DNA from: Cronobacter malonaticus LMG 23826
GTDB lineage: Bacteria > Pseudomonadota > Gammaproteobacteria > Enterobacterales > Enterobacteriaceae
Assembly: GCF_001277215.2 (NCBI RefSeq)
Contig: NZ_CP013940.1
Span: 1,302,001-1,366,000, forward strand
Direction: 5' to 3'
DNA: 64,000 nucleotides
The notes under the pieces are model-generated. The model made no database searches. It had not been told where the DNA came from and was given only the letters and a program-made list of their open reading frames with translations. Shown piece by piece: positions 1 through 64,000 of the stretch; the first letter of the stretch is position 1; every line of letters starts with the position of its first letter. Both the position numbers and the translations under genes were made by a program.

Positions 1-55
1 CCGTTGGTGGCGGTGCGTTTAATTACGCGCGTGAATTCTTTTCCGAACTTTCGCC

Positions 56-988
56 ATGCCGACAAAAATTCGTCTTTCCCTGTTAAGTCTCGCGCTGCTG
101 CTGGCCGCGCCGCTTTCCGCTCCGGCGCTGGCCGCCGCGAAAGCCGCCGCGTCGCCGCTTGCCGCCGCTGAGCCGCAAATTGCCTCCGGCAGCGCCATGA
201 TTGTCGATCTGCGCACCAACGAAGTGCTGTTCTCAAGCCACCCGGATCTGGTGCGTCCGATAGCGTCAATTACCAAAGTGATGACCGCGATGGTGGTGCT
301 CGACGCCAGCCTGCCGCTGGATGAGATGCTGACGGTGGATATCAGCCATACGCCGGAGATGAAAGGGATCTATTCGCGGGTGCGTTTAAACAGCCAGATC
401 AGCCGTAAAAATATGCTGCTGCTGGCGCTGATGTCGTCGGAAAACCGCGCGGCGGCAAGCCTCGCGCACCATTATCCGGGCGGCTATGACGCGTTTATCC
501 GCGCCATGAACGCCAAAGCGAAAGCGCTCGGCATGCGCAATACGCATTTTGTGGAGCCGACAGGGCTTTCCATCCACAACGTCTCGACCGCACGCGATCT
601 CACGAAGCTGTTAATCGCGACCAAACAGTATCCGCTGATTGGCCAGCTCAGCACCACGCGTGAAGAGATGGCGACGTTTTCGAATCCGACGTACACGCTG
701 CCGTTCCGTAACACCAACCATCTGGTTTACCGCGATAACTGGAATATCCAGCTGACCAAAACCGGCTTTACCAACGCGGCGGGGCACTGCCTGATGATGC
801 GCACGCTGATTAAAAACCGTCCGGTGACGCTGGTGGTGATGGACGCCTTCGGCAAATATACCCACTTTGCCGACGCCAGCCGCCTGCGCACCTGGCTTGA
901 AACCGGCAAGGTGCAACCGGTGCCTGAAGCGGCGCTGAGCTATAAGCGCCAGAAAGCGGCGCAAATGGCGAATAACAGCGTCGAATAA
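56..988 (+). CDS. pbpG: D-alanyl-D-alanine endopeptidase, penicillin-binding protein 7
   Basis: 310-residue periplasmic serine peptidase that cleaves D-Ala-meso-DAP cross-links of peptidoglycan. Residues 1-27 are a signal peptide (basic start, long Leu/Ala core, AxA-type end). The three penicillin-binding motifs are present in order: SITK at 71-74 (nucleophile Ser71), SEN at 128-130 and KTG at 235-237. Length matches E. coli PbpG. An in-frame stop lies 24 bases upstream and this is the first ATG after it; no strong Shine-Dalgarno is visible, so the start is slightly uncertain. The gene lies next to dld as in E. coli, with a GNAT gene inserted between them. Confidence 0.96.
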
Positions 989-989
989 G

Positions 990-1544
990 CTATTCCGGCA
1001 GCGTCCAGTCTCCCTGGTTGAGCGGACGCTGCATAATCAGCGTGTCGCGCCAGCCGCCGAATTTAAACCCGACGCTGCGCAAACTGCCCACCACTTCAAA
1101 CCCCAGCAGCCGGTGCAGACGCGTCGAGCCGCGATTATTCTCGCCATCGCCAATCACCGCCATTAGCTGACGCCACGGGCCTTGCTCGCAGCGCTCAATA
1201 AGAGCGTGTAACAGACGGCTACCTATACCGCGCCCGACCATGCTGGCATCGATATAAATCGATTCTTCGAGGGTATAGCGATACGTAGGGCGCGCACGCC
1301 AGGGCGAGGCGTAACAGTAGCCGACCACAATGCCGTCCATCTCCGCCACAAGCCAGGGCAAGCCCTGCGATGTGACGGCACTGACGCGCGCGGTCATCTC
1401 ATCAAGCGTCGGGGGCGTTTCTTCAAAGGAGGCGCGGCCGTGTTCGACATGCCAGCCATAAATGGCGCGAATGGCGTCGATATCCCCCGGCGTAACGTCA
1501 CGAATCGCGGCTTTTGTCGCCGTGAGATTTTCCACAACAGCCAT
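990..1544 (-). CDS. GNAT family N-acetyltransferase, phosphinothricin/methionine-sulfoximine type
   Basis: 184-residue acetyl-CoA-dependent acetyltransferase. Typical features of the Pat/MnaT-like subgroup are visible: IRDVTPGDIDAIRAIY near the N-terminus, YRYTLEESIYI in the middle and the acetyl-CoA loop VGRGIGSRLL, followed by an NxGSxRLHxxLGF segment. These enzymes usually inactivate amino-acid analogues such as methionine sulfoximine or phosphinothricin; the substrate here is inferred. The reading frame could open 45 bases further up, but that start falls inside the hairpin at 1563-1590. The ATG at 1544, with a GAGG upstream, is preferred. The gene lies downstream of dld on the same strand, beyond that hairpin, and its stop faces the pbpG stop one base away. 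Confidence 0.85.
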   Translation of the reverse strand: MAVVENLTATKAAIRDVTPGDIDAIRAIYGWHVEHGRASFEETPPTLDEMTARVSAVTSQGLPWLVAEMDGIVVGYCYASPWRARPTYRYTLEESIYIDASMVGRGIGSRLLHALIERCEQGPWRQLMAVIGDGENNRGSTRLHRLLGFEVVGSLRSVGFKFGGWRDTLIMQRPLNQGDWTLPE

Positions 1545-1562
1545 ACCTGTATCCTCAAAAGA

Positions 1563-1590
1563 CATGCCGCCGGAGGGCTCCGGCGGCATG
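1563..1590 (-). terminator. stem-loop downstream of dld
   Basis: Perfect 13-bp GC-rich inverted repeat with a 2-base loop (arms 1563-1575 and 1578-1590). It sits between the dld stop and the GNAT start on the minus strand. The following T-run is short (GTCTTTT), so it may attenuate rather than fully stop transcription. Confidence 0.6.
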
Positions 1591-1636
1591 GAGGATATAT
1601 TATGCCTGTGCTTAAAAAGAAAACAGCCTGCCAGAA

Positions 1637-3388
1637 TCAGCGGGCGGTCTGCTCCCCTGGCGTTTGTGCGATCCCGTCCGGTTCACCCCAGTATTTCTGC
1701 TTTGAGGTTTTGCCGATGCCGGGGTTCATGCTGTTAGTCGGGTCATTGGCCTTATAAAACTGTTTTAAGCTCTCAGGCGCTTCGTAGAGATGGCCGACGT
1801 TATGCTCCGCCGGGTATTGCGCGCCGCGCTCGCGCAGCAGCGCCAGCATCTCTTCTTTTAGCGCATGGACATCCACGCCTTTTTTAACGATGTAATCCTG
1901 GTGGAACACATGGCAGAAGAAGTGGCCGTAATAGAGCTTGTGCACCAGTTTGCTGTCAATTTCCGGCGGCAGATGCTCGAACCACTCGGTGTCGTTGCGC
2001 CGCAGCGCGATATCGAGCGCCAGAATATCTTCCACCTCGTCAGCGTGAACCGCGTGATAACGCACCGCCGCGCCCGCCGCAGCAAAGCGGTGTAGAAACG
2101 CTTTGCTGCCTTCTTCCGCCGTACAGGCGAAGAAATCGCCTTCGGCCTCTTTAAAGAAGCTCGTCAGCCAGCTGCGCGCTTCTTCAATGCCGTCGCCCGC
2201 CATTTTCAGCAGCAGGTGATGCTCATATTTATCGCGCCAGCTTTTCATGCGCGGCGGCAAATGACCGGGGAAAAGCCCACTCAGTTTTTGCATCATGCGG
2301 TCGGTAAAGTGCGGTTTAACAAACGGCACTTTCTCAAGCCAGGCGTCGGTGCGGCCTTTGGTGGTAAAGAAGAACGGCATTTTGTCGGTGCCGAGCTTAT
2401 TGATCATCAGGAACGTATCTTTCCCGTAGCGCTCGGCGATGTCGTAGATATCGCGGTGCATATACTCACCTGCGACCGGCAGGCTTTCAAAATTGGCGAG
2501 AATATGGCGGCGGATTCGGGTCAGTACGTCCGGCTGGTTGGTGCCGATATAAAACACCTCCTGGCGTTTTTCGGCTTCGAAAGTATCAAGACGCACCGCG
2601 AACACCGCGAGCTTACCGGCGCAGCCGGAGGCTTCAAAGAGCCGCTCCGGGTTGGCGTTGTAGCGCGCCGGGCTGTCGGCGTCGATATCGCGCACGCGCT
2701 CGATGTAATGACGGTCGGAGGCCTGGCGTTCGTCGTGGCGCACGGCGGTCGGATCAATGCGGTCATCATCAAGGCGGCCCAGGATCTGCTCCGGCGTCTG
2801 GCCGAGATCGATGCCCAGATGGTTCACCAGACGCAGCCGCCCGGTGTCGTCTATCTGCGCGAACAGCGCCATTTCGGTATAAGCGGGGCCGCGGTGCACC
2901 AGCGCGCCGCCGGAGTTATTACAGATACCGCCCATCACCGACGCGCCGATGCAGGAGGAGCCAATCACCGAGTGCGGCTCGCGGCCAAGCGGCTTGAGCG
3001 CGCGCTCCAGCTGCCAGAGCGTGGTGCCGGGATAAGCGAGGATCTGTTCGCCGTTATCCAGCAGGTGCAGCTTATCGAGGCGCAGCGTGCTGATGATGAT
3101 AATGTCGCGATCGTAGTCGTTGCCGTTCGGCGTCGAGCCTTCCGTCAGGCCGGTGTTAGCCGCCTGCATCAGAATGATTTTGTCGGCGGCGACGCAAATT
3201 TCCAGCACGCGCCATAATTCCAGCAGCGTGCCGGGAAAAACGACGGCCAGCGCCTCGCCCTGGCCTGAGCGAAAGCCTTTGCGGTAACGGGCGGTTTTGG
3301 CCGGGTCGGTGAGAAGATGGCTGGCGCCGGTAATGCGGGTCAGCTCCGCGATAACCTCATGGTTACCGGAGGTTGGTGTCAGGATCAT
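1637..3388 (-). CDS. dld: quinone-dependent D-lactate dehydrogenase
   Basis: 583-residue FAD flavoprotein of the inner-membrane face that oxidises D-lactate to pyruvate and passes electrons to quinone. The FAD-binding domain shows the PGTTLWQLERALKPLG and GASVMGGICNNSGG segments, and the C-terminal part (EHNVGHLY, NDPTNSMNPGIGKT) matches E. coli Dld closely over the whole length. The frame stays open for 14 codons upstream, but the ATG at 3388 has an AAGGAG 8 bases before it and agrees with the family start. It is transcribed away from bglX. A stem-loop follows the stop. Confidence 0.97.
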   Translation of the reverse strand: MILTPTSGNHEVIAELTRITGASHLLTDPAKTARYRKGFRSGQGEALAVVFPGTLLELWRVLEICVAADKIILMQAANTGLTEGSTPNGNDYDRDIIIISTLRLDKLHLLDNGEQILAYPGTTLWQLERALKPLGREPHSVIGSSCIGASVMGGICNNSGGALVHRGPAYTEMALFAQIDDTGRLRLVNHLGIDLGQTPEQILGRLDDDRIDPTAVRHDERQASDRHYIERVRDIDADSPARYNANPERLFEASGCAGKLAVFAVRLDTFEAEKRQEVFYIGTNQPDVLTRIRRHILANFESLPVAGEYMHRDIYDIAERYGKDTFLMINKLGTDKMPFFFTTKGRTDAWLEKVPFVKPHFTDRMMQKLSGLFPGHLPPRMKSWRDKYEHHLLLKMAGDGIEEARSWLTSFFKEAEGDFFACTAEEGSKAFLHRFAAAGAAVRYHAVHADEVEDILALDIALRRNDTEWFEHLPPEIDSKLVHKLYYGHFFCHVFHQDYIVKKGVDVHALKEEMLALLRERGAQYPAEHNVGHLYEAPESLKQFYKANDPTNSMNPGIGKTSKQKYWGEPDGIAQTPGEQTAR

Positions 3389-3581
3389 GTTCCACTCCTT
3401 GTGGCAGAGAAAACGCACGTCTCTAAGCATAGCCGCGAATTTCGCGACGAGTCCGAAAAGGTTGAAAAATCAGCGTATAAACTTGCGTTTGGCTTCTTCC
3501 CTGCTAAGGCTTATGGCACACTGCACACCTTATTCTTTGTGGCGGCAACGTTGCGGCTGCGTCTAAAAGAGAGTTAATCCT

Positions 3582-5879
3582 ATGAAATGGCTTTGTTCTG
3601 TGGGTATGGCCGTGAGCCTTGCGCTGCAACCGGCCCTGGCGTCTGAACCGTTTGGCGAGCATCCGCTGACGCCCGAAGCGCGGGATGCGTTTGTCACCGA
3701 TTTACTCAAAAAAATGACGGTCGATGAGAAAATCGGCCAGCTGCGTCTGATTAGCGTCGGGCCGGATAACCCGAAAGAAGCGATTCGGGACATGATCAAA
3801 GAAGGTCAGGTCGGCGCGATTTTCAACACCGTGACCCGCCCGGATATCCGCGCGATGCAGGATCAGGTGATGCAGTTAAGCCGCCTGAAAATTCCGCTGT
3901 TTTTCGCCTACGACGTGCTGCACGGCCAGCGCACCATTTTCCCGAACAGCCTCGGGCTCGCCTCCTCGTTTAACCTCGACGCGGTAAAAACCGTGGGCCG
4001 CGTGTCGGCATATGAAGCCGCCGACGACGGTCTGAACATGACCTGGGCGCCGATGGTGGACGTCACGCGCGACCCGCGCTGGGGCCGTGGTTCGGAAGGG
4101 TTCGGTGAAGATACTTATCTCACCAGCATGATGGGCAAAACGATGGTTGAGTCGATGCAGGGCAAAAGCCCGGCGGATCGCTACTCGGTGATGACCAGCG
4201 TGAAACACTTCGCCGCTTACGGCGCGGTGGAGGGTGGCAAAGAGTACAACACTGTTGATATGAGCTCTCAGCGTCTTTTCAACGACTACATGCCGCCATA
4301 CAAAGAGGCGCTCGATGCGGGCAGCGGCGGCGTGATGATTGCGCTCAACTCCCTAAACGGTACGCCGGCGGCGTCCGATGGCTGGCTGCTGAAAGACTTG
4401 CTGCGCGGCGACTGGGGCTTTAAAGGCATCACCATTTCTGACCACGGCGCGATTAAAGAGCTGATTAAACACGGTACGGCGTCCGACCCGGAAGACGCGG
4501 TTCGCGTGGCGATCAAATCCGGCGTCGATATGAGTATGGCGGATGAGTACTACAGCAAATACCTGCCGAATCTTATCAAGAGCGGCAAAGTCACCATGGC
4601 AGAGCTTGATGACGCCACGCGTCACGTGCTGAACGTCAAATATGACATGGGGCTGTTTAACGATCCGTACAGCCATCTGGGACCGAAAGACTCCGACCCG
4701 CAAGACACCAACGCCGAAAGCCGTCTGCACCGCGACGACGCGCGTAAAGTGGCGCGCGAAAGCCTGGTGCTGCTGAAAAACCGTCTGGAGACGCTGCCGC
4801 TGAAAAAATCCGGCACCATCGCAGTGGTGGGGCCGCTCGCTGACAGCAAGCGCGACATGATGGGCAGCTGGTCTGCCGCAGGTGTGGCCGATCAGTCCGT
4901 CACGCTGCTGCAGGGTATGAAAAATGTCGCGGGCGATAAGGCCAAAATCCTCTACGCCAAAGGCGCTAACGTCACCGACGATAAGGGCATCGTAGACTTC
5001 CTGAATCTCTACGAGCCGGCGGTGGTGGTGGATAAACGCACGCCGAAAGAGATGATCGACGAGGCGGTAAACGTCGCGAAGCAGTCTGACGTGGTCGTGG
5101 CGGTCGTGGGTGAAGCGCAGGGCATGGCGCATGAGGCGTCCAGCCGTACCGATCTCACCATTCCGCAGAGTCAGCGCGACCTTATCAGCGCGCTGAAAGC
5201 GACCGGTAAACCGCTGGTGCTGGTGCTGATGAACGGTCGTCCGCTGGCGCTGGTGAAAGAAGACCAGCAGGCCGATGCGATTCTGGAGACCTGGTTTGCC
5301 GGGACCGAAGGCGGTAACGCCATCGCCGACGTGCTGTTTGGCGACTACAACCCGTCAGGCAAGCTGCCAATCTCCTTCCCGCGCTCGGTCGGGCAGATCC
5401 CGGTGTACTACAGCCACCTCAACACGGGCCGTCCGTACAACCCGGAAAAACCAAACAAATACACCTCGCGCTACTTTGACGAAGCCAACGGCCCGCTCTA
5501 TCCGTTCGGTTACGGCCTGAGCTACACCACGTTCAGCGTTTCCGACGTGAAGCTCTCATCACCGACCATGAAGCGTGACGGCAAAGTGACCGCCAGCGTA
5601 ACGGTGACCAACACCGGCAAGCGCGAAGGTGCTACCGCAGTGCAGATGTATCTCCAGGACGTCACGGCCTCTATGAGCCGTCCGGTGAAACAGCTGCGCG
5701 GCTTTGAGAAAATCACGCTGAAACCGGGCGAAAGCCAGACTGTCAGCTTCCCGATCGATATCGACGCGCTGAAATTCTGGAACCAGCGCATGAAATATGA
5801 CGCGGAGCCTGGCAAATTCAACGTCTTCATCGGGCTGGATTCCGCCCGCGTGAAGCAGGGCGAATTCGAACTGCTGTAA
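3582..5879 (+). CDS. bglX: periplasmic beta-glucosidase, glycoside hydrolase family 3
   Basis: 765-residue exported enzyme that releases glucose from the non-reducing ends of beta-glucosides. Residues 1-20 are a signal peptide ending ALA. The GH3 barrel carries the KHF motif at 208-210 and the catalytic nucleophile Asp287 in TISDHG, the same number as in E. coli BglX. The second alpha/beta domain and the C-terminal fibronectin-III-like domain follow. Length is that of the family. It has its own strong terminator just downstream and is divergent from dld. Confidence 0.97.
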   Translation: MKWLCSVGMAVSLALQPALASEPFGEHPLTPEARDAFVTDLLKKMTVDEKIGQLRLISVGPDNPKEAIRDMIKEGQVGAIFNTVTRPDIRAMQDQVMQLSRLKIPLFFAYDVLHGQRTIFPNSLGLASSFNLDAVKTVGRVSAYEAADDGLNMTWAPMVDVTRDPRWGRGSEGFGEDTYLTSMMGKTMVESMQGKSPADRYSVMTSVKHFAAYGAVEGGKEYNTVDMSSQRLFNDYMPPYKEALDAGSGGVMIALNSLNGTPAASDGWLLKDLLRGDWGFKGITISDHGAIKELIKHGTASDPEDAVRVAIKSGVDMSMADEYYSKYLPNLIKSGKVTMAELDDATRHVLNVKYDMGLFNDPYSHLGPKDSDPQDTNAESRLHRDDARKVARESLVLLKNRLETLPLKKSGTIAVVGPLADSKRDMMGSWSAAGVADQSVTLLQGMKNVAGDKAKILYAKGANVTDDKGIVDFLNLYEPAVVVDKRTPKEMIDEAVNVAKQSDVVVAVVGEAQGMAHEASSRTDLTIPQSQRDLISALKATGKPLVLVLMNGRPLALVKEDQQADAILETWFAGTEGGNAIADVLFGDYNPSGKLPISFPRSVGQIPVYYSHLNTGRPYNPEKPNKYTSRYFDEANGPLYPFGYGLSYTTFSVSDVKLSSPTMKRDGKVTASVTVTNTGKREGATAVQMYLQDVTASMSRPVKQLRGFEKITLKPGESQTVSFPIDIDALKFWNQRMKYDAEPGKFNVFIGLDSARVKQGEFELL

Positions 5880-5898
5880 GCGGTTGTCGATTGTCAGA

Positions 5899-5922
5899 GG
5901 GCCGGGAAACCGGCCCTTTTTT
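5899..5922 (+). terminator. intrinsic terminator of bglX
   Basis: GGGCCGG-GAAA-CCGGCCC hairpin followed directly by a run of six T, 20 bases after the bglX stop. Confidence 0.9.
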
Positions 5923-6035
5923 ATGCTCATCGCCCGTTAAAAAATGCCATTTCCCGTCTTTTCCCTTTCCCCCTGAGATTTATCAACTACGCTTTTCTCT
6001 TAAGCCCTTAGCGAAGCGGATAAAAGAGGAAAATC

Positions 6036-6944
6036 ATGAGGCTAAAACTCTGGAGCGCGGCAGGCCTGGTACTGCTGGCGGCAGGCGCGCAGGCGGCCGA
6101 GCCGGTGAAAGTGGGCTCGAAAATCGACACCGAAGGCGCGCTGCTTGGCAACGTGATTCTGCAGGTGCTGGAAAGCCACGGCGTGAAAACGGTCAACAAA
6201 ATCCAGCTGGGCACCACGCCAGTCGTGCGCGGGGCGATCACCTCTGGCGAGCTGGATATCTACCCGGAATACACCGGCAACGGGGCGTTTTTCTTTAAGC
6301 AGGAGAACGATCCTGCGTGGAAGAACGCGCAGCAGGGCTATGAGAAAGTCAAAAAGCTCGACGCCGAACAGAACAAGCTTATCTGGCTGACGCCTGCGGC
6401 GGCGAACAACACCTGGACTATCGCGGTGCGTCAGGACCTGGCGCAGAAGAACAAGCTGACCTCGCTTGCCGACCTCAGCCGCTATCTGAAAGAGGGCGGG
6501 ACGTTCAAACTCGCCGCCTCGGCGGAGTTTATCGAGCGCCCGGACGCGCTGCCGGCCTTTGAAAAAGCCTACCAGTTTAAACTTAACCAGGACCAGATGC
6601 TGTCGCTCGCGGGTGGTGACACCGCGGTGACTATCAAAGCGGCGGCCCAGCAGACCTCCGGCGTTAACGCCGCGATGGCCTATGGCACCGATGGCCCGGT
6701 GGCGGCGCTCGGCCTGCAAACGCTCACCGATCCGAAAGGCGTGCAGCCGGTTTACGCGCCCGCGCCGGTCGTGCGCGAAGCCGTGCTGAAAGCCTACCCG
6801 GAGATGCCGCAGTGGTTTGAGCCGGTCTTTAAGACGCTGGATGAGAAAACGCTTCAGGAGCTGAACGCGCAGATCGCAGTAGAAGGGCTGGATGCCGGTA
6901 AAGTGGCGTCACAGTGGCTTAAAGAAAAAGGACTGGTGAAATAA
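6036..6944 (+). CDS. osmF: osmoprotectant-binding periplasmic protein of the YehZYXW importer
   Basis: 302-residue substrate-binding protein of the OpuAC type. It has a 20-residue signal peptide and the family patterns [14 protein letters not shown] and [10 protein letters not shown]. It is thought to deliver glycine betaine or related compatible solutes to the YehY/YehW permeases; in E. coli OsmF has low betaine affinity and is RpoS-controlled. GAGG precedes the ATG. A CTACGCT at 5987-5993 resembles a sigma-S -10 element; that is inference only. It is the first gene of a tight four-gene operon; yehY starts 30 bases after its stop. Confidence 0.95.
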
Positions 6945-6973
6945 CGCCTCCGGCGTTTGCCTCGGGACACGTT

Positions 6974-8131
6974 TTGTCAATCAGATGCCATAACCGGGTG
7001 CTGGTGCTGCTGGCGATCCTGCTGGCCGCCGCCGCCCTGTTGCCCTTTTTAAATTACGCGCCGAACCGGCTGGTCTCCGGCGCGCCGCTCGGTCTCTCCG
7101 GGCTTTTCCCTGCCGCCGCGCCCGCGTTATGGGCGCTGCCGGTCTTGCTCTGTTTACTCGCTTTTGTCCCCGGAAAACCGGGCGCGCTGCTGATTCTGAT
7201 GGCGGCGCAGGCGCTCTTTATCATGCTGCTTTTTGTGACGGGCGCAGAGGCGGCGCGGCTTGCCGAAACCGGCAGTCGTCTGGCGCGCACCTCGCCCGGC
7301 AGCGGGCTGTGGCTGATGCTCGCGGTCTCCTTACTTGCCGCCAGCGACGCCATCGGCAGGCTGACGCGCCAGCCGCTCTGGCGCTGGCTTCTACAGGCGC
7401 AGATCTGGATTGCGCCGCTCTGGCTTTTGCTGAGCGGTCATTTTGATGCGCTGTCGCTGCTTAAAGAGTACGCCAACCGACAGACGGTATTTGATGACGC
7501 CACCGCGCGCCACCTGACGCTGCTTTTCGGCACGCTGGCACCTGCGGTCGTCATTGGTTTGCCGCTCGGCATTTTGTGTCACCGACGCCCGCGCTGGCAG
7601 CCGGGACTGTTCGCTGCGCTCAATATTATTCAGACTGTGCCGTCTGTGGCGCTCTTTGGTCTGCTGATGGCCCCGCTTGCCGGGCTCGCGCAGGCGTTTC
7701 CGGCGCTCGGCGCGTTGGGCATTTCCGGCACCGGGCTTGCGCCTGCGCTGATCGCGCTCACGCTTTACGCGCTGCTGCCGCTGGTGCGCGGCGTGGTGGC
7801 GGGGCTCGGGCAGGTGCCCGACGCGGTGCGTGAAAGCGCCCGCGGAGTGGGGATGTCCGCCTGGCAGCGCTTCTGGCATGTCGACGTACCGCTGGCGCTG
7901 CCCGTCTGGCTGCGCAGCCTGCGGGTGGTGGCAGTGCAGACAGTCGGTATGGCGGTGGTGGCCGCGCTGATTGGCGCAGGCGGTTTCGGGGCGCTGGTTT
8001 TTCAGGGGTTGCTTAGCAGCGCGCTCGATCTGGTGCTGCTCGGCGTTATCCCGGTCGTGGCGCTGGCGGTGGTGCTGGACGCGCTGTTTACGCTCGCCAT
8101 CGGCGCGCTGGAGGCAAAAAGAAATGATTGA
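6974..8131 (+). CDS. yehY: osmoprotectant ABC transporter inner-membrane permease
   Basis: 385-residue permease of the OsmF importer. The N-terminal third has extra membrane segments ([15 protein letters not shown] and others), and the C-terminal part is the conserved permease core with [15 protein letters not shown] and the EAA-type loop [16 protein letters not shown]. It agrees with E. coli YehY along its length. The start is a TTG (6974-6976) with only a weak upstream purine stretch; no better ATG fits the conserved N-terminus. Its stop overlaps the yehX start by 8 bases, indicating translational coupling. Confidence 0.93.
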
Positions 8132-9065
8132 ATTTAAGCAGGTCAGCAAGTTTTACAACGGCGGCGCGGCGGTAAAAGCGTTAAACCTGAGATTTGCCGA
8201 AGGCGCATTCTCGGTGCTTATCGGCACCTCCGGCTCCGGCAAATCCACCACGCTCAAAATGATTAACCGGCTGGTGGAGCACGACGAGGGCGAAATTCGC
8301 TTCGCGGGCGAGGAGATCCGCCAGTTTTCGCCCGAAGCGCTGCGCCGGCGCATGGGCTATGCGATCCAGTCGGTCGGGCTGTTTCCGCACTGGACGGTGG
8401 CGCAAAACGTCGCCACGGTGCCGCAGCTGCTGAAGTGGCCGAAGGCGCGCATACAGGCGCGGGTGGATGAACTGCTCGCGCTGCTTGGGCTCGCGCCTGA
8501 CGCATTTCGCGACCGCTACCCGCATCAGCTCTCCGGCGGGCAGCAGCAGCGCGTCGGCGTGGCGCGCGCGCTGGCGGCCGACCCGGAAGTGTTGCTGATG
8601 GACGAGCCGTTCGGCGCGCTCGACCCGGTCACTCGCAGCGCGCTGCAACAGGAGATGCGCCGCATTCATCAACTGCTCGGGCGCACCATTGTGCTGGTGA
8701 CGCACGATATCGACGAGGCGCTGGGGCTGGCTGAGCATCTGGTGCTGATGGATAACGGCGAAGTGGTGCAGCAGGGCACGCCGCTGGCGCTGCTCACCGC
8801 GCCGCGCAATGACTTCGTGCGTGACTTTTTCGGGCGCAGCGAGCTTGGCGTGCGGCTGTTGTCGCTTAAACAGGTAGGGGAGTTTATCGAGCCGGGCATG
8901 GCCGACGGCGCACCAGTGGCGGAAACCATAACGCTGCGTGAGGCGATGTCGGTGTTTGTTGAACGCCAGTGCGAGGCGCTGTCAGTGGTGGATACAAACG
9001 GCGCGCACCGCGGCGTACTGCGCTTTCGCCATCTGGTGAATCAGCGGGAGGCGCGGGGTGAGTAG
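8124..9065 (+). CDS. yehX: osmoprotectant ABC transporter ATP-binding protein
   Basis: 313-residue ATPase energising the YehY/YehW permeases. Walker A GTSGSGKS lies at 34-41, the ABC signature LSGGQ at 136-140, Walker B LLMDE at 157-161 and the switch His at 194. A CBS-like C-terminal region follows, typical of the betaine/OpuA class. The frame is open further upstream inside yehY, but the ATG at 8124 gives the conserved MIEF start and the usual 8-base overlap with yehY. Its TAG overlaps the GTG start of yehW by 8 bases. Confidence 0.95.
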
Positions 9066-9789
9066 ACTGCGCGATCCGCTGCTCTGGCTGGCGCTGCTGT
9101 TTGTCGCGCTGCTGCTGGCGATGCCGCACAGCGAAGGACTGTTCCACTGGCTGTTTCCGGGGCTGGCGCGCCCGGTCTATCTTCAGGAGAGCTTTGTCGC
9201 GCTGACGCTTTCGCATCTCGGGCTGGTGGCGGCGGCAGGCGCGGTGTCGGTCGCCTGCGGCGTCGCGGTGGGGATTGCGGTGACGCGTCCGTGGGGGCGC
9301 GAGTTTCGCGCGCTTGCCGAAACGCTCGCCGCCGCCGGGCAGACGTTCCCACCGGTGGCGGTTTTGGCGATTGCGGTGCCGGTGATGGGCTTCGGGCGCG
9401 AGCCTGCAATTGTCGCGCTTATTCTTTATGGCCTGTTGCCGGTGTTGCAGGGCACGCTCGCGGGCTTAAGCGCAGTGCCGGAGGACGTGAAAGAGGTGGC
9501 GCGAGGCGTCGGCATGAGCCGCGCTCAGATCCTACGCAAAGTCGAGTTGCCGCTGGCGTCGGGAGTAATACTGGCAGGGATACGCACGTCGGTGATTATT
9601 AATATCGGCACCGCCACCATTGCCTCCACCGTAGGAGCCAGCACGCTCGGCACCCCGATTATCATCGGCCTGAGTGGGTTTAACACGGCGTATGTGATTC
9701 AGGGTGCGGTGCTGGTGGCGCTGGCGGCGGTCCTGGTGGACCGGCTCTTTGAGCGCCTGGCGCGGGTTATGAACCGGAATGCAGGATAA
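9058..9789 (+). CDS. yehW: osmoprotectant ABC transporter inner-membrane permease
   Basis: 243-residue second permease of the OsmF system. It has about six membrane segments, the motif [14 protein letters not shown] and the EAA loop [18 protein letters not shown] that contacts YehX. It begins with GTG within the last codons of yehX. It is the last gene of osmF-yehY-yehX-yehW; its 3' end overlaps the convergent yohO by 23 bases. Confidence 0.95.
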
Positions 9790-9877
9790 CGGTGTAGCCG
9801 GCCAGCATAACGCCGCCGATACCGCCGATGGCCATCAGGACCATGCCGGTGATAAGCCCGATTCTGACAAATTTCAT
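9767..9877 (-). CDS. yohO: small membrane protein YohO
   Basis: 36-residue single-span protein beginning [15 protein letters not shown], with the conserved core [14 protein letters not shown] and ending ILHSGS. It matches E. coli YohO (35 residues) in the same place beside yehW. An AGGAGCAACGC precedes the ATG. It is predicted to lie in the inner membrane; its function is unknown. The last 23 bases are antisense to the end of yehW. Confidence 0.93.
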
Positions 9878-9936
9878 GCGTTGCTCCTTATGTTAACCGC
9901 GTAATTATACGGTGAAGCGCGTCTGTTAATGAACCT

Positions 9937-10680
9937 TTAAATGGTTTCCGGTTCATGGAGCGAAAAAATGGGGTGGCCCTGCGCATGCCAGGCGGCGATC
10001 TGCTCAAGCTGGCGCGCCGCGGGCGGCTCGCCGCACCATACCAGCAGCGTTTTACCAGGGAACAGCTCCGGGCGCAGCTGCACCAGCGGTTGCGCCAGCA
10101 CATCCACCCGCCAGCCTTTCTGGACCGACACCCAGGCCGCGAGCCAGATTTGCGTCGCATCCTGATGATTCCAGCCGACCACCAGCGCGTCGTTGCCCGG
10201 CTTTTTCCATGCGGATTGAAGACAAAGCGCGATGTAGTTAATCAGAATGCCGTCCAGCAGGCTTAACAGCGCATGCAGCGTGGCGTGCTGTAACTGCATC
10301 CGGCGGCGCAGCGGGGTATAGAGATGACGCACCAGCATCTGGGCCGGGTAGTCGCGTCCTAATTCGCTTACCCAGTGCCGCACCTGGCCCGGGTTGCCGC
10401 TGCGCAGTTTCGCAAGCAGCATCTCCTGGCGCTCGCGCCAGCCTTCCGGCTCATCGGCGCTGTCCTGGCTTAACAGGGTTTTGACTTTACTGACCTGAAC
10501 GCCTTGCTCAATCCAGTGTTTGATTTCGCGGATACGGTCGATATCCGCCTCGCTGAACAAACGGTGGCCGCCGTCGGTGCGCACGGGTTTAAGCAGTCCG
10601 TAACGGCGCTGCCACGCGCGCAGCGTCACGGGGTTAACTTCACAGAGATCGGCCACTTCGCCAATCGTATATAACGCCAT
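9937..10680 (-). CDS. mlrA: MerR-family transcriptional regulator of curli synthesis
   Basis: 247-residue activator. The N-terminal MerR winged helix (MALYTIGEVADLCEVNPVTL, RRYGLLKP, GGHRLFSEADIDRI) is nearly identical to E. coli MlrA; a longer C-terminal ligand- or protein-binding domain follows. In E. coli it activates csgD, and its output is controlled by the c-di-GMP proteins DgcM and PdeR. It sits between the osmoprotectant operon and metG, whereas in E. coli it adjoins btsSR. Confidence 0.95.
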   Translation of the reverse strand: MALYTIGEVADLCEVNPVTLRAWQRRYGLLKPVRTDGGHRLFSEADIDRIREIKHWIEQGVQVSKVKTLLSQDSADEPEGWRERQEMLLAKLRSGNPGQVRHWVSELGRDYPAQMLVRHLYTPLRRRMQLQHATLHALLSLLDGILINYIALCLQSAWKKPGNDALVVGWNHQDATQIWLAAWVSVQKGWRVDVLAQPLVQLRPELFPGKTLLVWCGEPPAARQLEQIAAWHAQGHPIFSLHEPETI

Positions 10681-10797
10681 ACTGGTTCTCTTCGGGGAAT
10701 GGTACCCATTAAATGTAGTAGGTGATGCACGAACCGGGAAAAAGAGTTTGTATCCTGTATCCCGCAGGCAACAAGGCGAAAACCACGACGCTGGACG

Positions 10798-10826
10798 AAA
10801 AAAGGGGAGATAAGCATCTCCCCTTT
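10798..10826 (-). terminator. intrinsic terminator of metG
   Basis: On the minus strand an 8-bp stem (AGGGGAGA with its complement; loop TGCTTA) is followed by a run of T. It lies 35 bases past the metG stop. Confidence 0.85.
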
Positions 10827-10860
10827 GGTTTATGGCGCTTCTGGCGCGTTGGGCGTCAGG

Positions 10861-12894
10861 TTATTTCACCTGCTGGCCCGGCTTCGCGCCGCTGTCCGGG
10901 CTTAACAGGAAGATATCTTTCCCGCCAGGGCCTGCGGCCATCACCATGCCTTCTGAGATACCGAAACGCATTTTACGCGGCGCGAGGTTCGCCACCATGA
11001 CGGTCAGGCGGCCAATCAGCGCCTGCGGGTCCGGGTAGGCGGAGCGGATGCCGGAGAAGACGTTACGTTTTTCGCCGTCCAGATCCAGCGTCAGGCGCAG
11101 CAGTTTGTCAGAGCCTTCCACAAACTCCGCGTTTTCAATCAACGCCACGCGCAGGTCGATTTTCGCGAAATCGTCAAACGTGATGGTTTCCTGAATTGGG
11201 TTTTCCGCCAGCTCGCCGGTCACCGGCGCTGCCGCCGCTTTTACTTCTTCTTTGGACGCTTCCACTAACGCCTCCACCTGTTTCATCTCAATACGGTTAT
11301 AGAGCGCTTTAAAGCTGTTCACTTTATGGCCGAGCAGCGGGGCGTTTACGCCATCCCAGGTCAGCTCAACATTCAGGAACGCTTCGGCGCGAGCGCACAG
11401 CTCCGGCAGTACCGGCTTCAGGTACGTCATCAGCACGCGGAACAGGTTGATGCCCATAGAGCAAATCGCCTGCAGATCGGCGTCGCGGCCTTCCTGTTTG
11501 GCAACCACCCACGGTGCCTGCTCGTCAACGTAGCGGTTCGCCAGATCGGCAAGCGCCATGATTTCGCGAATAGCCTTACCAAACTCACGGCTCTCCCACG
11601 CCTCACCAATGACGGCAGCGGCGTCGGTGAAGGTCTTGTAGAGCGCCGGGTCAGCCAGTTCAGCGGCTAACTGGCCGTCAAAACGTTTGGCGATAAAGCC
11701 CGCGTTGCGCGACGCCAGGTTGACCACTTTGTTGACGATGTCGGCGTTCACGCGCTGCACGAAATCTTCCAGGTTCAGGTCGATATCGTCGATGCGTGAG
11801 GAGAGCTTCGCCGCGTAGTAGTAGCGCAGGCTGTCGGCGTCGAAATGGTTCAGCCAGGTGCTGGCCTTGATGAACGTGCCGCGCGATTTGGACATCTTCG
11901 CGCCGTTCACCGTCACATAGCCGTGCACAAACAGGTTGGTCGGTTTACGAAAACCGCTGCCTTCGAGCATCGCCGGCCAGAACAGGCTGTGGAAGTAGAC
12001 GATATCTTTACCGATGAAGTGATACAGCTCGGCGTCAGAATCTTTTTTCCAGTACTCGTCAAAGCTCACGGTATCGCCGCGCTTGTCGCACAGGTTTTTG
12101 AACGAGCCCATGTAGCCGATAGGCGCATCCAGCCAGACGTAAAAATATTTGCCCGGCGCGTTCGGGATTTCAAAGCCGAAGTAAGGCGCGTCGCGGGAGA
12201 TATCCCACTGCTGCAGGCCGGATTCAAACCACTCCTGCATTTTGTTCGCCACCTGCTCCTGGAGCGCGCCGGAGCGGGTCCACGCCTGCAGCATTTCGCT
12301 GAAAGACGGCAAATCAAAGAAGAAGTGTTCAGAATCACGCATCACCGGCGTGGCGCCGGAGACCACCGATTTCGGCTCGATAAGCTCGGTCGGGCTGTAG
12401 GTCGCGCCGCAGACTTCGCAGTTATCGCCGTACTGATCCGGGGATTTACATTTCGGGCAGGTGCCTTTTACAAAACGGTCCGGCAGGAACATGCCTTTTT
12501 CCGGGTCGTAGAGCTGCGAAATGGTACGGTTTTTAATAAAGCCGTTTTCTTTAAGGCGCGTGTAAATCAGCTCCGACAGCACGCGGTTTTCGTCGCTGTG
12601 GGTAGAGTGATAGTTATCGTAGCTGATGTTAAAGCCCGCAAAATCGGTCTGATGCTCTTTGCTCATCTCGGCAATCATCTGCTCCGGCGTAATGCCAAGC
12701 TGCTGGGCCTTGAGCATGATGGGCGTGCCGTGGGCGTCGTCGGCGCAGATGAAATTAACCTCGTGGCCGCGCATTCGCTGGTAACGGACCCAGACATCAG
12801 CCTGGATGTGCTCCAGCATATGGCCGAGGTGGATGGAGCCGTTGGCGTACGGCAGCGCGCACGTTACCAGAATTTTCTTCGCGACTTGAGTCAT
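10861..12894 (-). CDS. metG: methionyl-tRNA synthetase
   Basis: 677-residue class I synthetase that charges tRNA-Met. The HIGH-type motif is in [11 protein letters not shown] near residue 20. The zinc knuckle has four Cys in [20 protein letters not shown], the KMSKS loop is AKMSKSRGT, and the C-terminal tRNA-binding (Trbp111-like) domain is complete. The frame is open 30 codons further up, but MTQVAKKIL at 12894 is the family start and gives exactly the E. coli length. Normally the next gene upstream is the divergent mrp; here 3.5 kb separates them. Confidence 0.98.
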
Positions 12895-13486
12895 AGTGAG
12901 TATTACGTCTTCTGTGGCAAATGGGGCAGTCATAGTACCCGAATCCACCCGCGTTGAGTACCGCGCGGCGGTAAAAGCGCGCAAAAAAGCAGAGGAAAGA
13001 GTGGCCTGCGGCGAGGCCGGGTATGGTCATGAATTCAGGGCTTGCAGCGGGCGATGGGCGTGTTCAGCGCGCCGGAGACGATCTTCAGGCCGTTGAATGA
13101 ATGGGCGTCGCTCAGCACAAGCAGAAAATGCGCTGCCCCGCCTGGCGCTGTTTATCACCGTGCGAATATTCTTATGGCCGAACCGAAAACGTGCTGGCCT
13201 ATTTCCACGACGAAGAAAAAATGAAATAATAAGCACCGGAAATTATTTATAATGTTAAATAGGGTGCGATGATCTTGTGCCACATTTATTTATAAACCTG
13301 TCAACACCAGACTCATATTGAGTCTATTTTTACACAGCTGTATTACACGTCACTCATATATCTAAATAATTATGCATCATTGATAACGTTTATCTTTTTA
13401 TACATTCGGATTTTTTTGATTTGGTTCGGTTTTTGGGGTTTGAACAGGAGGTATTATTTACGATTGACCTGTATTGAGGAGAGGAA
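12895..13486. other. intergenic region at the edge of the c-di-GMP insert
   Basis: No gene recognised. The metG-proximal part to about 13220 has backbone-like base composition. From there to 13486 it turns markedly AT-rich, which marks the left edge of the acquired segment. Short open frames on both strands lack ribosome sites and family signatures. Confidence 0.5.
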
Positions 13487-14707
13487 ATGGTTTTTAACAT
13501 TGGTAATACATTGATATTTCTATGTAGAACTAAGGAGAGGTTTAGAAATAATTTAATTTTTAATGGAGTCTACGCGTCATATATTGCTTATCGTCTGTCG
13601 CTGATGATGATGCAAAGCAATGCTTTCTGCCTGCGGGCTTTGATCTGTGGTTTATTACAAGGTTATACCACGCCGGCAAAGGACAATAAAAAAGCTCACG
13701 GCGAAGCGGAAATTACGCCGCTCAATATTGCGCAACGCGTGGAGCTGAGCGATTGCTCCGTTTTCGAGAGTTTTTCAACCCCGACACGTTATCGATTTTA
13801 TGATTATGGAAATCTGAAAGCGTTAGATATTTCGCAGGAGGATGTTTTAATTTCTTCTGTTTTGAAGATAAGTAATGATTTTGACCTGTTTTTGCATAGA
13901 GCACGCTTGTATGAAAGATTAGAGAGCGAGCGAGGCTCTGCATTGCAGGCAAGTTCGTCATTCGATGAATTCGCCATAACCACGCGCGCAGAAAAATTCT
14001 ATCCGGGCTTAATGGATGAACTAAGGAAATTAACTGAACTGGATGATTTTTGGTTTTATCTGCGTGCGGATTATATCGAAGGCATGATCAGAACAATTAA
14101 TTTTGATAAATCATTGCCGGTAATGAATGATGAACATACGCTAAGTTTAGCGCGTCTGCTCTCCACCATTGTGGATATGAAAAATCCTCTTACCTATCAT
14201 CACTCACTCAAAGTAGGCGAGTTAGCGAGTTTTATTGGTAAGAAGATGTACCTTGATGAAAGAACCTGCAACCGGTTATATCTTGCTGGCTTACTGCACG
14301 ATCTCGGTAAAATCAATACTGCCGATGGCATATTGAATAAACGAGGGAAACTCACGCCAGGCGAATACCGAACGATTCAGCGCCACGTTACGGACACCCG
14401 TGGCATCCTTCGCAGCATCATCATTGATGAAAATGTAGTTGACTGGGCTGCTGAACATCATGAGCGTATTGACGGCTCAGGGTATCCCATGAAAAAGAGA
14501 GGGGAGCAACTCTCATTGCCCAGCAGAATCATGGCGATAGCAGATATATTTCAGGCGCTATGCCAGAAAAGAACTTATCGGGAAGCGCTTCCTCTCGATA
14601 AAGTTTTATCAATTATACGGACAGAATGCGCAAATGGAAAAATATGCTCGCGTACCTTTAGTGTTTTCGAAGAAAATGCTAAAGAGTGCTACGAAATCGC
14701 TAAATAA
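13487..14707 (+). CDS. HD-GYP domain protein, probable c-di-GMP phosphodiesterase
   Basis: 406 residues. The C-terminal half (about 215-400) is an HD-GYP domain: HHSLKVGELASF, LLHDLGKI with HD at 271-272, the GKLTPGEY segment and HHERIDGSGYP at 324-334. All signature residues for hydrolysing c-di-GMP are present. The N-terminal 200 residues match no family I recognise. GAGGAGAGGAA stands immediately before the ATG. It lies 11 bases upstream of a GGDEF gene and the two look like one operon. Base composition is clearly more AT-rich than metG or mrp. E. coli K-12 has no HD-GYP protein, so this is probably horizontally acquired. Confidence 0.88.
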   Translation: MVFNIGNTLIFLCRTKERFRNNLIFNGVYASYIAYRLSLMMMQSNAFCLRALICGLLQGYTTPAKDNKKAHGEAEITPLNIAQRVELSDCSVFESFSTPTRYRFYDYGNLKALDISQEDVLISSVLKISNDFDLFLHRARLYERLESERGSALQASSSFDEFAITTRAEKFYPGLMDELRKLTELDDFWFYLRADYIEGMIRTINFDKSLPVMNDEHTLSLARLLSTIVDMKNPLTYHHSLKVGELASFIGKKMYLDERTCNRLYLAGLLHDLGKINTADGILNKRGKLTPGEYRTIQRHVTDTRGILRSIIIDENVVDWAAEHHERIDGSGYPMKKRGEQLSLPSRIMAIADIFQALCQKRTYREALPLDKVLSIIRTECANGKICSRTFSVFEENAKECYEIAK

Positions 14708-14718
14708 AAATTGGTTGT

Positions 14719-16131
14719 ATGAAAATTTCAATGCTTGTTAATAAAAGAAAGAATAAACGATATATTATCGGTACTCTCGTTTTTGCCTGTGTTTCATTGA
14801 TGATTATTGTAGCGCTCACGTTCAGCTATATGTGCGAAGTGTGTAACAACGCCATTGAATCCGTCACGGAAATTTTATTACGTGAGCAGGCGGTCAATGA
14901 CAGCATTGCGTCGATGATTTCAACATCAACGATGTCACATATGAATACGAAATGTGAATCGAAAGAGCTTTTAGGTGCGCTTTATACTAACCGTAACTTT
15001 GATACGCAATCTTGCAGTAAAATCAATGCTGTGACTTTCGTTGAAAATTATCTGTCTAAAAAAACGCTGCAAAACAGATATTATTCTTCGCCGGAATATG
15101 GCTTTGTTTATTTTTTCAATGGTAAAAAATATAAAAAATTACAACCCGGAATGTATAGTCAGGTTATCAGCCTTACTGGTAATTTTGCAAGATTCCTTTC
15201 CTATGAAAAAAGGAAAAGAGACATTTTAGATTTTTGGGATAATCACCTTGAATTCAACGAGATTTATCGTGACTCAGTCAGTAAAAATCTGGTGATGACT
15301 ATTGCAACGCCGGTCACTAACTCCTATACCCGGGAGGTCATTGGCGTCATGTACACGGATATTAGTGAAGATGAACTGCAGCAGCATGTGTTTAGCAGAA
15401 GCCCAGCCCCGAAGTGGGTTAGCGTTACTGCCAATAATATCTCATACGATCGGCCTGGCAGCCTGTGCGCCACACAACATTGTGAGACGCATGCATTATC
15501 CTTCAATATTCTTAGCCAGCCGCTGGCGGAAATTTTCATTCTGGAAGCCAATGTAGACCTCTACGCTTTTATTAAAGAAAATATAAAAATCTTTCTGGCG
15601 GTTTTGATGGCTTTTATCGTTATTGTTACCGCGGCTATAAAAGCAATTAATCTTTTCCTGAAGACGCAGAAACATGCTGTGATTGATTCACTGACGCAGG
15701 TCTATAACCGCCAGATTATCTCTCATCTTTCTGGCAAGGATTATAATAGCCTCGTTATTTTTGATTGTGATGAATTCAAGGTGATTAATGACACTCACGG
15801 ACATCTGGTTGGCGATGCGGCCTTAACACATATCGCCAGTATAATTTCAGATAACGTCAGAAATGAGGATGTTGTCGTTCGCTACGGCGGCGATGAATTT
15901 ATCGTGCTGTGCACCAATGAAAAAATACATGCGCGGAAAATGGCGGAAAGGATATGTTCAAAACTTAAAGTTAACCCTTTAGTTTTTGGCGATCTTACTC
16001 TGCCGCTATCGATCTCTTTTGGCGTGGCTGAATTTACTGACGATCTGCACACAGCGTTATACAAAGCTGATAAGGCGCTTTACGCGCAAAAACTGAAGAG
16101 TCGCTCGCAAAAGGTTGACGCGACAAATTAA
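14719..16131 (+). CDS. membrane-bound diguanylate cyclase (GGDEF)
   Basis: 470 residues. A membrane segment (about 16-36), a periplasmic sensor region (about 38-288) with several Cys (39, 42, 79, 99, 250, 255) and a second membrane segment (about 291-313) lead to a GGDEF domain. The active site RYGGDEF is at 388-394 and a product-binding inhibitory site RNED is at 381-384, five residues before it, so an active and feedback-inhibited cyclase is expected. Disulphides in the sensor are possible but not shown. It follows the HD-GYP gene with an 11-base gap and a weak ribosome site, so synthesis and breakdown of c-di-GMP are encoded together. AT-rich, probably acquired. Confidence 0.88.
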   Translation: MKISMLVNKRKNKRYIIGTLVFACVSLMIIVALTFSYMCEVCNNAIESVTEILLREQAVNDSIASMISTSTMSHMNTKCESKELLGALYTNRNFDTQSCSKINAVTFVENYLSKKTLQNRYYSSPEYGFVYFFNGKKYKKLQPGMYSQVISLTGNFARFLSYEKRKRDILDFWDNHLEFNEIYRDSVSKNLVMTIATPVTNSYTREVIGVMYTDISEDELQQHVFSRSPAPKWVSVTANNISYDRPGSLCATQHCETHALSFNILSQPLAEIFILEANVDLYAFIKENIKIFLAVLMAFIVIVTAAIKAINLFLKTQKHAVIDSLTQVYNRQIISHLSGKDYNSLVIFDCDEFKVINDTHGHLVGDAALTHIASIISDNVRNEDVVVRYGGDEFIVLCTNEKIHARKMAERICSKLKVNPLVFGDLTLPLSISFGVAEFTDDLHTALYKADKALYAQKLKSRSQKVDATN

Positions 16132-16132
16132 C

Positions 16133-16166
16133 CTAAAAAACCAGGTGCCTTTTAGCAAAAGGCACC
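16133..16166 (-). terminator. minus-strand intrinsic terminator without an intact gene
   Basis: Perfect 10-bp stem (arms 16144-16153 and 16157-16166, loop of 3) followed on the minus strand by GGTTTTTT. On the plus strand it lacks a T-run, so it fits a leftward gene, of which only the remnant at 16172-16255 is left. Confidence 0.6.
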
Positions 16167-16171
16167 GGTTA

Positions 16172-16255
16172 TCAGTTCAGTAACGACACCGTAAAGGTCG
16201 GCTCAAGGGTATGCGTTACATTCGCGCCCTGAAGCCAGACGCCCACATGCCTGCT
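16172..16255 (-). pseudogene. C-terminal remnant of a lost minus-strand gene
   Basis: 27 codons open on the minus strand ending THTLEPTFTVSLLN-stop, immediately before a good minus-strand terminator. The tail looks like the end of an exported beta-strand protein such as a fimbrial subunit; that identity is a guess. An in-frame stop closes it upstream, so no intact gene remains. Confidence 0.3.
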
Positions 16256-16368
16256 TTAGCGCACATCAGGCTAACCCCTGCGGGCGTTTAATGTCGTCTT
16301 ACTCCCCGCGACTCTGTTATGATTCTATGACTGCAATTTATTAACATCAGAACAACAAAGGAGTCGGG

Positions 16369-17478
16369 ATGAATTCGCAATCCCAGGCCAAATCCCCCGA
16401 GGCGCTGCGTGCGCTGGTCGCCGGGACGTTAGCCAATTTCCAGCACCCCACCCTGAAGCACAACCTCACGGCGCTGAAAGCGCTGCATCATGTCGCCTGG
16501 CTTGATGACACCATTCACGTCGAGTTACAGATGCCGTTTGCCTGGCGCAGCGGTTTCGAGGAGCTGAAAGAGCAGGTGAGCGCCGAGCTGCTGCGTTTAA
16601 CCGGTGCCAGCGCCATCGACTGGAAACTGTCGCACAGTATCGCCACCTTAAAACGCGTGAAAAATCAGCCGGGCGTGAATGGCGTGAAAAACATTATCGC
16701 GATTAGTTCCGGTAAGGGCGGGGTAGGGAAATCCTCTACCGCCGTCAACCTGGCGCTGGCGCTGGCGGCGGAAGGTGCGAAAGTGGGCATTCTCGATGCT
16801 GATATTTACGGCCCGTCGGTGCCGACGATGCTCGGCGCGGAAGGCGAACGCCCGACCTCGCCAGACGGCACCCATATGGCACCGATTATCTCTCACGGTC
16901 TTGCCACTAACTCCATTGGTTATCTGGTGACCGACGATAACGCCATGGTGTGGCGCGGCCCGATGGCGAGCAAAGCGCTGCTGCAACTGCTGCAGGAAAC
17001 CATGTGGCCGGATCTCGACTATCTGGTGCTGGATATGCCGCCGGGCACCGGCGACATCCAGCTGACGCTCGCCCAGAACATTCCGGTGACCGGCGCGGTG
17101 GTGGTGACCACACCGCAGGACATCGCGCTTATCGACGCCAAAAAAGGCATCGTGATGTTCGAGAAAGTGGAAGTGCCGGTACTCGGCATTGTCGAGAACA
17201 TGAGTATGCACATTTGCAGTAATTGCGGTCATCACGAGCCGATTTTCGGCACCGGCGGCGCGCAGAAGCTCGCGGAAACTTATCATACTCAGCTGCTGGG
17301 CCAGATGCCGCTGCATATCTCGCTGCGTGAAGACCTCGACCGCGGCCAGCCGACCGTCGTCTCCCGCCCGGAGAGCGAATTCACCACGCTTTACCGCCAG
17401 CTGGCGGGACGTGTGGCGGCGCAGCTCTACTGGCAGGGCGAAGTGATCCCGGGCGATATCGCGTTTCGCGCGGTATAA
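16369..17478 (+). CDS. mrp: iron-sulfur cluster carrier protein Mrp/ApbC
   Basis: 369-residue P-loop ATPase that binds and transfers Fe-S clusters. An N-terminal MIP18-like domain (about 1-95) is followed by the deviant Walker A GKGGVGKS at 115-122. The cluster-binding CxxC is at Cys283 and Cys286 in HICSNCGHH. Length equals E. coli ApbC. AAGGAG lies 7 bases upstream of the ATG. A strong terminator follows. Confidence 0.97.
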   Translation: MNSQSQAKSPEALRALVAGTLANFQHPTLKHNLTALKALHHVAWLDDTIHVELQMPFAWRSGFEELKEQVSAELLRLTGASAIDWKLSHSIATLKRVKNQPGVNGVKNIIAISSGKGGVGKSSTAVNLALALAAEGAKVGILDADIYGPSVPTMLGAEGERPTSPDGTHMAPIISHGLATNSIGYLVTDDNAMVWRGPMASKALLQLLQETMWPDLDYLVLDMPPGTGDIQLTLAQNIPVTGAVVVTTPQDIALIDAKKGIVMFEKVEVPVLGIVENMSMHICSNCGHHEPIFGTGGAQKLAETYHTQLLGQMPLHISLREDLDRGQPTVVSRPESEFTTLYRQLAGRVAAQLYWQGEVIPGDIAFRAV

Positions 17479-17504
17479 TGCCGGGTGCGTTTCGCGCCAT
17501 GACA

Positions 17505-17530
17505 GACGCCTCCTCCGGGAGGCGTTTTTT
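17505..17530 (+). terminator. intrinsic terminator of mrp
   Basis: ACGCCTCC-TCCG-GGAGGCGT hairpin followed by a T-run, 27 bases after the mrp stop. Confidence 0.88.
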
Positions 17531-17534
17531 ATGG

Positions 17535-17975
17535 TCAGGATTTACGAAAATGCAGGAGCAGGTAAGCGCCTTCCGGGGCATCGCCGTGCCCCTCCTGCAC
17601 CCAGCCGTGGCGGGCGTAAAAGCGCAGCGCGCGTTCGTTTTTTTCAAGACACTTAAGCGCGCCGGTGCCGGTAAACCGCGCCTGCACGGCCTCAAGCAGC
17701 GCCGCGCCGACGCCGCGCCCCTGAGCGTCCGGGGCGACAAACAGGTGATGCAGAAAATTGTCGTTTTCGGCGATGGACGCAAACCCGAGCCGGTGGCCGT
17801 CCGCCTGCGCCACCAGAATCGTTTCGCCGAGTGTGTCGGCGTCAAAATCCTCCAGTTGCCATTCGCTACCATCAAGCCACGGCCAGCCTTCGCGCCGGGC
17901 GTGTAAATAGATCGTGCGTAAAAACGGACGATCGCTCTCTTCCCAGGGCCTGATCTCCACTGCGTTTTTCTTCAT
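17535..17975 (-). CDS. GNAT family N-acetyltransferase
   Basis: 146-residue single-domain acetyltransferase. The N-terminal strand (VEIRPWEESDRPFLRTIYL) and the acetyl-CoA loop APDAQGRGVGAALL are clear; an ALRFYARHGW segment completes the fold. The substrate is unknown. A GTG nine bases further up could also start it; the ATG at 17975 has GAGTG at reasonable spacing. It is convergent with mrp and divergent from btsS. Confidence 0.8.
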   Translation of the reverse strand: MKKNAVEIRPWEESDRPFLRTIYLHARREGWPWLDGSEWQLEDFDADTLGETILVAQADGHRLGFASIAENDNFLHHLFVAPDAQGRGVGAALLEAVQARFTGTGALKCLEKNERALRFYARHGWVQEGHGDAPEGAYLLLHFRKS

Positions 17976-18073
17976 TAACGACACTCACTTACCGTTTTTT
18001 GGGTTTCTTCATAGAAAGTTATGGCACAGCAGCGTATTTTACGCGCTCTTAATTGTCAGCGCGGAGCATGGGC

Positions 18074-19759
18074 ATGTACGAGTTCAATCTGGTGTTGTTA
18101 CTGCTCCAGCAGATGTGCGTATTTCTGGTGATCGCCTGGGTGATGAGTAAAACGCGGTTGTTTATCCCGCTGATTCAGGTCTCGATTCGCCTGCCGCATA
18201 AGCTGTTGTGCTACGTCACGTTCTCCGGTTTTTGCATTATGGGCACCTATTTCGGGCTGCATATTCAGGATTCCATCGCCAATACCCGCGCCATTGGCGC
18301 CGTCATGGGCGGGCTGCTCGGCGGGCCGCTGGTAGGCGGGCTGGTGGGGCTTACCGGCGGTCTGCATCGCTATTCGCTTGGCGGCATGACCGCGCTGAGC
18401 TGCATGGTGTCAACGATTGTCGAAGGGCTGCTCGGGGGCATCGTTCATAGCTGGCTGATTCGCCGCGGGCGCACCGATAAAATCTTCAACCCTTTTACCG
18501 CAGGCGCGATCACGCTGGTGGCGGAATTAGTGCAGATGGGCATTATTCTGCTGATCGCCCGCCCGTTCAGCGACGCGCTGCATCTGGTGCAAAACATCGC
18601 CGCGCCCATGGTCGTTACCAATACCATCGGGGCCGCGATGTTCATGCGTATTCTGCTCGACAAGCGCGCCATGTTTGAGAAATACACTACGGCGTTTTCG
18701 GCCACCGCGCTCAAGGTTGCCTCCGCGACGGAAGGCATTCTGCGCCAGGGGTTTAACGTCGAAAACAGCATGAAGGTGGCGCAGGTAATTCGCCAGGAGC
18801 TGGAGATAGGCGCGGTCGCCATTACCGATCGCGAACAGCTGCTGGCGTTTACCGGCATCGGTATGGATCACCATCTGCCCGGCAGCCCCATTTCGTCGCC
18901 CTGGACGCTGCGGGCGATTGAGTCCGGCGAAGTGGTCTACGCCGATGGCAACGAAGTGCCGTACCGCTGTTCGCTGCACCCGAACTGTAAGCTCGGCTCG
19001 ACGCTCGTTATTCCGCTGCGCGGCGAGAACCGCAAGGTGGTGGGCACCATCAAGCTGTATGAACCAAAGCATCGCCTGTTCAGCTCGATCAACCGCACGC
19101 TGGGAGAAGGCATTGCGCAGCTGCTTTCCGCGCAGATCCTGGCGGGCCAGTATGAACGTCAGAAGCAGTTGCTCACCCAGTCGGAAATCAAACTGCTGCA
19201 CGCCCAGGTGAATCCGCACTTTCTGTTTAACGCGCTGAACACGCTGATGGCGGTGATCCGCCGCGACAGCGAGCAGGCCTGCCAGTTAGTGCAGTACCTC
19301 TCGACGTTTTTCCGCAAAAACCTTAAGCGCCCGACGGATGTGGTGTCGCTCGCCGATGAAATCGACCATGTGAACGCCTATCTGCAAATTGAACAGGCGC
19401 GGTTTCAGTCCCATTTGCAAGTGAGCATGAACCTGCCCGATGAGTTGCGCCATATCCGGCTGCCCGCGTTTACGTTGCAGCCGATTGTCGAGAACGCTAT
19501 CAAGCACGGCACGTCGCAGCTCTTGGGCCCCGGCGAAATCGCCCTGCGCGCCAGCCGCGACGATGATCATCTGGTGCTGGAAATTGAAGATAACGCCGGG
19601 CTTTATCAGCCTAACGCCGTCAGCAACGGCCTTGGCATGAGCCTGGTGGATAAACGACTGCGCGCGCGCTTCGGCGACGAGTGCGGCATTTCGGTCGCCT
19701 GTGAGCAGGACCGCTTTACCCGGATTACCTTACGTTTACCGCTGGAGGGAACGACATGA
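18074..19759 (+). CDS. btsS: pyruvate-sensing histidine kinase BtsS
   Basis: 561-residue LytS-type membrane kinase that senses extracellular pyruvate. The 5TM-LytS domain (about 1-195) is followed by a GAF domain (about 225-365) and the His-kinase part with phospho-acceptor His382 in NPHFLFNAL and the ATPase N-box [12 protein letters not shown] at 18053 and ATG at 18068 are alternative starts, but the ATG at 18074 has GGAG 7 bases upstream and gives the E. coli length exactly. It overlaps btsR by 4 bases (ATGA). In E. coli the pair switches on the pyruvate transporter gene btsT. Confidence 0.96.
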
Positions 19760-20481
19760 TTAGCGTGCTGATTGTCGATGATGAGCCGCTGGCGCGGGAG
19801 AATCTGCGCCTGCTGCTGAAAGAGGAGGCCGACATCGAGGTAGTGGGCGAATGCGCCAACGCCGTCGAAGCCATCGGCGCGGTACACCGCTTGCGCCCGG
19901 ATGTAGTCTTTCTCGATATCCAGATGCCGCGCATCTCCGGCCTTGAAATGGTCGGCATGCTCGACCCCGACACCCGCCCGTGGATTGTTTTTCTGACCGC
20001 GTTTGACGAATACGCCGTGAAGGCGTTTGAAGAGCACGCCTTTGATTATCTGCTCAAGCCTATTGAGACCGCGCGTCTGCAAAAGACGCTCGCGCGGATG
20101 CGTAATGAACGCCGCGAGCAGGATATGACGCCCATCACCGAGCGTCAGGAGGCATTGAAGTTTATTCCCTGCACCGGCCATAGCCGTATCTGGCTGCTGC
20201 AAATGGAGGACGTGGCGTTTGTCGCAAGCCGCCTGAGCGGCGTTTATGTCACCAGCAGCCAGGGGCAGGAGGGCTTCACGGAGCTGACGCTGCGCACGCT
20301 GGAGAGCCGCACGCCGCTGACGCGCTGTCACCGGCAGTATCTGGTCAATATGGCGCACATCAATGAAATTCGGCTGGAGGAGAATGGCCAGGCGGAACTG
20401 CTGCTGCGCCACGGCCAGACGGTGCCGGTTAGTCGCCGCTATCTCAAAACCCTGAAAGAGGCGCTCGGGCTGCGCGGATAA
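19756..20481 (+). CDS. btsR: response regulator BtsR (LytTR type)
   Basis: 241-residue regulator partnered with BtsS. The receiver domain has the acidic pocket DDE at 8-10, phospho-acceptor Asp54 in FLDIQMP and the conserved Lys in LLKPIE. The C-terminal LytTR DNA-binding domain (about 137-238) contains [15 protein letters not shown]. It starts inside the last codon of btsS (ATGA overlap). Confidence 0.96.
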
Positions 20482-20523
20482 GTTTGCAATTATCACAGCG
20501 GTAAAATAAATGTTACCGCCCCG

Positions 20524-20550
20524 TACATCTTTTTCCTCGCTTGCCGATAA
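20524..20550 (+). promoter_or_regulatory. putative sigma-28 (FliA) promoter of the chemoreceptor gene
   Basis: TACATCTT, 11 bases, then GCCGATAA. The -10 is a perfect match to the FliA consensus, the -35 matches at five of eight positions, and the spacing is exactly right. It ends 43 bases before the receptor ATG. Confidence 0.72.
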
Positions 20551-20593
20551 CGGGAGGATATATCCGTATCAGGCAAAAAATGAGGACTTATTG

Positions 20594-22138
20594 ATGGGCC
20601 TGCTTAAAGACTTTTCCATCCGCGCAGTGATGCTGACGGTGCTCGGCGTACTCTGTGTGTTATGGGCGGCCGTGGGCGTCTACAGCGTCTATTCGCTCTC
20701 GGCGATGGCCGATGGTAACCGCGTCGACCGCCAGCTTGTTTCACAGATGACCGTGCTCAGCAAAGGCAACGATCAGTATTTCCGCTTCGTCACCCGTCTG
20801 ACCCGCGCCATGGAAAACGGCACGCCGGACGCCAAATCGCTCGAATCCGCGCAGCAGGCGCTCGACAATATGTCGCGCCAGCTCGACACGTTTAAACAGC
20901 TTTCTCCCGGCCCGCTCGATCCGGCCGTATCACAACAGGTGATCGCCGATTGGCAGAAGCTGCTGGATGACGGCGTGATCCCGCAGATGAAACTGGCGCG
21001 TGAAGGCACGTCGGACGCGTACCGCGCCCATGCCGGCAAAGTGACGCCGGTATTCAGCCGCGCGTTTGGCGCGAGCGCCGAGAAATTCAACGCCGCGGCG
21101 GGTGCCAAGCTTGATGCCACCCGCGAGCGCGTCGACAGCATGACCAGCACCACCAAAACCGTGATTATTATCGCGGTGATTATCGGCCTGCTGCTTCTGC
21201 TGCTGACCGACCGCTATCTGGTGGCGATGCTGGTGAAGCCGCTGGAGAAAATCCGCAACCACTTTACGCTTATCGCCGGTGGCGATCTCAGCCAGCCGGT
21301 GGAGCCGTTTGGCCGCAACTGCGTCGGTAAACTGGTGCCGCTGCTGACCGCGATGCAGGATCAGCTGCGTGAAGCGGTGAGCGCGATTCGCCACGGTAGC
21401 GAAAACATCTGGCGCGGCGCGTCGGAAATTTCGGCGGGCAATAATGACCTTTCGTCCCGTACCGAAGAGCAGGCCGCGGCGCTGGAGCAGACCGCCGCCA
21501 GCATGGAAGAGCTGACCTCCACCGTGCGCCTTAACGCCGAAAACGCCCGTCAGGCGAGCGAGCTGGCGCATGCCGCGTCAGAAAACGCCGGTAAAGGCGG
21601 CCAGCTGGCGCAAAATGTTATCGAGACCATGCAGGGTATTTCCGGCAGCTCGAAGAAAATCGCCGATATTACCAGCGTAATTAACAGCATTGCGTTCCAG
21701 ACCAATATTCTGGCGCTCAACGCCGCCGTAGAAGCGGCGCGCGCAGGCGAACAGGGCCGCGGATTCGCGGTGGTCGCAGGCGAAGTGCGCAACCTCGCGA
21801 GCCGCAGCGCCGAAGCCGCCCGTGAAATCGAGGCGCTCATCACCGAATCGGTCGAGCGTATCGATAAAGGCTCTGAGCTGGTTAACGCGGCGGGCGATTC
21901 GATGGCGGAAATCTACCGCGGCGTCTCCAACGTCAGCACGATCATCAAGCAGATAGCCTCAGCGTCTGAAGAACAAAGCAAGGGCATCTCGCAGGTGGGC
22001 GTCGCCATCACTCAGATGGATACCGTTACCCAGCAGAACGCCTCGTTGGTGGAGCAGGTGTCCGCCGCCGCCGCCGCGCTGGAGCGCCAGACCGAAGAGC
22101 TGCAAAGCACCGTGCAGAAGTTCCGCCTCTCGGCCTGA
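20594..22138 (+). CDS. methyl-accepting chemotaxis protein
   Basis: 514-residue transmembrane chemoreceptor. TM1 lies at about 11-33, a helical periplasmic ligand domain follows, TM2 is at about 189-211, HAMP at about 210-262, and then the long cytoplasmic coiled coil. The signalling hairpin is unmistakable ([20 protein letters not shown] and [20 protein letters not shown]). No C-terminal NWETF-type tether for CheR/CheB is present; the protein ends KFRLSA. The frame is open upstream, but the ATG at 20594 has GAGG at 7 bases and a proper N-terminus. The ligand is unknown. The sigma-28-like promoter ties it to the flagellar regulon. No counterpart stands here in E. coli K-12. Confidence 0.92.
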
Positions 22139-22160
22139 TATTCTCAGTCGCTGTATTAAA

Positions 22161-22186
22161 AAAGCCGCCTGTGAGGGCGGCTTTTT
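22161..22186 (+). terminator. intrinsic terminator of the chemoreceptor gene
   Basis: AAAGCCGCC / GGCGGCTTTTT hairpin, 20-odd bases after the stop. Confidence 0.88.
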
Positions 22187-22330
22187 GGTTTATTCACTGA
22201 AAAACGTTTTTGCTTGTTAGTTTCAGATTAAGCTAATAATGATTTCAGGGAACCATTTTAGCTGACATGACGATATTAATTGTGGGTATTATCCAGCCTA
22301 TCTCACTCGCCGGGAGCCGTTAGAACAGGG

Positions 22331-22936
22331 ATGATTAATTATTTAAAAAGAAGCCTGCAACTGGGTCGCCTTGTAGAGCATGGTCTTCAAAACCAGCGGC
22401 CCGAGGCGCTGGAGCGGCTTAAAACACAGCTCAAAGAACAAGTTCGTCTGCCCACGGGGTGGCGGAGCCTTGGGATGCCACTGGTATTGGCAATGGTTAT
22501 GGCTGTACTTAGCTTCGCCATTCCTCAGGTTTCTTTTTGGGTGGCTATTTCGCAGAGCTTAGGGTTAGCGGAAAGTGCATTCTTCATTGGCATGCTCTTC
22601 AGCAATTTTCTTTTTTGTGTGCTGATCATCCCTGCAATGATAGGGGTTGCAAGAGGGTATCTCCGCGCCTTGCAGTTATGGTTGGCATTGGTGGCGATAG
22701 CGGTATTCGTTAGCGCCCTATTTTTTATGAGCGTGCTTGTGTCTTTACTTTCCTCCGAAGGAGTTGTGCGCTGGGATATTATTGGCGCTCTGCTGGGTAT
22801 AGTTTTTTCGGTATTCAGCGTGCGTTGTATCAATAGCAAGTTATTTATGGAAACCGTCGCGCTTGGCTTTTATAACCGTATTCTGCGTGAACAGGCTAAA
22901 TATCAGGCTTACCAGCCAGGCGTAATGAAACGATAA
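22331..22936 (+). CDS. uncharacterised inner-membrane protein
   Basis: 201 residues, not recognised. A soluble, partly basic N-terminal stretch of about 50 residues is followed by four hydrophobic segments (for example PLVLAMVMAVLSFAIPQVSF, FSNFLFCVLIIPAMIGVA, LWLALVAIAVFVSALFFMSV, IIGALLGIVFSVFSV) and a short cytoplasmic-type tail. The frame extends 17 codons upstream to a TTG, but MINYLKRSLQLG at 22331 looks like the natural start; a ribosome site is poor in both cases. It stands alone between a terminator and the bidirectional terminator at 22973, and is somewhat more AT-rich than its neighbours. Confidence 0.65.
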   Translation: MINYLKRSLQLGRLVEHGLQNQRPEALERLKTQLKEQVRLPTGWRSLGMPLVLAMVMAVLSFAIPQVSFWVAISQSLGLAESAFFIGMLFSNFLFCVLIIPAMIGVARGYLRALQLWLALVAIAVFVSALFFMSVLVSLLSSEGVVRWDIIGALLGIVFSVFSVRCINSKLFMETVALGFYNRILREQAKYQAYQPGVMKR

Positions 22937-22972
22937 ACATCCATCTGCGTATCCTTTTACTTTTATATTAAT

Positions 22973-23005
22973 AAGAAAGACTCTCCTTTATGGAGAGTCT
23001 TTCTT
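22973..23005. terminator. bidirectional terminator between convergent genes
   Basis: Perfect 14-bp stem (AAGAAAGACTCTCC and its complement) around a TTTAT loop. T-rich tails exist on both strands. It serves the membrane-protein gene and the ABC-F gene. Confidence 0.85.
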
Positions 23006-23011
23006 GCTGTT

Positions 23012-24733
23012 TTATTCCAGCCCCAGCGCGGCGCTGAGGTGCGCTATCTCCTTACGCCACTCGGCCTGCAGGGCAGGTTTCTGGTGGCGCGGTTTGCGTT
23101 CGAGATCGGCGTTGAGCCGCGCCTCCAGCTCAATCAGCCGTTCCAGCAGATGTGCGTCGCTGTTCGTCTCAGACGGCGCGGTGACTGCATCGGCCACATC
23201 CATCGCCTCCTGCATCGGCGCTGCGCGCAGGCGTGCCATCAGCGCTTCCATATTGTGCCACTCGCTCAAACCGCCATCTTCCACGAGCCAGAAGCGGTTA
23301 CAGCTCGCCTCCATCAGCGTTCTGTCGTGCGTCACCAGCAGCAGCCCGCCTTCGAACGTTTGCAGGGTTTGCGCGAGCGCCTCTTTGCCTTCCATATCGA
23401 GATGGTTGGTCGGCTCATCGAGCATCAGCAGCGAATAGCGCGCAAGCGACAGGCCGACAAACAGCAGGCGCGAGCGCTCGCCGCCGCTCAGCGTGTCAAC
23501 CCGCTGCCCGTGCCGCGCCCACGGGAAACCGGCGCTGATAAGCGCAAGCTTACGCTGTTGCAACTCAGGCGCGAACGGCTCCAGCGCCTCCAGCAGCGTG
23601 GCGTTATCCGGTAACTGATGCAGCGACTGATCGTAATACCCGAGCGACACGCGCGGATGGAAGGTGACGCCGGGAACCGTTTCCCCTGTTTGCCACTGTC
23701 GCCACAGCAGGCGCAGCAGCGACGACTTCCCGCAGCCGTTATGCCCAAGCAGCGCCACGCGATCCCCGCTTTTAAGCCGCGCCAGCGGCAGGGTAAAGAG
23801 CGTCGGCGCATCAGGTGCCGCGCTGACGGCCAGATTTTCCAGCTCAAGCAGGCGATCCGCCGCCAGCGCGTCGCCGGAGAGCGTCAGTCGCCAGCGGCTG
23901 CCCTGCGCCAGTTCGGTTTGCTCTTCTTTGAGCCGCGCCACCTGTTTTTCCATCTGTTTGGCTTTGCGCGCGAGATCTTCGTTGTCATAAACCTGTCCCC
24001 ACGTGGCAAGCCGTTTCGCGCTCGCCGTCACGCGGTCTATCTCTTTTTGCTCCGCTTTATGGCGCAGGGCATCGCTCTCATCCCGCGCCGCCAGCGCCGC
24101 GCGTGCCTGCGTACAGGGGAGATCGAACGCCTGAAGCTGACCGTCGCGCAATATCCAGGTGCGGTTGGTTACGCTGTCCAGCAGCGCGCTGTCGTGGGAG
24201 ACCAGAATAAAGCTGCCGTTCCAGCGGGCCAGAAACTGCTCCAGCCACAGCAGGGTGGGGAGATCGAGATGGTTGCCCGGCTCGTCGAGCAACAAGAGGT
24301 CAGGCGAGGTTATCAACGCCCGCGCCAGCAGCAGGCGGGTGTGCTGGCCGCCGCTGAGCGAGCCGGCCGTGAGTGACCAGGCCGCCTCGGCAAAGCCTAT
24401 ATTCGCCAGCAACGCCTGCGCCCGCCAGGCGCTGCTTTCACGCTCGGCCTCAGGCAGCCTGGCCAGCAGCGCTTCAAGTAGCGTCTGCTGATGCAGTTCG
24501 TCCGGCAGATGCTGCTCCACGCGCGCCAGCAGACAGCGCGCCGCGCGCGTCACAACGCCTTCGGCAGGCGCAAGCGTGCCGTCCAGCGCTTTCAGAAGCG
24601 TGCTTTTGCCGCAGCCGTTATGACCGATGAGGCCAATGCGGTCGCCTTTTTTCAGGGTAAAGGAAAGGGCGTTCAGCACCGGGCCAAACGGGGAATCAAT
24701 GCGCAGAGAGTGCGCCGTCAGTAATGTGCTCAT
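23012..24733 (-). CDS. ABC-F family ATPase
   Basis: 573 residues with two ABC ATPase domains in one chain and no membrane segments, as in ribosome-associated ABC-F proteins. Walker A GHNGCGKST occurs in the first domain near residue 38, and GHNGCGKSS in the second. Signatures are SLSGGQHTRLLLARAL and TLSGGERSRLLFVGLSLA, and the Walker B motifs are LLLLDEPGNHLD and LLMLDEPTNHLD. A charged linker of the P-site tRNA-interaction type (about 228-285) joins the domains. It is not one of the four E. coli ABC-F proteins by its sequence motifs. Whether it protects against an antibiotic is unknown. A small ORF with a very strong ribosome site precedes it (24843-24926), suggesting leader-peptide control. 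Confidence 0.88.
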   Translation of the reverse strand: MSTLLTAHSLRIDSPFGPVLNALSFTLKKGDRIGLIGHNGCGKSTLLKALDGTLAPAEGVVTRAARCLLARVEQHLPDELHQQTLLEALLARLPEAERESSAWRAQALLANIGFAEAAWSLTAGSLSGGQHTRLLLARALITSPDLLLLDEPGNHLDLPTLLWLEQFLARWNGSFILVSHDSALLDSVTNRTWILRDGQLQAFDLPCTQARAALAARDESDALRHKAEQKEIDRVTASAKRLATWGQVYDNEDLARKAKQMEKQVARLKEEQTELAQGSRWRLTLSGDALAADRLLELENLAVSAAPDAPTLFTLPLARLKSGDRVALLGHNGCGKSSLLRLLWRQWQTGETVPGVTFHPRVSLGYYDQSLHQLPDNATLLEALEPFAPELQQRKLALISAGFPWARHGQRVDTLSGGERSRLLFVGLSLARYSLLMLDEPTNHLDMEGKEALAQTLQTFEGGLLLVTHDRTLMEASCNRFWLVEDGGLSEWHNMEALMARLRAAPMQEAMDVADAVTAPSETNSDAHLLERLIELEARLNADLERKPRHQKPALQAEWRKEIAHLSAALGLE

Positions 24734-24751
24734 CGCTTACTCAGAATTTTC

Positions 24752-24767
24752 AGGCATAGCTATGCCT
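24752..24767. promoter_or_regulatory. 16-base perfect palindrome just upstream of the ABC-F start
   Basis: AGGCATAGCTATGCCT reads the same on both strands and ends about 18 bases before the ABC-F ATG. On the minus strand it contains an ATG opening a 6-codon frame (MPENSE-stop) that ends 3 bases before the ABC-F ATG. It could be an operator or an RNA hairpin hiding a start region. Confidence 0.45.
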
Positions 24768-24842
24768 CGTCAAAAATCGCTGACGATAATCTGGTAAGCC
24801 CTGGAGAAGGGTTATGTGATGGGATCTTCGCTCAGGGTCCAG

Positions 24843-24926
24843 TTATCGCAGCACGATACCGGTAATGCCTGAGCTCTGGCGATCGCCAAAATGATGTGAA
24901 TAGTCAAACAATTCACAGCACAGCAT
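24843..24926 (-). CDS. candidate 27-residue leader peptide of the ABC-F gene
   Basis: An open frame starting MLCCELFDYSHHFGD and ending GIVLR. It is preceded by AAAGGAGG 6 bases before the ATG, the strongest Shine-Dalgarno in the neighbourhood. The frame ends 109 bases before the ABC-F start, on the same strand, with the palindrome at 24752-24767 in between. Several ABC-F and other antibiotic-response genes are controlled by ribosome stalling on short upstream ORFs, which makes this a plausible leader. It could also simply be a small protein gene. I do not recognise the peptide. Confidence 0.5.
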   Translation of the reverse strand: MLCCELFDYSHHFGDRQSSGITGIVLR

Positions 24927-25054
24927 AAGAGTCCTCCTTTTATCTTCATCAGGTTGATGGGTAGGGCGAGTGTAGCGAGTGGCGCGTTTTTGCACCACTA
25001 CGCGTATTAAGGGGTGTGAGCGAAAAAACGTTTTGGAAAGTGGAGATATAAGAC

Positions 25055-25085
25055 GCGCCTGATCGCCGGGCGGCGTTTCAGGCGC
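25055..25085 (-). terminator. stem-loop downstream of rcnB
   Basis: GCGCCTGA / TCAGGCGC arms enclosing a GC-rich loop, immediately after the rcnB stop. The T-run is poor, so termination is uncertain. Confidence 0.45.
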
Positions 25086-25092
25086 AGAAGGA

Positions 25093-25419
25093 TTAACGGT
25101 GGTAGAAAATGTCGCCGTTCATGGCGCGCACGACTTTGCCATCGGCGTCGGTGATAAGCACGTAATAGCCGCCCATGTAAGTCCAGTGTGTGCCAGCTTC
25201 CGGGGCGGGAAGGTTGCGGATCTGCCACTGTTTGATGTTGTACTGCTCGGTGCGGTAGAGATCCGGCACGATGTCGCCGATGGTGTATTTTTTGGAATCG
25301 GAGTGAAACTCTTTCACTTCATAGCTATCAATGGATTTGGGTTTTACCGCATCTGCGGCGAATGCAGAGGCCACCGACATCAACAGCACTCCCGCTACGA
25401 TCATTCTGGTTTTCAACAT
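25093..25419 (-). CDS. rcnB: periplasmic nickel/cobalt homeostasis protein RcnB
   Basis: 108-residue exported protein. A signal peptide of about 22 residues ends SAFA. The mature part has the RcnB-family pattern VPDLYRTEQYNIKQWQIRNL, then APEAGTHWTYMGGYYVLI, ending DIFYHR, close to E. coli RcnB. RcnB modulates Ni/Co efflux by RcnA. GGAG precedes the ATG at 25419; the open frame further upstream is not needed. In E. coli rcnB belongs with rcnR-rcnA beside thiM. Here rcnA and rcnR are absent from the window and accessory DNA lies between rcnB and thiM. Confidence 0.9.
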   Translation of the reverse strand: MLKTRMIVAGVLLMSVASAFAADAVKPKSIDSYEVKEFHSDSKKYTIGDIVPDLYRTEQYNIKQWQIRNLPAPEAGTHWTYMGGYYVLITDADGKVVRAMNGDIFYHR

Positions 25420-25650
25420 ACCTTCTCCACATGTCAGGGCGCTGCGCCCCGTTGATTTTGTTACCGTCAGGCCGCTATCTTCCTGCGCCATTCCCGGCCG
25501 GGCAAGGCTAATTATGTATAAAAAAATGAAGCGGATAGCAATCGGCGCGGGGCTGATTTGGTGGGGTGTGCTTATGGGCTGTCAGAAGTGGTGGGTTATA
25601 CTTATGTCATGATTGCAGGGATAATGAGATTGTCATCCATTGGATTATTT

Positions 25651-25968
25651 ATGATGAGTACAGAAGACGGCGTTCGTGCGCTAATAAAAAAGCATTTCTG
25701 GGAGATGGCAGATGAAGATTCGTTAAGCACCGGACAATATTGCGTCCTGCCAGAAGATGCGCTCGCCTTCTTCGAGGAATACTTTGCTGTGTTCAATCTG
25801 AATTATTCCTCTTTCGACTTCCGTAAATATTTTCCGCAAGAAGGGATATTTTTCCTGCCCAATGCGATGCTTCCCGACTATTTAAAAAGCGATAAACATC
25901 AACCTTCGCCGCTGACGGTGCAAATGCTGATTGCCTCAGCAAAGGCGGGGTGCTGGATTGATGATTAA
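25651..25968 (+). CDS. DUF1493-family protein
   Basis: About 105 residues in the preferred reading. The pattern of a short helical N-terminus, then LPEDALAFFEEYFAVFNLNYSSFDFRKYFPQEG, fits the small acidic DUF1493 family found in enterobacterial accessory loci; its function is unknown. The start is uncertain: the frame is open upstream with another ATG at 25624 (weak AGGG), and the family start suggests 25651 or 25654. It begins the AT-rich accessory region after rcnB. A short frame at 25514-25612 just upstream (MYKKMKRIAIGAG...) may be the broken start of a companion membrane protein. Confidence 0.6.
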   Translation: MMSTEDGVRALIKKHFWEMADEDSLSTGQYCVLPEDALAFFEEYFAVFNLNYSSFDFRKYFPQEGIFFLPNAMLPDYLKSDKHQPSPLTVQMLIASAKAGCWIDD

Positions 25969-26093
25969 CGCATTGAACACCTGAGGTTGCAATGGCATTA
26001 TCGGAAGTCATTTTAAGTGTCTCTGCGGGTTCTGTTAGATCGTAGTGATTCAGACATCCGCACCTCTCACTATCACCAGCGATTCGAGCAGGC

Positions 26094-26426
26094 TTGCGGA
26101 TTACGTCGATTTACAAGCCAAAGACATTTTTTAGGCCTATTCGTTCCTATTATTTAAAAGTGGATTTGGCTTTTGCAATAGGCTTGCTTAATAGTAAATA
26201 CTACTCTGCATTCAAAGCGATTGACAAAGTTAGAAATAATTATGCGCACAAACATGATTATAACGTCACTCTTGAAGAATTGAATGTTTTTAAATTAGAT
26301 TGGGCAGACATAGACAATAAAGCATTTTCTGTCGCATGTAGAAAAAATTATTGGCGAGGGGGCAGGTATTGCCACAATTTTTTTATGCTGGAAAACAATA
26401 CATCTTCTCGACAAACAAGAAGATGA
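26094..26426 (+). pseudogene. truncated MltR/DUF4145-like HEPN-fold protein
   Basis: 110-codon frame without an ATG or ribosome site (first in-frame start is a TTG). The segment RSYYLKVDLAFAIGLLNS then YYSAFKAIDKVRNNYAH resembles the core of MltR/DUF4145 proteins, including the RxxxxH pattern of HEPN folds. The expected N-terminal portion is missing, so it is probably a decayed gene. It runs into the bidirectional terminator at 26426-26451. Confidence 0.45.
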
Positions 26427-26451
26427 AAAAAGGGGCTTGCGCCCCTTTTTT
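26426..26451. terminator. bidirectional terminator
   Basis: AAAAAGGGGC-TTGC-GCCCCTTTTT: perfect 10-bp stem with A- and T-runs on each side, between two convergent genes. Confidence 0.88.
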
Positions 26452-26702
26452 CATTTACGCCCTTTGTTGGACTGAGCCAGAACAGAAGCGGCAAGTTCTT
26501 TGGTCAATTCACTTGAGCGGGGGTTGTTGAGGGCAGCAGATGCTTTATGTTCCATTGCACCGCTTGTTTGATTCGAAGAACCCTTTTGAGACAGTGCTGA
26601 ACCAGCAAGGCTCTTTTGGATTCCAGATGCGTTAGGGTTGTTCAAGGTTTGTGCTGCGACTGATGCGACTTTGCTTGATGTTTGCTTTGAATTATTAGCC
26701 AT
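26451..26702 (-). CDS. small conserved Ser/Ala/Asn-rich protein of unknown function
   Basis: 83 residues, low complexity, starting MANNSKQTSSKVASVAAQTL. Internal near-repeats follow the pattern KxxAxxxLxNPxxSxxxKxLAxSxLSQ, seen twice (residues about 9-45 and 50-82). No membrane segment or known domain is visible. AGGTG stands upstream of the ATG at 26702. It is followed by a strong terminator and preceded by the inverted repeat at 26734-26772. Confidence 0.65.
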   Translation of the reverse strand: MANNSKQTSSKVASVAAQTLNNPNASGIQKSLAGSALSQKGSSNQTSGAMEHKASAALNNPRSSELTKELAASVLAQSNKGRK

Positions 26703-26733
26703 TCTCAACACCTATTCATGAAGTGAATTTATA

Positions 26734-26772
26734 TACATGTTGTATTTGTTTTTTGAATAAACACAACATGTA
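26734..26772. repeat. inverted repeat upstream of the small protein gene
   Basis: TACATGTTGT and ACAACATGTA form perfect 10-bp arms separated by 19 AT-rich bases. The position, 32 bases upstream of the minus-strand start, suits an operator or promoter-overlapping dyad. Confidence 0.5.
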
Positions 26773-27060
26773 GTATTAAGGATAATGATCCCCGCTTCGC
26801 TTTGCAATCATGCACAATCACTTTACTGGATAAATTCACAGTTAATAAAGCGTGCGAAATTTAATGCTGGATAACCAGTATAGAGATGTAATAAATCAGA
26901 TGATCATACTGGTTTTTTTGACTGTTATTTGAGCGTGACAATGAATTTAGTGGGGTACAAACTGAGGCACAGCGTGAAGAAAGGATAACCATAAGTGCCA
27001 AGCTTGCATCCCCAAGCAACTTCCCCTAAGCTGGCAAAAAGTAAGCTATTTTGTACCAAA

Positions 27061-27134
27061 TGACTCGGGGTGCCCTTCTACGTGAAGGCTGAGAAATACC
27101 CGTATTACCTGATCTGGATAATGCCAGCGTAGGG
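27061..27134 (+). promoter_or_regulatory. orphaned TPP riboswitch aptamer (left copy, lacks the P1 3' strand)
   Basis: From TGACTCGGGG through CTGAGAAATACCCGTA to GCCAGCGTAGGG this is a near-perfect thi-box, differing from the E. coli thiM aptamer at very few positions. The P1 5' strand TGACT is present. The bases after GTAGGG are GGCCGA instead of AAGTCA, so P1 cannot close. What follows is a short hairpin (GGCCGAAATTCGGCC) and then the integrase gene. I read this as the 5' part of the resident thiM riboswitch, cut by integration. Confidence 0.9.
27107..27134 (+). repeat. left 28-bp direct repeat (attL core)
   Basis: Identical over 28 bases to 37270-37297, starting ACCTGATCTGG and ending CAGCGTAGGG. 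It is the P4/P5 and 3' P2 part of the TPP aptamer. Sequences diverge on both sides (TT versus CC before the repeat, G versus A after it), which marks the strand-exchange segment. Confidence 0.88.
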
Positions 27135-27218
27135 GGCCGAAATTCGGCCTACTCATCATGAGGTTGTCTCTCTTTTTGTCGGTGCGCAATGCACTTGAGG
27201 TACAAAAAGGGTGTATTT

Positions 27219-28520
27219 ATGGGGTACAGAAATCTTCCATACACGTTTCAGAGAAATGGTAACTACTACCTGCAAATCCGGCTTTCCAATGGCAGGATAT
27301 ATAAGAAATCCCTCCTCACTGACAGCTATCGTGAAGCATCTGCTTTGATGATTGGCGTGACTCCGCATATTCCTTTTGTTAAATCATTAGCTACGCCGAT
27401 CCTCGTGTTCGAATCATTTTTGTCTAATCTGATTGCGTCAGAACGTAAGGCTGCGAGAAATCCACTTTTGCCCCACCAGCAGATTGCTCCTCCTGTTGAA
27501 ATCGTGGAATCTCAACCGCCAGCCGAACCGGAAAAAGTACTAACCCTCTCGGATGCGTGGGCGACGTATAAAGAGGAAAAGGGGCGAAACTGGACGAAAT
27601 CGATCTCAATGGCAAATGAGCGCTACATGAAAGTGCTGCTAACAGTCTTGGGAGGGGAAACTGATGTAGCGACGATCACCAAGCAGGACATTAAGCAGGT
27701 GATGGAAGTGGTTGAAAATCTCCCTAAGCGCGTTGTTCAGCCCTACCGCTCAATGACCATTCAGCAACTGATTGAGTGCGATGATGTTCCACCTGAGCAA
27801 CTGGTAGGCGTTGAGGCCATCCATAAGCACCTCAAGCTGTATAAATCACTCTTCAAAACCTTCCTCACAGAAAGCAAAGACATTTTATCTAAGTCGCCAA
27901 CTGATGGCGTAGTGGCTGCACCATCGAAAGCGAGATTTGGTGCATACAGCACAGCGGAGATGAAAAAGTTTGTAGGGTGGGCGCTTAAGCAGCCCGACAA
28001 CTGGCAAAAATGGATCACCTTGTTATTAGCATACACGGGAGCGAGAAGAGGCGAGATAGGAAGGCTGGAGAAGTCACAGATTAAATTCGACGAAGATAGC
28101 CAGCGTTACTATTTCCTGATTGCAGAGGGAGGGCAGGGTAAAACCGAAAATGCTACAAGACAGGTAGTCATTCACCCTAAGTTAATCGAATGGGGGTTCA
28201 TGGAGTACGTTGATCGCCAGTGGAAAGAGCGGATTTTCTCGGAAGTGGCAGGTACGAACATGACAAAGATCGGTAAAGTGTTTGCAGATCTGCGTGATCA
28301 GCTTGGTATCCCTTATCTTGATGATTATGGGCAACGGCGATTATTGCATTCCATTCGTCACTCGGTCTGTTCTGCGGCAATGGCTGGTTGGGTATCGAAC
28401 ATTCTACATCTGCAACAGACGGTCGGACATGAGAAGAGCGGTGGAATTACTAAGCGTTATTTGCATACATTTCCGTTATCCACAGTCAGTTATGTTGTTG
28501 ATGGTATAGATTGGGAATAA
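27219..28520 (+). CDS. tyrosine recombinase / integrase
   Basis: 433 residues. The N-terminal arm-binding region (MGYRNLPYTFQRNGNYYLQI) and core-binding domain (SDAWATYKEEKGRNW) precede the catalytic domain. The catalytic set is Arg in TGARRGEIGRL, then HSIRH (His-x-x-Arg-His), GH in TVGHEKSGG and the nucleophile Tyr in TKRYLHTF. AAAAAGGG lies 8 bases before the ATG at 27219; an ATG 30 bases further up is less likely. It points into the element from the left repeat. After integration it sits directly behind the former thiM promoter/aptamer. Confidence 0.93.
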   Translation: MGYRNLPYTFQRNGNYYLQIRLSNGRIYKKSLLTDSYREASALMIGVTPHIPFVKSLATPILVFESFLSNLIASERKAARNPLLPHQQIAPPVEIVESQPPAEPEKVLTLSDAWATYKEEKGRNWTKSISMANERYMKVLLTVLGGETDVATITKQDIKQVMEVVENLPKRVVQPYRSMTIQQLIECDDVPPEQLVGVEAIHKHLKLYKSLFKTFLTESKDILSKSPTDGVVAAPSKARFGAYSTAEMKKFVGWALKQPDNWQKWITLLLAYTGARRGEIGRLEKSQIKFDEDSQRYYFLIAEGGQGKTENATRQVVIHPKLIEWGFMEYVDRQWKERIFSEVAGTNMTKIGKVFADLRDQLGIPYLDDYGQRRLLHSIRHSVCSAAMAGWVSNILHLQQTVGHEKSGGITKRYLHTFPLSTVSYVVDGIDWE

Positions 28521-28734
28521 AATCTTCAGCGCTCCTTTTTTATTGAATGCATTGATTTTAATTATTATTTTTTGCTTTTCTTATTCTTGATATGGATGTT
28601 GTATATGCATCTTTTTTATATAAAATAATTTTTTTATTCCATTATGTTTTTAATGGATGCTATTCAGCGTTCAAAAATTAGATTGTTCTTATGGATAATG
28701 CTATGTTTGGCAAGGGGATTTTAAGGATGATTCT

Positions 28735-29358
28735 ATGTTAAAAATATTTACTTTAGTTGTTGTGCTTTTTTCCACGTTTGCTTACGGGGAATCGATTACA
28801 CAAGCTATGAAAACGCCTGGAGATACAAGTAAAGAGCTGCCAGCGAAAGGCTATCAAGACGTAAACCGGATAGAAAACCAACAACTGAGTTTGGCTGAGA
28901 GCGAAAAACAGGAACTCTACTCACTGATCAATAAAAATAGCCAGGCAATCGAACTCCTTGTAGCAAACCAAGAAAAACTAATCAATGAGGTTAATGGAGT
29001 TAAAGGAGATGCGAAAGTTGACTATTCAGGGTGGACGAGTGTTTTACTTGCTTGTGTCGGTATAATTATTACAGTTATGAGCGTTATATTGGCATTGATA
29101 TCTATTATTGGTTATAGAAACTTCAGGAAAAGCATAGAGCTAAGTGTGAAAAAAACATCAACTGAAGTTGCTAAACAAGAAACCGTTATTCAGATAGATG
29201 CAGTTGCGAAAAAAGAATTGGTTCGTCTAATCGATGAGGGTGCTTTAGCGAAGCATCTTGAAAGTGCAGTTGATATGATTTTCCTTCGAAGAAAACCCGA
29301 ATTAAAAGACATTGGATTTGATAAATATCCTGAGTTGGATAAAGAGGAAGGTGAATAA
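28735..29358 (+). CDS. signal-peptide, coiled-coil, single-span membrane protein
   Basis: 207 residues, no family recognised. Residues 1-19 are a signal peptide ending AYG; about 50-85 is a charged helical coiled-coil stretch; about 101-127 is a strong membrane segment (VLLACVGIIITVMSVILALI). A cytoplasmic tail of about 80 residues with a second helical region ends in acidic residues. Its TAA shares one base with the ATG of the ImmA-like gene, so the two are translationally coupled. It is probably the membrane sensor or effector of a three-gene unit. Confidence 0.75.
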   Translation: MLKIFTLVVVLFSTFAYGESITQAMKTPGDTSKELPAKGYQDVNRIENQQLSLAESEKQELYSLINKNSQAIELLVANQEKLINEVNGVKGDAKVDYSGWTSVLLACVGIIITVMSVILALISIIGYRNFRKSIELSVKKTSTEVAKQETVIQIDAVAKKELVRLIDEGALAKHLESAVDMIFLRRKPELKDIGFDKYPELDKEEGE

Positions 29359-29858
29359 TGAATCATTCACAAGAATGGGAACGGTTGCCAATTGAAAAGA
29401 AGAACGTGATAATTAAGTATCACTCTCAGTATCCAGTTAAATTAGGTGCACTTGCAAAGGAGCTTGGTCTGGTTGTTAGGTTAGCCACATTGCCTGCTAA
29501 TATTTCTGGAGAAATTAAGGACTGTGATGGAGTAGTCACCATTCGAGTGAATAAGCATGATATGCAGGCAAGACGGCGTTATACTTTAGCCCATGAAATA
29601 GCGCATTTTCTGCTGCATAGGCATCTTCTCCGTGATGGTATTACAGATGATGTGTTGTACCGCTCATCGCAGTCAAATCAGATTGAGGCAGAGGCCAATC
29701 GTCTTGCCGCAGATATAATCATGCCTATGCATCACGTGGATGAATGCTACGCACGTCATTTCAAGGGTAAGAAAGATGCAGTATTATATGAAGCAATTGC
29801 TAAAGATCTCGACGTATCAACAATAGCGCTGAAATATAGACTGGGTGTGAATGGATAA
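29358..29858 (+). CDS. ImmA/IrrE-family metallo-endopeptidase
   Basis: 166-residue soluble zinc peptidase. The HEIAH zinc motif is at 79-83 within RYTLAHEIAHFLLH, and the third ligand lies in QIEAEANRLAADIIMP, the typical ImmA pattern. Such enzymes cut repressors or regulators to switch on mobile-element or stress genes. No repressor gene stands next to it; instead it is coupled to the upstream membrane protein and followed 9 bases later by a beta-type protein. Confidence 0.9.
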   Translation: MNHSQEWERLPIEKKNVIIKYHSQYPVKLGALAKELGLVVRLATLPANISGEIKDCDGVVTIRVNKHDMQARRRYTLAHEIAHFLLHRHLLRDGITDDVLYRSSQSNQIEAEANRLAADIIMPMHHVDECYARHFKGKKDAVLYEAIAKDLDVSTIALKYRLGVNG

Positions 29859-29867
29859 GGGACTAAC

Positions 29868-30977
29868 ATGTTGATAAGTAACTACTCTTATATACCGATT
29901 CTCTCGTTGAAACCAGCGGAAATGGCTGCGTTGGAAGAATTGCCTGCTAAAGACAAACATTTGATGCTTCCTTTAATTTCGTTGAAAAAATGGGCGAATT
30001 CAAAGTCATTCATAAAATCTACAGAACGTATTGAAAAAGCGATAGGAAAAAATTATTGGATAGCCGATATCGATAAAGAGCATCTTTTAATGGCCAAGCA
30101 AAGACTCGCAGATGGGGATGATGGCGTTTCTGCGGAGATTGTCAGCCTCGCGGAGTCGAATAATGGATATGAGAATTGGGTTAATTTTATTTCAACTAAT
30201 GAGAACATAATCCCAACTCTCCAGCTCAGTGACTTATCTGCATTAGATTTGCAATTGTCTAATTTTTCAAACATTAATAAAACAATAGTTGTAAGATTCG
30301 AGTTGTCAGGCTCTCATTCCATTGAGCTTAGAGACTTTTCTTTCGTTGTTAAGAAACTATCTGAAAGAAAGTTTCCGCAAGGAATATTGATCGTGTTAGA
30401 TTATGGTGATGTTAATAGATTCAATTTGATTGAGTATTATAAAAACTCAAATTTAGTGAAGCAGTTAAATAATTTGATGCCAGAGGCCTATTTCTGCGTA
30501 TCTGGAACGTCTTTTCCTTATTCTTTTGCAGGTTCCTATCGTGGAGAAATTCCAATTTTTGAGCGCCAAATTTATAATAAAGTTGTTGCAGATTGTCAGG
30601 GTGTAAAGTTTATTTACTCAGACCGTGGTAGTACCCGAGCTTCAGGCAATGATGGTGGAAGCGGGACACCACCACCACGCATTGATTACCCATTAAAAAA
30701 TGAATGGCGATTCATTCGTAAAGAATTGGATGATACCATTGAAAAAGAGGTTCTTTATCAAGAGGCGGCTATCGAAGTAATGAACTCAGAATACTGGGAC
30801 GCAGAGCTGAGATTATGGGGTACTCAGATGATCGAAAAGACAAGTTTGGGTGATCAATACGGAATCACTTCTGCTAATAGGGCTACTGCCGTCCGTATAA
30901 ATTTACATCTTTACCAACAGTTACATTATTTTGACGTGTTAAAATCATTGGATACAGAAGAAGATTGGGTTGATTAA
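29868..30977 (+). CDS. T4 beta-protein family protein
   Basis: 369 residues resembling the Beta_protein family (PF14350). It starts YIPILSLKPAEMAALEEL, followed by LMLPLISLKKW, with the conserved GxxFPYSFAGSYRGEIPIFER-like block around 210-235 and a C-terminal block on ATSANRATAVRINLHL-like sequence. The biochemical role of the family is unknown; members are common in prophage and defence-island cargo. It is the third gene of the unit and ends at a strong bidirectional terminator. Confidence 0.8.
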   Translation: MLISNYSYIPILSLKPAEMAALEELPAKDKHLMLPLISLKKWANSKSFIKSTERIEKAIGKNYWIADIDKEHLLMAKQRLADGDDGVSAEIVSLAESNNGYENWVNFISTNENIIPTLQLSDLSALDLQLSNFSNINKTIVVRFELSGSHSIELRDFSFVVKKLSERKFPQGILIVLDYGDVNRFNLIEYYKNSNLVKQLNNLMPEAYFCVSGTSFPYSFAGSYRGEIPIFERQIYNKVVADCQGVKFIYSDRGSTRASGNDGGSGTPPPRIDYPLKNEWRFIRKELDDTIEKEVLYQEAAIEVMNSEYWDAELRLWGTQMIEKTSLGDQYGITSANRATAVRINLHLYQQLHYFDVLKSLDTEEDWVD

Positions 30978-30982
30978 TTTAT

Positions 30983-31016
30983 AGCGATATTACTTCGTCA
31001 AAGTGATATCGCTTTT
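30983..31016. terminator. bidirectional terminator
   Basis: AGCGATATTACTT / AAGTGATATCGCT arms with one mismatch, 5-base loop and a T-run. It lies between the convergent beta-type and sce7726-like genes. Confidence 0.8.
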
Positions 31017-31025
31017 GAATTGAGT

Positions 31026-31718
31026 TTATAATTTTTCTATTGCGTGTATAAGCGAGTCTATATTTCTTGCGTGTAATATTTTTTTTCGAGGTTCTGCCTT
31101 ACCGCTTTGACCATAATTATTATAATTATATGCATCGTAATAATTTATTTCTCTTTTACTGTACCTTTTTTTTAAATTGTTAATTGCTTCTTCTCTTAAG
31201 TATTTAGTCGGAATGGAAAGCAGGGATAATTCTACTATTTTTCTTTTTTTATCTTTAATTTCAATATTTGATTTTTTTGCTAAGCTCAATAATTCAATGA
31301 GTGTCATCATTCGGATGAATTTCATTTTATCGGTTATTGGTAATATTTTCCCTCTCCTAACTATTTTTAGCTTACTACCAGCAACTTCCCAAACAGCAAC
31401 GTGTTTCGGTGTTAATAAAAGGACTTTATCGATGTGACGTGGAGCAGCGACAACCGTTACCTTATCAAAATGTGTAAGATATTCATCAACTTGTCCCTTT
31501 AGTCGACTGAGTGAGTCGAATTCACTTTTTATTTCGTATGCGAAAATTTTATCGTTTCTTGAATGAATTAAATCTACTCGTCTGCTGAAATTAGCGACAC
31601 TGAATTCATCGATTACAAAATTATTAGAAATAGCTGTTGCGCTATTTTCTTTTAGAAAAATATCTTTAATAACTAATGCTTTTATAGCTGACTCAAGCAT
31701 TTTTTCTGTACTGTTCAT
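31026..31718 (-). CDS. sce7726-like PD-(D/E)XK nuclease-fold protein
   Basis: 230 residues. The segment RRVDLIHSRNDKIFAYEIKSEFDSLSRL contains D...E-x-K spacing of PD-(D/E)XK nucleases, then QVDEYLTHFDKVTVVAAPRH, the hallmark of the sce7726 family. The C-terminal 80 residues are basic and end ARNIDSLIHAIEKL. sce7726-type proteins are often encoded near beta-like or sce7725 proteins, as here, though the two genes are convergent. Function is unproven; a nuclease in a conflict system is likely. Very AT-rich. Confidence 0.75.
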   Translation of the reverse strand: MNSTEKMLESAIKALVIKDIFLKENSATAISNNFVIDEFSVANFSRRVDLIHSRNDKIFAYEIKSEFDSLSRLKGQVDEYLTHFDKVTVVAAPRHIDKVLLLTPKHVAVWEVAGSKLKIVRRGKILPITDKMKFIRMMTLIELLSLAKKSNIEIKDKKRKIVELSLLSIPTKYLREEAINNLKKRYSKREINYYDAYNYNNYGQSGKAEPRKKILHARNIDSLIHAIEKL

Positions 31719-32047
31719 TCAAATAATCCTAATATGTTACTTGGACAGTATACACTATGACCATTTATTTAAAAAGCTCTTAGTTTTGTTTCATTTTTTA
31801 ATATAAGACAAGTGTTGTTATGATTTTAATCTTTATGAAAAAAAGTGTGGGATTTCGATGGTTTAAGACAGGTGCTGCATATTCATAATAAAAATTGGAT
31901 GCTGACTGAGTTAAAGATCTTACTGAAGAAGAATCACAGTAAAGTACGAAGGCGCATGTTATTAACGATTGCTTGGAGTACTAAGTGCCGTTATATTTGG
32001 CACTCTGAAGTACAATATTCAGAAATCTCAAATATCAACGAGGTTGT
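31719..32047. other. AT-rich spacer without a recognised gene
   Basis: A frame at 31845-32069 (74 codons) has no ribosome site and runs into the resolvase 3' end, so I do not call it. The stretch probably holds the leftward promoter of the sce7726-like gene. Confidence 0.4.
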
Positions 32048-32605
32048 TCAGCTTCCTTTAAGCCGATAGAAGGTGGCTTTGCTGATCGCTAACATTTCTT
32101 GAACTGTTGTTGGTGGTAAACCCTGCGCTAATAACTCTCGTACTTGTTCTACGGTCGCTTTGATCGGTCTACCGCAATGCTTACCTTCAAACTGAGCTCG
32201 TTTGATTCCTGCGGCTCTACGCTCTGCGATTAGGTCTTTTTCCAGGCTGGCAAGTCCTGCCATCATAGTAAGCATCGCTCTACCCACTGGTGTTGAAAGA
32301 TCAAACCCCTCTCGCAAGCTGATAACCTTTACGCCTTTCGTCTGCAACATTTCCACGGTGGAAAGAACATCAATCGTGTTACGTCCCAGGCGGTCTATAG
32401 CAATCACGATCAGCGTATCGCCTTCTCGCACATAACTTAGTAGTTCACCAAACCCTGGACGTTCTCCTGCCTTGACTGCACCACTCACTGCTTCATCGCT
32501 GAACCAGCGAGTAACGTTATAACCAGCATCGGCAATCTGCTGCTTCTGGTTTTCAATGTTCTGGTCGCTGGTGGAAACTCGCACGTATCCGATCACAGTA
32601 GTCAT
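32048..32605 (-). CDS. small serine recombinase (resolvase/invertase family)
   Basis: 185 residues. The N-terminal catalytic domain has nucleophile Ser in YVRVSTSDQN and the conserved IDRLGRNTIDVLSTVEML and RAMLTMMAGLASLEKDLIAERR helix-E region. A short C-terminal helix-turn-helix (VQEMLAISKATFYRLKGS) binds the site. Tn3-type resolvases of this size resolve dimers or cointegrates. The promoter-side region 32617-32678 carries repeated and inverted motifs that could be its res site. It suggests a plasmid or transposon origin for this part of the element. Confidence 0.93.
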   Translation of the reverse strand: MTTVIGYVRVSTSDQNIENQKQQIADAGYNVTRWFSDEAVSGAVKAGERPGFGELLSYVREGDTLIVIAIDRLGRNTIDVLSTVEMLQTKGVKVISLREGFDLSTPVGRAMLTMMAGLASLEKDLIAERRAAGIKRAQFEGKHCGRPIKATVEQVRELLAQGLPPTTVQEMLAISKATFYRLKGS

Positions 32606-32616
32606 GATATCCTCTA

Positions 32617-32678
32617 AGTATCAAAAGGTAGTATCAAAATGATATCTGTCTCAAAATAAAATATCAACCTTTTGAGAC
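32617..32678. repeat. candidate res-like region upstream of the resolvase
   Basis: Direct repeats AGTATCAAAA at 32617-32626 and 32630-32639 are followed by an inverted repeat GTCTCAAAA ... TTTTGAGAC (32648-32678). The size and placement fit recombinase subsites overlapping its promoter. Confidence 0.45.
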
Positions 32679-32804
32679 AAGGAGAAGCCGCATTCTTTCG
32701 TTGTGTCAGTGTGGTCTTAAAAGGAGATGATTATGAGACTGGATAATCGAGGTTTAAGAATTTTGGTTTAGAACGGAGGCTTGTTGAGCTTAGATGGTTG
32801 CATC

Positions 32805-32838
32805 TTAAAAAACGGAGTAGGGCGTGATTGCTCACGCC
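32805..32838 (-). terminator. terminator of the small exported protein gene
   Basis: GGCGTGA-TTGC-TCACGCC hairpin just past the stop of the gene at 32844, with TTTTTT further along on the minus strand. Confidence 0.7.
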
Positions 32839-32843
32839 TTCGT

Positions 32844-33194
32844 TTACTTCTCAGAACACAGGCTCAGCGTGTAGAGTGCCGTTTGACCATCGTTGTTAGT
32901 TGGGCGCATAACGAAAACAGGCTCACTGCCGTTGTCAATGTACGTGACGGCAATCCCACCGTCTGGGGTGGCGTACATCTTCGCAATACTTTTCTCTCCA
33001 ATGAAACCCAGCCGCCAGGTTTTACCACCCATGCTCACCTTCATGCTTTTGTCCTGCACATCAAGGCGAGTTTCGACTGAAGATTTCTGGCTACCAGAAT
33101 CGATCTGCCCTTCCTGAATGGCTTTACAGGTGAATGTGGTTGCACTTGAGGCGAAGGGGAGAACGATCAGCGTTGCGAGAATCAATTTTTTCAT
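32844..33194 (-). CDS. small exported protein of unknown function
   Basis: 116 residues. A signal peptide of about 18 residues (MKKLILATLIVLPFASSA) leads a small beta-rich domain with two Cys (FTCKAI near the start and LSLCSEK at the end), suggesting one disulphide. No family recognised. AAGGAAGACC precedes the ATG. Upstream are GATCAAT dyads (33262-33297), probably its control region. Confidence 0.65.
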   Translation of the reverse strand: MKKLILATLIVLPFASSATTFTCKAIQEGQIDSGSQKSSVETRLDVQDKSMKVSMGGKTWRLGFIGEKSIAKMYATPDGGIAVTYIDNGSEPVFVMRPTNNDGQTALYTLSLCSEK

Positions 33195-33261
33195 GGTCTT
33201 CCTTTTGGTTGTTAATTAAGAATTCATCGGGGACCATTATAAATTGTTAATTGATAAAAAC

Positions 33262-33297
33262 GATCAATTTCTATTGTATCGATCGATAAAATTGATC
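33262..33297. promoter_or_regulatory. GATCAATTT inverted repeat
   Basis: GATCAATTT (33262-33270) and AAATTGATC (33289-33297) with further GATCGAT and TTGAT half-sites between and beside them, in the spacer between two divergent small-protein genes. Probably a shared operator. Confidence 0.45.
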
Positions 33298-33385
33298 AAT
33301 ATCGGAACTATAATCCGCGTGCACAGTTGCCATGGAGCGAGGGTTTTGGCTACAAAATCAACGGGAGGATGATATTAGAAGAGCA

Positions 33386-33580
33386 ATGTTGGTGATATGT
33401 GGGCTACTGTTTTTACAGTTGGCAGCAGCAGGACAGATCACGATGACCGATCCCCAGCAGGAAAAGACGGAGAGCGGAAAGACACTTTGCACGTACGAGA
33501 ACCGTCACTATGTTTTCACCTACGTCACTAAAGGGCAGTGTCCGTATGCAAAGACATTTGACACTGATGATTCTCAGTAG
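33386..33580 (+). CDS. small exported or membrane-anchored protein
   Basis: 64 residues in the preferred reading: a hydrophobic start (MLVICGLLFLQLAAAGQ) and a short polar domain with Cys in LCTYENRHYVF and KGQCPYAKTF. The frame is open 18 codons upstream to an ATG at 33332 without a ribosome site. AGAAGAG precedes 33386. Divergent from the gene at 32844. No family recognised. Confidence 0.5.
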   Translation: MLVICGLLFLQLAAAGQITMTDPQQEKTESGKTLCTYENRHYVFTYVTKGQCPYAKTFDTDDSQ

Positions 33581-33927
33581 ACGCTGGGATTAAACGCGCC
33601 TGGTATTTTAAATTCGAATCAAGGCAGGTTGCTTAACACCAGCATCATAATTATTTATATTATCACTTCTTCGAATACTGCACGACGCAAGGCTTTACGC
33701 AATGTGCGTGATAGTGTCAATTGCCACTATCATTGTTGGTTTGGCAACTTTACCCCGCTCAATAAAGCTTCTTTACCTGCCAATTACCACCGGATTTGAT
33801 GCCTGTTTGATAGGGATAATCTCAGATTAATCTTAGGCTTTGCTGCATAGACGGTTCGGAGTGAGCAGGGCGACGGTCTACCGTTGGGTGAAGGGCTGAA
33901 AGTACCGTTTGTTACTCTCGTAATATA

Positions 33928-34047
33928 CGGAAAAAACCCGTCTATCAAAATTAGCGGGATGAAGCATACACGGGAAAAACCCGACTGTTCAGAACGGAGA
34001 CACGGGAATAACCCGAGTATTCGGCAATGATGCCAGGGAAAAACCCG
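33928..34047 (+). repeat. four iteron-like imperfect palindromes CGGGAAAAACCCG
   Basis: Copies at 33928-33940, 33971-33983, 34003-34015 and 34035-34047, each a 13-mer with at most one change (CGGAAAAAACCCG, CGGGAAAAACCCG, CGGGAATAACCCG, AGGGAAAAACCCG). Start-to-start spacing is 43, 32 and 32 bases, the latter about three helical turns. This arrangement suggests cooperative binding of an initiator or repressor. Confidence 0.75.
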
Positions 34048-34059
34048 TGCAATAGAAAG

Positions 34060-34104
34060 AGATTTTAGAAATCGATTCTAAAGAAAGAGATTTCTAAAAG
34101 ATCT
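34060..34104. repeat. inverted repeat next to the iteron-like array
   Basis: AGATTTTAGAAATC and GATTTCTAAAAGATCT form long arms with a 2-base offset, around 15 bases that themselves repeat the motif GATTCTAAAG. It lies directly downstream of the 13-mer array. Confidence 0.5.
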
Positions 34105-34685
34105 GCGTTTTGCGCTTGTCGCAAAGATCTTTGCTGGCGTGTATCGCCTGGCAAGTGACCTGTTTCGCCGTTGGGGGGCTCCTCGGTCAGCCGCTCACGA
34201 CGCAGCAAAGCGTTACCTCTTTACAAGTTGGGATTGTGCCAGGCTTTGGCCTTGACGTGAGTCAGGCACAAGCATATTACGCCGTGGCGTAAATCACCTT
34301 TGCGCTGTGCGCGTAATTATCATCTGACCAACTACCGTTGACCATCTGATAAGCTGACTACCTTCAACCATCCATTCATGAACCATCGTTCACTCATGCC
34401 AGGTTTCAGCAAGTCAATGGTTCACCGTGCTACGGTTCATCCAGCAACCTAACCAATCACCACCCGTTAATAACTATCGTTATTCTCGTGCTAAGGCTCT
34501 TGGGGTTGGGGGATAAGAGCCAGATACAAGCAGAACGCATCAGACGCGCTGTGAGCGATTATAAGAGGGTAGGTGGTGCAATGGTAGCCTGAATGTGTTA
34601 GAACACCGTACAGGGCGTTACAGGAGGTTTTTACAAATTATGTATCGGTGAACTGCTCGGGTGTGGATCATATCATAAACTTAGC

Positions 34686-34715
34686 TTGACAGGTAGAATT
34701 CTTTTTTGATATAAA
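34686..34715 (+). promoter_or_regulatory. sigma-70-like promoter
   Basis: TTGACA at 34686-34691, an 18-base spacer, TATAAA at 34710-34715. First of two strong rightward promoters before the small operon. Confidence 0.6.
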
Positions 34716-34758
34716 GCACGCAATGCACTTGACTTTTACTAACTAATTGAAAAGATGC

Positions 34759-34788
34759 TTGACATTAGGTGTCGTTTTAGTGTATTAT
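34759..34788 (+). promoter_or_regulatory. sigma-70-like promoter
   Basis: TTGACA at 34759-34764, an 18-base spacer, TATTAT at 34783-34788. Transcription would begin near 34795 and pass the hairpin at 34856-34890 before the gene at 34924. Confidence 0.7.
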
Positions 34789-34855
34789 TAGAAGTATAGC
34801 GATAATCATTATCACATAACTTTCATCCAACAACATTCCATCACGCATGAATTGC

Positions 34856-34890
34856 AGCCTCCACCGGGTAATCGGTGTGGGGGCTTTTTT
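34856..34890 (+). terminator. attenuator-like hairpin in the leader of the small operon
   Basis: GCCTCCACCG ... CGGTGTGGGGGC stem (with G-U pairs) followed by TTTTTT. It lies between the promoter and the first gene, so it would stop most transcripts unless relieved. Confidence 0.65.
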
Positions 34891-34923
34891 GCGTCTGGAG
34901 AAAACCAAACAGGAGCAAATACA

Positions 34924-35115
34924 ATGCGTTACTTCAACGTTGACCAAATCTACGCAGATTTGATAACAGGCCGAACAACACGAGGACTTGTTTACAGTTC
35001 CCTTGTTCGAGCGCGTAAGAGTGAACAGCTCGACAGGGTGGAGATGTTTGAAGAAGCGATCCGACGCTTTGACGAATGGCGAGCAACGCCAAACTTCACT
35101 CCCTTGACCAGCTAA
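34924..35115 (+). CDS. small basic protein of the plasmid-like operon
   Basis: 63 residues (MRYFNVDQIYADLITGRTTR...), largely helical and charged, no family recognised. AGGAG lies 8 bases before the ATG. First gene after the attenuator-like hairpin; the next gene begins 17 bases later. Confidence 0.65.
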   Translation: MRYFNVDQIYADLITGRTTRGLVYSSLVRARKSEQLDRVEMFEEAIRRFDEWRATPNFTPLTS

Positions 35116-35132
35116 CCCAGGAGGAAACCAGA

Positions 35133-35300
35133 ATGATCGAGAAGAAAACCGAACTACCGCCGTCCACATCGTTAATGATACCGGATGCCACATTTCAGAT
35201 TTTGTTCAAAGAAGCGAAGCGCCGAAAAATGAGCGTAAGCGCACTCCTTCTTGAAGAATGCCAAAGTCTGGCGGTCAAATACTCGAAAGCTGACGCGTAA
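35133..35300 (+). CDS. small protein, possible ribbon-helix-helix type
   Basis: 55 residues starting MIEKKTELPPSTSLMIPDA. The stretch TSLMIPDATFQILFKEAKRRKMSVSALLLEEC has the strand-helix-helix spacing of ribbon-helix-helix regulators; that is an inference from pattern only. AGGAGG stands 9 bases before the ATG. Confidence 0.6.
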   Translation: MIEKKTELPPSTSLMIPDATFQILFKEAKRRKMSVSALLLEECQSLAVKYSKADA

Positions 35301-35402
35301 TAACCACGCACCAGCATTAACGCCCACCTCACGAATGAGAAGCGGAGAAAACCAAATGAAGAGCATTCGTAATTTACTGAGCATACATAGGAGCAAACAA
35401 CA

Positions 35403-36203
35403 TTGGCAGAGAGAAAAATTATCAATGGGGATGTATACAAATACGCTTCAATCGAAGAAGCATTATTATCATCAACCCGAATTACAAACCTCAAAACTGG
35501 TGAGTCAGTAAAGCTAATCGGTAACGCCAAATTAGCATATATGATCCTCCGGAAGAGGTTCCATTTATTCACCGACCAATCAACAGACAATAAGTATTAT
35601 ACAACTGGTAAGCACTACGACACCATTGAAAGCATCGCTGAGGCAATCGGTGTTTCTGACGTTGGTACAGTGAGCAGTGCAATTGGCAGAATGGAAGCAG
35701 CCGGACTGCTAACCAAAAAGAAATTTGGAAAAACTTACGAATGGACTGTTATCGATCTCTCCCCAGAATTATTCCTTCTCGAACGTAACACCGGGACGAC
35801 AAAAAAGCCTGTCTGGGTGGACTGCCTGAAACATCCAGTATTCGGTAACGCCAAAGAAGACATGCCAGCCGTACAGCAGGAGGAACAGGGCGAAGAGGCC
35901 AACGCCGATCCGATGTGCGAGCTTGACGAAGCACCGAAAGAAGAAGCGCAAACGCCGGAAAAGGTGAAGCCAACACCGAAGCCAAAGATAAAGAAACCTG
36001 TAACACCGTCAACCGCACCAAGCGACGATAAGGAATATTCTACCAAATTGCATCAATTCGAGAGTGCTGGACATTGGTATCAATTTTCTGAGTATCAGTT
36101 ACCAGATTTGGAGCGCTTTAAATGTGACGGGAAACTAACGAACGAATACGCCTTGGCCTATCTTGATAAACACACGTCACAGCAAACTATGAATACCCAA
36201 TAA
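35403..36203 (+). CDS. winged-helix protein of the plasmid-like module
   Basis: 266 residues from a TTG start with AGGAG 9 bases upstream. Residues about 70-115 form a winged helix (TIESIAEAIGVSDVGTVSSAIGRM, then LLTKKKFGKTYEWTVI). A Pro/Glu/Lys-rich linker (about 160-215) connects to a short C-terminal domain with two aromatic-rich segments (GHWYQFSEYQLPDLERFKC). I do not recognise the family. Architecture and context (iteron-like repeats, resolvase, small upstream genes) suggest a replication or partition DNA-binding protein. An overlapping 51-codon frame with its own GGAG (ATG near 35356) runs into it out of frame and might couple translation. Confidence 0.7.
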   Translation: MAERKIINGDVYKYASIEEALLSSTRITNLKTGESVKLIGNAKLAYMILRKRFHLFTDQSTDNKYYTTGKHYDTIESIAEAIGVSDVGTVSSAIGRMEAAGLLTKKKFGKTYEWTVIDLSPELFLLERNTGTTKKPVWVDCLKHPVFGNAKEDMPAVQQEEQGEEANADPMCELDEAPKEEAQTPEKVKPTPKPKIKKPVTPSTAPSDDKEYSTKLHQFESAGHWYQFSEYQLPDLERFKCDGKLTNEYALAYLDKHTSQQTMNTQ

Positions 36204-36214
36204 ACAGGAGGATT

Positions 36215-36304
36215 ATGATTACCCAGCTCTACATCTTCTTATTCTTCCGTGCTGTTTGGTATATTGCCGCCCGCATCCAGAAAAGAAAAAAAACGAACAC
36301 TTAA
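36215..36304 (+). CDS. 29-residue single-span membrane peptide
   Basis: MITQLYIFLFFRAVWYIAAR followed by a basic tail IQKRKKTNT. AGGAGG stands 3 bases before the ATG, and the gene follows the winged-helix gene by 11 bases, so it is likely translated. Hydrophobic helix with a positive tail, as in small toxins or membrane modulators; function unknown. Its last 4 bases overlap the end of the convergent gene at 36301. Confidence 0.55.
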   Translation: MITQLYIFLFFRAVWYIAARIQKRKKTNT

Positions 36305-36735
36305 GGATTACATTGACGAAACTCTTCAGTGACGTTTTCTACGCCAGGCGTTTTAAGAAGCACGCCATTGAGATGAATCACAAATTTGTTATCGTGGCTG
36401 GCATATCCGGCAATTTGGCGACAAATACCCACAGGGACACGAACTGCCATCACTACTTCGGCATCTTCATTAAGCTGAATGCCGATCAGGTAATCGAAAT
36501 CCCAGGAGCGAATTCCGCCTAACTGGGTTTTATTGACTCTGGTTTTGACCTGCAACAGCGTCCCATCGCTTAATCTTACATCGGCGCTTTTATGGGAGTT
36601 TGGCAATAATTCACCCCCATAAAGTTGCTTTACGAGATGTTCACCATAATCACCAGTGACATTACCACCTCGGGCAAAAAATGCCTTTGCAAGCAGCCAC
36701 CGCTTCTCGATACTGCCGATATGCTTCACGTGCAC
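36301..36735 (-). CDS. putative restriction-endonuclease-like fold protein
   Basis: 144 residues. GDYGEHLVKQLYGG, then KSADVRLSDGTLLQVKTRV shows the E ... D ... (Q)xK arrangement of the PD-(D/E)XK superfamily, followed by WDFDYLIGIQL. No specific family recognised; it could be a nuclease or a Holliday-junction-type protein, or be inactive. The start is a GTG with GAGG 8 bases upstream. It lies 46 bases downstream of a small regulator-like gene on the same strand, probably as an operon. Confidence 0.65.
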   Translation of the reverse strand: MHVKHIGSIEKRWLLAKAFFARGGNVTGDYGEHLVKQLYGGELLPNSHKSADVRLSDGTLLQVKTRVNKTQLGGIRSWDFDYLIGIQLNEDAEVVMAVRVPVGICRQIAGYASHDNKFVIHLNGVLLKTPGVENVTEEFRQCNP

Positions 36736-36781
36736 CCATCTAACCTCGTTAACTAAACGTAGATACCGATGATCTTGTTAA

Positions 36782-37027
36782 TCACAGCTTCGAGGTATCA
36801 AGCCCAGCGGCTTTAAGCCGCTCGGTGAGATTCCTCATTTTGCTGAATTCAGTACCAAAACTGGCTTTAAGTCCCACACCCTCGCAAAACTCTTTAGCAG
36901 TGACGTTTTTCAGGTGGTCGGCGTATTTGATCATCTGGAGGTGCATTTCAACCGTTTGACCATTTCGCGGTGCGCTGTTGATGGCTTGCTTAATGTTCTC
37001 GTAGATCTGGGTTTCTGTCATTTGCAT
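36782..37027 (-). CDS. small putative DNA-binding regulator
   Basis: 81 residues, all-helical by pattern. The segment VTAKEFCEGVGLKASFGTEFSKMRNLTERLKAAGL could form a helix-turn-helix. It starts at the first ATG (37027) or the second (37021), the latter with GAGAT upstream. AT-rich palindromes lie immediately upstream (37032-37075), suggesting autoregulation. First gene of a leftward pair with the nuclease-like protein; this may be a controller-effector pair. Confidence 0.6.
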   Translation of the reverse strand: MQMTETQIYENIKQAINSAPRNGQTVEMHLQMIKYADHLKNVTAKEFCEGVGLKASFGTEFSKMRNLTERLKAAGLDTSKL

Positions 37028-37031
37028 ATCT

Positions 37032-37075
37032 CACTTATCAAATTTAGATAAATAATATAAATTAGCTAATTTTGA
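37032..37075. promoter_or_regulatory. nested palindromes upstream of the leftward regulator gene
   Basis: AAATTAGCTAATTT (37059-37072) is a perfect palindrome. It lies within a larger dyad TTATCAAAT ... ATTTTGATAA spanning the promoter of the gene at 36782. Fits an autorepressor site. Confidence 0.5.
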
Positions 37076-37103
37076 TAATCAAGGGGTTTTGTCATACAGA
37101 TAT

Positions 37104-37137
37104 GGGGTACAAACTGAGGTATAAGGTGGGGTACAGC
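37104..37137. repeat. GGGGTACA repeats at the right end of the element
   Basis: GGGGTACA at 37104-37111 and 37128-37135. The stretch GGGGTACAAACTGAGG is identical to the one at 26952-26967 near the left end. Possible integrase arm sites. Confidence 0.45.
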
Positions 37138-37223
37138 GCGAAGAAGCGATAACCGGAAGGGCGGGCTTGCAACAGCAAGCAACTTACCCTAAGCTGGCAA
37201 AAAGTATAGAGATTCAATCTTCA

Positions 37224-37303
37224 TGACTCGGGGTGCCCCATCACTGATGGGCTGAGAAATACCCGTACCACCTGATCTGGATAATGCCAGCGTAGGGAAG
37301 TCA
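37224..37303 (+). promoter_or_regulatory. TPP riboswitch of thiM (chimeric right copy)
   Basis: Full thi-box: P1 TGACT / AGTCA (37224-37228 and 37299-37303), CTGAGA, ACCCGTA, and GCCAGCGTAGGG. The P3 arm reads CCATC ... GATGG instead of CCTTC ... GAAGG in the left copy, a paired change that keeps the helix. When thiamine pyrophosphate binds, thiM expression should fall. Everything up to the 28-bp repeat comes from the element side; the P1 3' strand and expression platform belong to the thiM side. A TATAGA at 37205-37210 is a possible -10 for this transcript. Confidence 0.95.
37270..37297 (+). repeat. right 28-bp direct repeat (attR core)
   Basis: Identical to 27107-27134; followed by AAGTCA, which completes P1 of the thiM riboswitch. 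Confidence 0.88.
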
Positions 37304-37348
37304 GATGCCTGTCCGGTATCCCGTCTTCGCGCCTGGCAGGAGAGAACC

Positions 37349-38146
37349 ATGTCTTCTGACCTGCTTTGCGGCTCAAACGCCGCGCCTGTTGTCACCCAAC
37401 TTCGCCGTCACGCTCCGCTGGTGCACTGCATTACTAACGATGTGGTGCAAAATTTCACTGCCAATGTCCTGCTCGCGCTTGGCGCCTCGCCCGCGATGGT
37501 GGTGGATACTGAAGAAGCCGCGCAGTTCGCGGCCATCGCCGATGCCTTACTCATCAACCTCGGTACGCTCACACACCCGCAGCAGCAGGCGATGCGTGCG
37601 GCCATCGACGGCGCCTGCGCGGCGGGCAAGCCGTGGACGCTCGACCCGGTCGCCGTCGGCGCGCTCACGCTGCGCACGGAATTTGCGCGGGAGATCCTGG
37701 CGCGTCGCCCAGCCGCCATTCGCGGCAACGCCTCGGAAATTCGCGCGCTGGCAGGCGAGAGCGGCGGCGGGCGCGGCGTTGACGCGACCGAAAGCGCGCA
37801 TCAGGCGCGTGAGGCGGCCCGCTTACTGGCGCGCCGCACCGGCGCAGTCGTCGCTGTGACCGGCGAGGTCGATTACATCACCGATGGCGAACGCACGGTC
37901 GCGGTCGAGGGCGGCACCGGGATGTTGACGCGCGTGGTGGGCACCGGCTGTGCGCTCTCGGCGGTCGTCGCTGCCTGCTGCGCGCTGCCGGGCGACCGTC
38001 TGGAGAATGTCGCAACGGCCTGCTGGCTGATGAAGCGGGCGGGCGAACAGGCGCTGACCGTCTCCCGTGGCCCCGGCAGTTTCGCCAGCGCGTTGCTGGA
38101 TAATCTGCATGCGCAGGCGTTCGGAGGTGCTCATGAAACGCATTAA
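37349..38146 (+). CDS. thiM: hydroxyethylthiazole kinase
   Basis: 265-residue salvage enzyme that phosphorylates 4-methyl-5-hydroxyethylthiazole for thiamine synthesis. The family blocks [46 protein letters not shown] and [12 protein letters not shown] (anion hole and catalytic Cys) are all present. AGGAG is 8 bases before the ATG. It lies directly behind the TPP riboswitch and overlaps thiD by 14 bases. Confidence 0.97.
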
Positions 38147-38933
38147 CGCGCTCACCATCGCCGGCACCGATCCGAGCGGCGGCGCGGGGATTCAGGCCGA
38201 TCTCAAAACGTTCTCGGCGCTCGGTGCTTACGGCACATCAGTGATTACGGCGCTGGTGGCGCAGAACACCCGCGGCGTGCAGTCGGTCTACCGCATCGAG
38301 CCGTCGTTCGTCGCCGCCCAGCTTGATTCAGTGTTAAGCGATGTGCGCATCGACACCACCAAAATCGGCATGCTGGCGGAAACGGATATCGTCGAGGCCG
38401 TAGCCGAGCGGCTCTCGCACTACCGGGTGCGTAATATCGTGCTGGATACGGTCATGCTCGCGAAAAGCGGCGATCCGCTTCTTAGCCCGTCAGCGGTGCG
38501 CACGCTGCGCGAAAGATTATTGCCGCAGGTGGCGATCATCACGCCGAATTTGCCGGAGGCGGCGGCGCTGCTGGAAACCACGCATGCCCGCAGCGAAACG
38601 GAGATGCGCCAGCAGGGTGAGGCGCTGCTGGCGCTCGGCTGCGGCGCGGTGCTGATGAAAGGCGGGCATCTGGATGACGCCGAAAGCCCCGACTGGCTCT
38701 TTACTCGCGAAGGGGCGACGCGCTTTACCGCTCCGCGTGTCATGACGAAAAATACCCACGGCACCGGCTGCACGCTCTCCAGCGCGCTCGCGGCGCTGCG
38801 CCCGCAGTATCCTGACTGGGTTGAAACAGTGACGGCGGCGAAGGCGTGGCTCACGAAAGCGCTGCAACAGGCGGATAGTCTGGAAGTAGGGGAGGGCATC
38901 GGGCCCGTCCATCATTTTCATGCATGGTGGTGA
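38133..38933 (+). CDS. thiD: bifunctional hydroxymethylpyrimidine kinase / phosphomethylpyrimidine kinase
   Basis: 266-residue ribokinase-fold enzyme making HMP diphosphate for thiamine. [18 protein letters not shown] at the N-terminus and [15 protein letters not shown] with the catalytic Cys near residue 213 are diagnostic. The ATG at 38133 has GGAGG upstream and gives the E. coli length; the frame is open further up inside thiM. It overlaps the thiM end, so the two share the TPP-controlled transcript. Confidence 0.97.
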
Positions 38934-39080
38934 ACCGTGCCAGCAGAATTAGCTGAAAATGCGCTCAGGTCTGGCAATCTGTGCTAATCAAGTCCAGGCT
39001 AAGAGGGCCCAGCTAAGGCGTGGGTAAGGAATCTTATCGTCCGGCAGGTTACTGCCTGCCGACCATAACGGGAGCGTATG

Positions 39081-40133
39081 ATGACTGATATTGCGCAGTT
39101 GCTCGGCAACGATGCCGATAGCCTGTTACAGCACCGCTGTACGACCATTTCCTCCGACCAGCTCTATCTGCCAGGGCCGGATTATGTCGATCGCGTGATG
39201 ATCGATAATAACCGTCCGCCCGCGGTGCTGCGAAATATGCAGACTCTCTACAACACCGGACGCCTTGCAGGCACCGGCTATCTGTCCATTCTGCCGGTGG
39301 ACCAGGGCGTCGAGCATTCGGCGGGCGCGTCCTTCGCCGCTAATCCGATGTATTTCGACCCGAAAAATATCGTCGAGCTGGCGATTGAGGCGGGCTGTAA
39401 CTGCGTGGCGTCGACCTACGGCGTGCTGGCGTCAGTCTCGCGCCGCTACGCGCACCGCATTCCGTTTCTGGTGAAACTCAATCACAACGAAACGCTCAGC
39501 TACCCTACGCAATATGACCAGACGCTGTACGCGAGTGTCGAGCAGGCGTTCAATATGGGCGCGGTGGCGGTCGGGGCGACTATCTATTTCGGCTCTGAAG
39601 AGTCGCGCCGCCAGATTGAAGAGATCTCCGCCGCGTTTGAGCGCGCGCACGAGCTTGGCATGGTGACGGTGCTGTGGGCGTATCTGCGTAACAGTAATTT
39701 CAAAAAAGATGGCGTGGATTACCACTCCAGCGCCGATTTAACCGGTCAGGCCAACCATCTTGCCGCCACCATCGGCGCGGATATCGTGAAGCAGAAGATG
39801 GCCGAGAATAACGGCGGCTATACCGCGCTGAAGTTCGGCTATACCGATGAGCGCGTGTACAGCAAGCTGACGAGCGATAACCCGATTGATCTGGTGCGCT
39901 ACCAGCTCGCCAACTGCTATATGGGCCGCGCGGGGCTGATTAACTCCGGCGGCGCGTCCGGCGGCGAGGCGGATCTCACCGATGCGGTGCGCACGGCGGT
40001 GATCAACAAGCGCGCAGGCGGTATGGGGCTGATTTTGGGACGCAAGGCGTTTAAGAAAACCATGGCCGACGGCGTGAAGCTGATTAACGCAGTGCAGGAT
40101 GTGTATCTGGACAAGAAAGTGACGATCGCCTGA
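39081..40133 (+). CDS. fbaB: class I fructose-bisphosphate aldolase
   Basis: 350-residue DhnA-type aldolase cleaving fructose 1,6-bisphosphate, used mainly in gluconeogenic growth. It follows E. coli FbaB along its whole length ([46 protein letters not shown] with the Schiff-base Lys region). Two adjacent ATGs (39078 and 39081) exist; the second has GGAG at better spacing and matches the family start [10 protein letters not shown] hairpin (39042-39061) lies in its leader. Confidence 0.96.
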
Positions 40134-40154
40134 CGGCGGTGGCAGTTACGTATT

Positions 40155-40181
40155 AAAAACGCGCCCGCGGGCGCGTTTTTT
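40155..40181 (+). terminator. intrinsic terminator of fbaB
   Basis: ACGCGCCC-GC-GGGCGCGT flanked by A- and T-runs; may work in both directions. Confidence 0.9.
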
Positions 40182-40196
40182 GTGGGTGGGGTATAT

Positions 40197-40510
40197 GGTG
40201 TGGCGAGGTAAACGGTGGGTGCGCTGCGCTTACCCACCCTACGAAACCACAAAAGCCACCACTGGTGCCGTATGTTTTCCCTTGCGGCTGCCCTCTGGCC
40301 GCGAACGTGACAGAGAGAATCTGCGTTGTGGCGAACGGAACAGGTTACCAGACGTACATATTCCCGGGTTCCACGGTTCACCTGTATTGAACAGGTAATG
40401 CCTTGCATTTGACGGCGGGTGCTGATGGTTGGTGCGCTACGCTTACTCACCCTGGAACGTTTCATACCTTTGCATCACTGGTAGGGCGGGTAAGCGTAGC
40501 GCACCCGCCG
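40197..40510. repeat. diverged copy of the long intergenic repeat
   Basis: Shares blocks with the tandem units at 43.2-44.1 kb: GTGCGCTGCGCTTACCCACC at the edge, TTTCCCTTGCGGCTGCCCTC, AACGTGACAGAGAGAATCTG and TTGAACAGGTAATG. It lacks the long GGGGGC hairpin segment found in the tandem copies. A second GTAGGGCGGGTAAGCG motif follows at about 40481-40510. No gene lies in 40134-40532. Confidence 0.7.
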
Positions 40511-40532
40511 TCCCGCAATGCCATATATTCAT

Positions 40533-41432
40533 TTATTTAAGCAACGGACAATCCGGCGGCAGACGGCAATGCAGCGCACCAGGCTCTACCACAATGCGGA
40601 AATGCTGTCCGCTCAGCGGCTCGCCGTCGAGGTTAAAGGTAATCTCATGCGGCGCAGTTATCTCAAACCAGGCCGACGCGCCGTCGATAATATTCGGGCT
40701 CTCTTCCGGCTGCGTCAGCGTGGTGAACAGCGCGGGCAGCAACTCTTCGCCAGTAAAAATACGCAAATGAAGCAGACCGTCGTTAATCAGCGCCCCCGGA
40801 CACAGCTCCTGACCGCCGCCCGCCTGACGTCCGTTACCGATGCCGATAACCAGCGCGTCGCCCTGCCAGTGAAAATTCTCACCGCGAATTTCGCAGCGAT
40901 CTGCTTTCAGGGCGTCCATACGCATCAGCCCGTGGATCAGATAGGAGACGCCGCCGAGCGCCGCTTTTAGCCGCTCGGGGGTTTCGGTGGTAATGCGCGT
41001 ACCGAAACCGCCCGTCGCCATATTGATAAACCAGGTTTTATCGTTCACGTGCGCAATATCAATCGGCACCGCGCGGCCTTCAATGGCCAGCTTCAGCGCC
41101 AGTTCAATATCGTCCGGCACGGCCGCGCTGGTCGCGAAATCGTTCGCGGTGCCGAGCGGCAGCAGGCCGAGCGCCGGACGTTTTTCCTGCGTGACACAAG
41201 CCAGCGCCGCCGCCACTTCATTAATGGTGCCGTCGCCGCCTGCGGCGATCACCGTTTCCGCGCCCTGATCCGCCGCCTCACTGACATAGCGCGCCGCATC
41301 GCCTTTCTCCCAGGTTACGCGCACCTCTATCGGGTGGCCCTGGTCACGCAGCAGCTTCACGCTGCCGCGCAGGATCTCATTATCAGCGCTTTTACCATTT
41401 AATATCAGAAAAGAACCAGCGGAACGGGACAT
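40533..41432 (-). CDS. yegS: lipid kinase YegS
   Basis: 299-residue member of the diacylglycerol-kinase fold family; E. coli YegS phosphorylates phosphatidylglycerol in vitro. The nucleotide-binding GGDGTINEV (about 65-73) and the [13 protein letters not shown] loop are intact, and [10 protein letters not shown] follows. Length is as in E. coli. Leftward, downstream of cyaR and trhP. Confidence 0.95.
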
Positions 41433-41510
41433 GAATACACTCCTTTGAATACGGATTCAGAGAGTTTATCGCAGAGTCTGGGGAGTCGCTTAAGAACTGG
41501 CTGAAAGGAC

Positions 41511-41598
41511 AAAAAAATAAGCCTGCGTAAGGGAGATTACGCAGGCTGAAGGAGGTGGTTCCTGGTACAACGGGCATTTATGGATTATGTTTTTCAGC
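41511..41598 (-). ncRNA. cyaR: Hfq-dependent small RNA CyaR
   Basis: About 88 nt on the minus strand beginning GCTGAAAAACATAATCC, with the hallmark loop region ACCAGGAACCACCTCCTT and a terminator of 10-bp arms (41521-41530 and 41537-41546) followed by a T-run. It matches E. coli CyaR closely and has the same position downstream of trhP (yegQ). In E. coli it is Crp-activated and represses ompX, luxS, nadE and others; the CCACCTCCTT segment pairs with target ribosome sites. A TATCAT-type -10 lies just upstream (about 41605-41612) and a TGTGA half-site at about 41634. Confidence 0.93.
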
Positions 41599-41682
41599 GC
41601 CGGGGATGATAACCGCTTTAAACATAACGGTTTGTGATCCCATTCGAAGAAACATTCGCGCGGTAAAAATAACCCCTTTAAA

Positions 41683-43044
41683 TTATTTACCGTGTGGATT
41701 TCTGGTGGTCTGGCCAGAGAAATTACGCATTAACAGCGCATACTCCAGTGCTAAATCCTCAGGAACAGGCATCCAGATGGTATATCCGTCTCCCGGCGCC
41801 ACGTCCATCTTCTCGCCTTTCGCGTTTTCCATATGCTCAAGCGTAAAGCTGACGTTGCCCTGCGGGGTCATCAGCTCCAGGCTGTCGCCGAGGGAAAATT
41901 TGTTTTTCACCGCCACCGCAGCCAGCGCGCCGTTGCGCTCGCCGGTAAATTCGCCGACAAACTGCTGGCGGTCTGAGACCGAGTAGCCATAGTCGTAGTT
42001 TTGATAATCATCGTGGGTGTGACGGCGCAGGAAACCTTCGGTATAGCCGCGATGCGCCAGCCCTTCGAGCGTCTCAAGAAGGCTCGGGTCGAACGGTTTA
42101 CCGGCAGCGGCGTCGTCAATGGCGCGACGGTAAACCTGAGCGGTACGCGCGCAGTAGTAGAATGATTTGGTACGGCCTTCGATTTTCAGCGAATGAACGC
42201 CCATTTTCGTGAGCCGTTCGACGTGCTGAATGGCGCGCAGATCTTTGGAGTTCATGATGTAGGTGCCGTGTTCATCTTCAAACGCGGTCATGTATTCGCC
42301 AGGGCGCTGCGCCTCTTCAATCATAAAGACTTTATCGGTCGGCGCGCCGATGCCGAGCGTCGGCTCGACGGTCTGCACCGGGATAGGCTCATGGATATGT
42401 ACGATATTGCCGATGCTGTCTTCTTTGCCTTCCTGCACTTTATATTCCCAGCGGCAGGCGTTGGTGCAGGTGCCCTGGTTCGGGTCGCGCTTGTTGATGT
42501 AGCCGGAAAGCAGGCAGCGGCCGGAATAGGCCATGCAGAGCGCGCCGTGGACGAAGATTTCAAGCTCCATCTCAGGCACCTGCTCGCGAATTTCTGCAAT
42601 CTCTTCCAGCGACAGCTCGCGGGAGAGAATGACGCGCGTCAGGCCCATCTGCTGCCAGAATTTTACCGTCGCCCAGTTCACCGCGTTGGCCTGCACCGAA
42701 AGATGAATATCCATCTGCGGGAAGTGTTCGCGTACCAGCATGATAAGCCCCGGATCGGACATAATCAGCGCATCCGGGCCCATCTCCACCACGGGTTTGA
42801 GATCGCGGATAAAGGTTTTCAGCTTGGCGTTGTGCGGCGCGATGTTAACCACGACGTAGAATTTTTTGCCAAGCGCATGGGCTTCATTAATGCCGAGCTG
42901 CAAATTCTCGTGGTTGAATTCGTTATTGCGCACACGCAGCGAGTAGCGCGGCTGGCCGGCGTATACGGCGTCGGCACCATAGGCGAAGGCGTAACGCATA
43001 TTTTTCAGCGTTCCCGCAGGCGACAGTAATTCTGGTTTAAACAT
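41683..43044 (-). CDS. trhP: tRNA hydroxylase TrhP (U32 peptidase-like family)
   Basis: 453 residues, formerly YegQ. It makes 5-hydroxyuridine at tRNA wobble position 34 using prephenate-linked chemistry. The U32-family signature EIFVHGALCMAYSGRCLLSG and the Cys-rich QGTCTNACRWEY region (likely Fe-S ligands) are intact. Identical in length to E. coli YegQ and alignable throughout. cyaR follows 3' on the same strand. Confidence 0.96.
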   Translation of the reverse strand: MFKPELLSPAGTLKNMRYAFAYGADAVYAGQPRYSLRVRNNEFNHENLQLGINEAHALGKKFYVVVNIAPHNAKLKTFIRDLKPVVEMGPDALIMSDPGLIMLVREHFPQMDIHLSVQANAVNWATVKFWQQMGLTRVILSRELSLEEIAEIREQVPEMELEIFVHGALCMAYSGRCLLSGYINKRDPNQGTCTNACRWEYKVQEGKEDSIGNIVHIHEPIPVQTVEPTLGIGAPTDKVFMIEEAQRPGEYMTAFEDEHGTYIMNSKDLRAIQHVERLTKMGVHSLKIEGRTKSFYYCARTAQVYRRAIDDAAAGKPFDPSLLETLEGLAHRGYTEGFLRRHTHDDYQNYDYGYSVSDRQQFVGEFTGERNGALAAVAVKNKFSLGDSLELMTPQGNVSFTLEHMENAKGEKMDVAPGDGYTIWMPVPEDLALEYALLMRNFSGQTTRNPHGK

Positions 43045-43246
43045 GATGAACTCGTTCTGATGACAGGTCAGAGCCGCTTCAACGGTGAAGCGGTTGGGGG
43101 CACGTTTACCCCCACGTTAAGGGCGGGAATTGTAGCGCCCGCGGCCCGGGCGTGCAAACCGTTATGGGGAGGCTTGTGGAAGCAAGGCGGGTGCGCTGTG
43201 CTTACCCGCCCAACGAAAACCTGATTCACGTTCTGCGTAGGGTGGG
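43045..43246. other. trhP upstream region and first GGGTAAGCG motif
   Basis: No gene. It contains the presumed trhP promoter and an inverted pair of the GGCGGGTGCGCTGTGCTTACCCGCC type at about 43188-43210, the same edge motif as in the downstream repeats. Confidence 0.5.
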
Positions 43247-44060
43247 TAAGCGCAGCGCACCCACCTGAGGAAAATTAAAAGCCATCGCTAATGCCGGGGT
43301 TCCCTTGTGGCTGCCCTCTGGCCGCGAGCCGGGATGGTTAAGGGGGCGGCGGCGAGCCCCTTAACACGTTCGCGTGAGTAAACGTGACAGAGAGAATCTG
43401 CGTTGTGGCGAACGGAGCCGTTCACCGGTCGCGCATATTCCTGGGTTCCACGGTTCACCCGTATTGAACAGGTAATGCTTTCATCGGGCAGCGGCGTTAA
43501 CGGCCGGTGCGCTTCGCTTACCCGCCCTACGAAACCATAAAACCCAATTCCACCGCCGATGCCGTGTGTTTTCCCTTGCGGCTGCCCTTTGGCCGCGAGC
43601 CGGGATTGTTAAGGGGGCGGCGGCGAGCCCCCTTAACACGTTCGCGTAAATAAACGTGACAGAGAGAATCCACGTTGTGGCGAACGGAACAGATAGCCGG
43701 GCGTGCATATTCCCGGGTTCCACGGTTCACCCGTGTTGAACAGGTAATGCTTTCATCTGGCAGCGGCGCTGACGGCGGGTGCGCTTCGCTTACCCGCCCT
43801 ACGAAACCATAAAACCCAATTCCACCGCCGATGCTGTGTGTTTTCCCTTGCGGCTGCCCTTTGGCCGCGAGCCGGGATTATTAAGGGGGCGGCGGCGAGC
43901 CCCCTTAACACATTCGCGTAAATAAACGTGACAGAGAGAATCCACGTTGTGGCGAACGGAACAGATAGCCGGGCGTGCATATTCCCGGGTTCCACGGTTC
44001 ACCCGTGTTGAACAGGTAATGCTTTCATCGGGCAGCGGCGCTGACGGCGGGTACGCTTCG
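43247..44060. repeat. tandem array of a 272-bp intergenic repeat
   Basis: Units at about 43247-43506 (diverged), 43507-43778 and 43779-44050 (nearly identical, period 272) plus the edge of a fourth at 44051. Each unit holds an edge motif GCTTCGCTTACCC(G/A)CCCTACG, a strong hairpin GTTAAGGGGGC ... GCCCCCTTAAC, the block AACGTGACAGAGAGAATC and the block CCCGGGTTCCACGGTTCACC. The 80-codon minus-strand frames inside are repeat by-products. The array fills the space between trhP and baeR. Confidence 0.85.
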
Positions 44061-44133
44061 CTTACCCACCCTACGAAAAACCGGTTACGTGCAGCGCACC
44101 CGCCATGCAACCCGCACCCGCCAGCGGTTATCT

Positions 44134-44856
44134 CTACACCACCCGGCCGGCGTCGGCTTCCCAGCGGTAGCCCACGCCATACACGGCGCGGATAAACGGC
44201 TGTTCGTCGTCCAGCGCTTCCAGCTTGCGGCGCAGGTTTTTGATATGGCTGTCGATCGTGCGGTCAGTCACCACGCGGTAATCGTCATAAAGATGATTCA
44301 GCAACTGCTCACGTGAAAACACCTTGCCCGGCTCGCCCGAGAGCGTCTTCAGCAGCCGGAACTCGGCTGGCGTCAGATCGAGCGGTTTCTGCCGCCAGCT
44401 CGCCTGGAAACGTCCTTCGTCGATAACCAGCGGGCTTTGGGCATCCTGCGCCTGCAGATCGCGCTGCGGCTTGCAGCGGCGCAAAATGGTTTTCACGCGC
44501 GCCACCACCTCGCGCGGGCTAAACGGCTTGCAGATATAATCATCGGCACCGATCTCAAGCCCCAGCAGGCGGTCTATCTCTTCGATTCTGGCAGTCACCA
44601 TCACAATCGGCACTTCCGAGAAGCGGCGAATTTCACGGCACAGCGTCAGGCCGTCGGTGCCCGGCAACATCAGATCCAACAGGATTAAATCCGGCGGCGT
44701 CTGGCGCACATAGGGTAACACCTGATCGCCATGGTTAATCAGCGTGGGTGCGTAGCTGGCTGCCCGCAGGTAATCCACCAGCAGCGCGCCGAGTTTTGGC
44801 TCATCCTCGACAACCAGAATGCGCGGGGTTTTGTCGTTAATCGGTAACTCTGTCAT
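44134..44856 (-). CDS. baeR: response regulator BaeR
   Basis: 240-residue OmpR-class regulator of the envelope-stress system that activates mdtABCD, acrD and spy. The receiver has phospho-acceptor Asp61 in LILLDLMLP, and the C-terminal winged helix ends [11 protein letters not shown]. It overlaps baeS by 4 bases. It is the last gene of the mdtABCD-baeSR operon, so the regulators are transcribed with their target pump. Confidence 0.97.
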
Positions 44857-46277
44857 ACGTCTCCCGGAAGTACGGCATCAAGCGGTAAGGATACGGTAAT
44901 GCTAACACCGCCTGAGGGTGAATGATCGGCAGTAATCGTCCCGCCATGCGCCGCCACGATATTGGCGCAGATGGCAAGGCCGAGGCCCGAGCCGCCGCTG
45001 GCGCGGTTGCGCGAGCCTTCCGCGCGGTAGAAGCGCTCAAACAATTTCGCGAGCTGTTCATCGCTTACGCCCGGCGCGCTGTCGCTAAACCGCAGCACGA
45101 AACGCTGCGCCTGACGCTCGCCCTGAATCAGCAGCCCGCCACCCGCGTCGGTGTAGCGCAGGCTGTTTTCCAGCAGATTATTAAACAGCTGCATCAGCCG
45201 ATCGCGGTCGCCAAAAAGCGTCACGTTTTCCGGCATCGACAGATTCAGCGTCAGCCCGCGCGCGGCAAAGCGCTCGCGAAACGCGCCCGCAGCCACTTCA
45301 ATCAACGTCACAATCTCCAGCGGTTTTTTCTGGTAGGCGAGCGCGCCTTCGTCAGAGAGCGACAGCTGGTGCAGGTCATCCACCAGTTTGGTGAGCGTGC
45401 CCACTTCCGCCTGCAACGAGGCGACCGATTCCGGCGTAAACTGGCGCACGCCGTCCTGAATCGCCTCCAGCTCGCCGCGCAGCACCGCCAGCGGCGTGCG
45501 CAGCTCATGGGAGATATCCGCCATAAATGCCTGGCGCATCTGCTGGTTTTTCTCAAGCGTGCTGGCGAGCTGGTTGAAATCCTGCGCCAGTCGGCCCAGC
45601 TCATCCTGCCCGGTGGCGACGACGCGGGTGGTGAAATCGCCCGCCGCCAGACGATGGGTGCCTTCCACCAGCCGTTTCACCGGGGCCAGTAGCCCGCGCG
45701 CGAGCAGCAACGTGGCCGCTGCCGCCAGTAGCGTCGAGAGCGCGACGATAAGCCAGCTGGTGCGCCGCTGCTGTTTATCAAAGTTGATATCGGTGCTGCG
45801 CGTCAGCCGCTCCACCGGCGAGGCGATCACCCAGCCGACACGTTTGCCGTCAACGACAATCGCGCGGCGCGCGCCATCCTGCGGCACCGGTGAATGGGGG
45901 CCGACCAGCACATTCTGTTCGGCGTCCACCACCCAGAACTGCGTGCGCCAGCCGTGGGGCGGCATGTGGGGCGGCGGCCCTCTGTCCGGCGGCGGCGGGC
46001 CGTCGTGGGCGTTCTCCCGGTCAAAGGAGCGTAAAATCTGGAATATCATGCGATCGTTATGGCGCAGGAATCCCCAGTCGCCGTGTTGCTGGTACTGCTC
46101 GCTTAACGCGTCGCTTAACAGCGCCAGACGTTGTTCGTTGCCGTGTTTGATGTAGTCGATGAAACCGCGCTCGAAGCTAAAGCGCACCGCCCAGTGCATC
46201 GTAATCAACAGCAGAATACAGGTGGCGAAAATGGCCAGAAACAGCTTGCCCGTAATGCCGGGCCGCCAGAACCTCAT
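44853..46277 (-). CDS. baeS: sensor histidine kinase BaeS
   Basis: 474 residues. TM1 lies at about 11-31, a periplasmic sensor follows, TM2 is at about 175-195, then HAMP, the H-box with His257 in [11 protein letters not shown], and the ATPase domain with [10 protein letters not shown]. It senses indole, flavonoids, metals and other envelope stress. The periplasmic domain has a Pro/His-rich insert (about 91-109, [17 protein letters not shown]) that is longer than in E. coli, accounting for the seven extra residues. Four-base overlaps with both mdtD and baeR. Confidence 0.97.
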
Positions 46278-47689
46278 GAAGCACTCCTTTTGCGCCGCGC
46301 GATGACGGCGTTTTTACTGATGTCGTCAGGGACGCGGGCGAACACCAGCGCCGGCAGGGCGATAATTAGCGCCATGCATAAATAGGTCCAGAAAAAGATG
46401 CCGTGGGCGTCGCTGCTGTCGGCGGCGAGCTGGTTATGCCCAAACGCACCGAGCAGCAGGCCCGCGATGCTCACCCCAAGGCTCATAGAGAGCTGCATCA
46501 CCATCGACAGCAGGCTGTTGCCGCTGCTCGCCATCTCATCGGGCAGATCGCGCAGCGTCAGCGTGTTCATCGTCGAGAAACGCACCGAGTTCACCATCCC
46601 CTGAAAAAGCATGACTACCGGCAGCAGCCAGTACCAGCCCACCAGCGCCACGCCCATAAACAGCAGGGTCACGAGCGCGAGCGCAAGCGTGGAGGCCACC
46701 AGCACACGGCGGTAGCCAAAGCGGTTCACCACCTGTACCACAATGCGTTTGATCCCCATGCTGCCAAGCACCATCGGCATCATCATCAGCCCGGCGTGGA
46801 ACGGGGAGAAGCCGAGGCCAATCTGTAAAAAGACCGGCGTCATAAACGGCAGCATCCCGCTGCCGATGCGCCCGCATAAGCTGCCAAACAGCCCCAGTGA
46901 AAAGGTACGGGTATGGAAAAGCCGCAGGCTGAACAGCGCCCGCTCGTTGCCGCGCGCATGCAAGAGGTAGAACAGCGTGGCCGCGCTGCCTCCCGCCACC
47001 AGCGCGCCAAGCCCGGCAGGGGAGAGACCAGTGCTGCGATAGCCGTCAAGCGCAATCGTCAGCGCCGCCATGCCGAAGGCGAGCAGCAGAAAACCGGAGA
47101 AATCGAAGCGTCGCGTCTGCATGGTGTAGTTCGGCATCAGCCAGAGCGTCGCGGCGGCACCGGCAATGCCTACGGGCAGGTTGATTAAAAAGATCCAGTG
47201 CCAGGAGGCGTATTCTACCAGCAGCCCACCGAGCGCCGGGCCAAGCAGCGGCCCTACCTGGCCGGGGAGCGTCACAAACGTCATCGCCGCCATATACTGA
47301 TCGCGCGGGACGATTTTCATCACCGTCAGCCTGCCGACCGGCACCATCATCGCGCCGCCGATGCCCTGCAACACGCGCGCCGCCACCAGCTCATTGAGCG
47401 TCGAAGACTGCGCGCAAAACAGCGAGCCGAGCGTGAATAGCACAATCGCGGTGAAGAAGATGTTGCGCACCCCGACGCGGTCCGCCAGCCAGCCGCTCGC
47501 GGGCAGCATCACCGCCACCGTCAGCACATATGAGACGATGACCATGTGCATCCGCAGCGGGCTCTCCCCGAGGCTTGCAGCCATTGAGGGGAGGGCGGTA
47601 TTGACGATAGTGGTATCCAGCGCCTGCATAAAAAAGCCGAAGGCGACGATCCACAATTGCCAGCGTACGTTCTGGGGCAGGTCGGTCAT
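46274..47689 (-). CDS. mdtD: MFS transporter MdtD
   Basis: 471-residue 14-span DHA2-type major facilitator. [15 protein letters not shown] in the first span, [10 protein letters not shown] and the loop [16 protein letters not shown] are typical. It is part of the mdt operon but in E. coli is not needed for MdtABC drug efflux; citrate export has been proposed. Its end overlaps baeS by 4 bases, and its start lies 3 bases after mdtC. Confidence 0.95.
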
Positions 47690-47692
47690 AAA

Positions 47693-50600
47693 TTATTCGC
47701 TCGCGGTCAGGGTGTCCTCAGGTTTCGCCCGGCGCGTAAAACGCAGGCGCAGTCGGTCGAAGAAGAGATAGACCACCGGCGTGGTATAGAGCGTCAGCAA
47801 CTGGCTCATGACCAGCCCGCCGACGATCGTAATGCCGAGCGGCTGGCGCAGCTCCGCGCCGTCGCCGCTTGCGATCATCAGCGGCAGCGCGCCGAACAGT
47901 GCCGCCAGCGTCGTCATCATGATCGGGCGAAAACGCAGCAGGCAGGCCTGGAAAATGGCGTCGCGGGCGCTGAGCTGGCCGTTGCGCTGGGCCTCCAGCG
48001 CGAAGTCCACCATCATTATCGCGTTCTTCTTCACGATACCAATCAATAGCATAATACCGATAAGCGCGATGAGGCTAAACGGGGCATCGAACGCCTCCAG
48101 CGCCAGCAGCGCGCCGACGCCCGCCGACGGCAGCGTGGAGAGAATGGTCAGCGGATGCACATAACTCTCATACAACATCCCCAGCACGATATAGACCGTG
48201 GCGATGGCCGCGAGAATTAAGATCACCTGCGAGTTCATCGTCTCCTGGAAAACCTGCGCCGTACCGGCGAAGCTGCCGCGCACCGACGACGGCACGCCAA
48301 GCGAGGTCATCGTACGAGTGATGGCGTCGCTGGCCTGCGAGAGCGACACGCCGGTCGGCAGGTTAAACGCGATGGTCGACGCCGCTGACAGCCCCTGATG
48401 GTTAACCGACAGCGGCGCGTTGGCGGGCAGCCATTTCGCGAACCACGAGAGCGGAATCGGCTTGCCTTCGCTGTTCATCACGAACATCTGATCGAGCGCG
48501 CTGATATCCTGGGTGTAACGCGGGTCGACCTCCATCACCACTTTGTACTGGTTAAGCGGCTGGTAGATGGTCGAAATCTGGCGCTGGCCAAAGGCGTTAT
48601 TCAGCAGGCTATTGGCGTCCTGCACGCTGATGCCAAGCCGCGCCATCGATTCGCGGTCATACACCAGGCTCATCTCCGCGCCGTTGTCCTGCTGATCGGA
48701 GTTCACGTCGGCAAGCTGCGGCAGTTTAGCGAGCGCCTGGCGGATTTTCGGCTCCCATTCGCGCAGCGCCGCCAGATCGTCAGACAGTAAAGTGTACTGG
48801 TAGCTGGCGTTCGACTGCCGTCCGCCGACGCGGATATCCTGCACCGCCATCAGAAACAGGCTGGCCCCAGGCTCGCGCGCGAGTTTTTTGCGCAGCCGGT
48901 CAATCACCTGCTGAGCGCTTTCGGTACGCTCGCCGAGCGGTTTAAGCGAGATAAACATCATGCCGCTGTTCACCCGCGAGCCGCCGGTAAAGCCGGTAAC
49001 GTTATCCACCGCCGGATCTTCACGAATGATTTTCATGAAATCCTGCAGTTTGCCGCGCATCGCCTGGAACGAGATGCTCTGGTCGGCCTGAATGCCGCCC
49101 ATCAGCCTCCCGGTGTCCTGCTCCGGGAAAAAGGTTTTCGGAATGGAAATATAGAGCCAGACGTTCAGCGCGATGGTGGCCAGAAGCACCAGCCCGACCA
49201 GCCGGGCGTGGTTCAGCACCCAGCTGAGCGAGCGGGCGTATCCGCCCTGCAGCGCCAGCAACAGGCGATTGATGCCGACGCGACTGCGGGTCTCTTCACG
49301 CGGTTTGGCTTTTAACAGCCAGCCGCACATCATCGGCGTGAGCGTCAGCGACACCACCAGCGAAATCCCGATGGCGACCGAGAGCGTGATGGCAAACTCC
49401 CGGAACAGCCGCCCTGGCAGCCCGCCCATCAGCAGCAGCGGCAGAAAGACCGCCACCAGCGACAGGCTCATGGAGAGCACCGTAAAGCCCACTTCGCGCA
49501 CGCCCTGAAGCGCCGCCTGGAGCGGTTTGACGCCCGCCTCAAGGTGGCGCGAGATATTCTCCAGCACCACGATGGCGTCATCCACCACAAAGCCAGTAGC
49601 GATAGTCAGCGCCATTAACGAGAGGTTATTGAGGCTGAAACCGCACAGATACATGGCGGCGAAGGTGCCGATTAGCGATACCGGCACCGCGACGGCAGGG
49701 ATCAGCGTCGCGCGCCCGGAGCGCAGAAACAGGAACACCACCAGAATCACCAGGCCGACCGATATCGCCAGCGACTGCTCCACTTCCGCCAGCGACGCGC
49801 GAATGGTCGGCGAGCGATCCTGTGCGATTTGCATATCGATGGCGGCGGGGATGGTGTCACGCAGCTCCGGCAGCGCGGCGCGGATGCGGTCCACCGTCTC
49901 GATGATATTGGCTTCCGGGAGTTTGCGGATCATCAGCAAAATGGCCGGTTTGGCGTTAGTCATGCCCGCGTTGCGCACATCCTGCACCGAATCGGTCACC
50001 GTCGCCACATCACGCAGATGCACCGCCGCGCCGTTGTTATAGTGAACGATCAGCGGCTCATATTCCGCGGCGGTTTTGAGTTCATCGTTGGTCTGCAACT
50101 GCCAGCGGCGCTGCGCGTCTTCTATCGCGCCCTGCGGACGGCGCACGTTGGCGTTGCTGATGGCGCTGCGCACCGTATCCAGCGAGACGCCCTGGTTAAA
50201 GAGTGCCTGCGGGTTGAGCGCCACCCTGACCGCGGGCAGCGAGCTGCCGCCGACATCGACATCCCCCACGCCGTCAATCTGGGCGATGGTCTGGGCGAGC
50301 TGCGTCGAGGCGTAGTCATAAAGCTCGCCCTGGGAGAAGGTGTCCGAGGTGAGCGTGAGGATCATGATCGGCGCATCGGACGGGTTCGCTTTGCGGTACG
50401 TCGGGCGCGAAGGCATTCCGCTCGGCAACAGGCTTTGCGCGGCGTTGATCGCTGCCTGCACGTCACGCGCCGCGCCGTTGATATCGCGATCGAAATTAAA
50501 CTCCAGAATAATGCGCGTGCTGCCAAGCGAGCTGGTGGAGGTCATCTCGTTGACGCCCGCGATGCGCCCGAGCGAGCGTTCAAGCGGTGTCGCGACCGAC

Positions 50601-50782
50601 GACGCCATCGTCTCCGGCGACGCGCCCGGCAGCGACGCGCTGACCATAATGACCGGGAAATCGACCTGCGGCAGCGGGGCCACCGGCAGCAGCCGGAAGC
50701 CAAGCACGCCGCAGAGCGTCACGGCGATGGAGAGCAAAATCGTCGCTACCGGGCGGTAGATAAAGAGCGCGTAAAACTTCAC
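47693..50782 (-). CDS. mdtC: RND multidrug efflux subunit MdtC
   Basis: 1029-residue inner-membrane proton/drug antiporter subunit with 12 membrane segments and two large periplasmic loops. The proton-relay motif [16 protein letters not shown] is intact. It forms a heterotrimer with MdtB and works with MdtA and TolC against bile salts, novobiocin and others. It begins immediately after the mdtB stop. Confidence 0.97.
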
Positions 50783-53700
50783 TTACGCCTCCTCTTCACG
50801 CGCGGGCAGACGGCGGCGCACGGCGTGGCCGAGGCGGTCGAACAGCAGATAAATTACCGGCGTGGTAAAGAGCGTCAGCACCTGGCTTACCAGCAGGCCG
50901 CCGACCATGCCGATGCCGAGCGGACGGCGCAGCTCCGCGCCAACGCCGGTGCTGAGCATCAGCGGCAGCGCGCCGAGGAGCGCGGCGAGCGTGGTCATCA
51001 GGATAGGCCGGAAACGCAGCAGACACGCCTGGTAAATGGCCTCTCGCGGCGTCATGCCCTGTTCACGCTCGGCGGCCAGCGCAAAGTCGATCATCATGAT
51101 GGCGTTTTTCTTGACGATGCCTATCAGCAGAATAATGCCTATGATGGCGATAACGTCCAGCTCGGCACCGGCGATAAGCAGCGCCAGCAGTGCGCCGACG
51201 CCCGCGGTGGGCAGCGTCGAGAGAATGGTAATCGGGTGGATAAAGCTCTCATACAGCACGCCGAGCACGATATACATCGCCACCACCGACGCCAGAATCA
51301 GCCAGAGCGTGCTGCCAAGCGCCGCCTGGAAGGCGAGGGTGCTGCCCTGGAACTGGGTCGTTATCTCGGTCGGGAACGCCAGATCGGCCTCTGCCTGGGT
51401 GATGGCGTCTACCGCGTCGCCCAGCGAATAGCCGTCCGGCACGTTAAACGAGATAGTCGTCGACGGGAACTGATCGAGATGGTTAATCGTAAGCGGCCCG
51501 AAGCGCTGCTCGACCTTCGCAATGGCGCTGAGCGGCACCATGCCGCCATCGCTGCTGGCAAGACGAATACCGTCAAGCGCCGACAGGCCCGGCGTGGCGG
51601 TGGTGTTATGCTCCAGCACCACGCGGTACTGGTTCGCCTGGGTATAAATGGTTGAGATAAGGCGCTGGCCAAAGGCGTTATAGAGCGCGTTATCGACATC
51701 GCTCATGCTGATGCCAAGACGGCTGGCGCTCGCGCGATCCACATTCACGTAAGCCACAAGACCGTTGTCCTGCCAGTCGCTGCTGACATCCGCCAGCTGC
51801 GGCAGCGTTTGCAGCCGGGCGATAAGCTTCGGCACCCAGGTGCTGAGCGCTTCCAGCGAATTGGCCTGGAGCGTGAACTGGTACTGCGTGCGGCTCACCT
51901 GGGTGTCGATGGTGAGATCCTGAATCGGTTGCAGGTAGAGTGTGGCACCCGGCACGCGGCTGGCGGCCTCCTGGAGGCGCGCAATCACCGTCTGCACGCG
52001 GTCATCACGGTCATCGAGCGGCTTTAAGTTGATTTGCAGCCGCGCGCTGTTCAGTGACGGGTTAGTGCCATCGACGCCGACAAACGAGGTGAGGCTCTCT
52101 ACCGCCGGATCTTTCAAAATAACATCCGCCACCGCGCGCTGGCGTTCGGCCATGCTGGCGAACGACACCGACTGCGGCGCCTGCAACGTGCCCTGGATAA
52201 TGCCGTTGTCCTGCACCGGGAAAAAGCCTTTCGGGATGACAATCCACAGCAGCACCGTCAGCGCCAGCGTGCCAAGCGCGACGCCGAGCGTCAGCCACGG
52301 GTGGTTCAGCACGCGCTTAAGCAACTGGCCATAGCGGTCAATCACCCGGTTGATCACGCGCTCCGAGGCGCGCGAGAAGCGGTTCTGCTTGCGCAGCGAT
52401 TCATGGCTTAACATGCGCGCGCACATCATCGGCGTCAGCGTCAGCGAGACGACAGCGGAGATTAAAATCGCCACCGCCAGCGTCACTGCGAATTCGCGGA
52501 ACAGACGGCCCACGATGTCGCCCATAAACAGCAGCGGGATCAGCACGGCTATCAGCGAGAACGTCAGCGAGATAATGGTAAAGCCGATTTCGCCTGCGCC
52601 CTTGAGCGCGGCGGCCAGCGGCTTTTCGCCTTTTTCGATATAGCGCGAGATGTTTTCAATCACCACAATGGCGTCATCCACCACAAACCCGGTGGCGATA
52701 GTCAGCGCCATCAGCGTCAGGTTGTTGATGGAGAAATCGAGAAACACCATCACCGCAAAGGTGCCGACCAGCGACAGCGGCACCGCCACCGCCGGGATAA
52801 TGGTCGCCGGAATGTTGCGCAGGAACAGGTAGATGATCATCACCACCAGCGCTATCGCCAGCATCAGTTCAAACTGTGTGTCGTTGACCGACGCGCTGAT
52901 ATTGGTGGTCCGGTCGGTCAGCACTTTCACCTGCACCGATTTCGGCAGGCTTTCCGTAAGCTGCGGCAGCAGTTTCTGGATAGTTTCGGCGGTGGTGATG
53001 ATATTGGCACCCGGCTGGCGCTGGACGTTCATCACAATCGCGGGCTGTTTATTAGCCCACGCGCCAAGCCAGGCGTTCTCCGCGCCTTGTTCGACCGTCG
53101 CCACGTCGCCAAGGCGCACCGGCGCGCCGTTTTTATAGGCGATGATCAGGTTGCGGTACTCGTCGGCGGATTTCATCTGATCGTTGGCGGAGAGCGTCAC
53201 CGCGCGCTCCGGGCCGTCGAAACTGCCTTTCGCCGAGTTGACGTTCGCGCTGGTGATGGCGGTACGCACGGTTTCGCTGTCTATGCCCAGCGACGCCAGC
53301 GCCTGCGCATTCAGTTTCACCCGCACCGCCGGACGCTGGCCGCCGGAGAGCGTCACCAGCCCCACGCCGGTTACCTGCGAGATACGCTGCGCGACGCGGG
53401 TTTCCACCATATCTTCCACCTGGGTCATCGGCAGCGCCGATGAGGTGACCGCAAGCGTCATGATTGGCGGGTCCGCCGGGTTCACTTTGCTGTAGACGGG
53501 CGGGTTAGGGAGATCGTCCGGCAGCAGGTTAGTGGCGGCGTTAATGGCGGCCTGCACCTCCTGCTCGGCGACATCCAGCGGCAGCGTGAGCTGGAACTGT
53601 AACGTCACCACCGACGCGCCGCCCGCGCTTTGCGAGGCCATCTGCTTTAAGCCCGACATCTGGCCGAACTGGCGCTCAAGCGGCGCGGTGATAGCAGACG

Positions 53701-53905
53701 TCACGACATCCGGGCTGGCGCCAGGGTAGAGCGTCACCACCTGAATTGTCGGGTAGTCCACTTCCGGCAGGGCGGATACCGGCAAAAAGCGATAGCCGAT
53801 GATGCCTGCAAGCAGGATAGCCACCATTAGCAGCGTGGTGGCGACGGGGCGCAGAATAAACAGGCGGGACGGGCCGCCGGTGGCGCTCGGAGGTAACACC
53901 TGCAT
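50783..53905 (-). CDS. mdtB: RND multidrug efflux subunit MdtB
   Basis: 1040 residues, same length as E. coli MdtB. Twelve spans, the relay motif [16 protein letters not shown] and the C-terminal [15 protein letters not shown] region are intact. In the MdtB2C trimer, MdtB is thought to carry the proton-coupled conformational work. Its ATG overlaps the mdtA stop by one base (TGATG). Confidence 0.97.
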
Positions 53906-55152
53906 CAGGAACGCGCTCCTTTGCCCGCGCGGGCGCTGTCGGTCGGGCTGCGCTCGCCGCGTTCAGGCTTCGCGTTATCCGTCGCCGTTTGCGCTTCCAC
54001 GACATCCACCTTCGCGCCTTCGGTCAGGCGGTCGATGCCGTCCGTCACCACGCGATCGCCTGCGGAAAGGCCTGCGGTGATCACCACGGTTTCGCTGTTC
54101 TGAATGCCGGTCGTGACGGTGTGCTTACTCACTTTGTTGTCGTCGTTCAGCACCCAGACAAAGTGGCCTTCGTTGCCCATCTGCAACGCGGCGGTCGGGA
54201 TAACGACCGCGTTCTGCTGGGTATCGATGAGCATGCGGGCGTTAACGAACTGGTTCGGGAACAGCGCGTCATCTTCATTGGCGAAGCGCGCCTTAAGCTT
54301 AATGGTGCCGGTGGTGGCGTCTATCTGATTATCAAGGCTTAGCAGTTCGCCGGTGCTGAGCTTCGTGCTGTTGGTGCGATCCCAGGCTTCCACCGTCAGG
54401 GTTTTCCCCGCCTTTTGCGCCTGCATCACGGCGGCGATGTCGTTCTCCGGCAGGGTAAAGACCAGATCGATCGGGTGTGTCTGGGTCAGCACCACGATGC
54501 CGGTGGTGTCGCCGCTGGAGATCTGGTTGCCGATATCGACCTGTTTTAAGCCGACGCGCCCGTCAATCGGCGCGGTGATGCGGCTCCAGTCGAGCTGCAA
54601 CTGCGCGCTGGCGACGGCGGCTTCATCGGCTTTCAGCGTGCCTTCGGTTTCGCTGACCAGAGCCTGCTGGGCGTCCAGCTCCTGGCGTGAAACCAGGTTC
54701 GTTTTACCAAGCTGCTGATAGCGCGCCAGATCGCGACGGGCGTTGGCAAGCGTCGCGCGATCTTTAGCAAGCTGCCCCTGCGCCTGCGCGAGCGCCACTT
54801 TAAACTGGCTCGGATCGATTTCCGCGAGCAGATCGCCCGCTTTTACCTGCTGGCCTTCTTTAAAGTGAATCGCCATTAGCTGACCATCCACCCGGCTGCG
54901 CACCGTGACGGTGTTGGCGGCGGTAATAGTCCCAAGCCCTGTGAGATAGCGCGGCACCGCCTCGCTGCGTGCCGTGGCGGCCTGCACCGGGGCAGGGGCA
55001 CCGCCCATGCGCATCGCGGCGCGCCCGCCTGCATGCGGCGCTTTACCTGAAGGAGCATTCGTTGCGGCGTTACGCCAGTAGAGGAGTGCGGCAACCACCA
55101 CGACAACGATGCCAGCGATAACCCACCCGCGCTTTTTAACCGTGCTTTTCAT
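53905..55152 (-). CDS. mdtA: membrane-fusion protein MdtA of the MdtABC-TolC pump
   Basis: 415 residues. An N-terminal membrane anchor (about 9-25) is followed by the biotinyl/lipoyl halves ([20 protein letters not shown] and [20 protein letters not shown]) separated by the coiled-coil hairpin (about 125-190) and beta-barrel domains. The frame is open upstream, but the ATG at 55152 gives the E. coli length. First gene of mdtABCD-baeSR. A BaeR-box-like sequence lies about 150 bases upstream. Confidence 0.96.
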
Positions 55153-55302
55153 AAGCAGTACGTCTTCTTTTCCTGAAACGATTAGGCGTAATGATACAAG
55201 TTTAGTAAGCCCTGACCGCAGAAAGATGGAGGAAATATGAAACACCGTTTAGAACTGTCTTAATCACGCAGGTTTTACGAGACCTCTCGCAGAGGCGCAA
55301 TT

Positions 55303-55322
55303 CGTTGATGGAGAGAAAAAAA
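55303..55322 (-). promoter_or_regulatory. possible BaeR binding site
   Basis: On the minus strand TTTTTTTCTCTCCATCAACG, close to the E. coli BaeR box TTTTTCTCCAT(A/G/T)ATTGGC, 150 bases upstream of mdtA. One extra base in the middle lowers confidence. Confidence 0.4.
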
Positions 55323-55354
55323 TCCACTCGTAAAGTATGGTTTTATCGGCAGAT

Positions 55355-55370
55355 ATAAACTATAGTTTAT
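55355..55370. promoter_or_regulatory. 16-base perfect palindrome, likely operator of the toxin-antitoxin pair
   Basis: ATAAACTATAGTTTAT, self-complementary, ending 11 bases before the toxin ATG and containing TATAGT as a possible -10. Binding here by the XRE-type antitoxin would repress the pair. Confidence 0.65.
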
Positions 55371-55381
55371 GAGGGATGCGT

Positions 55382-55744
55382 ATGACATGGACGGTGATTT
55401 TTACCGATCGTTTTAACGACTGGTATCAACAGCAGCCCGAAGGATTACAGGATCGTATCGCTGCGCTCTTATGGAACTTGCGTTATTCCGGCCCGCTTGT
55501 CGGACGCCCGCTGGTCGATACGGTCAAAGGTTCGCGTTATCCCAACCTGAAAGAGCTGCGTGTGCAGTATGGCGGCGAACCCTGGCGCGTCTTTTTTGCG
55601 TTTGACGCTGAACGTCAGGCCGTTGTGCTCTGTGCAGGCAATAAGCGCAGCCAGAAACATTTTTATGACGCCCTAATCAGGCAGGCTGAAGAAGAATTCT
55701 TCCTGCATGTGCAAGCAATGGAGAGACGAAATGAAAACTATTGA
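55382..55744 (+). CDS. RelE/HigB-like toxin (Gp49 family)
   Basis: 120 residues. TVIFTDRFNDWYQQQPEGLQDRI, then KGSRYPNLKELRVQYGGEPWRVFFAFD and VVLCAGNKRSQKHFYD are typical of phage Gp49/HigB-type ribosome-dependent mRNases. The ATG at 55382 has GAGGG 6 bases upstream; a slightly earlier start exists. Toxin-first order, overlapping the antitoxin gene by 14 bases, resembles higBA. Confidence 0.87.
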   Translation: MTWTVIFTDRFNDWYQQQPEGLQDRIAALLWNLRYSGPLVGRPLVDTVKGSRYPNLKELRVQYGGEPWRVFFAFDAERQAVVLCAGNKRSQKHFYDALIRQAEEEFFLHVQAMERRNENY

Positions 55745-56027
55745 TGACGTAATGGCGGGCTTTTCCCCGGAACGGCAGGCTGAAATCCTGCGCATGGCTG
55801 ACGAAATCGCGCTGGAACACGGCCTGCCGCGCATTCGCGAAGCGCGGGCGTTTTCGCAGCAGCAGCTGGCGGAGATAATGGGCGTGACGCAGCCCGCTAT
55901 CGCCGCCATTGAGCAGCGCGGCAAGGAGATCAAACTGCTGACGCTCAAGCGCTATGTCGAAGCGCTGGGCGGCAAGCTCTCTTTGCTGATAGAGCTGCCC
56001 GAAGGCAGCAAAGTGATCCCGGTCTGA
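55731..56027 (+). CDS. XRE-family antitoxin
   Basis: 98 residues. The helix-turn-helix is clear (FSQQQLAEIMGVTQPAIAAIEQRGKEIKLLTLKRYVEALGG split by one turn). The N-terminal 35 residues likely cover the toxin. GGAG is 7 bases before the ATG at 55731, within the toxin 3' end. Its stop lies 9 bases from the convergent yegD stop. Confidence 0.87.
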   Translation: MKTIDDVMAGFSPERQAEILRMADEIALEHGLPRIREARAFSQQQLAEIMGVTQPAIAAIEQRGKEIKLLTLKRYVEALGGKLSLLIELPEGSKVIPV

Positions 56028-56036
56028 CTGCGCCGG

Positions 56037-57389
56037 TTACTGAAACACCACCTGCGCCCAGCGCGCAAGACCGGCGGTGACGGAGCCGAAATCGTCGCCG
56101 CCCTGCACCGGAATGCCCGGCAGTTGCGTTTGCAGCGCCTCGCGGATGAGCGGTGAACGCGCGCTGCCGCCGGTGAGGTAAATGACATCGGGGCGCGCGT
56201 TGCTTGCCTCAAGCGCCAGCGTCACCTGCTCAAGAATACGCTGTAGCGGCGGGTTGAGCGCCAGCGCGAGCGCCTGCTGAGTAATTTCCTGGCTCAGTTG
56301 TGGCTCAATAAACGGCAGCGCGGTCTGGCAGAGCGGGGCCTGCGAGAGCACGATTTTGCTCTCTTCCGCCGCGCGCACCAGACGGTAGCTCAGGCGTTGC
56401 CGCCACACTTTTTGCAGCAGCGCCACTTTTTGCGGCTCGCGGGCGTCGCGGGCTAAATCCGCCAGCAGGCGTCCGCAGGCGGCGCTGTAAAAATCGCTCT
56501 GCGCCGGCACGTCGTTAATCGCGCAGGCGTTCCACCACGGCAGCACCGGCAGCGCGGTGCCTTTTTCGGTTTCGCCGCCCATGCCGAGCAGCGGCATCAG
56601 CTGTTTAAACGCCAGCGCGATATCCAGATCGTTACCACCCACGCGGCAGCCGCTGTGGCCAAGAAGGCTTTGATCGCGGTCGCGGCGCGCGCGCCACTGC
56701 GGGCCCATCAGCAGCAGCGAACAGTCGGTAGTGCCGCCGCCGATATCCACCACCAGTACGCGCTGCTCTTCGCTCAATGTGGCTTCAAAATCCAGACCGG
56801 CTGCGACCGGCTCATACTGAAACACCACGTCGCGAAAACCGGCGCGGTGCGCCGCGCGCTCGAGGATCCCCTGCGCCTGACGGTTGGCGTCATCGCCGCC
56901 GAGTCCCTGGAAGTTGATCGGACGGCCAATGACCGCCTGGTCTATCTCCGCGTTTGCCTGTTGCTGCGCCGCCTGGCGAATGTGGACCATCATCGCGCAG
57001 ACCAGATCTTCAAACAGCGCGACCTGCTGCGGCTTCAGCCCACTGGCGCCGAGAAACGACTTGGGCGACTTCACGAACCAGACCTCTTCCGGGTCGTCCA
57101 TATACTGGCGCAGTGCGCTCAGGCCGAACTGTACGCTGCCCGGCGTGACGTCGATGCTCTCTTCGCGGTTATAGCTCACCGCGCGGCGCAGCAGCGCCTG
57201 CGTTTCCGCGCCGCTCGCCTCGACATTCTGATGACGATACAGCCATTCGCTTACCGCCTCGCGCACCGGCGCGCCAATCATGGACGGTAGCAGCGTCGAG
57301 CCCTGCTCAAGCGGCAGCATTTGTGGCACGCCGTCACGCATTATCGCGACAGAACAGTTGGCGGTGCCGTAGTCAAAACCGATAAACAT
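56037..57389 (-). CDS. yegD: Hsp70-family chaperone-like protein YegD
   Basis: 450 residues. The actin/Hsp70 ATPase motifs are present: phosphate 1 GFDYGTANCSVA at the N-terminus, phosphate 2 VLVVDIGGGTTDCSLL, and adenosine YLTGGSARSP. It lacks a DnaK-type substrate-binding domain. Client and partner are unknown. Length as in E. coli YegD, and again close to mdtA and alkA. Confidence 0.95.
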   Translation of the reverse strand: MFIGFDYGTANCSVAIMRDGVPQMLPLEQGSTLLPSMIGAPVREAVSEWLYRHQNVEASGAETQALLRRAVSYNREESIDVTPGSVQFGLSALRQYMDDPEEVWFVKSPKSFLGASGLKPQQVALFEDLVCAMMVHIRQAAQQQANAEIDQAVIGRPINFQGLGGDDANRQAQGILERAAHRAGFRDVVFQYEPVAAGLDFEATLSEEQRVLVVDIGGGTTDCSLLLMGPQWRARRDRDQSLLGHSGCRVGGNDLDIALAFKQLMPLLGMGGETEKGTALPVLPWWNACAINDVPAQSDFYSAACGRLLADLARDAREPQKVALLQKVWRQRLSYRLVRAAEESKIVLSQAPLCQTALPFIEPQLSQEITQQALALALNPPLQRILEQVTLALEASNARPDVIYLTGGSARSPLIREALQTQLPGIPVQGGDDFGSVTAGLARWAQVVFQ

Positions 57390-57524
57390 TCACATATTCC
57401 CCATGCCGTGAAGAAGGGGGGCGACTTTAGCGAAATGTCGCGTCGGCGGCAAATGGAATAACTACGCAAGGCAAAAAAAGGCCGTAGCGATTAAGCTTTA
57501 GAAATCAAAAACAAAGGAGACGCT

Positions 57525-58373
57525 ATGTTTACGCTTCGCTATCAGCCGCCTTACGACTGGCCGTGGATGTTACGCTTTCTGGGCGATCGTGCCGTGGCGG
57601 GCATTGAAGAGGTGAGCGAAAGCCGCTACCGGCGCACGCTGGCTATCGGCGGGCATCAGGGCTGGTTTAGCGTCACGCCGCACCCGGCGCACGCAACGGT
57701 GACGCTTGAGATGAGCGACGGCCTGCTGCCGGTGGCGGAAGAAGTACAGTCGCGCGTGATGCGGCTGTTCGATCTGCGTTTCGATCCGACGCCGATGCTG
57801 GAGACGCTCGGGCCGCTTGCCGCCGACAGACCAGGATTGCGGCTGCCGGGTTCGGTGGATGTGTTTGAGCAGGGCGTGCGCGCGATTCTCGGACAGCTGG
57901 TGAGCGTGGCGATGGCGGCGAAGCTAACCGGCAAAGTGGTGCAGGCGGTGGGGATGGAGCTTGAGGACGGCACTGGCTGGCGGTTTCCGACGCCCGAGGA
58001 GATAGCGCGCGCCGATCCTGCGACGCTGAAAGCGCTCGGGATGCCGCTGATGCGCGCCGGGGCGCTTATCCAGCTCGCCCATGAACATCTGGCCGGGCGG
58101 TTTCCGCTCACCTGCCCGGAAGATGTGGCGGCGGGCGTGAAAGCGCTGACGCAACTGCCGGGCATCGGCCCCTGGACGGCGAACTATTTCGCGATGCGCG
58201 GCTGGCAGGCACCGGATATTTTTCTGCCGGACGATTATCTGATTAAGCAGCGTTTCGCACCGATGACGCCCGCGCAGATCCGGCGCTATGCCGCACGCTG
58301 GCAGCCGTGGCGCACCTACGCGCTGTTGCACGTCTGGTACGCCACGGCGTGGCAGACGCCAGTCAGTGAATAG
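57525..58373 (+). CDS. alkA: 3-methyladenine DNA glycosylase II
   Basis: 282-residue glycosylase removing 3-methyladenine and other alkylated bases. The helix-hairpin-helix LPGIGPWTANYFAMRGW and the catalytic Asp (237, second Asp of FLPDDYLIKQ) are intact. AAGGAG precedes the ATG. In E. coli it is induced by Ada. Its last 11 bases overlap the end of the convergent dgcE. Confidence 0.97.
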   Translation: MFTLRYQPPYDWPWMLRFLGDRAVAGIEEVSESRYRRTLAIGGHQGWFSVTPHPAHATVTLEMSDGLLPVAEEVQSRVMRLFDLRFDPTPMLETLGPLAADRPGLRLPGSVDVFEQGVRAILGQLVSVAMAAKLTGKVVQAVGMELEDGTGWRFPTPEEIARADPATLKALGMPLMRAGALIQLAHEHLAGRFPLTCPEDVAAGVKALTQLPGIGPWTANYFAMRGWQAPDIFLPDDYLIKQRFAPMTPAQIRRYAARWQPWRTYALLHVWYATAWQTPVSE

Positions 58374-61300
58374 AGAAATAGCTGGTGGCGAGACGCGCGG
58401 TCAGCGGCTGCGTCTGGGCGACGGTTTCGCCATAAACCAGATCGATGCCGATATTTGCGAGCGTTTCCAGCAATGACTGCTGATCGGCAGGCCCGGCGAT
58501 GGTTTGCAGGCCGAGGCGTCGCGCGTTGCCCAACACAATGGTCAGCAGCATTTCATCCATCAGGCTCGCATGGGCGTCGGCCACCAGATCGCTTGCCACC
58601 ATAATGTAATCGGCGCAGGCGGCGGAGATGTGTTCAAAGACTTCCAGTTCGCGACCGATATGGCTCAGCACGACCCGGCAGCCCGCTTCCCGCAGGCGCG
58701 CCAGATGGCGGCGTGCCGTAGCGGCGTCCTGCATCAGTACTTCGCTATTGATAACCAGATGCAGCAGACGCGGCGGCAGCGGGCTCGCGGCGAGCTGCGC
58801 CAGCAGGGCATCAAGACGCTGCGCGTTTAACAGCGTCGCGCCGGAAAGCGTGAGCGCCACGCCGACGCCTTTTTGCGCCACGCTGGCGGCGTGATCCCGG
58901 AAGAAATCGGTGAGCATGCGGGTATCCAGCGCCTGCATCAGCTCAGGATCGTTAAGCCCCGCGCGGAAGCTGTGTTCTTCTATCATTTCGCCTTCGCTGG
59001 TCCACAGGCGCAGCGACAGCAGCCAGAAGCTGGCGCTTTCCGGCACGCGCGGCGAGGCGACCGGGCGTACCATCAGGACATGATGATGCTCATTGATCAT
59101 ACGCTGCTGCTCCTGGGCGGTCAGCGTGCCGCGGCCATTATGCAATTGCTGCTGGTGCGGCTCGTAGACCGTCACCACGCCACGCCCGGCGTTCTTCGAG
59201 GTGTAACAGGCGATATCCGCCTGCGACATCACGTCCTGCGCCTGATTATTCGAGGCATCGATAATAGTGATCCCCGCGCTGGCGCCGATACGGTGCAGGC
59301 GGCTTTCCCAGACAAACGGGTATTCGTTGATGGCCGCCACAATGCGCTCGCAGATGGTGCGGGCGTTCTCCAGGCTGCAATCCGGCAGCAGCAGGCCGAA
59401 TTCATCGCCGCCCAGGCGCGCCAGCACGTCGGTGGTGCGCAGCATTCCCAGCATCAGCGAGGCGAGTTCGCGCAGCAGCGCGTCGCCCGCCGCATGCCCG
59501 GCGGTATCGTTCACCGCTTTAAAACGGTCGAGATCGATATAGACCAGCGCGTGGCGCTGATGGGTGTCGCTGACGCTTTGCAGCAGCCGCTTGAGGTGCG
59601 TCTCAAAACTGACGCGGTTAGCGAGATGGGTCAGGCCGTCATGTGAGGCGCTGTAGCTCAGCTGGCGCAGCATTTTGCGTGATTCGGTAACGTCATGGAT
59701 AACCAGCACGGAGCCGATATTTTCCCCTTCGAGCGTGCTCAGCGGCGTGATGGTGTAGTGAATATCATAATTGCCGCCGCTGCGGCAGTGCAGCACCACG
59801 TCCTGTTCAATGCCGGCCCCGGCATGCGTGGCTTCACCACTGTGAACATCGTCCAGCAGCGGGCCGTTATCGCCAAAAGTGATGCGCAAAATCGCAAGGA
59901 TTGACTGACCAATCGCCTCTTCCTGACGCCAGCCGCTCATCTTCTCAGCGACCGGGTTCATAAAGGTGACGTTCATATCGACATCGGTACAAATCACCGC
60001 TTCGCCGATGGAATCGAGCGTGATATGCAGGCGCTCTTTCTCCTGGAACAGCGCTTCATTGAGCTGTTTCACTTCGGTCATGTCCATATTCACGCCGAGC
60101 AGACGCTCCACTTCGCCCTGCTTATTGAGCACGCGGTTGGCGAGCGCACGAATGTGGCGCACGCCGTTTTTCACCTGAATGCGAAACTCAAGTTTAAACG
60201 GCATGCGCGCGCGCAGCGCCTCCTGAATCGTGGCTTCCGCGTGGGCGACATCTTCTTTCAGCAGCCGCGATTTCCAGAGCTGGTACGTCGGGCGCGTATG
60301 CGGTGGCACTTCGTAAAGCTCAAACATGCGCTGGTCCCACGCGAGCACGTCGGTGCCAAGCTCCCACTCCCAGATGCCGATGCCGCCCGCTTCGTTGGCA
60401 AGCGTGATGCGCTCCATCAGGCGCTTGTTTACCCATTCGGTGCGCTTGAGTTCGGTAATATCTTCCACCTGCGCGATAAAATAGAGCGGCGAGCCGTCGC
60501 GCTGGCGCACGATAGAGACTGCCAGTAGCGCCCACACCACATCCCCCGCGCGGGTGTAGTAGCGTTTTTCGAGGGAGTAATTGTTTGTTTCGCCGTTCAG
60601 CAGCTTCTCCACCTGTTCCATATCGGCATGCAGATCTTCCGGATAGGTGAGCTGCTGGAAGCTCATGTTCGCGAGCTGCTCCGGGGTGTAACCGAGAAAC
60701 GTGCAGAGCGCTTTGTTGACCTGTAAAAAGCCGCCTTCGGTGGAAACCAGCGCCATGCCGATGGCGGAGTATTCCATCGCGTTGCGAAAGCGTGTTTCGC
60801 TCTCGGTAATCAGCTTGCGCTCTTCCCGCGAGGCGTACATCACCATCGTCATGACGTTCGCGGGCAACAGAATCATCAAAAAGGGCAGCCACGGCGCGTT
60901 GATCATCACGCCTTCGTGCGGCAAATCCAGCAGCGCGGGGTTTGTGGCGATAACAAAAGAGACCATCATGACGGTGGCGAGAAAGACGGTAAACGCCTCA
61001 AGGCGCGGCAGGCGAATCGCGCTCCACATCAGCAGCACAATGACGAAAGTAAACGGCCACGGCATATAGTGCAGCGCGAGCCAGCTACAGATAAGCGTGA
61101 TACAGAGCGTCGCCAGGCTTTCGGCCAGCAGGCGCGGGCTGCGGTGGCGCAGCAGGTAGCGCGCTTTAAACAGCAGCCCGAGCGGCACCAGCGCCAGCGC
61201 GCCGATGGTTTCCGATAAAATCCACACCAGCGCCAGGCGCAGCGTCACGTGACCGTCACTGAGGGCCGTCAGCAAAAAACAGCCCACCAGCGGCGGTACC

Positions 61301-61701
61301 ACGGCGCTGGCGAACGCCAGCCGCAGCCAGTTATTGAGGTTTTTAAGCGGGTTATACCAGGGCAGTAACTTGCGCAGCAGCACCGCGCCTACCAGCGCTT
61401 CGACAATGTTTATCGCGGTATACGATAGCTCAAGATGTGCAGGCGGGAAGAGCGTCAGCGTCGCGAGCACCGTGCCCGCGCCGCAAACAAGCGCAATCGG
61501 CACCCACAGGCGCAGGGCGTGGCGAAAGAACGCCACCATCATAATGGAGGTCGGGAACCACAGCGGGGCCAGCAGCGTGTCGAAAAGCGTCAGCTCAAGC
61601 GAGAAGAGCGTGAAAATATAAGTCAGCAAGCCGAGACTTGCTAAGCGCAGCAGTGGATGCGGCGTGGCCGCCAGCTCCTGCTTGTTCTTTTTTTTAATCA
61701 T
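58363..61701 (-). CDS. dgcE: membrane diguanylate cyclase DgcE
   Basis: 1112 residues, formerly YegE. A MASE1 membrane sensor (about 15-300, multiple spans) is followed by three PAS domains (about 310-680), a GGDEF domain with RLGGDEFGLLL and an upstream inhibitory RTTD site, and a C-terminal EAL domain that lacks the EAL catalytic residues. In E. coli it is the top cyclase feeding the MlrA/csgD curli switch; mlrA lies 48 kb away in this window. The frame is open 17 codons upstream, but MIKKKNKQEL fits the family start. Confidence 0.95.
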   Translation of the reverse strand: MIKKKNKQELAATPHPLLRLASLGLLTYIFTLFSLELTLFDTLLAPLWFPTSIMMVAFFRHALRLWVPIALVCGAGTVLATLTLFPPAHLELSYTAINIVEALVGAVLLRKLLPWYNPLKNLNNWLRLAFASAVVPPLVGCFLLTALSDGHVTLRLALVWILSETIGALALVPLGLLFKARYLLRHRSPRLLAESLATLCITLICSWLALHYMPWPFTFVIVLLMWSAIRLPRLEAFTVFLATVMMVSFVIATNPALLDLPHEGVMINAPWLPFLMILLPANVMTMVMYASREERKLITESETRFRNAMEYSAIGMALVSTEGGFLQVNKALCTFLGYTPEQLANMSFQQLTYPEDLHADMEQVEKLLNGETNNYSLEKRYYTRAGDVVWALLAVSIVRQRDGSPLYFIAQVEDITELKRTEWVNKRLMERITLANEAGGIGIWEWELGTDVLAWDQRMFELYEVPPHTRPTYQLWKSRLLKEDVAHAEATIQEALRARMPFKLEFRIQVKNGVRHIRALANRVLNKQGEVERLLGVNMDMTEVKQLNEALFQEKERLHITLDSIGEAVICTDVDMNVTFMNPVAEKMSGWRQEEAIGQSILAILRITFGDNGPLLDDVHSGEATHAGAGIEQDVVLHCRSGGNYDIHYTITPLSTLEGENIGSVLVIHDVTESRKMLRQLSYSASHDGLTHLANRVSFETHLKRLLQSVSDTHQRHALVYIDLDRFKAVNDTAGHAAGDALLRELASLMLGMLRTTDVLARLGGDEFGLLLPDCSLENARTICERIVAAINEYPFVWESRLHRIGASAGITIIDASNNQAQDVMSQADIACYTSKNAGRGVVTVYEPHQQQLHNGRGTLTAQEQQRMINEHHHVLMVRPVASPRVPESASFWLLSLRLWTSEGEMIEEHSFRAGLNDPELMQALDTRMLTDFFRDHAASVAQKGVGVALTLSGATLLNAQRLDALLAQLAASPLPPRLLHLVINSEVLMQDAATARRHLARLREAGCRVVLSHIGRELEVFEHISAACADYIMVASDLVADAHASLMDEMLLTIVLGNARRLGLQTIAGPADQQSLLETLANIGIDLVYGETVAQTQPLTARLATSYFSIH

Positions 61702-62052
61702 TACCACATAATCCGCATAGGCATTGCCGTCAGGTGCAATACCCGGACGCATCAGGAAAAATGTTTCGGTTATGCTAGTACAAACAATTTACAATTCCTA
61801 TGGCGTCTGCTCATAAATTAACTGCGGTGAATGAATAAAAGCGCACCGACGCGCTGACATCTCGCTTAATGCCTGTTTACACGGCGAAAAACCGCGCTTT
61901 TCGCCTGCCATGCGCGACAGAATTTGCGCACTTATTCTCACGATTGCAGCATCGACTGGTATCAATTTCGTGAAATCCCTATAATTGCCGCGTCTGGCGC
62001 GACGGCGTCACCCTTCCTTTTCTCTTTATTATGTAAACCAGGTCGCTAATTT
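61702..62052. other. dgcE-udk divergent promoter region
   Basis: No gene. A TATAAT at 61980-61985 is a likely udk -10, with only a weak -35 upstream. Several AT-rich dyads lie nearer dgcE. Confidence 0.45.
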
Positions 62053-62694
62053 ATGACTGACAAGTCCCATCAATGCGTCATCATCGGCATCGCCGGCGCA
62101 TCGGCTTCAGGTAAAAGCCTTATCGCAAGTACCCTCTATCGGGAGCTGCGTGAGCAGGTCGGTGATGAACACATTGGTGTTATTCCGGAAGACAGCTATT
62201 ACAAGGATCAAAGCCATCTGTCCATGGAGGAGCGGGTTAAAACCAACTATGACCATCCGAACGCGATGGATCACAACCTGCTGTTTCAACACCTGCAAAT
62301 GCTGAAAGCAGGTAAACCCATCGAGCTGCCGGTTTACAGCTACGTGGAGCACACCCGTACCGCGCAGACGGTACATATCGAACCGAAAAAGGTGATTATT
62401 CTGGAAGGGATCCTGCTGCTCACCGACGCGCGTCTGCGCGAAGAGATGAATTTCTCGATTTTCGTCGATACCCCGCTGGATATCTGCCTGATGCGCCGCA
62501 TTAAGCGTGACGTCAACGAGCGCGGCCGTTCTATGGATTCTGTGATGACGCAGTACCAGAAAACGGTGCGCCCGATGTTCCTGCAATTTATCGATCCGTC
62601 GAAGCAGTACGCCGACATCATCGTGCCGCGCGGAGGCAAAAACCGCATCGCTATCGATATTCTCAAGGCGAAAATCAGCCAGTTCTTTGAATAA
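62053..62694 (+). CDS. udk: uridine kinase
   Basis: 213-residue pyrimidine-salvage enzyme phosphorylating uridine and cytidine. The P-loop GASASGKS is at 15-22; [17 protein letters not shown] and [10 protein letters not shown] are diagnostic. Same length as E. coli Udk. Confidence 0.97.
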
Positions 62695-62730
62695 GCTGCG
62701 TTTTGCGTGTACCGTTCCAGAAGTTACCCT

Positions 62731-62758
62731 CAGGCTTTCGGCAGATGCCGGAAGCCTG
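62731..62758 (+). terminator. stem-loop between udk and dcd
   Basis: CAGGCTTTCGGC-AGAT-GCCGGAAGCCTG: 12-bp stem with one mismatch, no T-run. Possibly an attenuator or mRNA-processing hairpin. Confidence 0.45.
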
Positions 62759-62777
62759 AACACATCAGGAGAGTGTA

Positions 62778-63359
62778 ATGCGTCTTTGTGACCGAGATAT
62801 TGAAGCCTGGCTGGATGAAGGCCGACTGGCGATTACCCCGCGTCCGCCGGTGGAGCGCATTAACGGCGCCACGGTGGATGTGCGTCTTGGCAATAAATTC
62901 CGCACCTTCCGCGGCCATACCGCCGCGTTTATCGATTTAAGCGGTCCGAAAGATGAGGTGAGCGCGGCGCTCGATCGCGTGATGAGCGATGAAATCGTGC
63001 TGAACGACGGCGAAGCGTTTTATCTTCATCCGGGCGAGCTGGCGCTGGCAGTGACCTATGAGTCCGTCACGCTGCCGGCGGATCTGGTGGGCTGGCTCGA
63101 CGGTCGTTCGTCGCTGGCGCGGCTCGGGCTGATGGTGCACGTTACCGCGCACCGTATCGATCCAGGCTGGCAGGGCTGTATTGTGCTGGAGTTCTATAAT
63201 TCAGGTAAGTTGCCCCTGGCGTTGCGCCCTGGCATGTTGATTGGCGCGCTGAGCTTCGAGCCGCTTTCCGGCCCGGCAGAGCGTCCTTACAACCGTCGTC
63301 AGGATGCGAAATACCGCGATCAGCAGGGTGCTGTCGCCAGCCGTATAGACAAAGACTAA
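62778..63359 (+). CDS. dcd: dCTP deaminase
   Basis: 193-residue enzyme converting dCTP to dUTP for thymidylate synthesis. [12 protein letters not shown], the catalytic segment [25 protein letters not shown] and the C-terminal [19 protein letters not shown] are near-identical to E. coli. AGGAGAG precedes the ATG. asmA follows after 30 bases. Confidence 0.97.
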
Positions 63360-63389
63360 GCGCCCGCGGGCCGGTCTGCAGAGGATGCC

Positions 63390-64000
63390 ATGAGACGAGT
63401 TCTGACCACGCTGATGATCTTACTGGTGGTGTTTTTCGCCGGTCTCTCCGCGCTGGTGATGCTGGTAAATCCCAACGATTTTCGCAGTTACATGATAAGC
63501 CAGGTTGAACGGCGCAGCGGGTATCAGCTCAGGCTGGACGGTCCGCTGCGCTGGCACGTCTGGCCGCAACTTAGCATTCTCTCGGGCCGGATGAGCCTCA
63601 CCGCGCCGGGCGCCAGCCAGCCGCTGGTGAGCGCCGATAACATGCGCCTCGACGTGGCGCTGTTTCCGCTGCTGTCGCACCAGCTCTCGGTGCGTCAGGT
63701 GATGCTGAAAGGCGCGGTCGTGCAGCTTACGCCTCAGAGCGAAGCGCGCCACGAACCCGGTGCGCCGGCCGGGCCGAAAAACAGCGCGCCGCCGGTGGAA
63801 GATACCCGCGGCTGGTCGTTCGATATCGCCCGGCTTAAAGTGGCCGACAGCGTACTGGTGTTCCAGCATAAAGATGATGAGCAAATCACCGTTCGCAACA
63901 TCAATCTGCAAATGGAGCAGAACGAGCATCACGACGCGCAGCTTGAGCTGAGCGGCAAAGTGAGCCGCGACCAGCGCGATTTGACGCTTTCTCTCACCGC
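63390..64000 (+). CDS. asmA: outer-membrane assembly protein AsmA (5' part, cut by the window end)
   Basis: The first 203 residues are present; the gene continues past the window. An N-terminal anchor (RVLTTLMILLVVFFAGLSAL) leads the AsmA N-terminal domain (SGYQLRLDGPLRWHVWPQLS), matching E. coli AsmA. AsmA-type proteins are thought to move phospholipid to the outer membrane. GAGG precedes the ATG. Confidence 0.94.
   Translation, partial: MRRVLTTLMILLVVFFAGLSALVMLVNPNDFRSYMISQVERRSGYQLRLDGPLRWHVWPQLSILSGRMSLTAPGASQPLVSADNMRLDVALFPLLSHQLSVRQVMLKGAVVQLTPQSEARHEPGAPAGPKNSAPPVEDTRGWSFDIARLKVADSVLVFQHKDDEQITVRNINLQMEQNEHHDAQLELSGKVSRDQRDLTLSLT

Follow-up and report, generated by a model that had tools for sequence, protein, structure and literature searches.

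A family of integrative islands with a probable attachment site in the thiM TPP riboswitch of Enterobacterales

In the window—the whole 64-kb stretch of Cronobacter malonaticus DNA analysed here—a 10.2-kb island lies in the thiM leader; a tyrosine integrase is encoded at its left end, and thiM–thiD lie beyond its right end. We regard it as a member of a family of site-specific integrative islands whose tyrosine integrase uses an attB within the TPP aptamer preceding thiM, and whose elements supply their own leader and the 5' part of the aptamer, a reading to which we give a probability of roughly nine in ten. The island is poor in GC (41.9%, versus 56.3% and 60.4% in its flanks).

The island and its ends in the window

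Both island ends match the RF00059 covariance model above its gathering score (cut-off 54.3 bits), and these two complete Rfam aptamers, flanking the integrase island, agree with the earlier note that a mobile element had integrated within the thiM TPP riboswitch. The same note took the island's 28-bp direct repeats for a piece of the aptamer, which is right for the exact 28 bp but not for the extent of the duplication: nearly the whole aptamer is duplicated, and the repeats sit within a longer segment (approximately 26951–27134 versus 37115–37297) that is 80% identical. Its placement of thiM directly after the right repeat was also accurate. The features are as follows.

26044..27055, strand not applicable: probably what is left of an earlier element of this kind (end of host similarity, arm site, element-type leader)
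27056..27151, +: left TPP aptamer, adjoining int (Rfam RF00059, 61.8 bits; 3' strand of P1 formed by element sequence, from the P1 comparison)
27107..27134, +: left copy of the 28-bp repeat (exact identity run), containing the 26-bp core common to the family
27135..27149, +: 15-bp palindrome right after the left core (sequence)
27189..28520, +: tyrosine integrase, 443 aa as listed (PF00589; PHROG integrase)
27196–27204 and 27220–27228, +: two putative arm sites (motif scan)
28735..29358, +: cargo, 207-aa protein without family match
29358..29858, +: cargo, ImmA/IrrE-type (M78) peptidase, CapP-like (PF06114; PADLOC capP, 6.6e-25)
29868..30977, +: cargo, Beta-family protein (PF14350, 1.1e-56; PADLOC beta, 2.8e-46)
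31026..31718, −: cargo, sce7726/cll family protein (NCBIfam NF033832; PADLOC cll, 1.4e-46)
32048..32605, −: recombinase of the serine resolvase/invertase family (PF00239, 1.7e-42), present in 11/18 complete elements
32844..33194, −: 116-aa protein (PHROGs search), present in 8/18 complete elements
35403..36203, +: DUF6945 protein (PF22182) with a weak replication-initiator-like match (phrog_391, E 8.3e-4)
36301..36735, −: DUF6998 protein (Pfam; PADLOC mREase_II)
36782..37027, −: small HTH_73 protein at the right end (PF24718), present in 8/18 complete elements
37103, 37115 and 37127 (span 37103..37135), +: three putative arm sites, spaced 12 bp (motif scan)
37167..37195, +: candidate element-borne promoter (TTGCAA, 17 nt, TAAGCT), weak (shuffle p 0.055 here)
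37219..37315, +: right TPP aptamer, 5' of thiM (Rfam RF00059, 74.2 bits)
37270..37297, +: right copy of the 28-bp repeat (exact identity run)
37349..38146, +: thiM, hydroxyethylthiazole kinase, target operon (TIGR00694, 297.8 bits)
38067..38933, +: thiD (ORF as listed), after thiM (TIGR00097, 347.6 bits)

Similarity to the host ends at 26043, and the region between this point and the left aptamer holds a stretch (26445–26778) that is 69% like an element end in locus L007, one putative arm site (26951–26959) and an element-type leader. This region thus probably represents, as judged from its sequence, the right end of an older and decayed element, which would make the left end of the window's island a tandem junction rather than a clean host attL. 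The palindrome that follows the left core is kept through compensating changes in some close relatives, such as E. coli C, and is imperfect in others, such as L005.

The putative arm-site motif of the integrase, TGRGGTAYA, occurs seven times in the window, six of them at these ends, compared to a mean of 0.53 over 100 shuffles, none of which contained seven. Most of the elements closely related to that of the window keep fixed arm-site offsets (−167/−155/−143 and +89/+113); no exact match to the motif was found in the more divergent subgroup, and L007 and L008 have none at the right end. These sites would be bound by the integrase, whose catalytic motif residues appear to be in place, judging by eye. 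The candidate promoter is found at the same position in many close relatives, with a shuffle p higher there than in the window, and a consensus promoter scan returned no + strand promoter at its position; it may be the one from which the element drives thiM.

The gene slot behind int is variable among the islands and largely of the anti-phage-defence type. In the window, its 207-aa protein has no match in Pfam, PADLOC, PHROGs or NCBIfam at E 0.001. Neither capsid or terminase matches (PHROGs) nor relaxase or conjugation genes (Pfam, NCBIfam) were found among the 10 window proteins scanned, but two E. coli relatives carry an annotation of "major capsid protein". The HTH_73 protein might act as the excision factor, should the island be able to excise.

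Junctions, aptamer rebuilding and site occupancy

The thiM site is occupied in E. coli C and empty in K-12, and both island junctions were mapped by comparing K-12 with E. coli C and EC21Z-063. In E. coli C, the island separates thiM from the native upstream region seen in K-12, and contributes its own leader and aptamer. The two island ends of E. coli C, and likewise those of EC21Z-063, have just the aptamer in common; upstream of it, left and right differ. The right copy of EC21Z-063 carries an A in the P3 loop that is absent from the host side (G), so that the 5' part of its aptamer is element-borne; most E. coli copies hold GTATC on both sides, and are uninformative as to which side is element-borne.

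The core common to the family is ACCTGATCTGGATAATGCCAGCGTAG, with its 26-bp columns derived from 32 left/right pairs. Both copies are identical in 29/32 of these pairs, which are not independent of each other (three E. coli islands are near-identical) and represent 32 of 35 elements picked from those retrieved (G064 not among them), the omitted ones being both Erwinia typographi pairs and L099, with no right copy. P1 retains 4–5 of its 5 pairs in 33/33 right copies and at most three in 31/34 left copies, a count that omits L099 from the right copies and the middle Erwinia typographi aptamer once from each side. The Rfam score at attR in E. coli C (73.2 bits) compares with 71.2 bits in K-12. 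Together, the P1 pairing and the attR score indicate, at the level of sequence, that the target is regenerated by an island that brings the missing part of it. The P3 stems of the right copies vary in sequence and keep their pairing.

The empty thiM sites that the earlier note proposed to look for are present in 6/6 congeners as well as in K-12. Islands of the window type are spread over many genera of Enterobacterales. An integrase match (≥54% identity across ≥220 residues) was found in 16/392 genomes of the bacterial family, with a thiM-type aptamer at the integrase in 16/16, a count that includes the window's own locus. In the genome-contig collection, the aptamer lies at the integrase in 19/21 loci, the two misses being L011, whose integrase gene is 5'-truncated, and L025, a fragment of 95 residues. 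For the 20 loci L005–L024, thiM lies 3' of the right-hand aptamer in all 20 (in L008, L018 and L021, the right end is on another contig). Six further genomes hold only integrase fragments (at least 63% identity), located approximately 3 kb or less from a TPP aptamer in G216, G225, G222 and G388, but not in G241 (22 kb) or G250; together with L025, the last two are the integrase pieces without a nearby aptamer. For weaker or short integrase matches, the insertion site was looked up in part of the cases. In E. coli, 170/5426 genomes cover 80% or more of a query made up of aptamer plus integrase, and all of the 30 matches listed start at the aptamer. Close relatives were also sought in a phage collection (one weak match) and in a plasmid collection (12 matches), all below 60% identity.

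Integrase relatives mainly at unrelated sites, or the same DNA without direct repeats, were named in the earlier note as evidence against its reading. Close relatives do not show the former distribution, and no intact relative of the latter kind was found: the exceptions are decayed or incomplete, like L025 and L099, the latter being cut by IS3 with loss of its right aptamer copy. In Erwinia typographi, a tandem pair comprises three aptamers and two integrases.

Related integrases and a satellite at the same aptamer

Twenty-five distant relatives of the integrase were examined, of which 16 are at rnpB (3' end), four at the rluB leader, three at tRNA-Ser, and two are unplaced. The rnpB and rluB integrases are related to the window-type integrase (26–43% identity), directly adjoin their targets in both cases, and belong to elements with direct repeats at both ends in 8/9 regions examined, like the thiM islands. 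However, they use other targets, and the intact proteins are mostly longer (open frames of ~500–600 aa versus ~440–490).

A second element, a capsid-gene satellite with an unrelated integrase, is found in 75/5426 E. coli genomes. It breaks the same thiM aptamer at a different point (core AGAAATACCCGTAT), and the aptamer is not rebuilt. In E. coli SMS-3-5, the satellite—which we take to resemble cf-PICI—shares the riboswitch and its neighbours rcnR and thiM with the island, whereas its integrase has no meaningful similarity to that of the island. Locus L101, the one relative in a viral-contig scan, was considered as a counter-example due to the absence of the 5' half of its aptamer, and rejected: on its left lies DNA that matches the SMS-3-5 satellite's right end at 99.8%, so that L101 is a tandem of two different elements. 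In a quick integrase tree (truncated frames L006, L007, L009, L015, L024 and L044 omitted; L011 without usable frame; a long-branch warning covering L023/L039 and the rluB group, among others), L101 was scored as its own group, and the TPP group therefore needs two changes.

These two integrases appear to have reached the thiM riboswitch independently. We tentatively consider, at clearly less than even odds, that mobile elements have converged on this riboswitch as an integration site and determine whether it stays intact: the island would substitute promoter and aptamer and capture thiMD transcription, and the unrelated satellite would split the aptamer, releasing thiM from TPP control until its exit, a form of regulated riboswitch integrity.

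Integration model, alternatives and meaning

In the proposed mechanism, the tyrosine integrase would join attP to attB within the thiM-leader TPP aptamer, with the crossover presumably falling in the common core. The attP would bring its own leader and the 5' part of the aptamer, so that the copy preceding thiM after integration (attR) would be complete, with its 5' part from the element and its 3' part from the host, and may keep TPP control of the operon. The host upstream region and the host 5' part of the aptamer would end up before int, devoid of the 3' strand of P1.

It is about as likely as not that the thiM leader is targeted simply as DNA, its being a riboswitch incidental and rebuilding just preserving the operon. 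Only thiM-type aptamers are seen in use, the two other TPP aptamers of the genome show 4 and 5 mismatches to the 29-base thiM pattern, and the distant relatives at the 3' end of rnpB and in the rluB leader point in the same direction; on the other hand, the P3 pairing kept in the right copies despite sequence change is expected if the RNA matters. Targeting as DNA is compatible with the site-specific integration proposed here.

It is improbable that the left aptamer works as a riboswitch over int, tying excision to thiamine status. The listed start of int lies 54 nt past the left core, on the same strand and downstream of the host thiM upstream region, and the left aptamer scores above the Rfam cut-off both here and in two strains of E. 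coli. However, several other left copies fall below it, P1 is broken in most of them, and the predicted fold of the left copy has a separate hairpin past the core (RNA folding of the leaders reproduced the known aptamer fold poorly, and is not main evidence). An ordinary duplication of the thiM leader, with the intervening DNA arriving otherwise and the integrase as a bystander, is very improbable: the ~180 bp alike on both sides of the window's island, including the leader upstream of the aptamer, would follow from the tandem element remnant, whereas the sharing of the aptamer only in E. coli C and EC21Z-063, the junctions of K-12 versus E. coli C, and an integrase group that tracks the site over many genera contradict it.

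The thiM islands resemble the dusA-specific islands, which are described as an integrase-defined family with a single conserved chromosomal target whose 5' end they exchange for their own sequence, putative promoters being present both before and after insertion (PMC4482086). Both swap the 5' end of one conserved target for element sequence, although the dusA target is a coding sequence and that of the window's island, which is not at the dusA 5' end, is a ligand-binding leader RNA. Islands in tRNA and tmRNA genes are reported to restore their target (Islander, PMC4383910), and prophages occupy the sRNA gene rybB (PMC10121019); these elements also target structured RNAs, but free-standing ones, unlike the cis-acting thiM leader, which must rejoin its gene. 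The 41 hotspots of the E. coli defence-island study (Hochhauser 2023, PMC10121019) likewise hold integrative elements at fixed sites with varied defence cargo, and the word "riboswitch" is absent from its main text. No riboswitch attachment site was found among the literature matches listed, a set that does not cover key sources. The replacement of the 5' end of a target is already known from the dusA islands, and the riboswitch as a target seems to be new.

A metabolite-sensing leader RNA would add a class to the known chromosomal integration targets. Since a leader must remain attached to its gene, the island must bring upstream sequence together with most of the aptamer, and the thiM islands would consequently represent a natural test of which riboswitch parts are interchangeable. 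The target site is widespread, an aptamer-containing query being matched in 5373/5426 E. coli genomes, and mobile DNA may rewire vitamin metabolism through the thiM leader.

The window island and its empty counterparts

The island of the window, whose tyrosine integrase is encoded at 27189–28520 on the plus strand, lies between two TPP aptamers, one beside the integrase gene (the left copy) and the other before thiM (the right copy). The Rfam cut-off for these aptamers is 54.3 bits.

Features that bound the window island
27056–27151: left TPP aptamer, complete (Rfam, 61.8 bits)
37219–37315: right TPP aptamer, complete (Rfam, 74.2 bits)
27107–27134 and 37270–37297: exact 28-bp direct repeat, common to both aptamers

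This repeat is embedded in a longer segment, 80% similar between both sides, which spans nearly the whole aptamer and around 110 bp of leader. The right copy is followed by thiM and then by thiD. Rfam and the exact repeat bear out the claim of the earlier note that the repeats are a piece of the TPP aptamer with thiM next to the right one, and its coordinates (27061–37303) are correct to within the aptamer ends found by Rfam. The GC content of the island is 41.9%, versus 56.3% and 60.4% in its flanks. Scans of ten window proteins revealed neither a relaxase nor a phage structural gene. Downstream of thiD, positions 40304–44008 hold several exact direct repeats of at least 28 bp in an apparently repetitive region, and a CyaR/RyeE small RNA is found at 41515–41600 on the minus strand (Rfam, 92.4 bits).

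Empty sites, which had been proposed as a check on the insertion, are present in all six other species of the genus, where a single thiM aptamer holds the same core and no island lies between two aptamer copies. In E. coli K-12 MG1655, rcnR adjoins thiM, while in E. coli C and EC21Z-063 both genes are separated by an island of about 11–12 kb with an aptamer at either end. Alignment with K-12 places the left junction after the host upstream region and the aptamer through GCGTAGGG, with element sequence thereafter; at the right junction, an element leader gives way to the aptamer and to host sequence running into thiM. Because of these junctions, thiM of strain C is located about 11 kb from its native upstream region. 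A loop base of the right copy in EC21Z-063 is absent from the host side, and its 5' part is therefore element-derived. In the window, the right copy reads GTACC where all six congeners hold GTATT, which suggests, from the sequence comparison, a crossover 3' of this point and within the last 26 bp.

Attachment sites and rebuilding of the aptamer

The 26-bp core, ACCTGATCTGGATAATGCCAGCGTAG, is identical on the left and the right in 29 of 32 pairs, and differs at one to three positions in the other three. It is followed by GGAAGTC in every right copy, as in K-12, and left copies diverge at this place into element sequence. Most close relatives of the window element also hold putative arm sites (TGRGGTAYA) at the fixed offsets −167, −155, and −143 on the right and +89 and +113 on the left, with seven occurrences in the window versus 0.53 expected; exact matches are absent in the more divergent subgroup and at the right ends of two loci (L007 and L008).

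The P1 helix keeps four to five of its five pairs in 33/33 right copies, and three or fewer in 31 of 34 left copies. The P3 stem of the right copies varies in sequence but retains three to six pairs, and in E. coli C the thiM-proximal aptamer scores 73.2 with Rfam, on par with K-12 at 71.2. Sequence comparison thus defines the ends of the element and a complete aptamer before thiM; a promoter function and a response to TPP would be expected of the rebuilt region.

Two riboswitch-targeting islands can also be found in tandem, as in Erwinia typographi (L076/L077), with three aptamers and two integrases. An element-type right end, with an arm site at 26951 and an element leader, precedes the window left copy, the preceding DNA being 69% similar to the end of another element. 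L005, L010, and G065 likewise have such a leader ahead of their left copy.

Spread of the target and relatives of the integrase

Any integrase match was found in 78 of 392 genomes of the family. The question of whether the integrase always lies beside a thi-box was answered positively for the strong matches (at least 54% identity over at least 220 residues; 16/392 genomes), since all 16 loci (L026–L041, window included) hold a thiM-type aptamer at the integrase. In the genome-contig collection this was observed for 19 of 21 loci, the misses being a 5'-truncated integrase gene, still with aptamer and thiM on its right side (L011), and a fragment of 95 residues (L025). The right-hand aptamer is followed by thiM in 20/20 loci (L005–L024), although in L008, L018, and L021 this right end lies on another contig, so that its linkage is presumed there.

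Among 5426 E. coli genomes, 221 have an integrase match (174 covering at least 80% of the query), and 170 match the aptamer-plus-integrase query over at least 80%, with the match starting at the aptamer in 30/30 among the matches listed. In 12 regions hand-picked from these searches, the island is always directly 3' of rcnR, with thiM on the far side in 11; the remaining stretch ended too early. Both the target and its generality are established by these sequences, and the integrase presumably acts at this site; transfer of the islands is likewise presumed.

The same riboswitch is used by a second integrase. In E. coli SMS-3-5 (L137, NC_010498 955493–984793; also L138–L140), a capsid-gene satellite is located between rcnR and thiM; its annotated genes include those for primase, capsid, protease, portal, and terminase, and none for a tail. 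Its integrase has no meaningful similarity to that of the window (best E 1.3); among phage records, the closest counterparts are from a 16.5-kb induced element, at 50.7% identity, and a Klebsiella phage, at 49.5%, with phi80-type integrases coming next at 31%. Both ends of the SMS-3-5 element share AGAAATACCCGTAT, inside the aptamer, and the occupied site leaves only the aptamer 3' half to thiM, with no TPP match at the Rfam cut-off in 2/2 satellite-occupied regions. This integrase is present in 75/5426 E. coli genomes, next to rcnR in 4/4 regions and with thiM in the 2/2 whose far end was covered.

In a quick tree, subject to a long-branch warning, 28 TPP integrases and L101, a relative from viral contigs, form a single group (SH-aLRT 100), adjoined, under the same warning, by a rluB-leader group. 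Rfam screening of 25 distant loci placed RNase P RNA (rnpB) directly beside the integrase in 16 (L042–L046, L052, L102–L110, and L112), tRNA-Ser in three, and no match in six, including two partial genes (L053 and L111). In four of the five rnpB regions examined, the rnpB 3' end recurs as a direct repeat about 7–12 kb downstream. In all four others without Rfam match (L047–L050), the target is an 18-bp hairpin sequence of the rluB leader, around 15 bp 5' of the start codon; RluB was identified by NCBIfam in two loci, and the remaining two were recognised by sharing this leader and the initial codons. In the rluB-leader sister group (L124–L127), insertion occurs in both orientations relative to rluB.

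Cargo and relation to known islands

For 18 elements, both ends lie on a single stretch; these measure 3.4–12.2 kb from core to core, and each has an integrase match (E 1e-4, covering 40% or more of the integrase). According to annotations, the slot after the integrase is variable, bearing SIR2, DUF1837 plus helicase (a Hachiman-like pair), HNH, GmrSD, TIR plus NACHT, or an ATP-dependent nuclease. In the window, PADLOC assigns to it a CapP-like peptidase with Beta and sce7726/cll proteins. Defence-type modules rotate in this slot in E. coli L095, L096, L097, L098, and L100, the SIR2 case being L056, and the unnamed proteins of the E. coli slot may represent undescribed defence systems. Of the 18 elements, 11 encode a serine recombinase and eight have an HTH_73 protein at their right end; in two E. 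coli relatives, a major capsid protein is annotated.

Titles and abstract starts of the literature matches listed contain no description of a riboswitch as an attachment site. By term look-up in the text, the word "riboswitch" is absent from PMC10121019, PMC12884075, PMC13386857, PMC7545054, and PMC6092414, and "thiM" from PMC2617782. The closest known logic is that of the dusA islands, whose insertion substitutes island sequence for the target's 5' end (PMC4482086). The elements described here are classed as one family of integrative islands, with an apparently new target class whose 5' part is replaced by the element.
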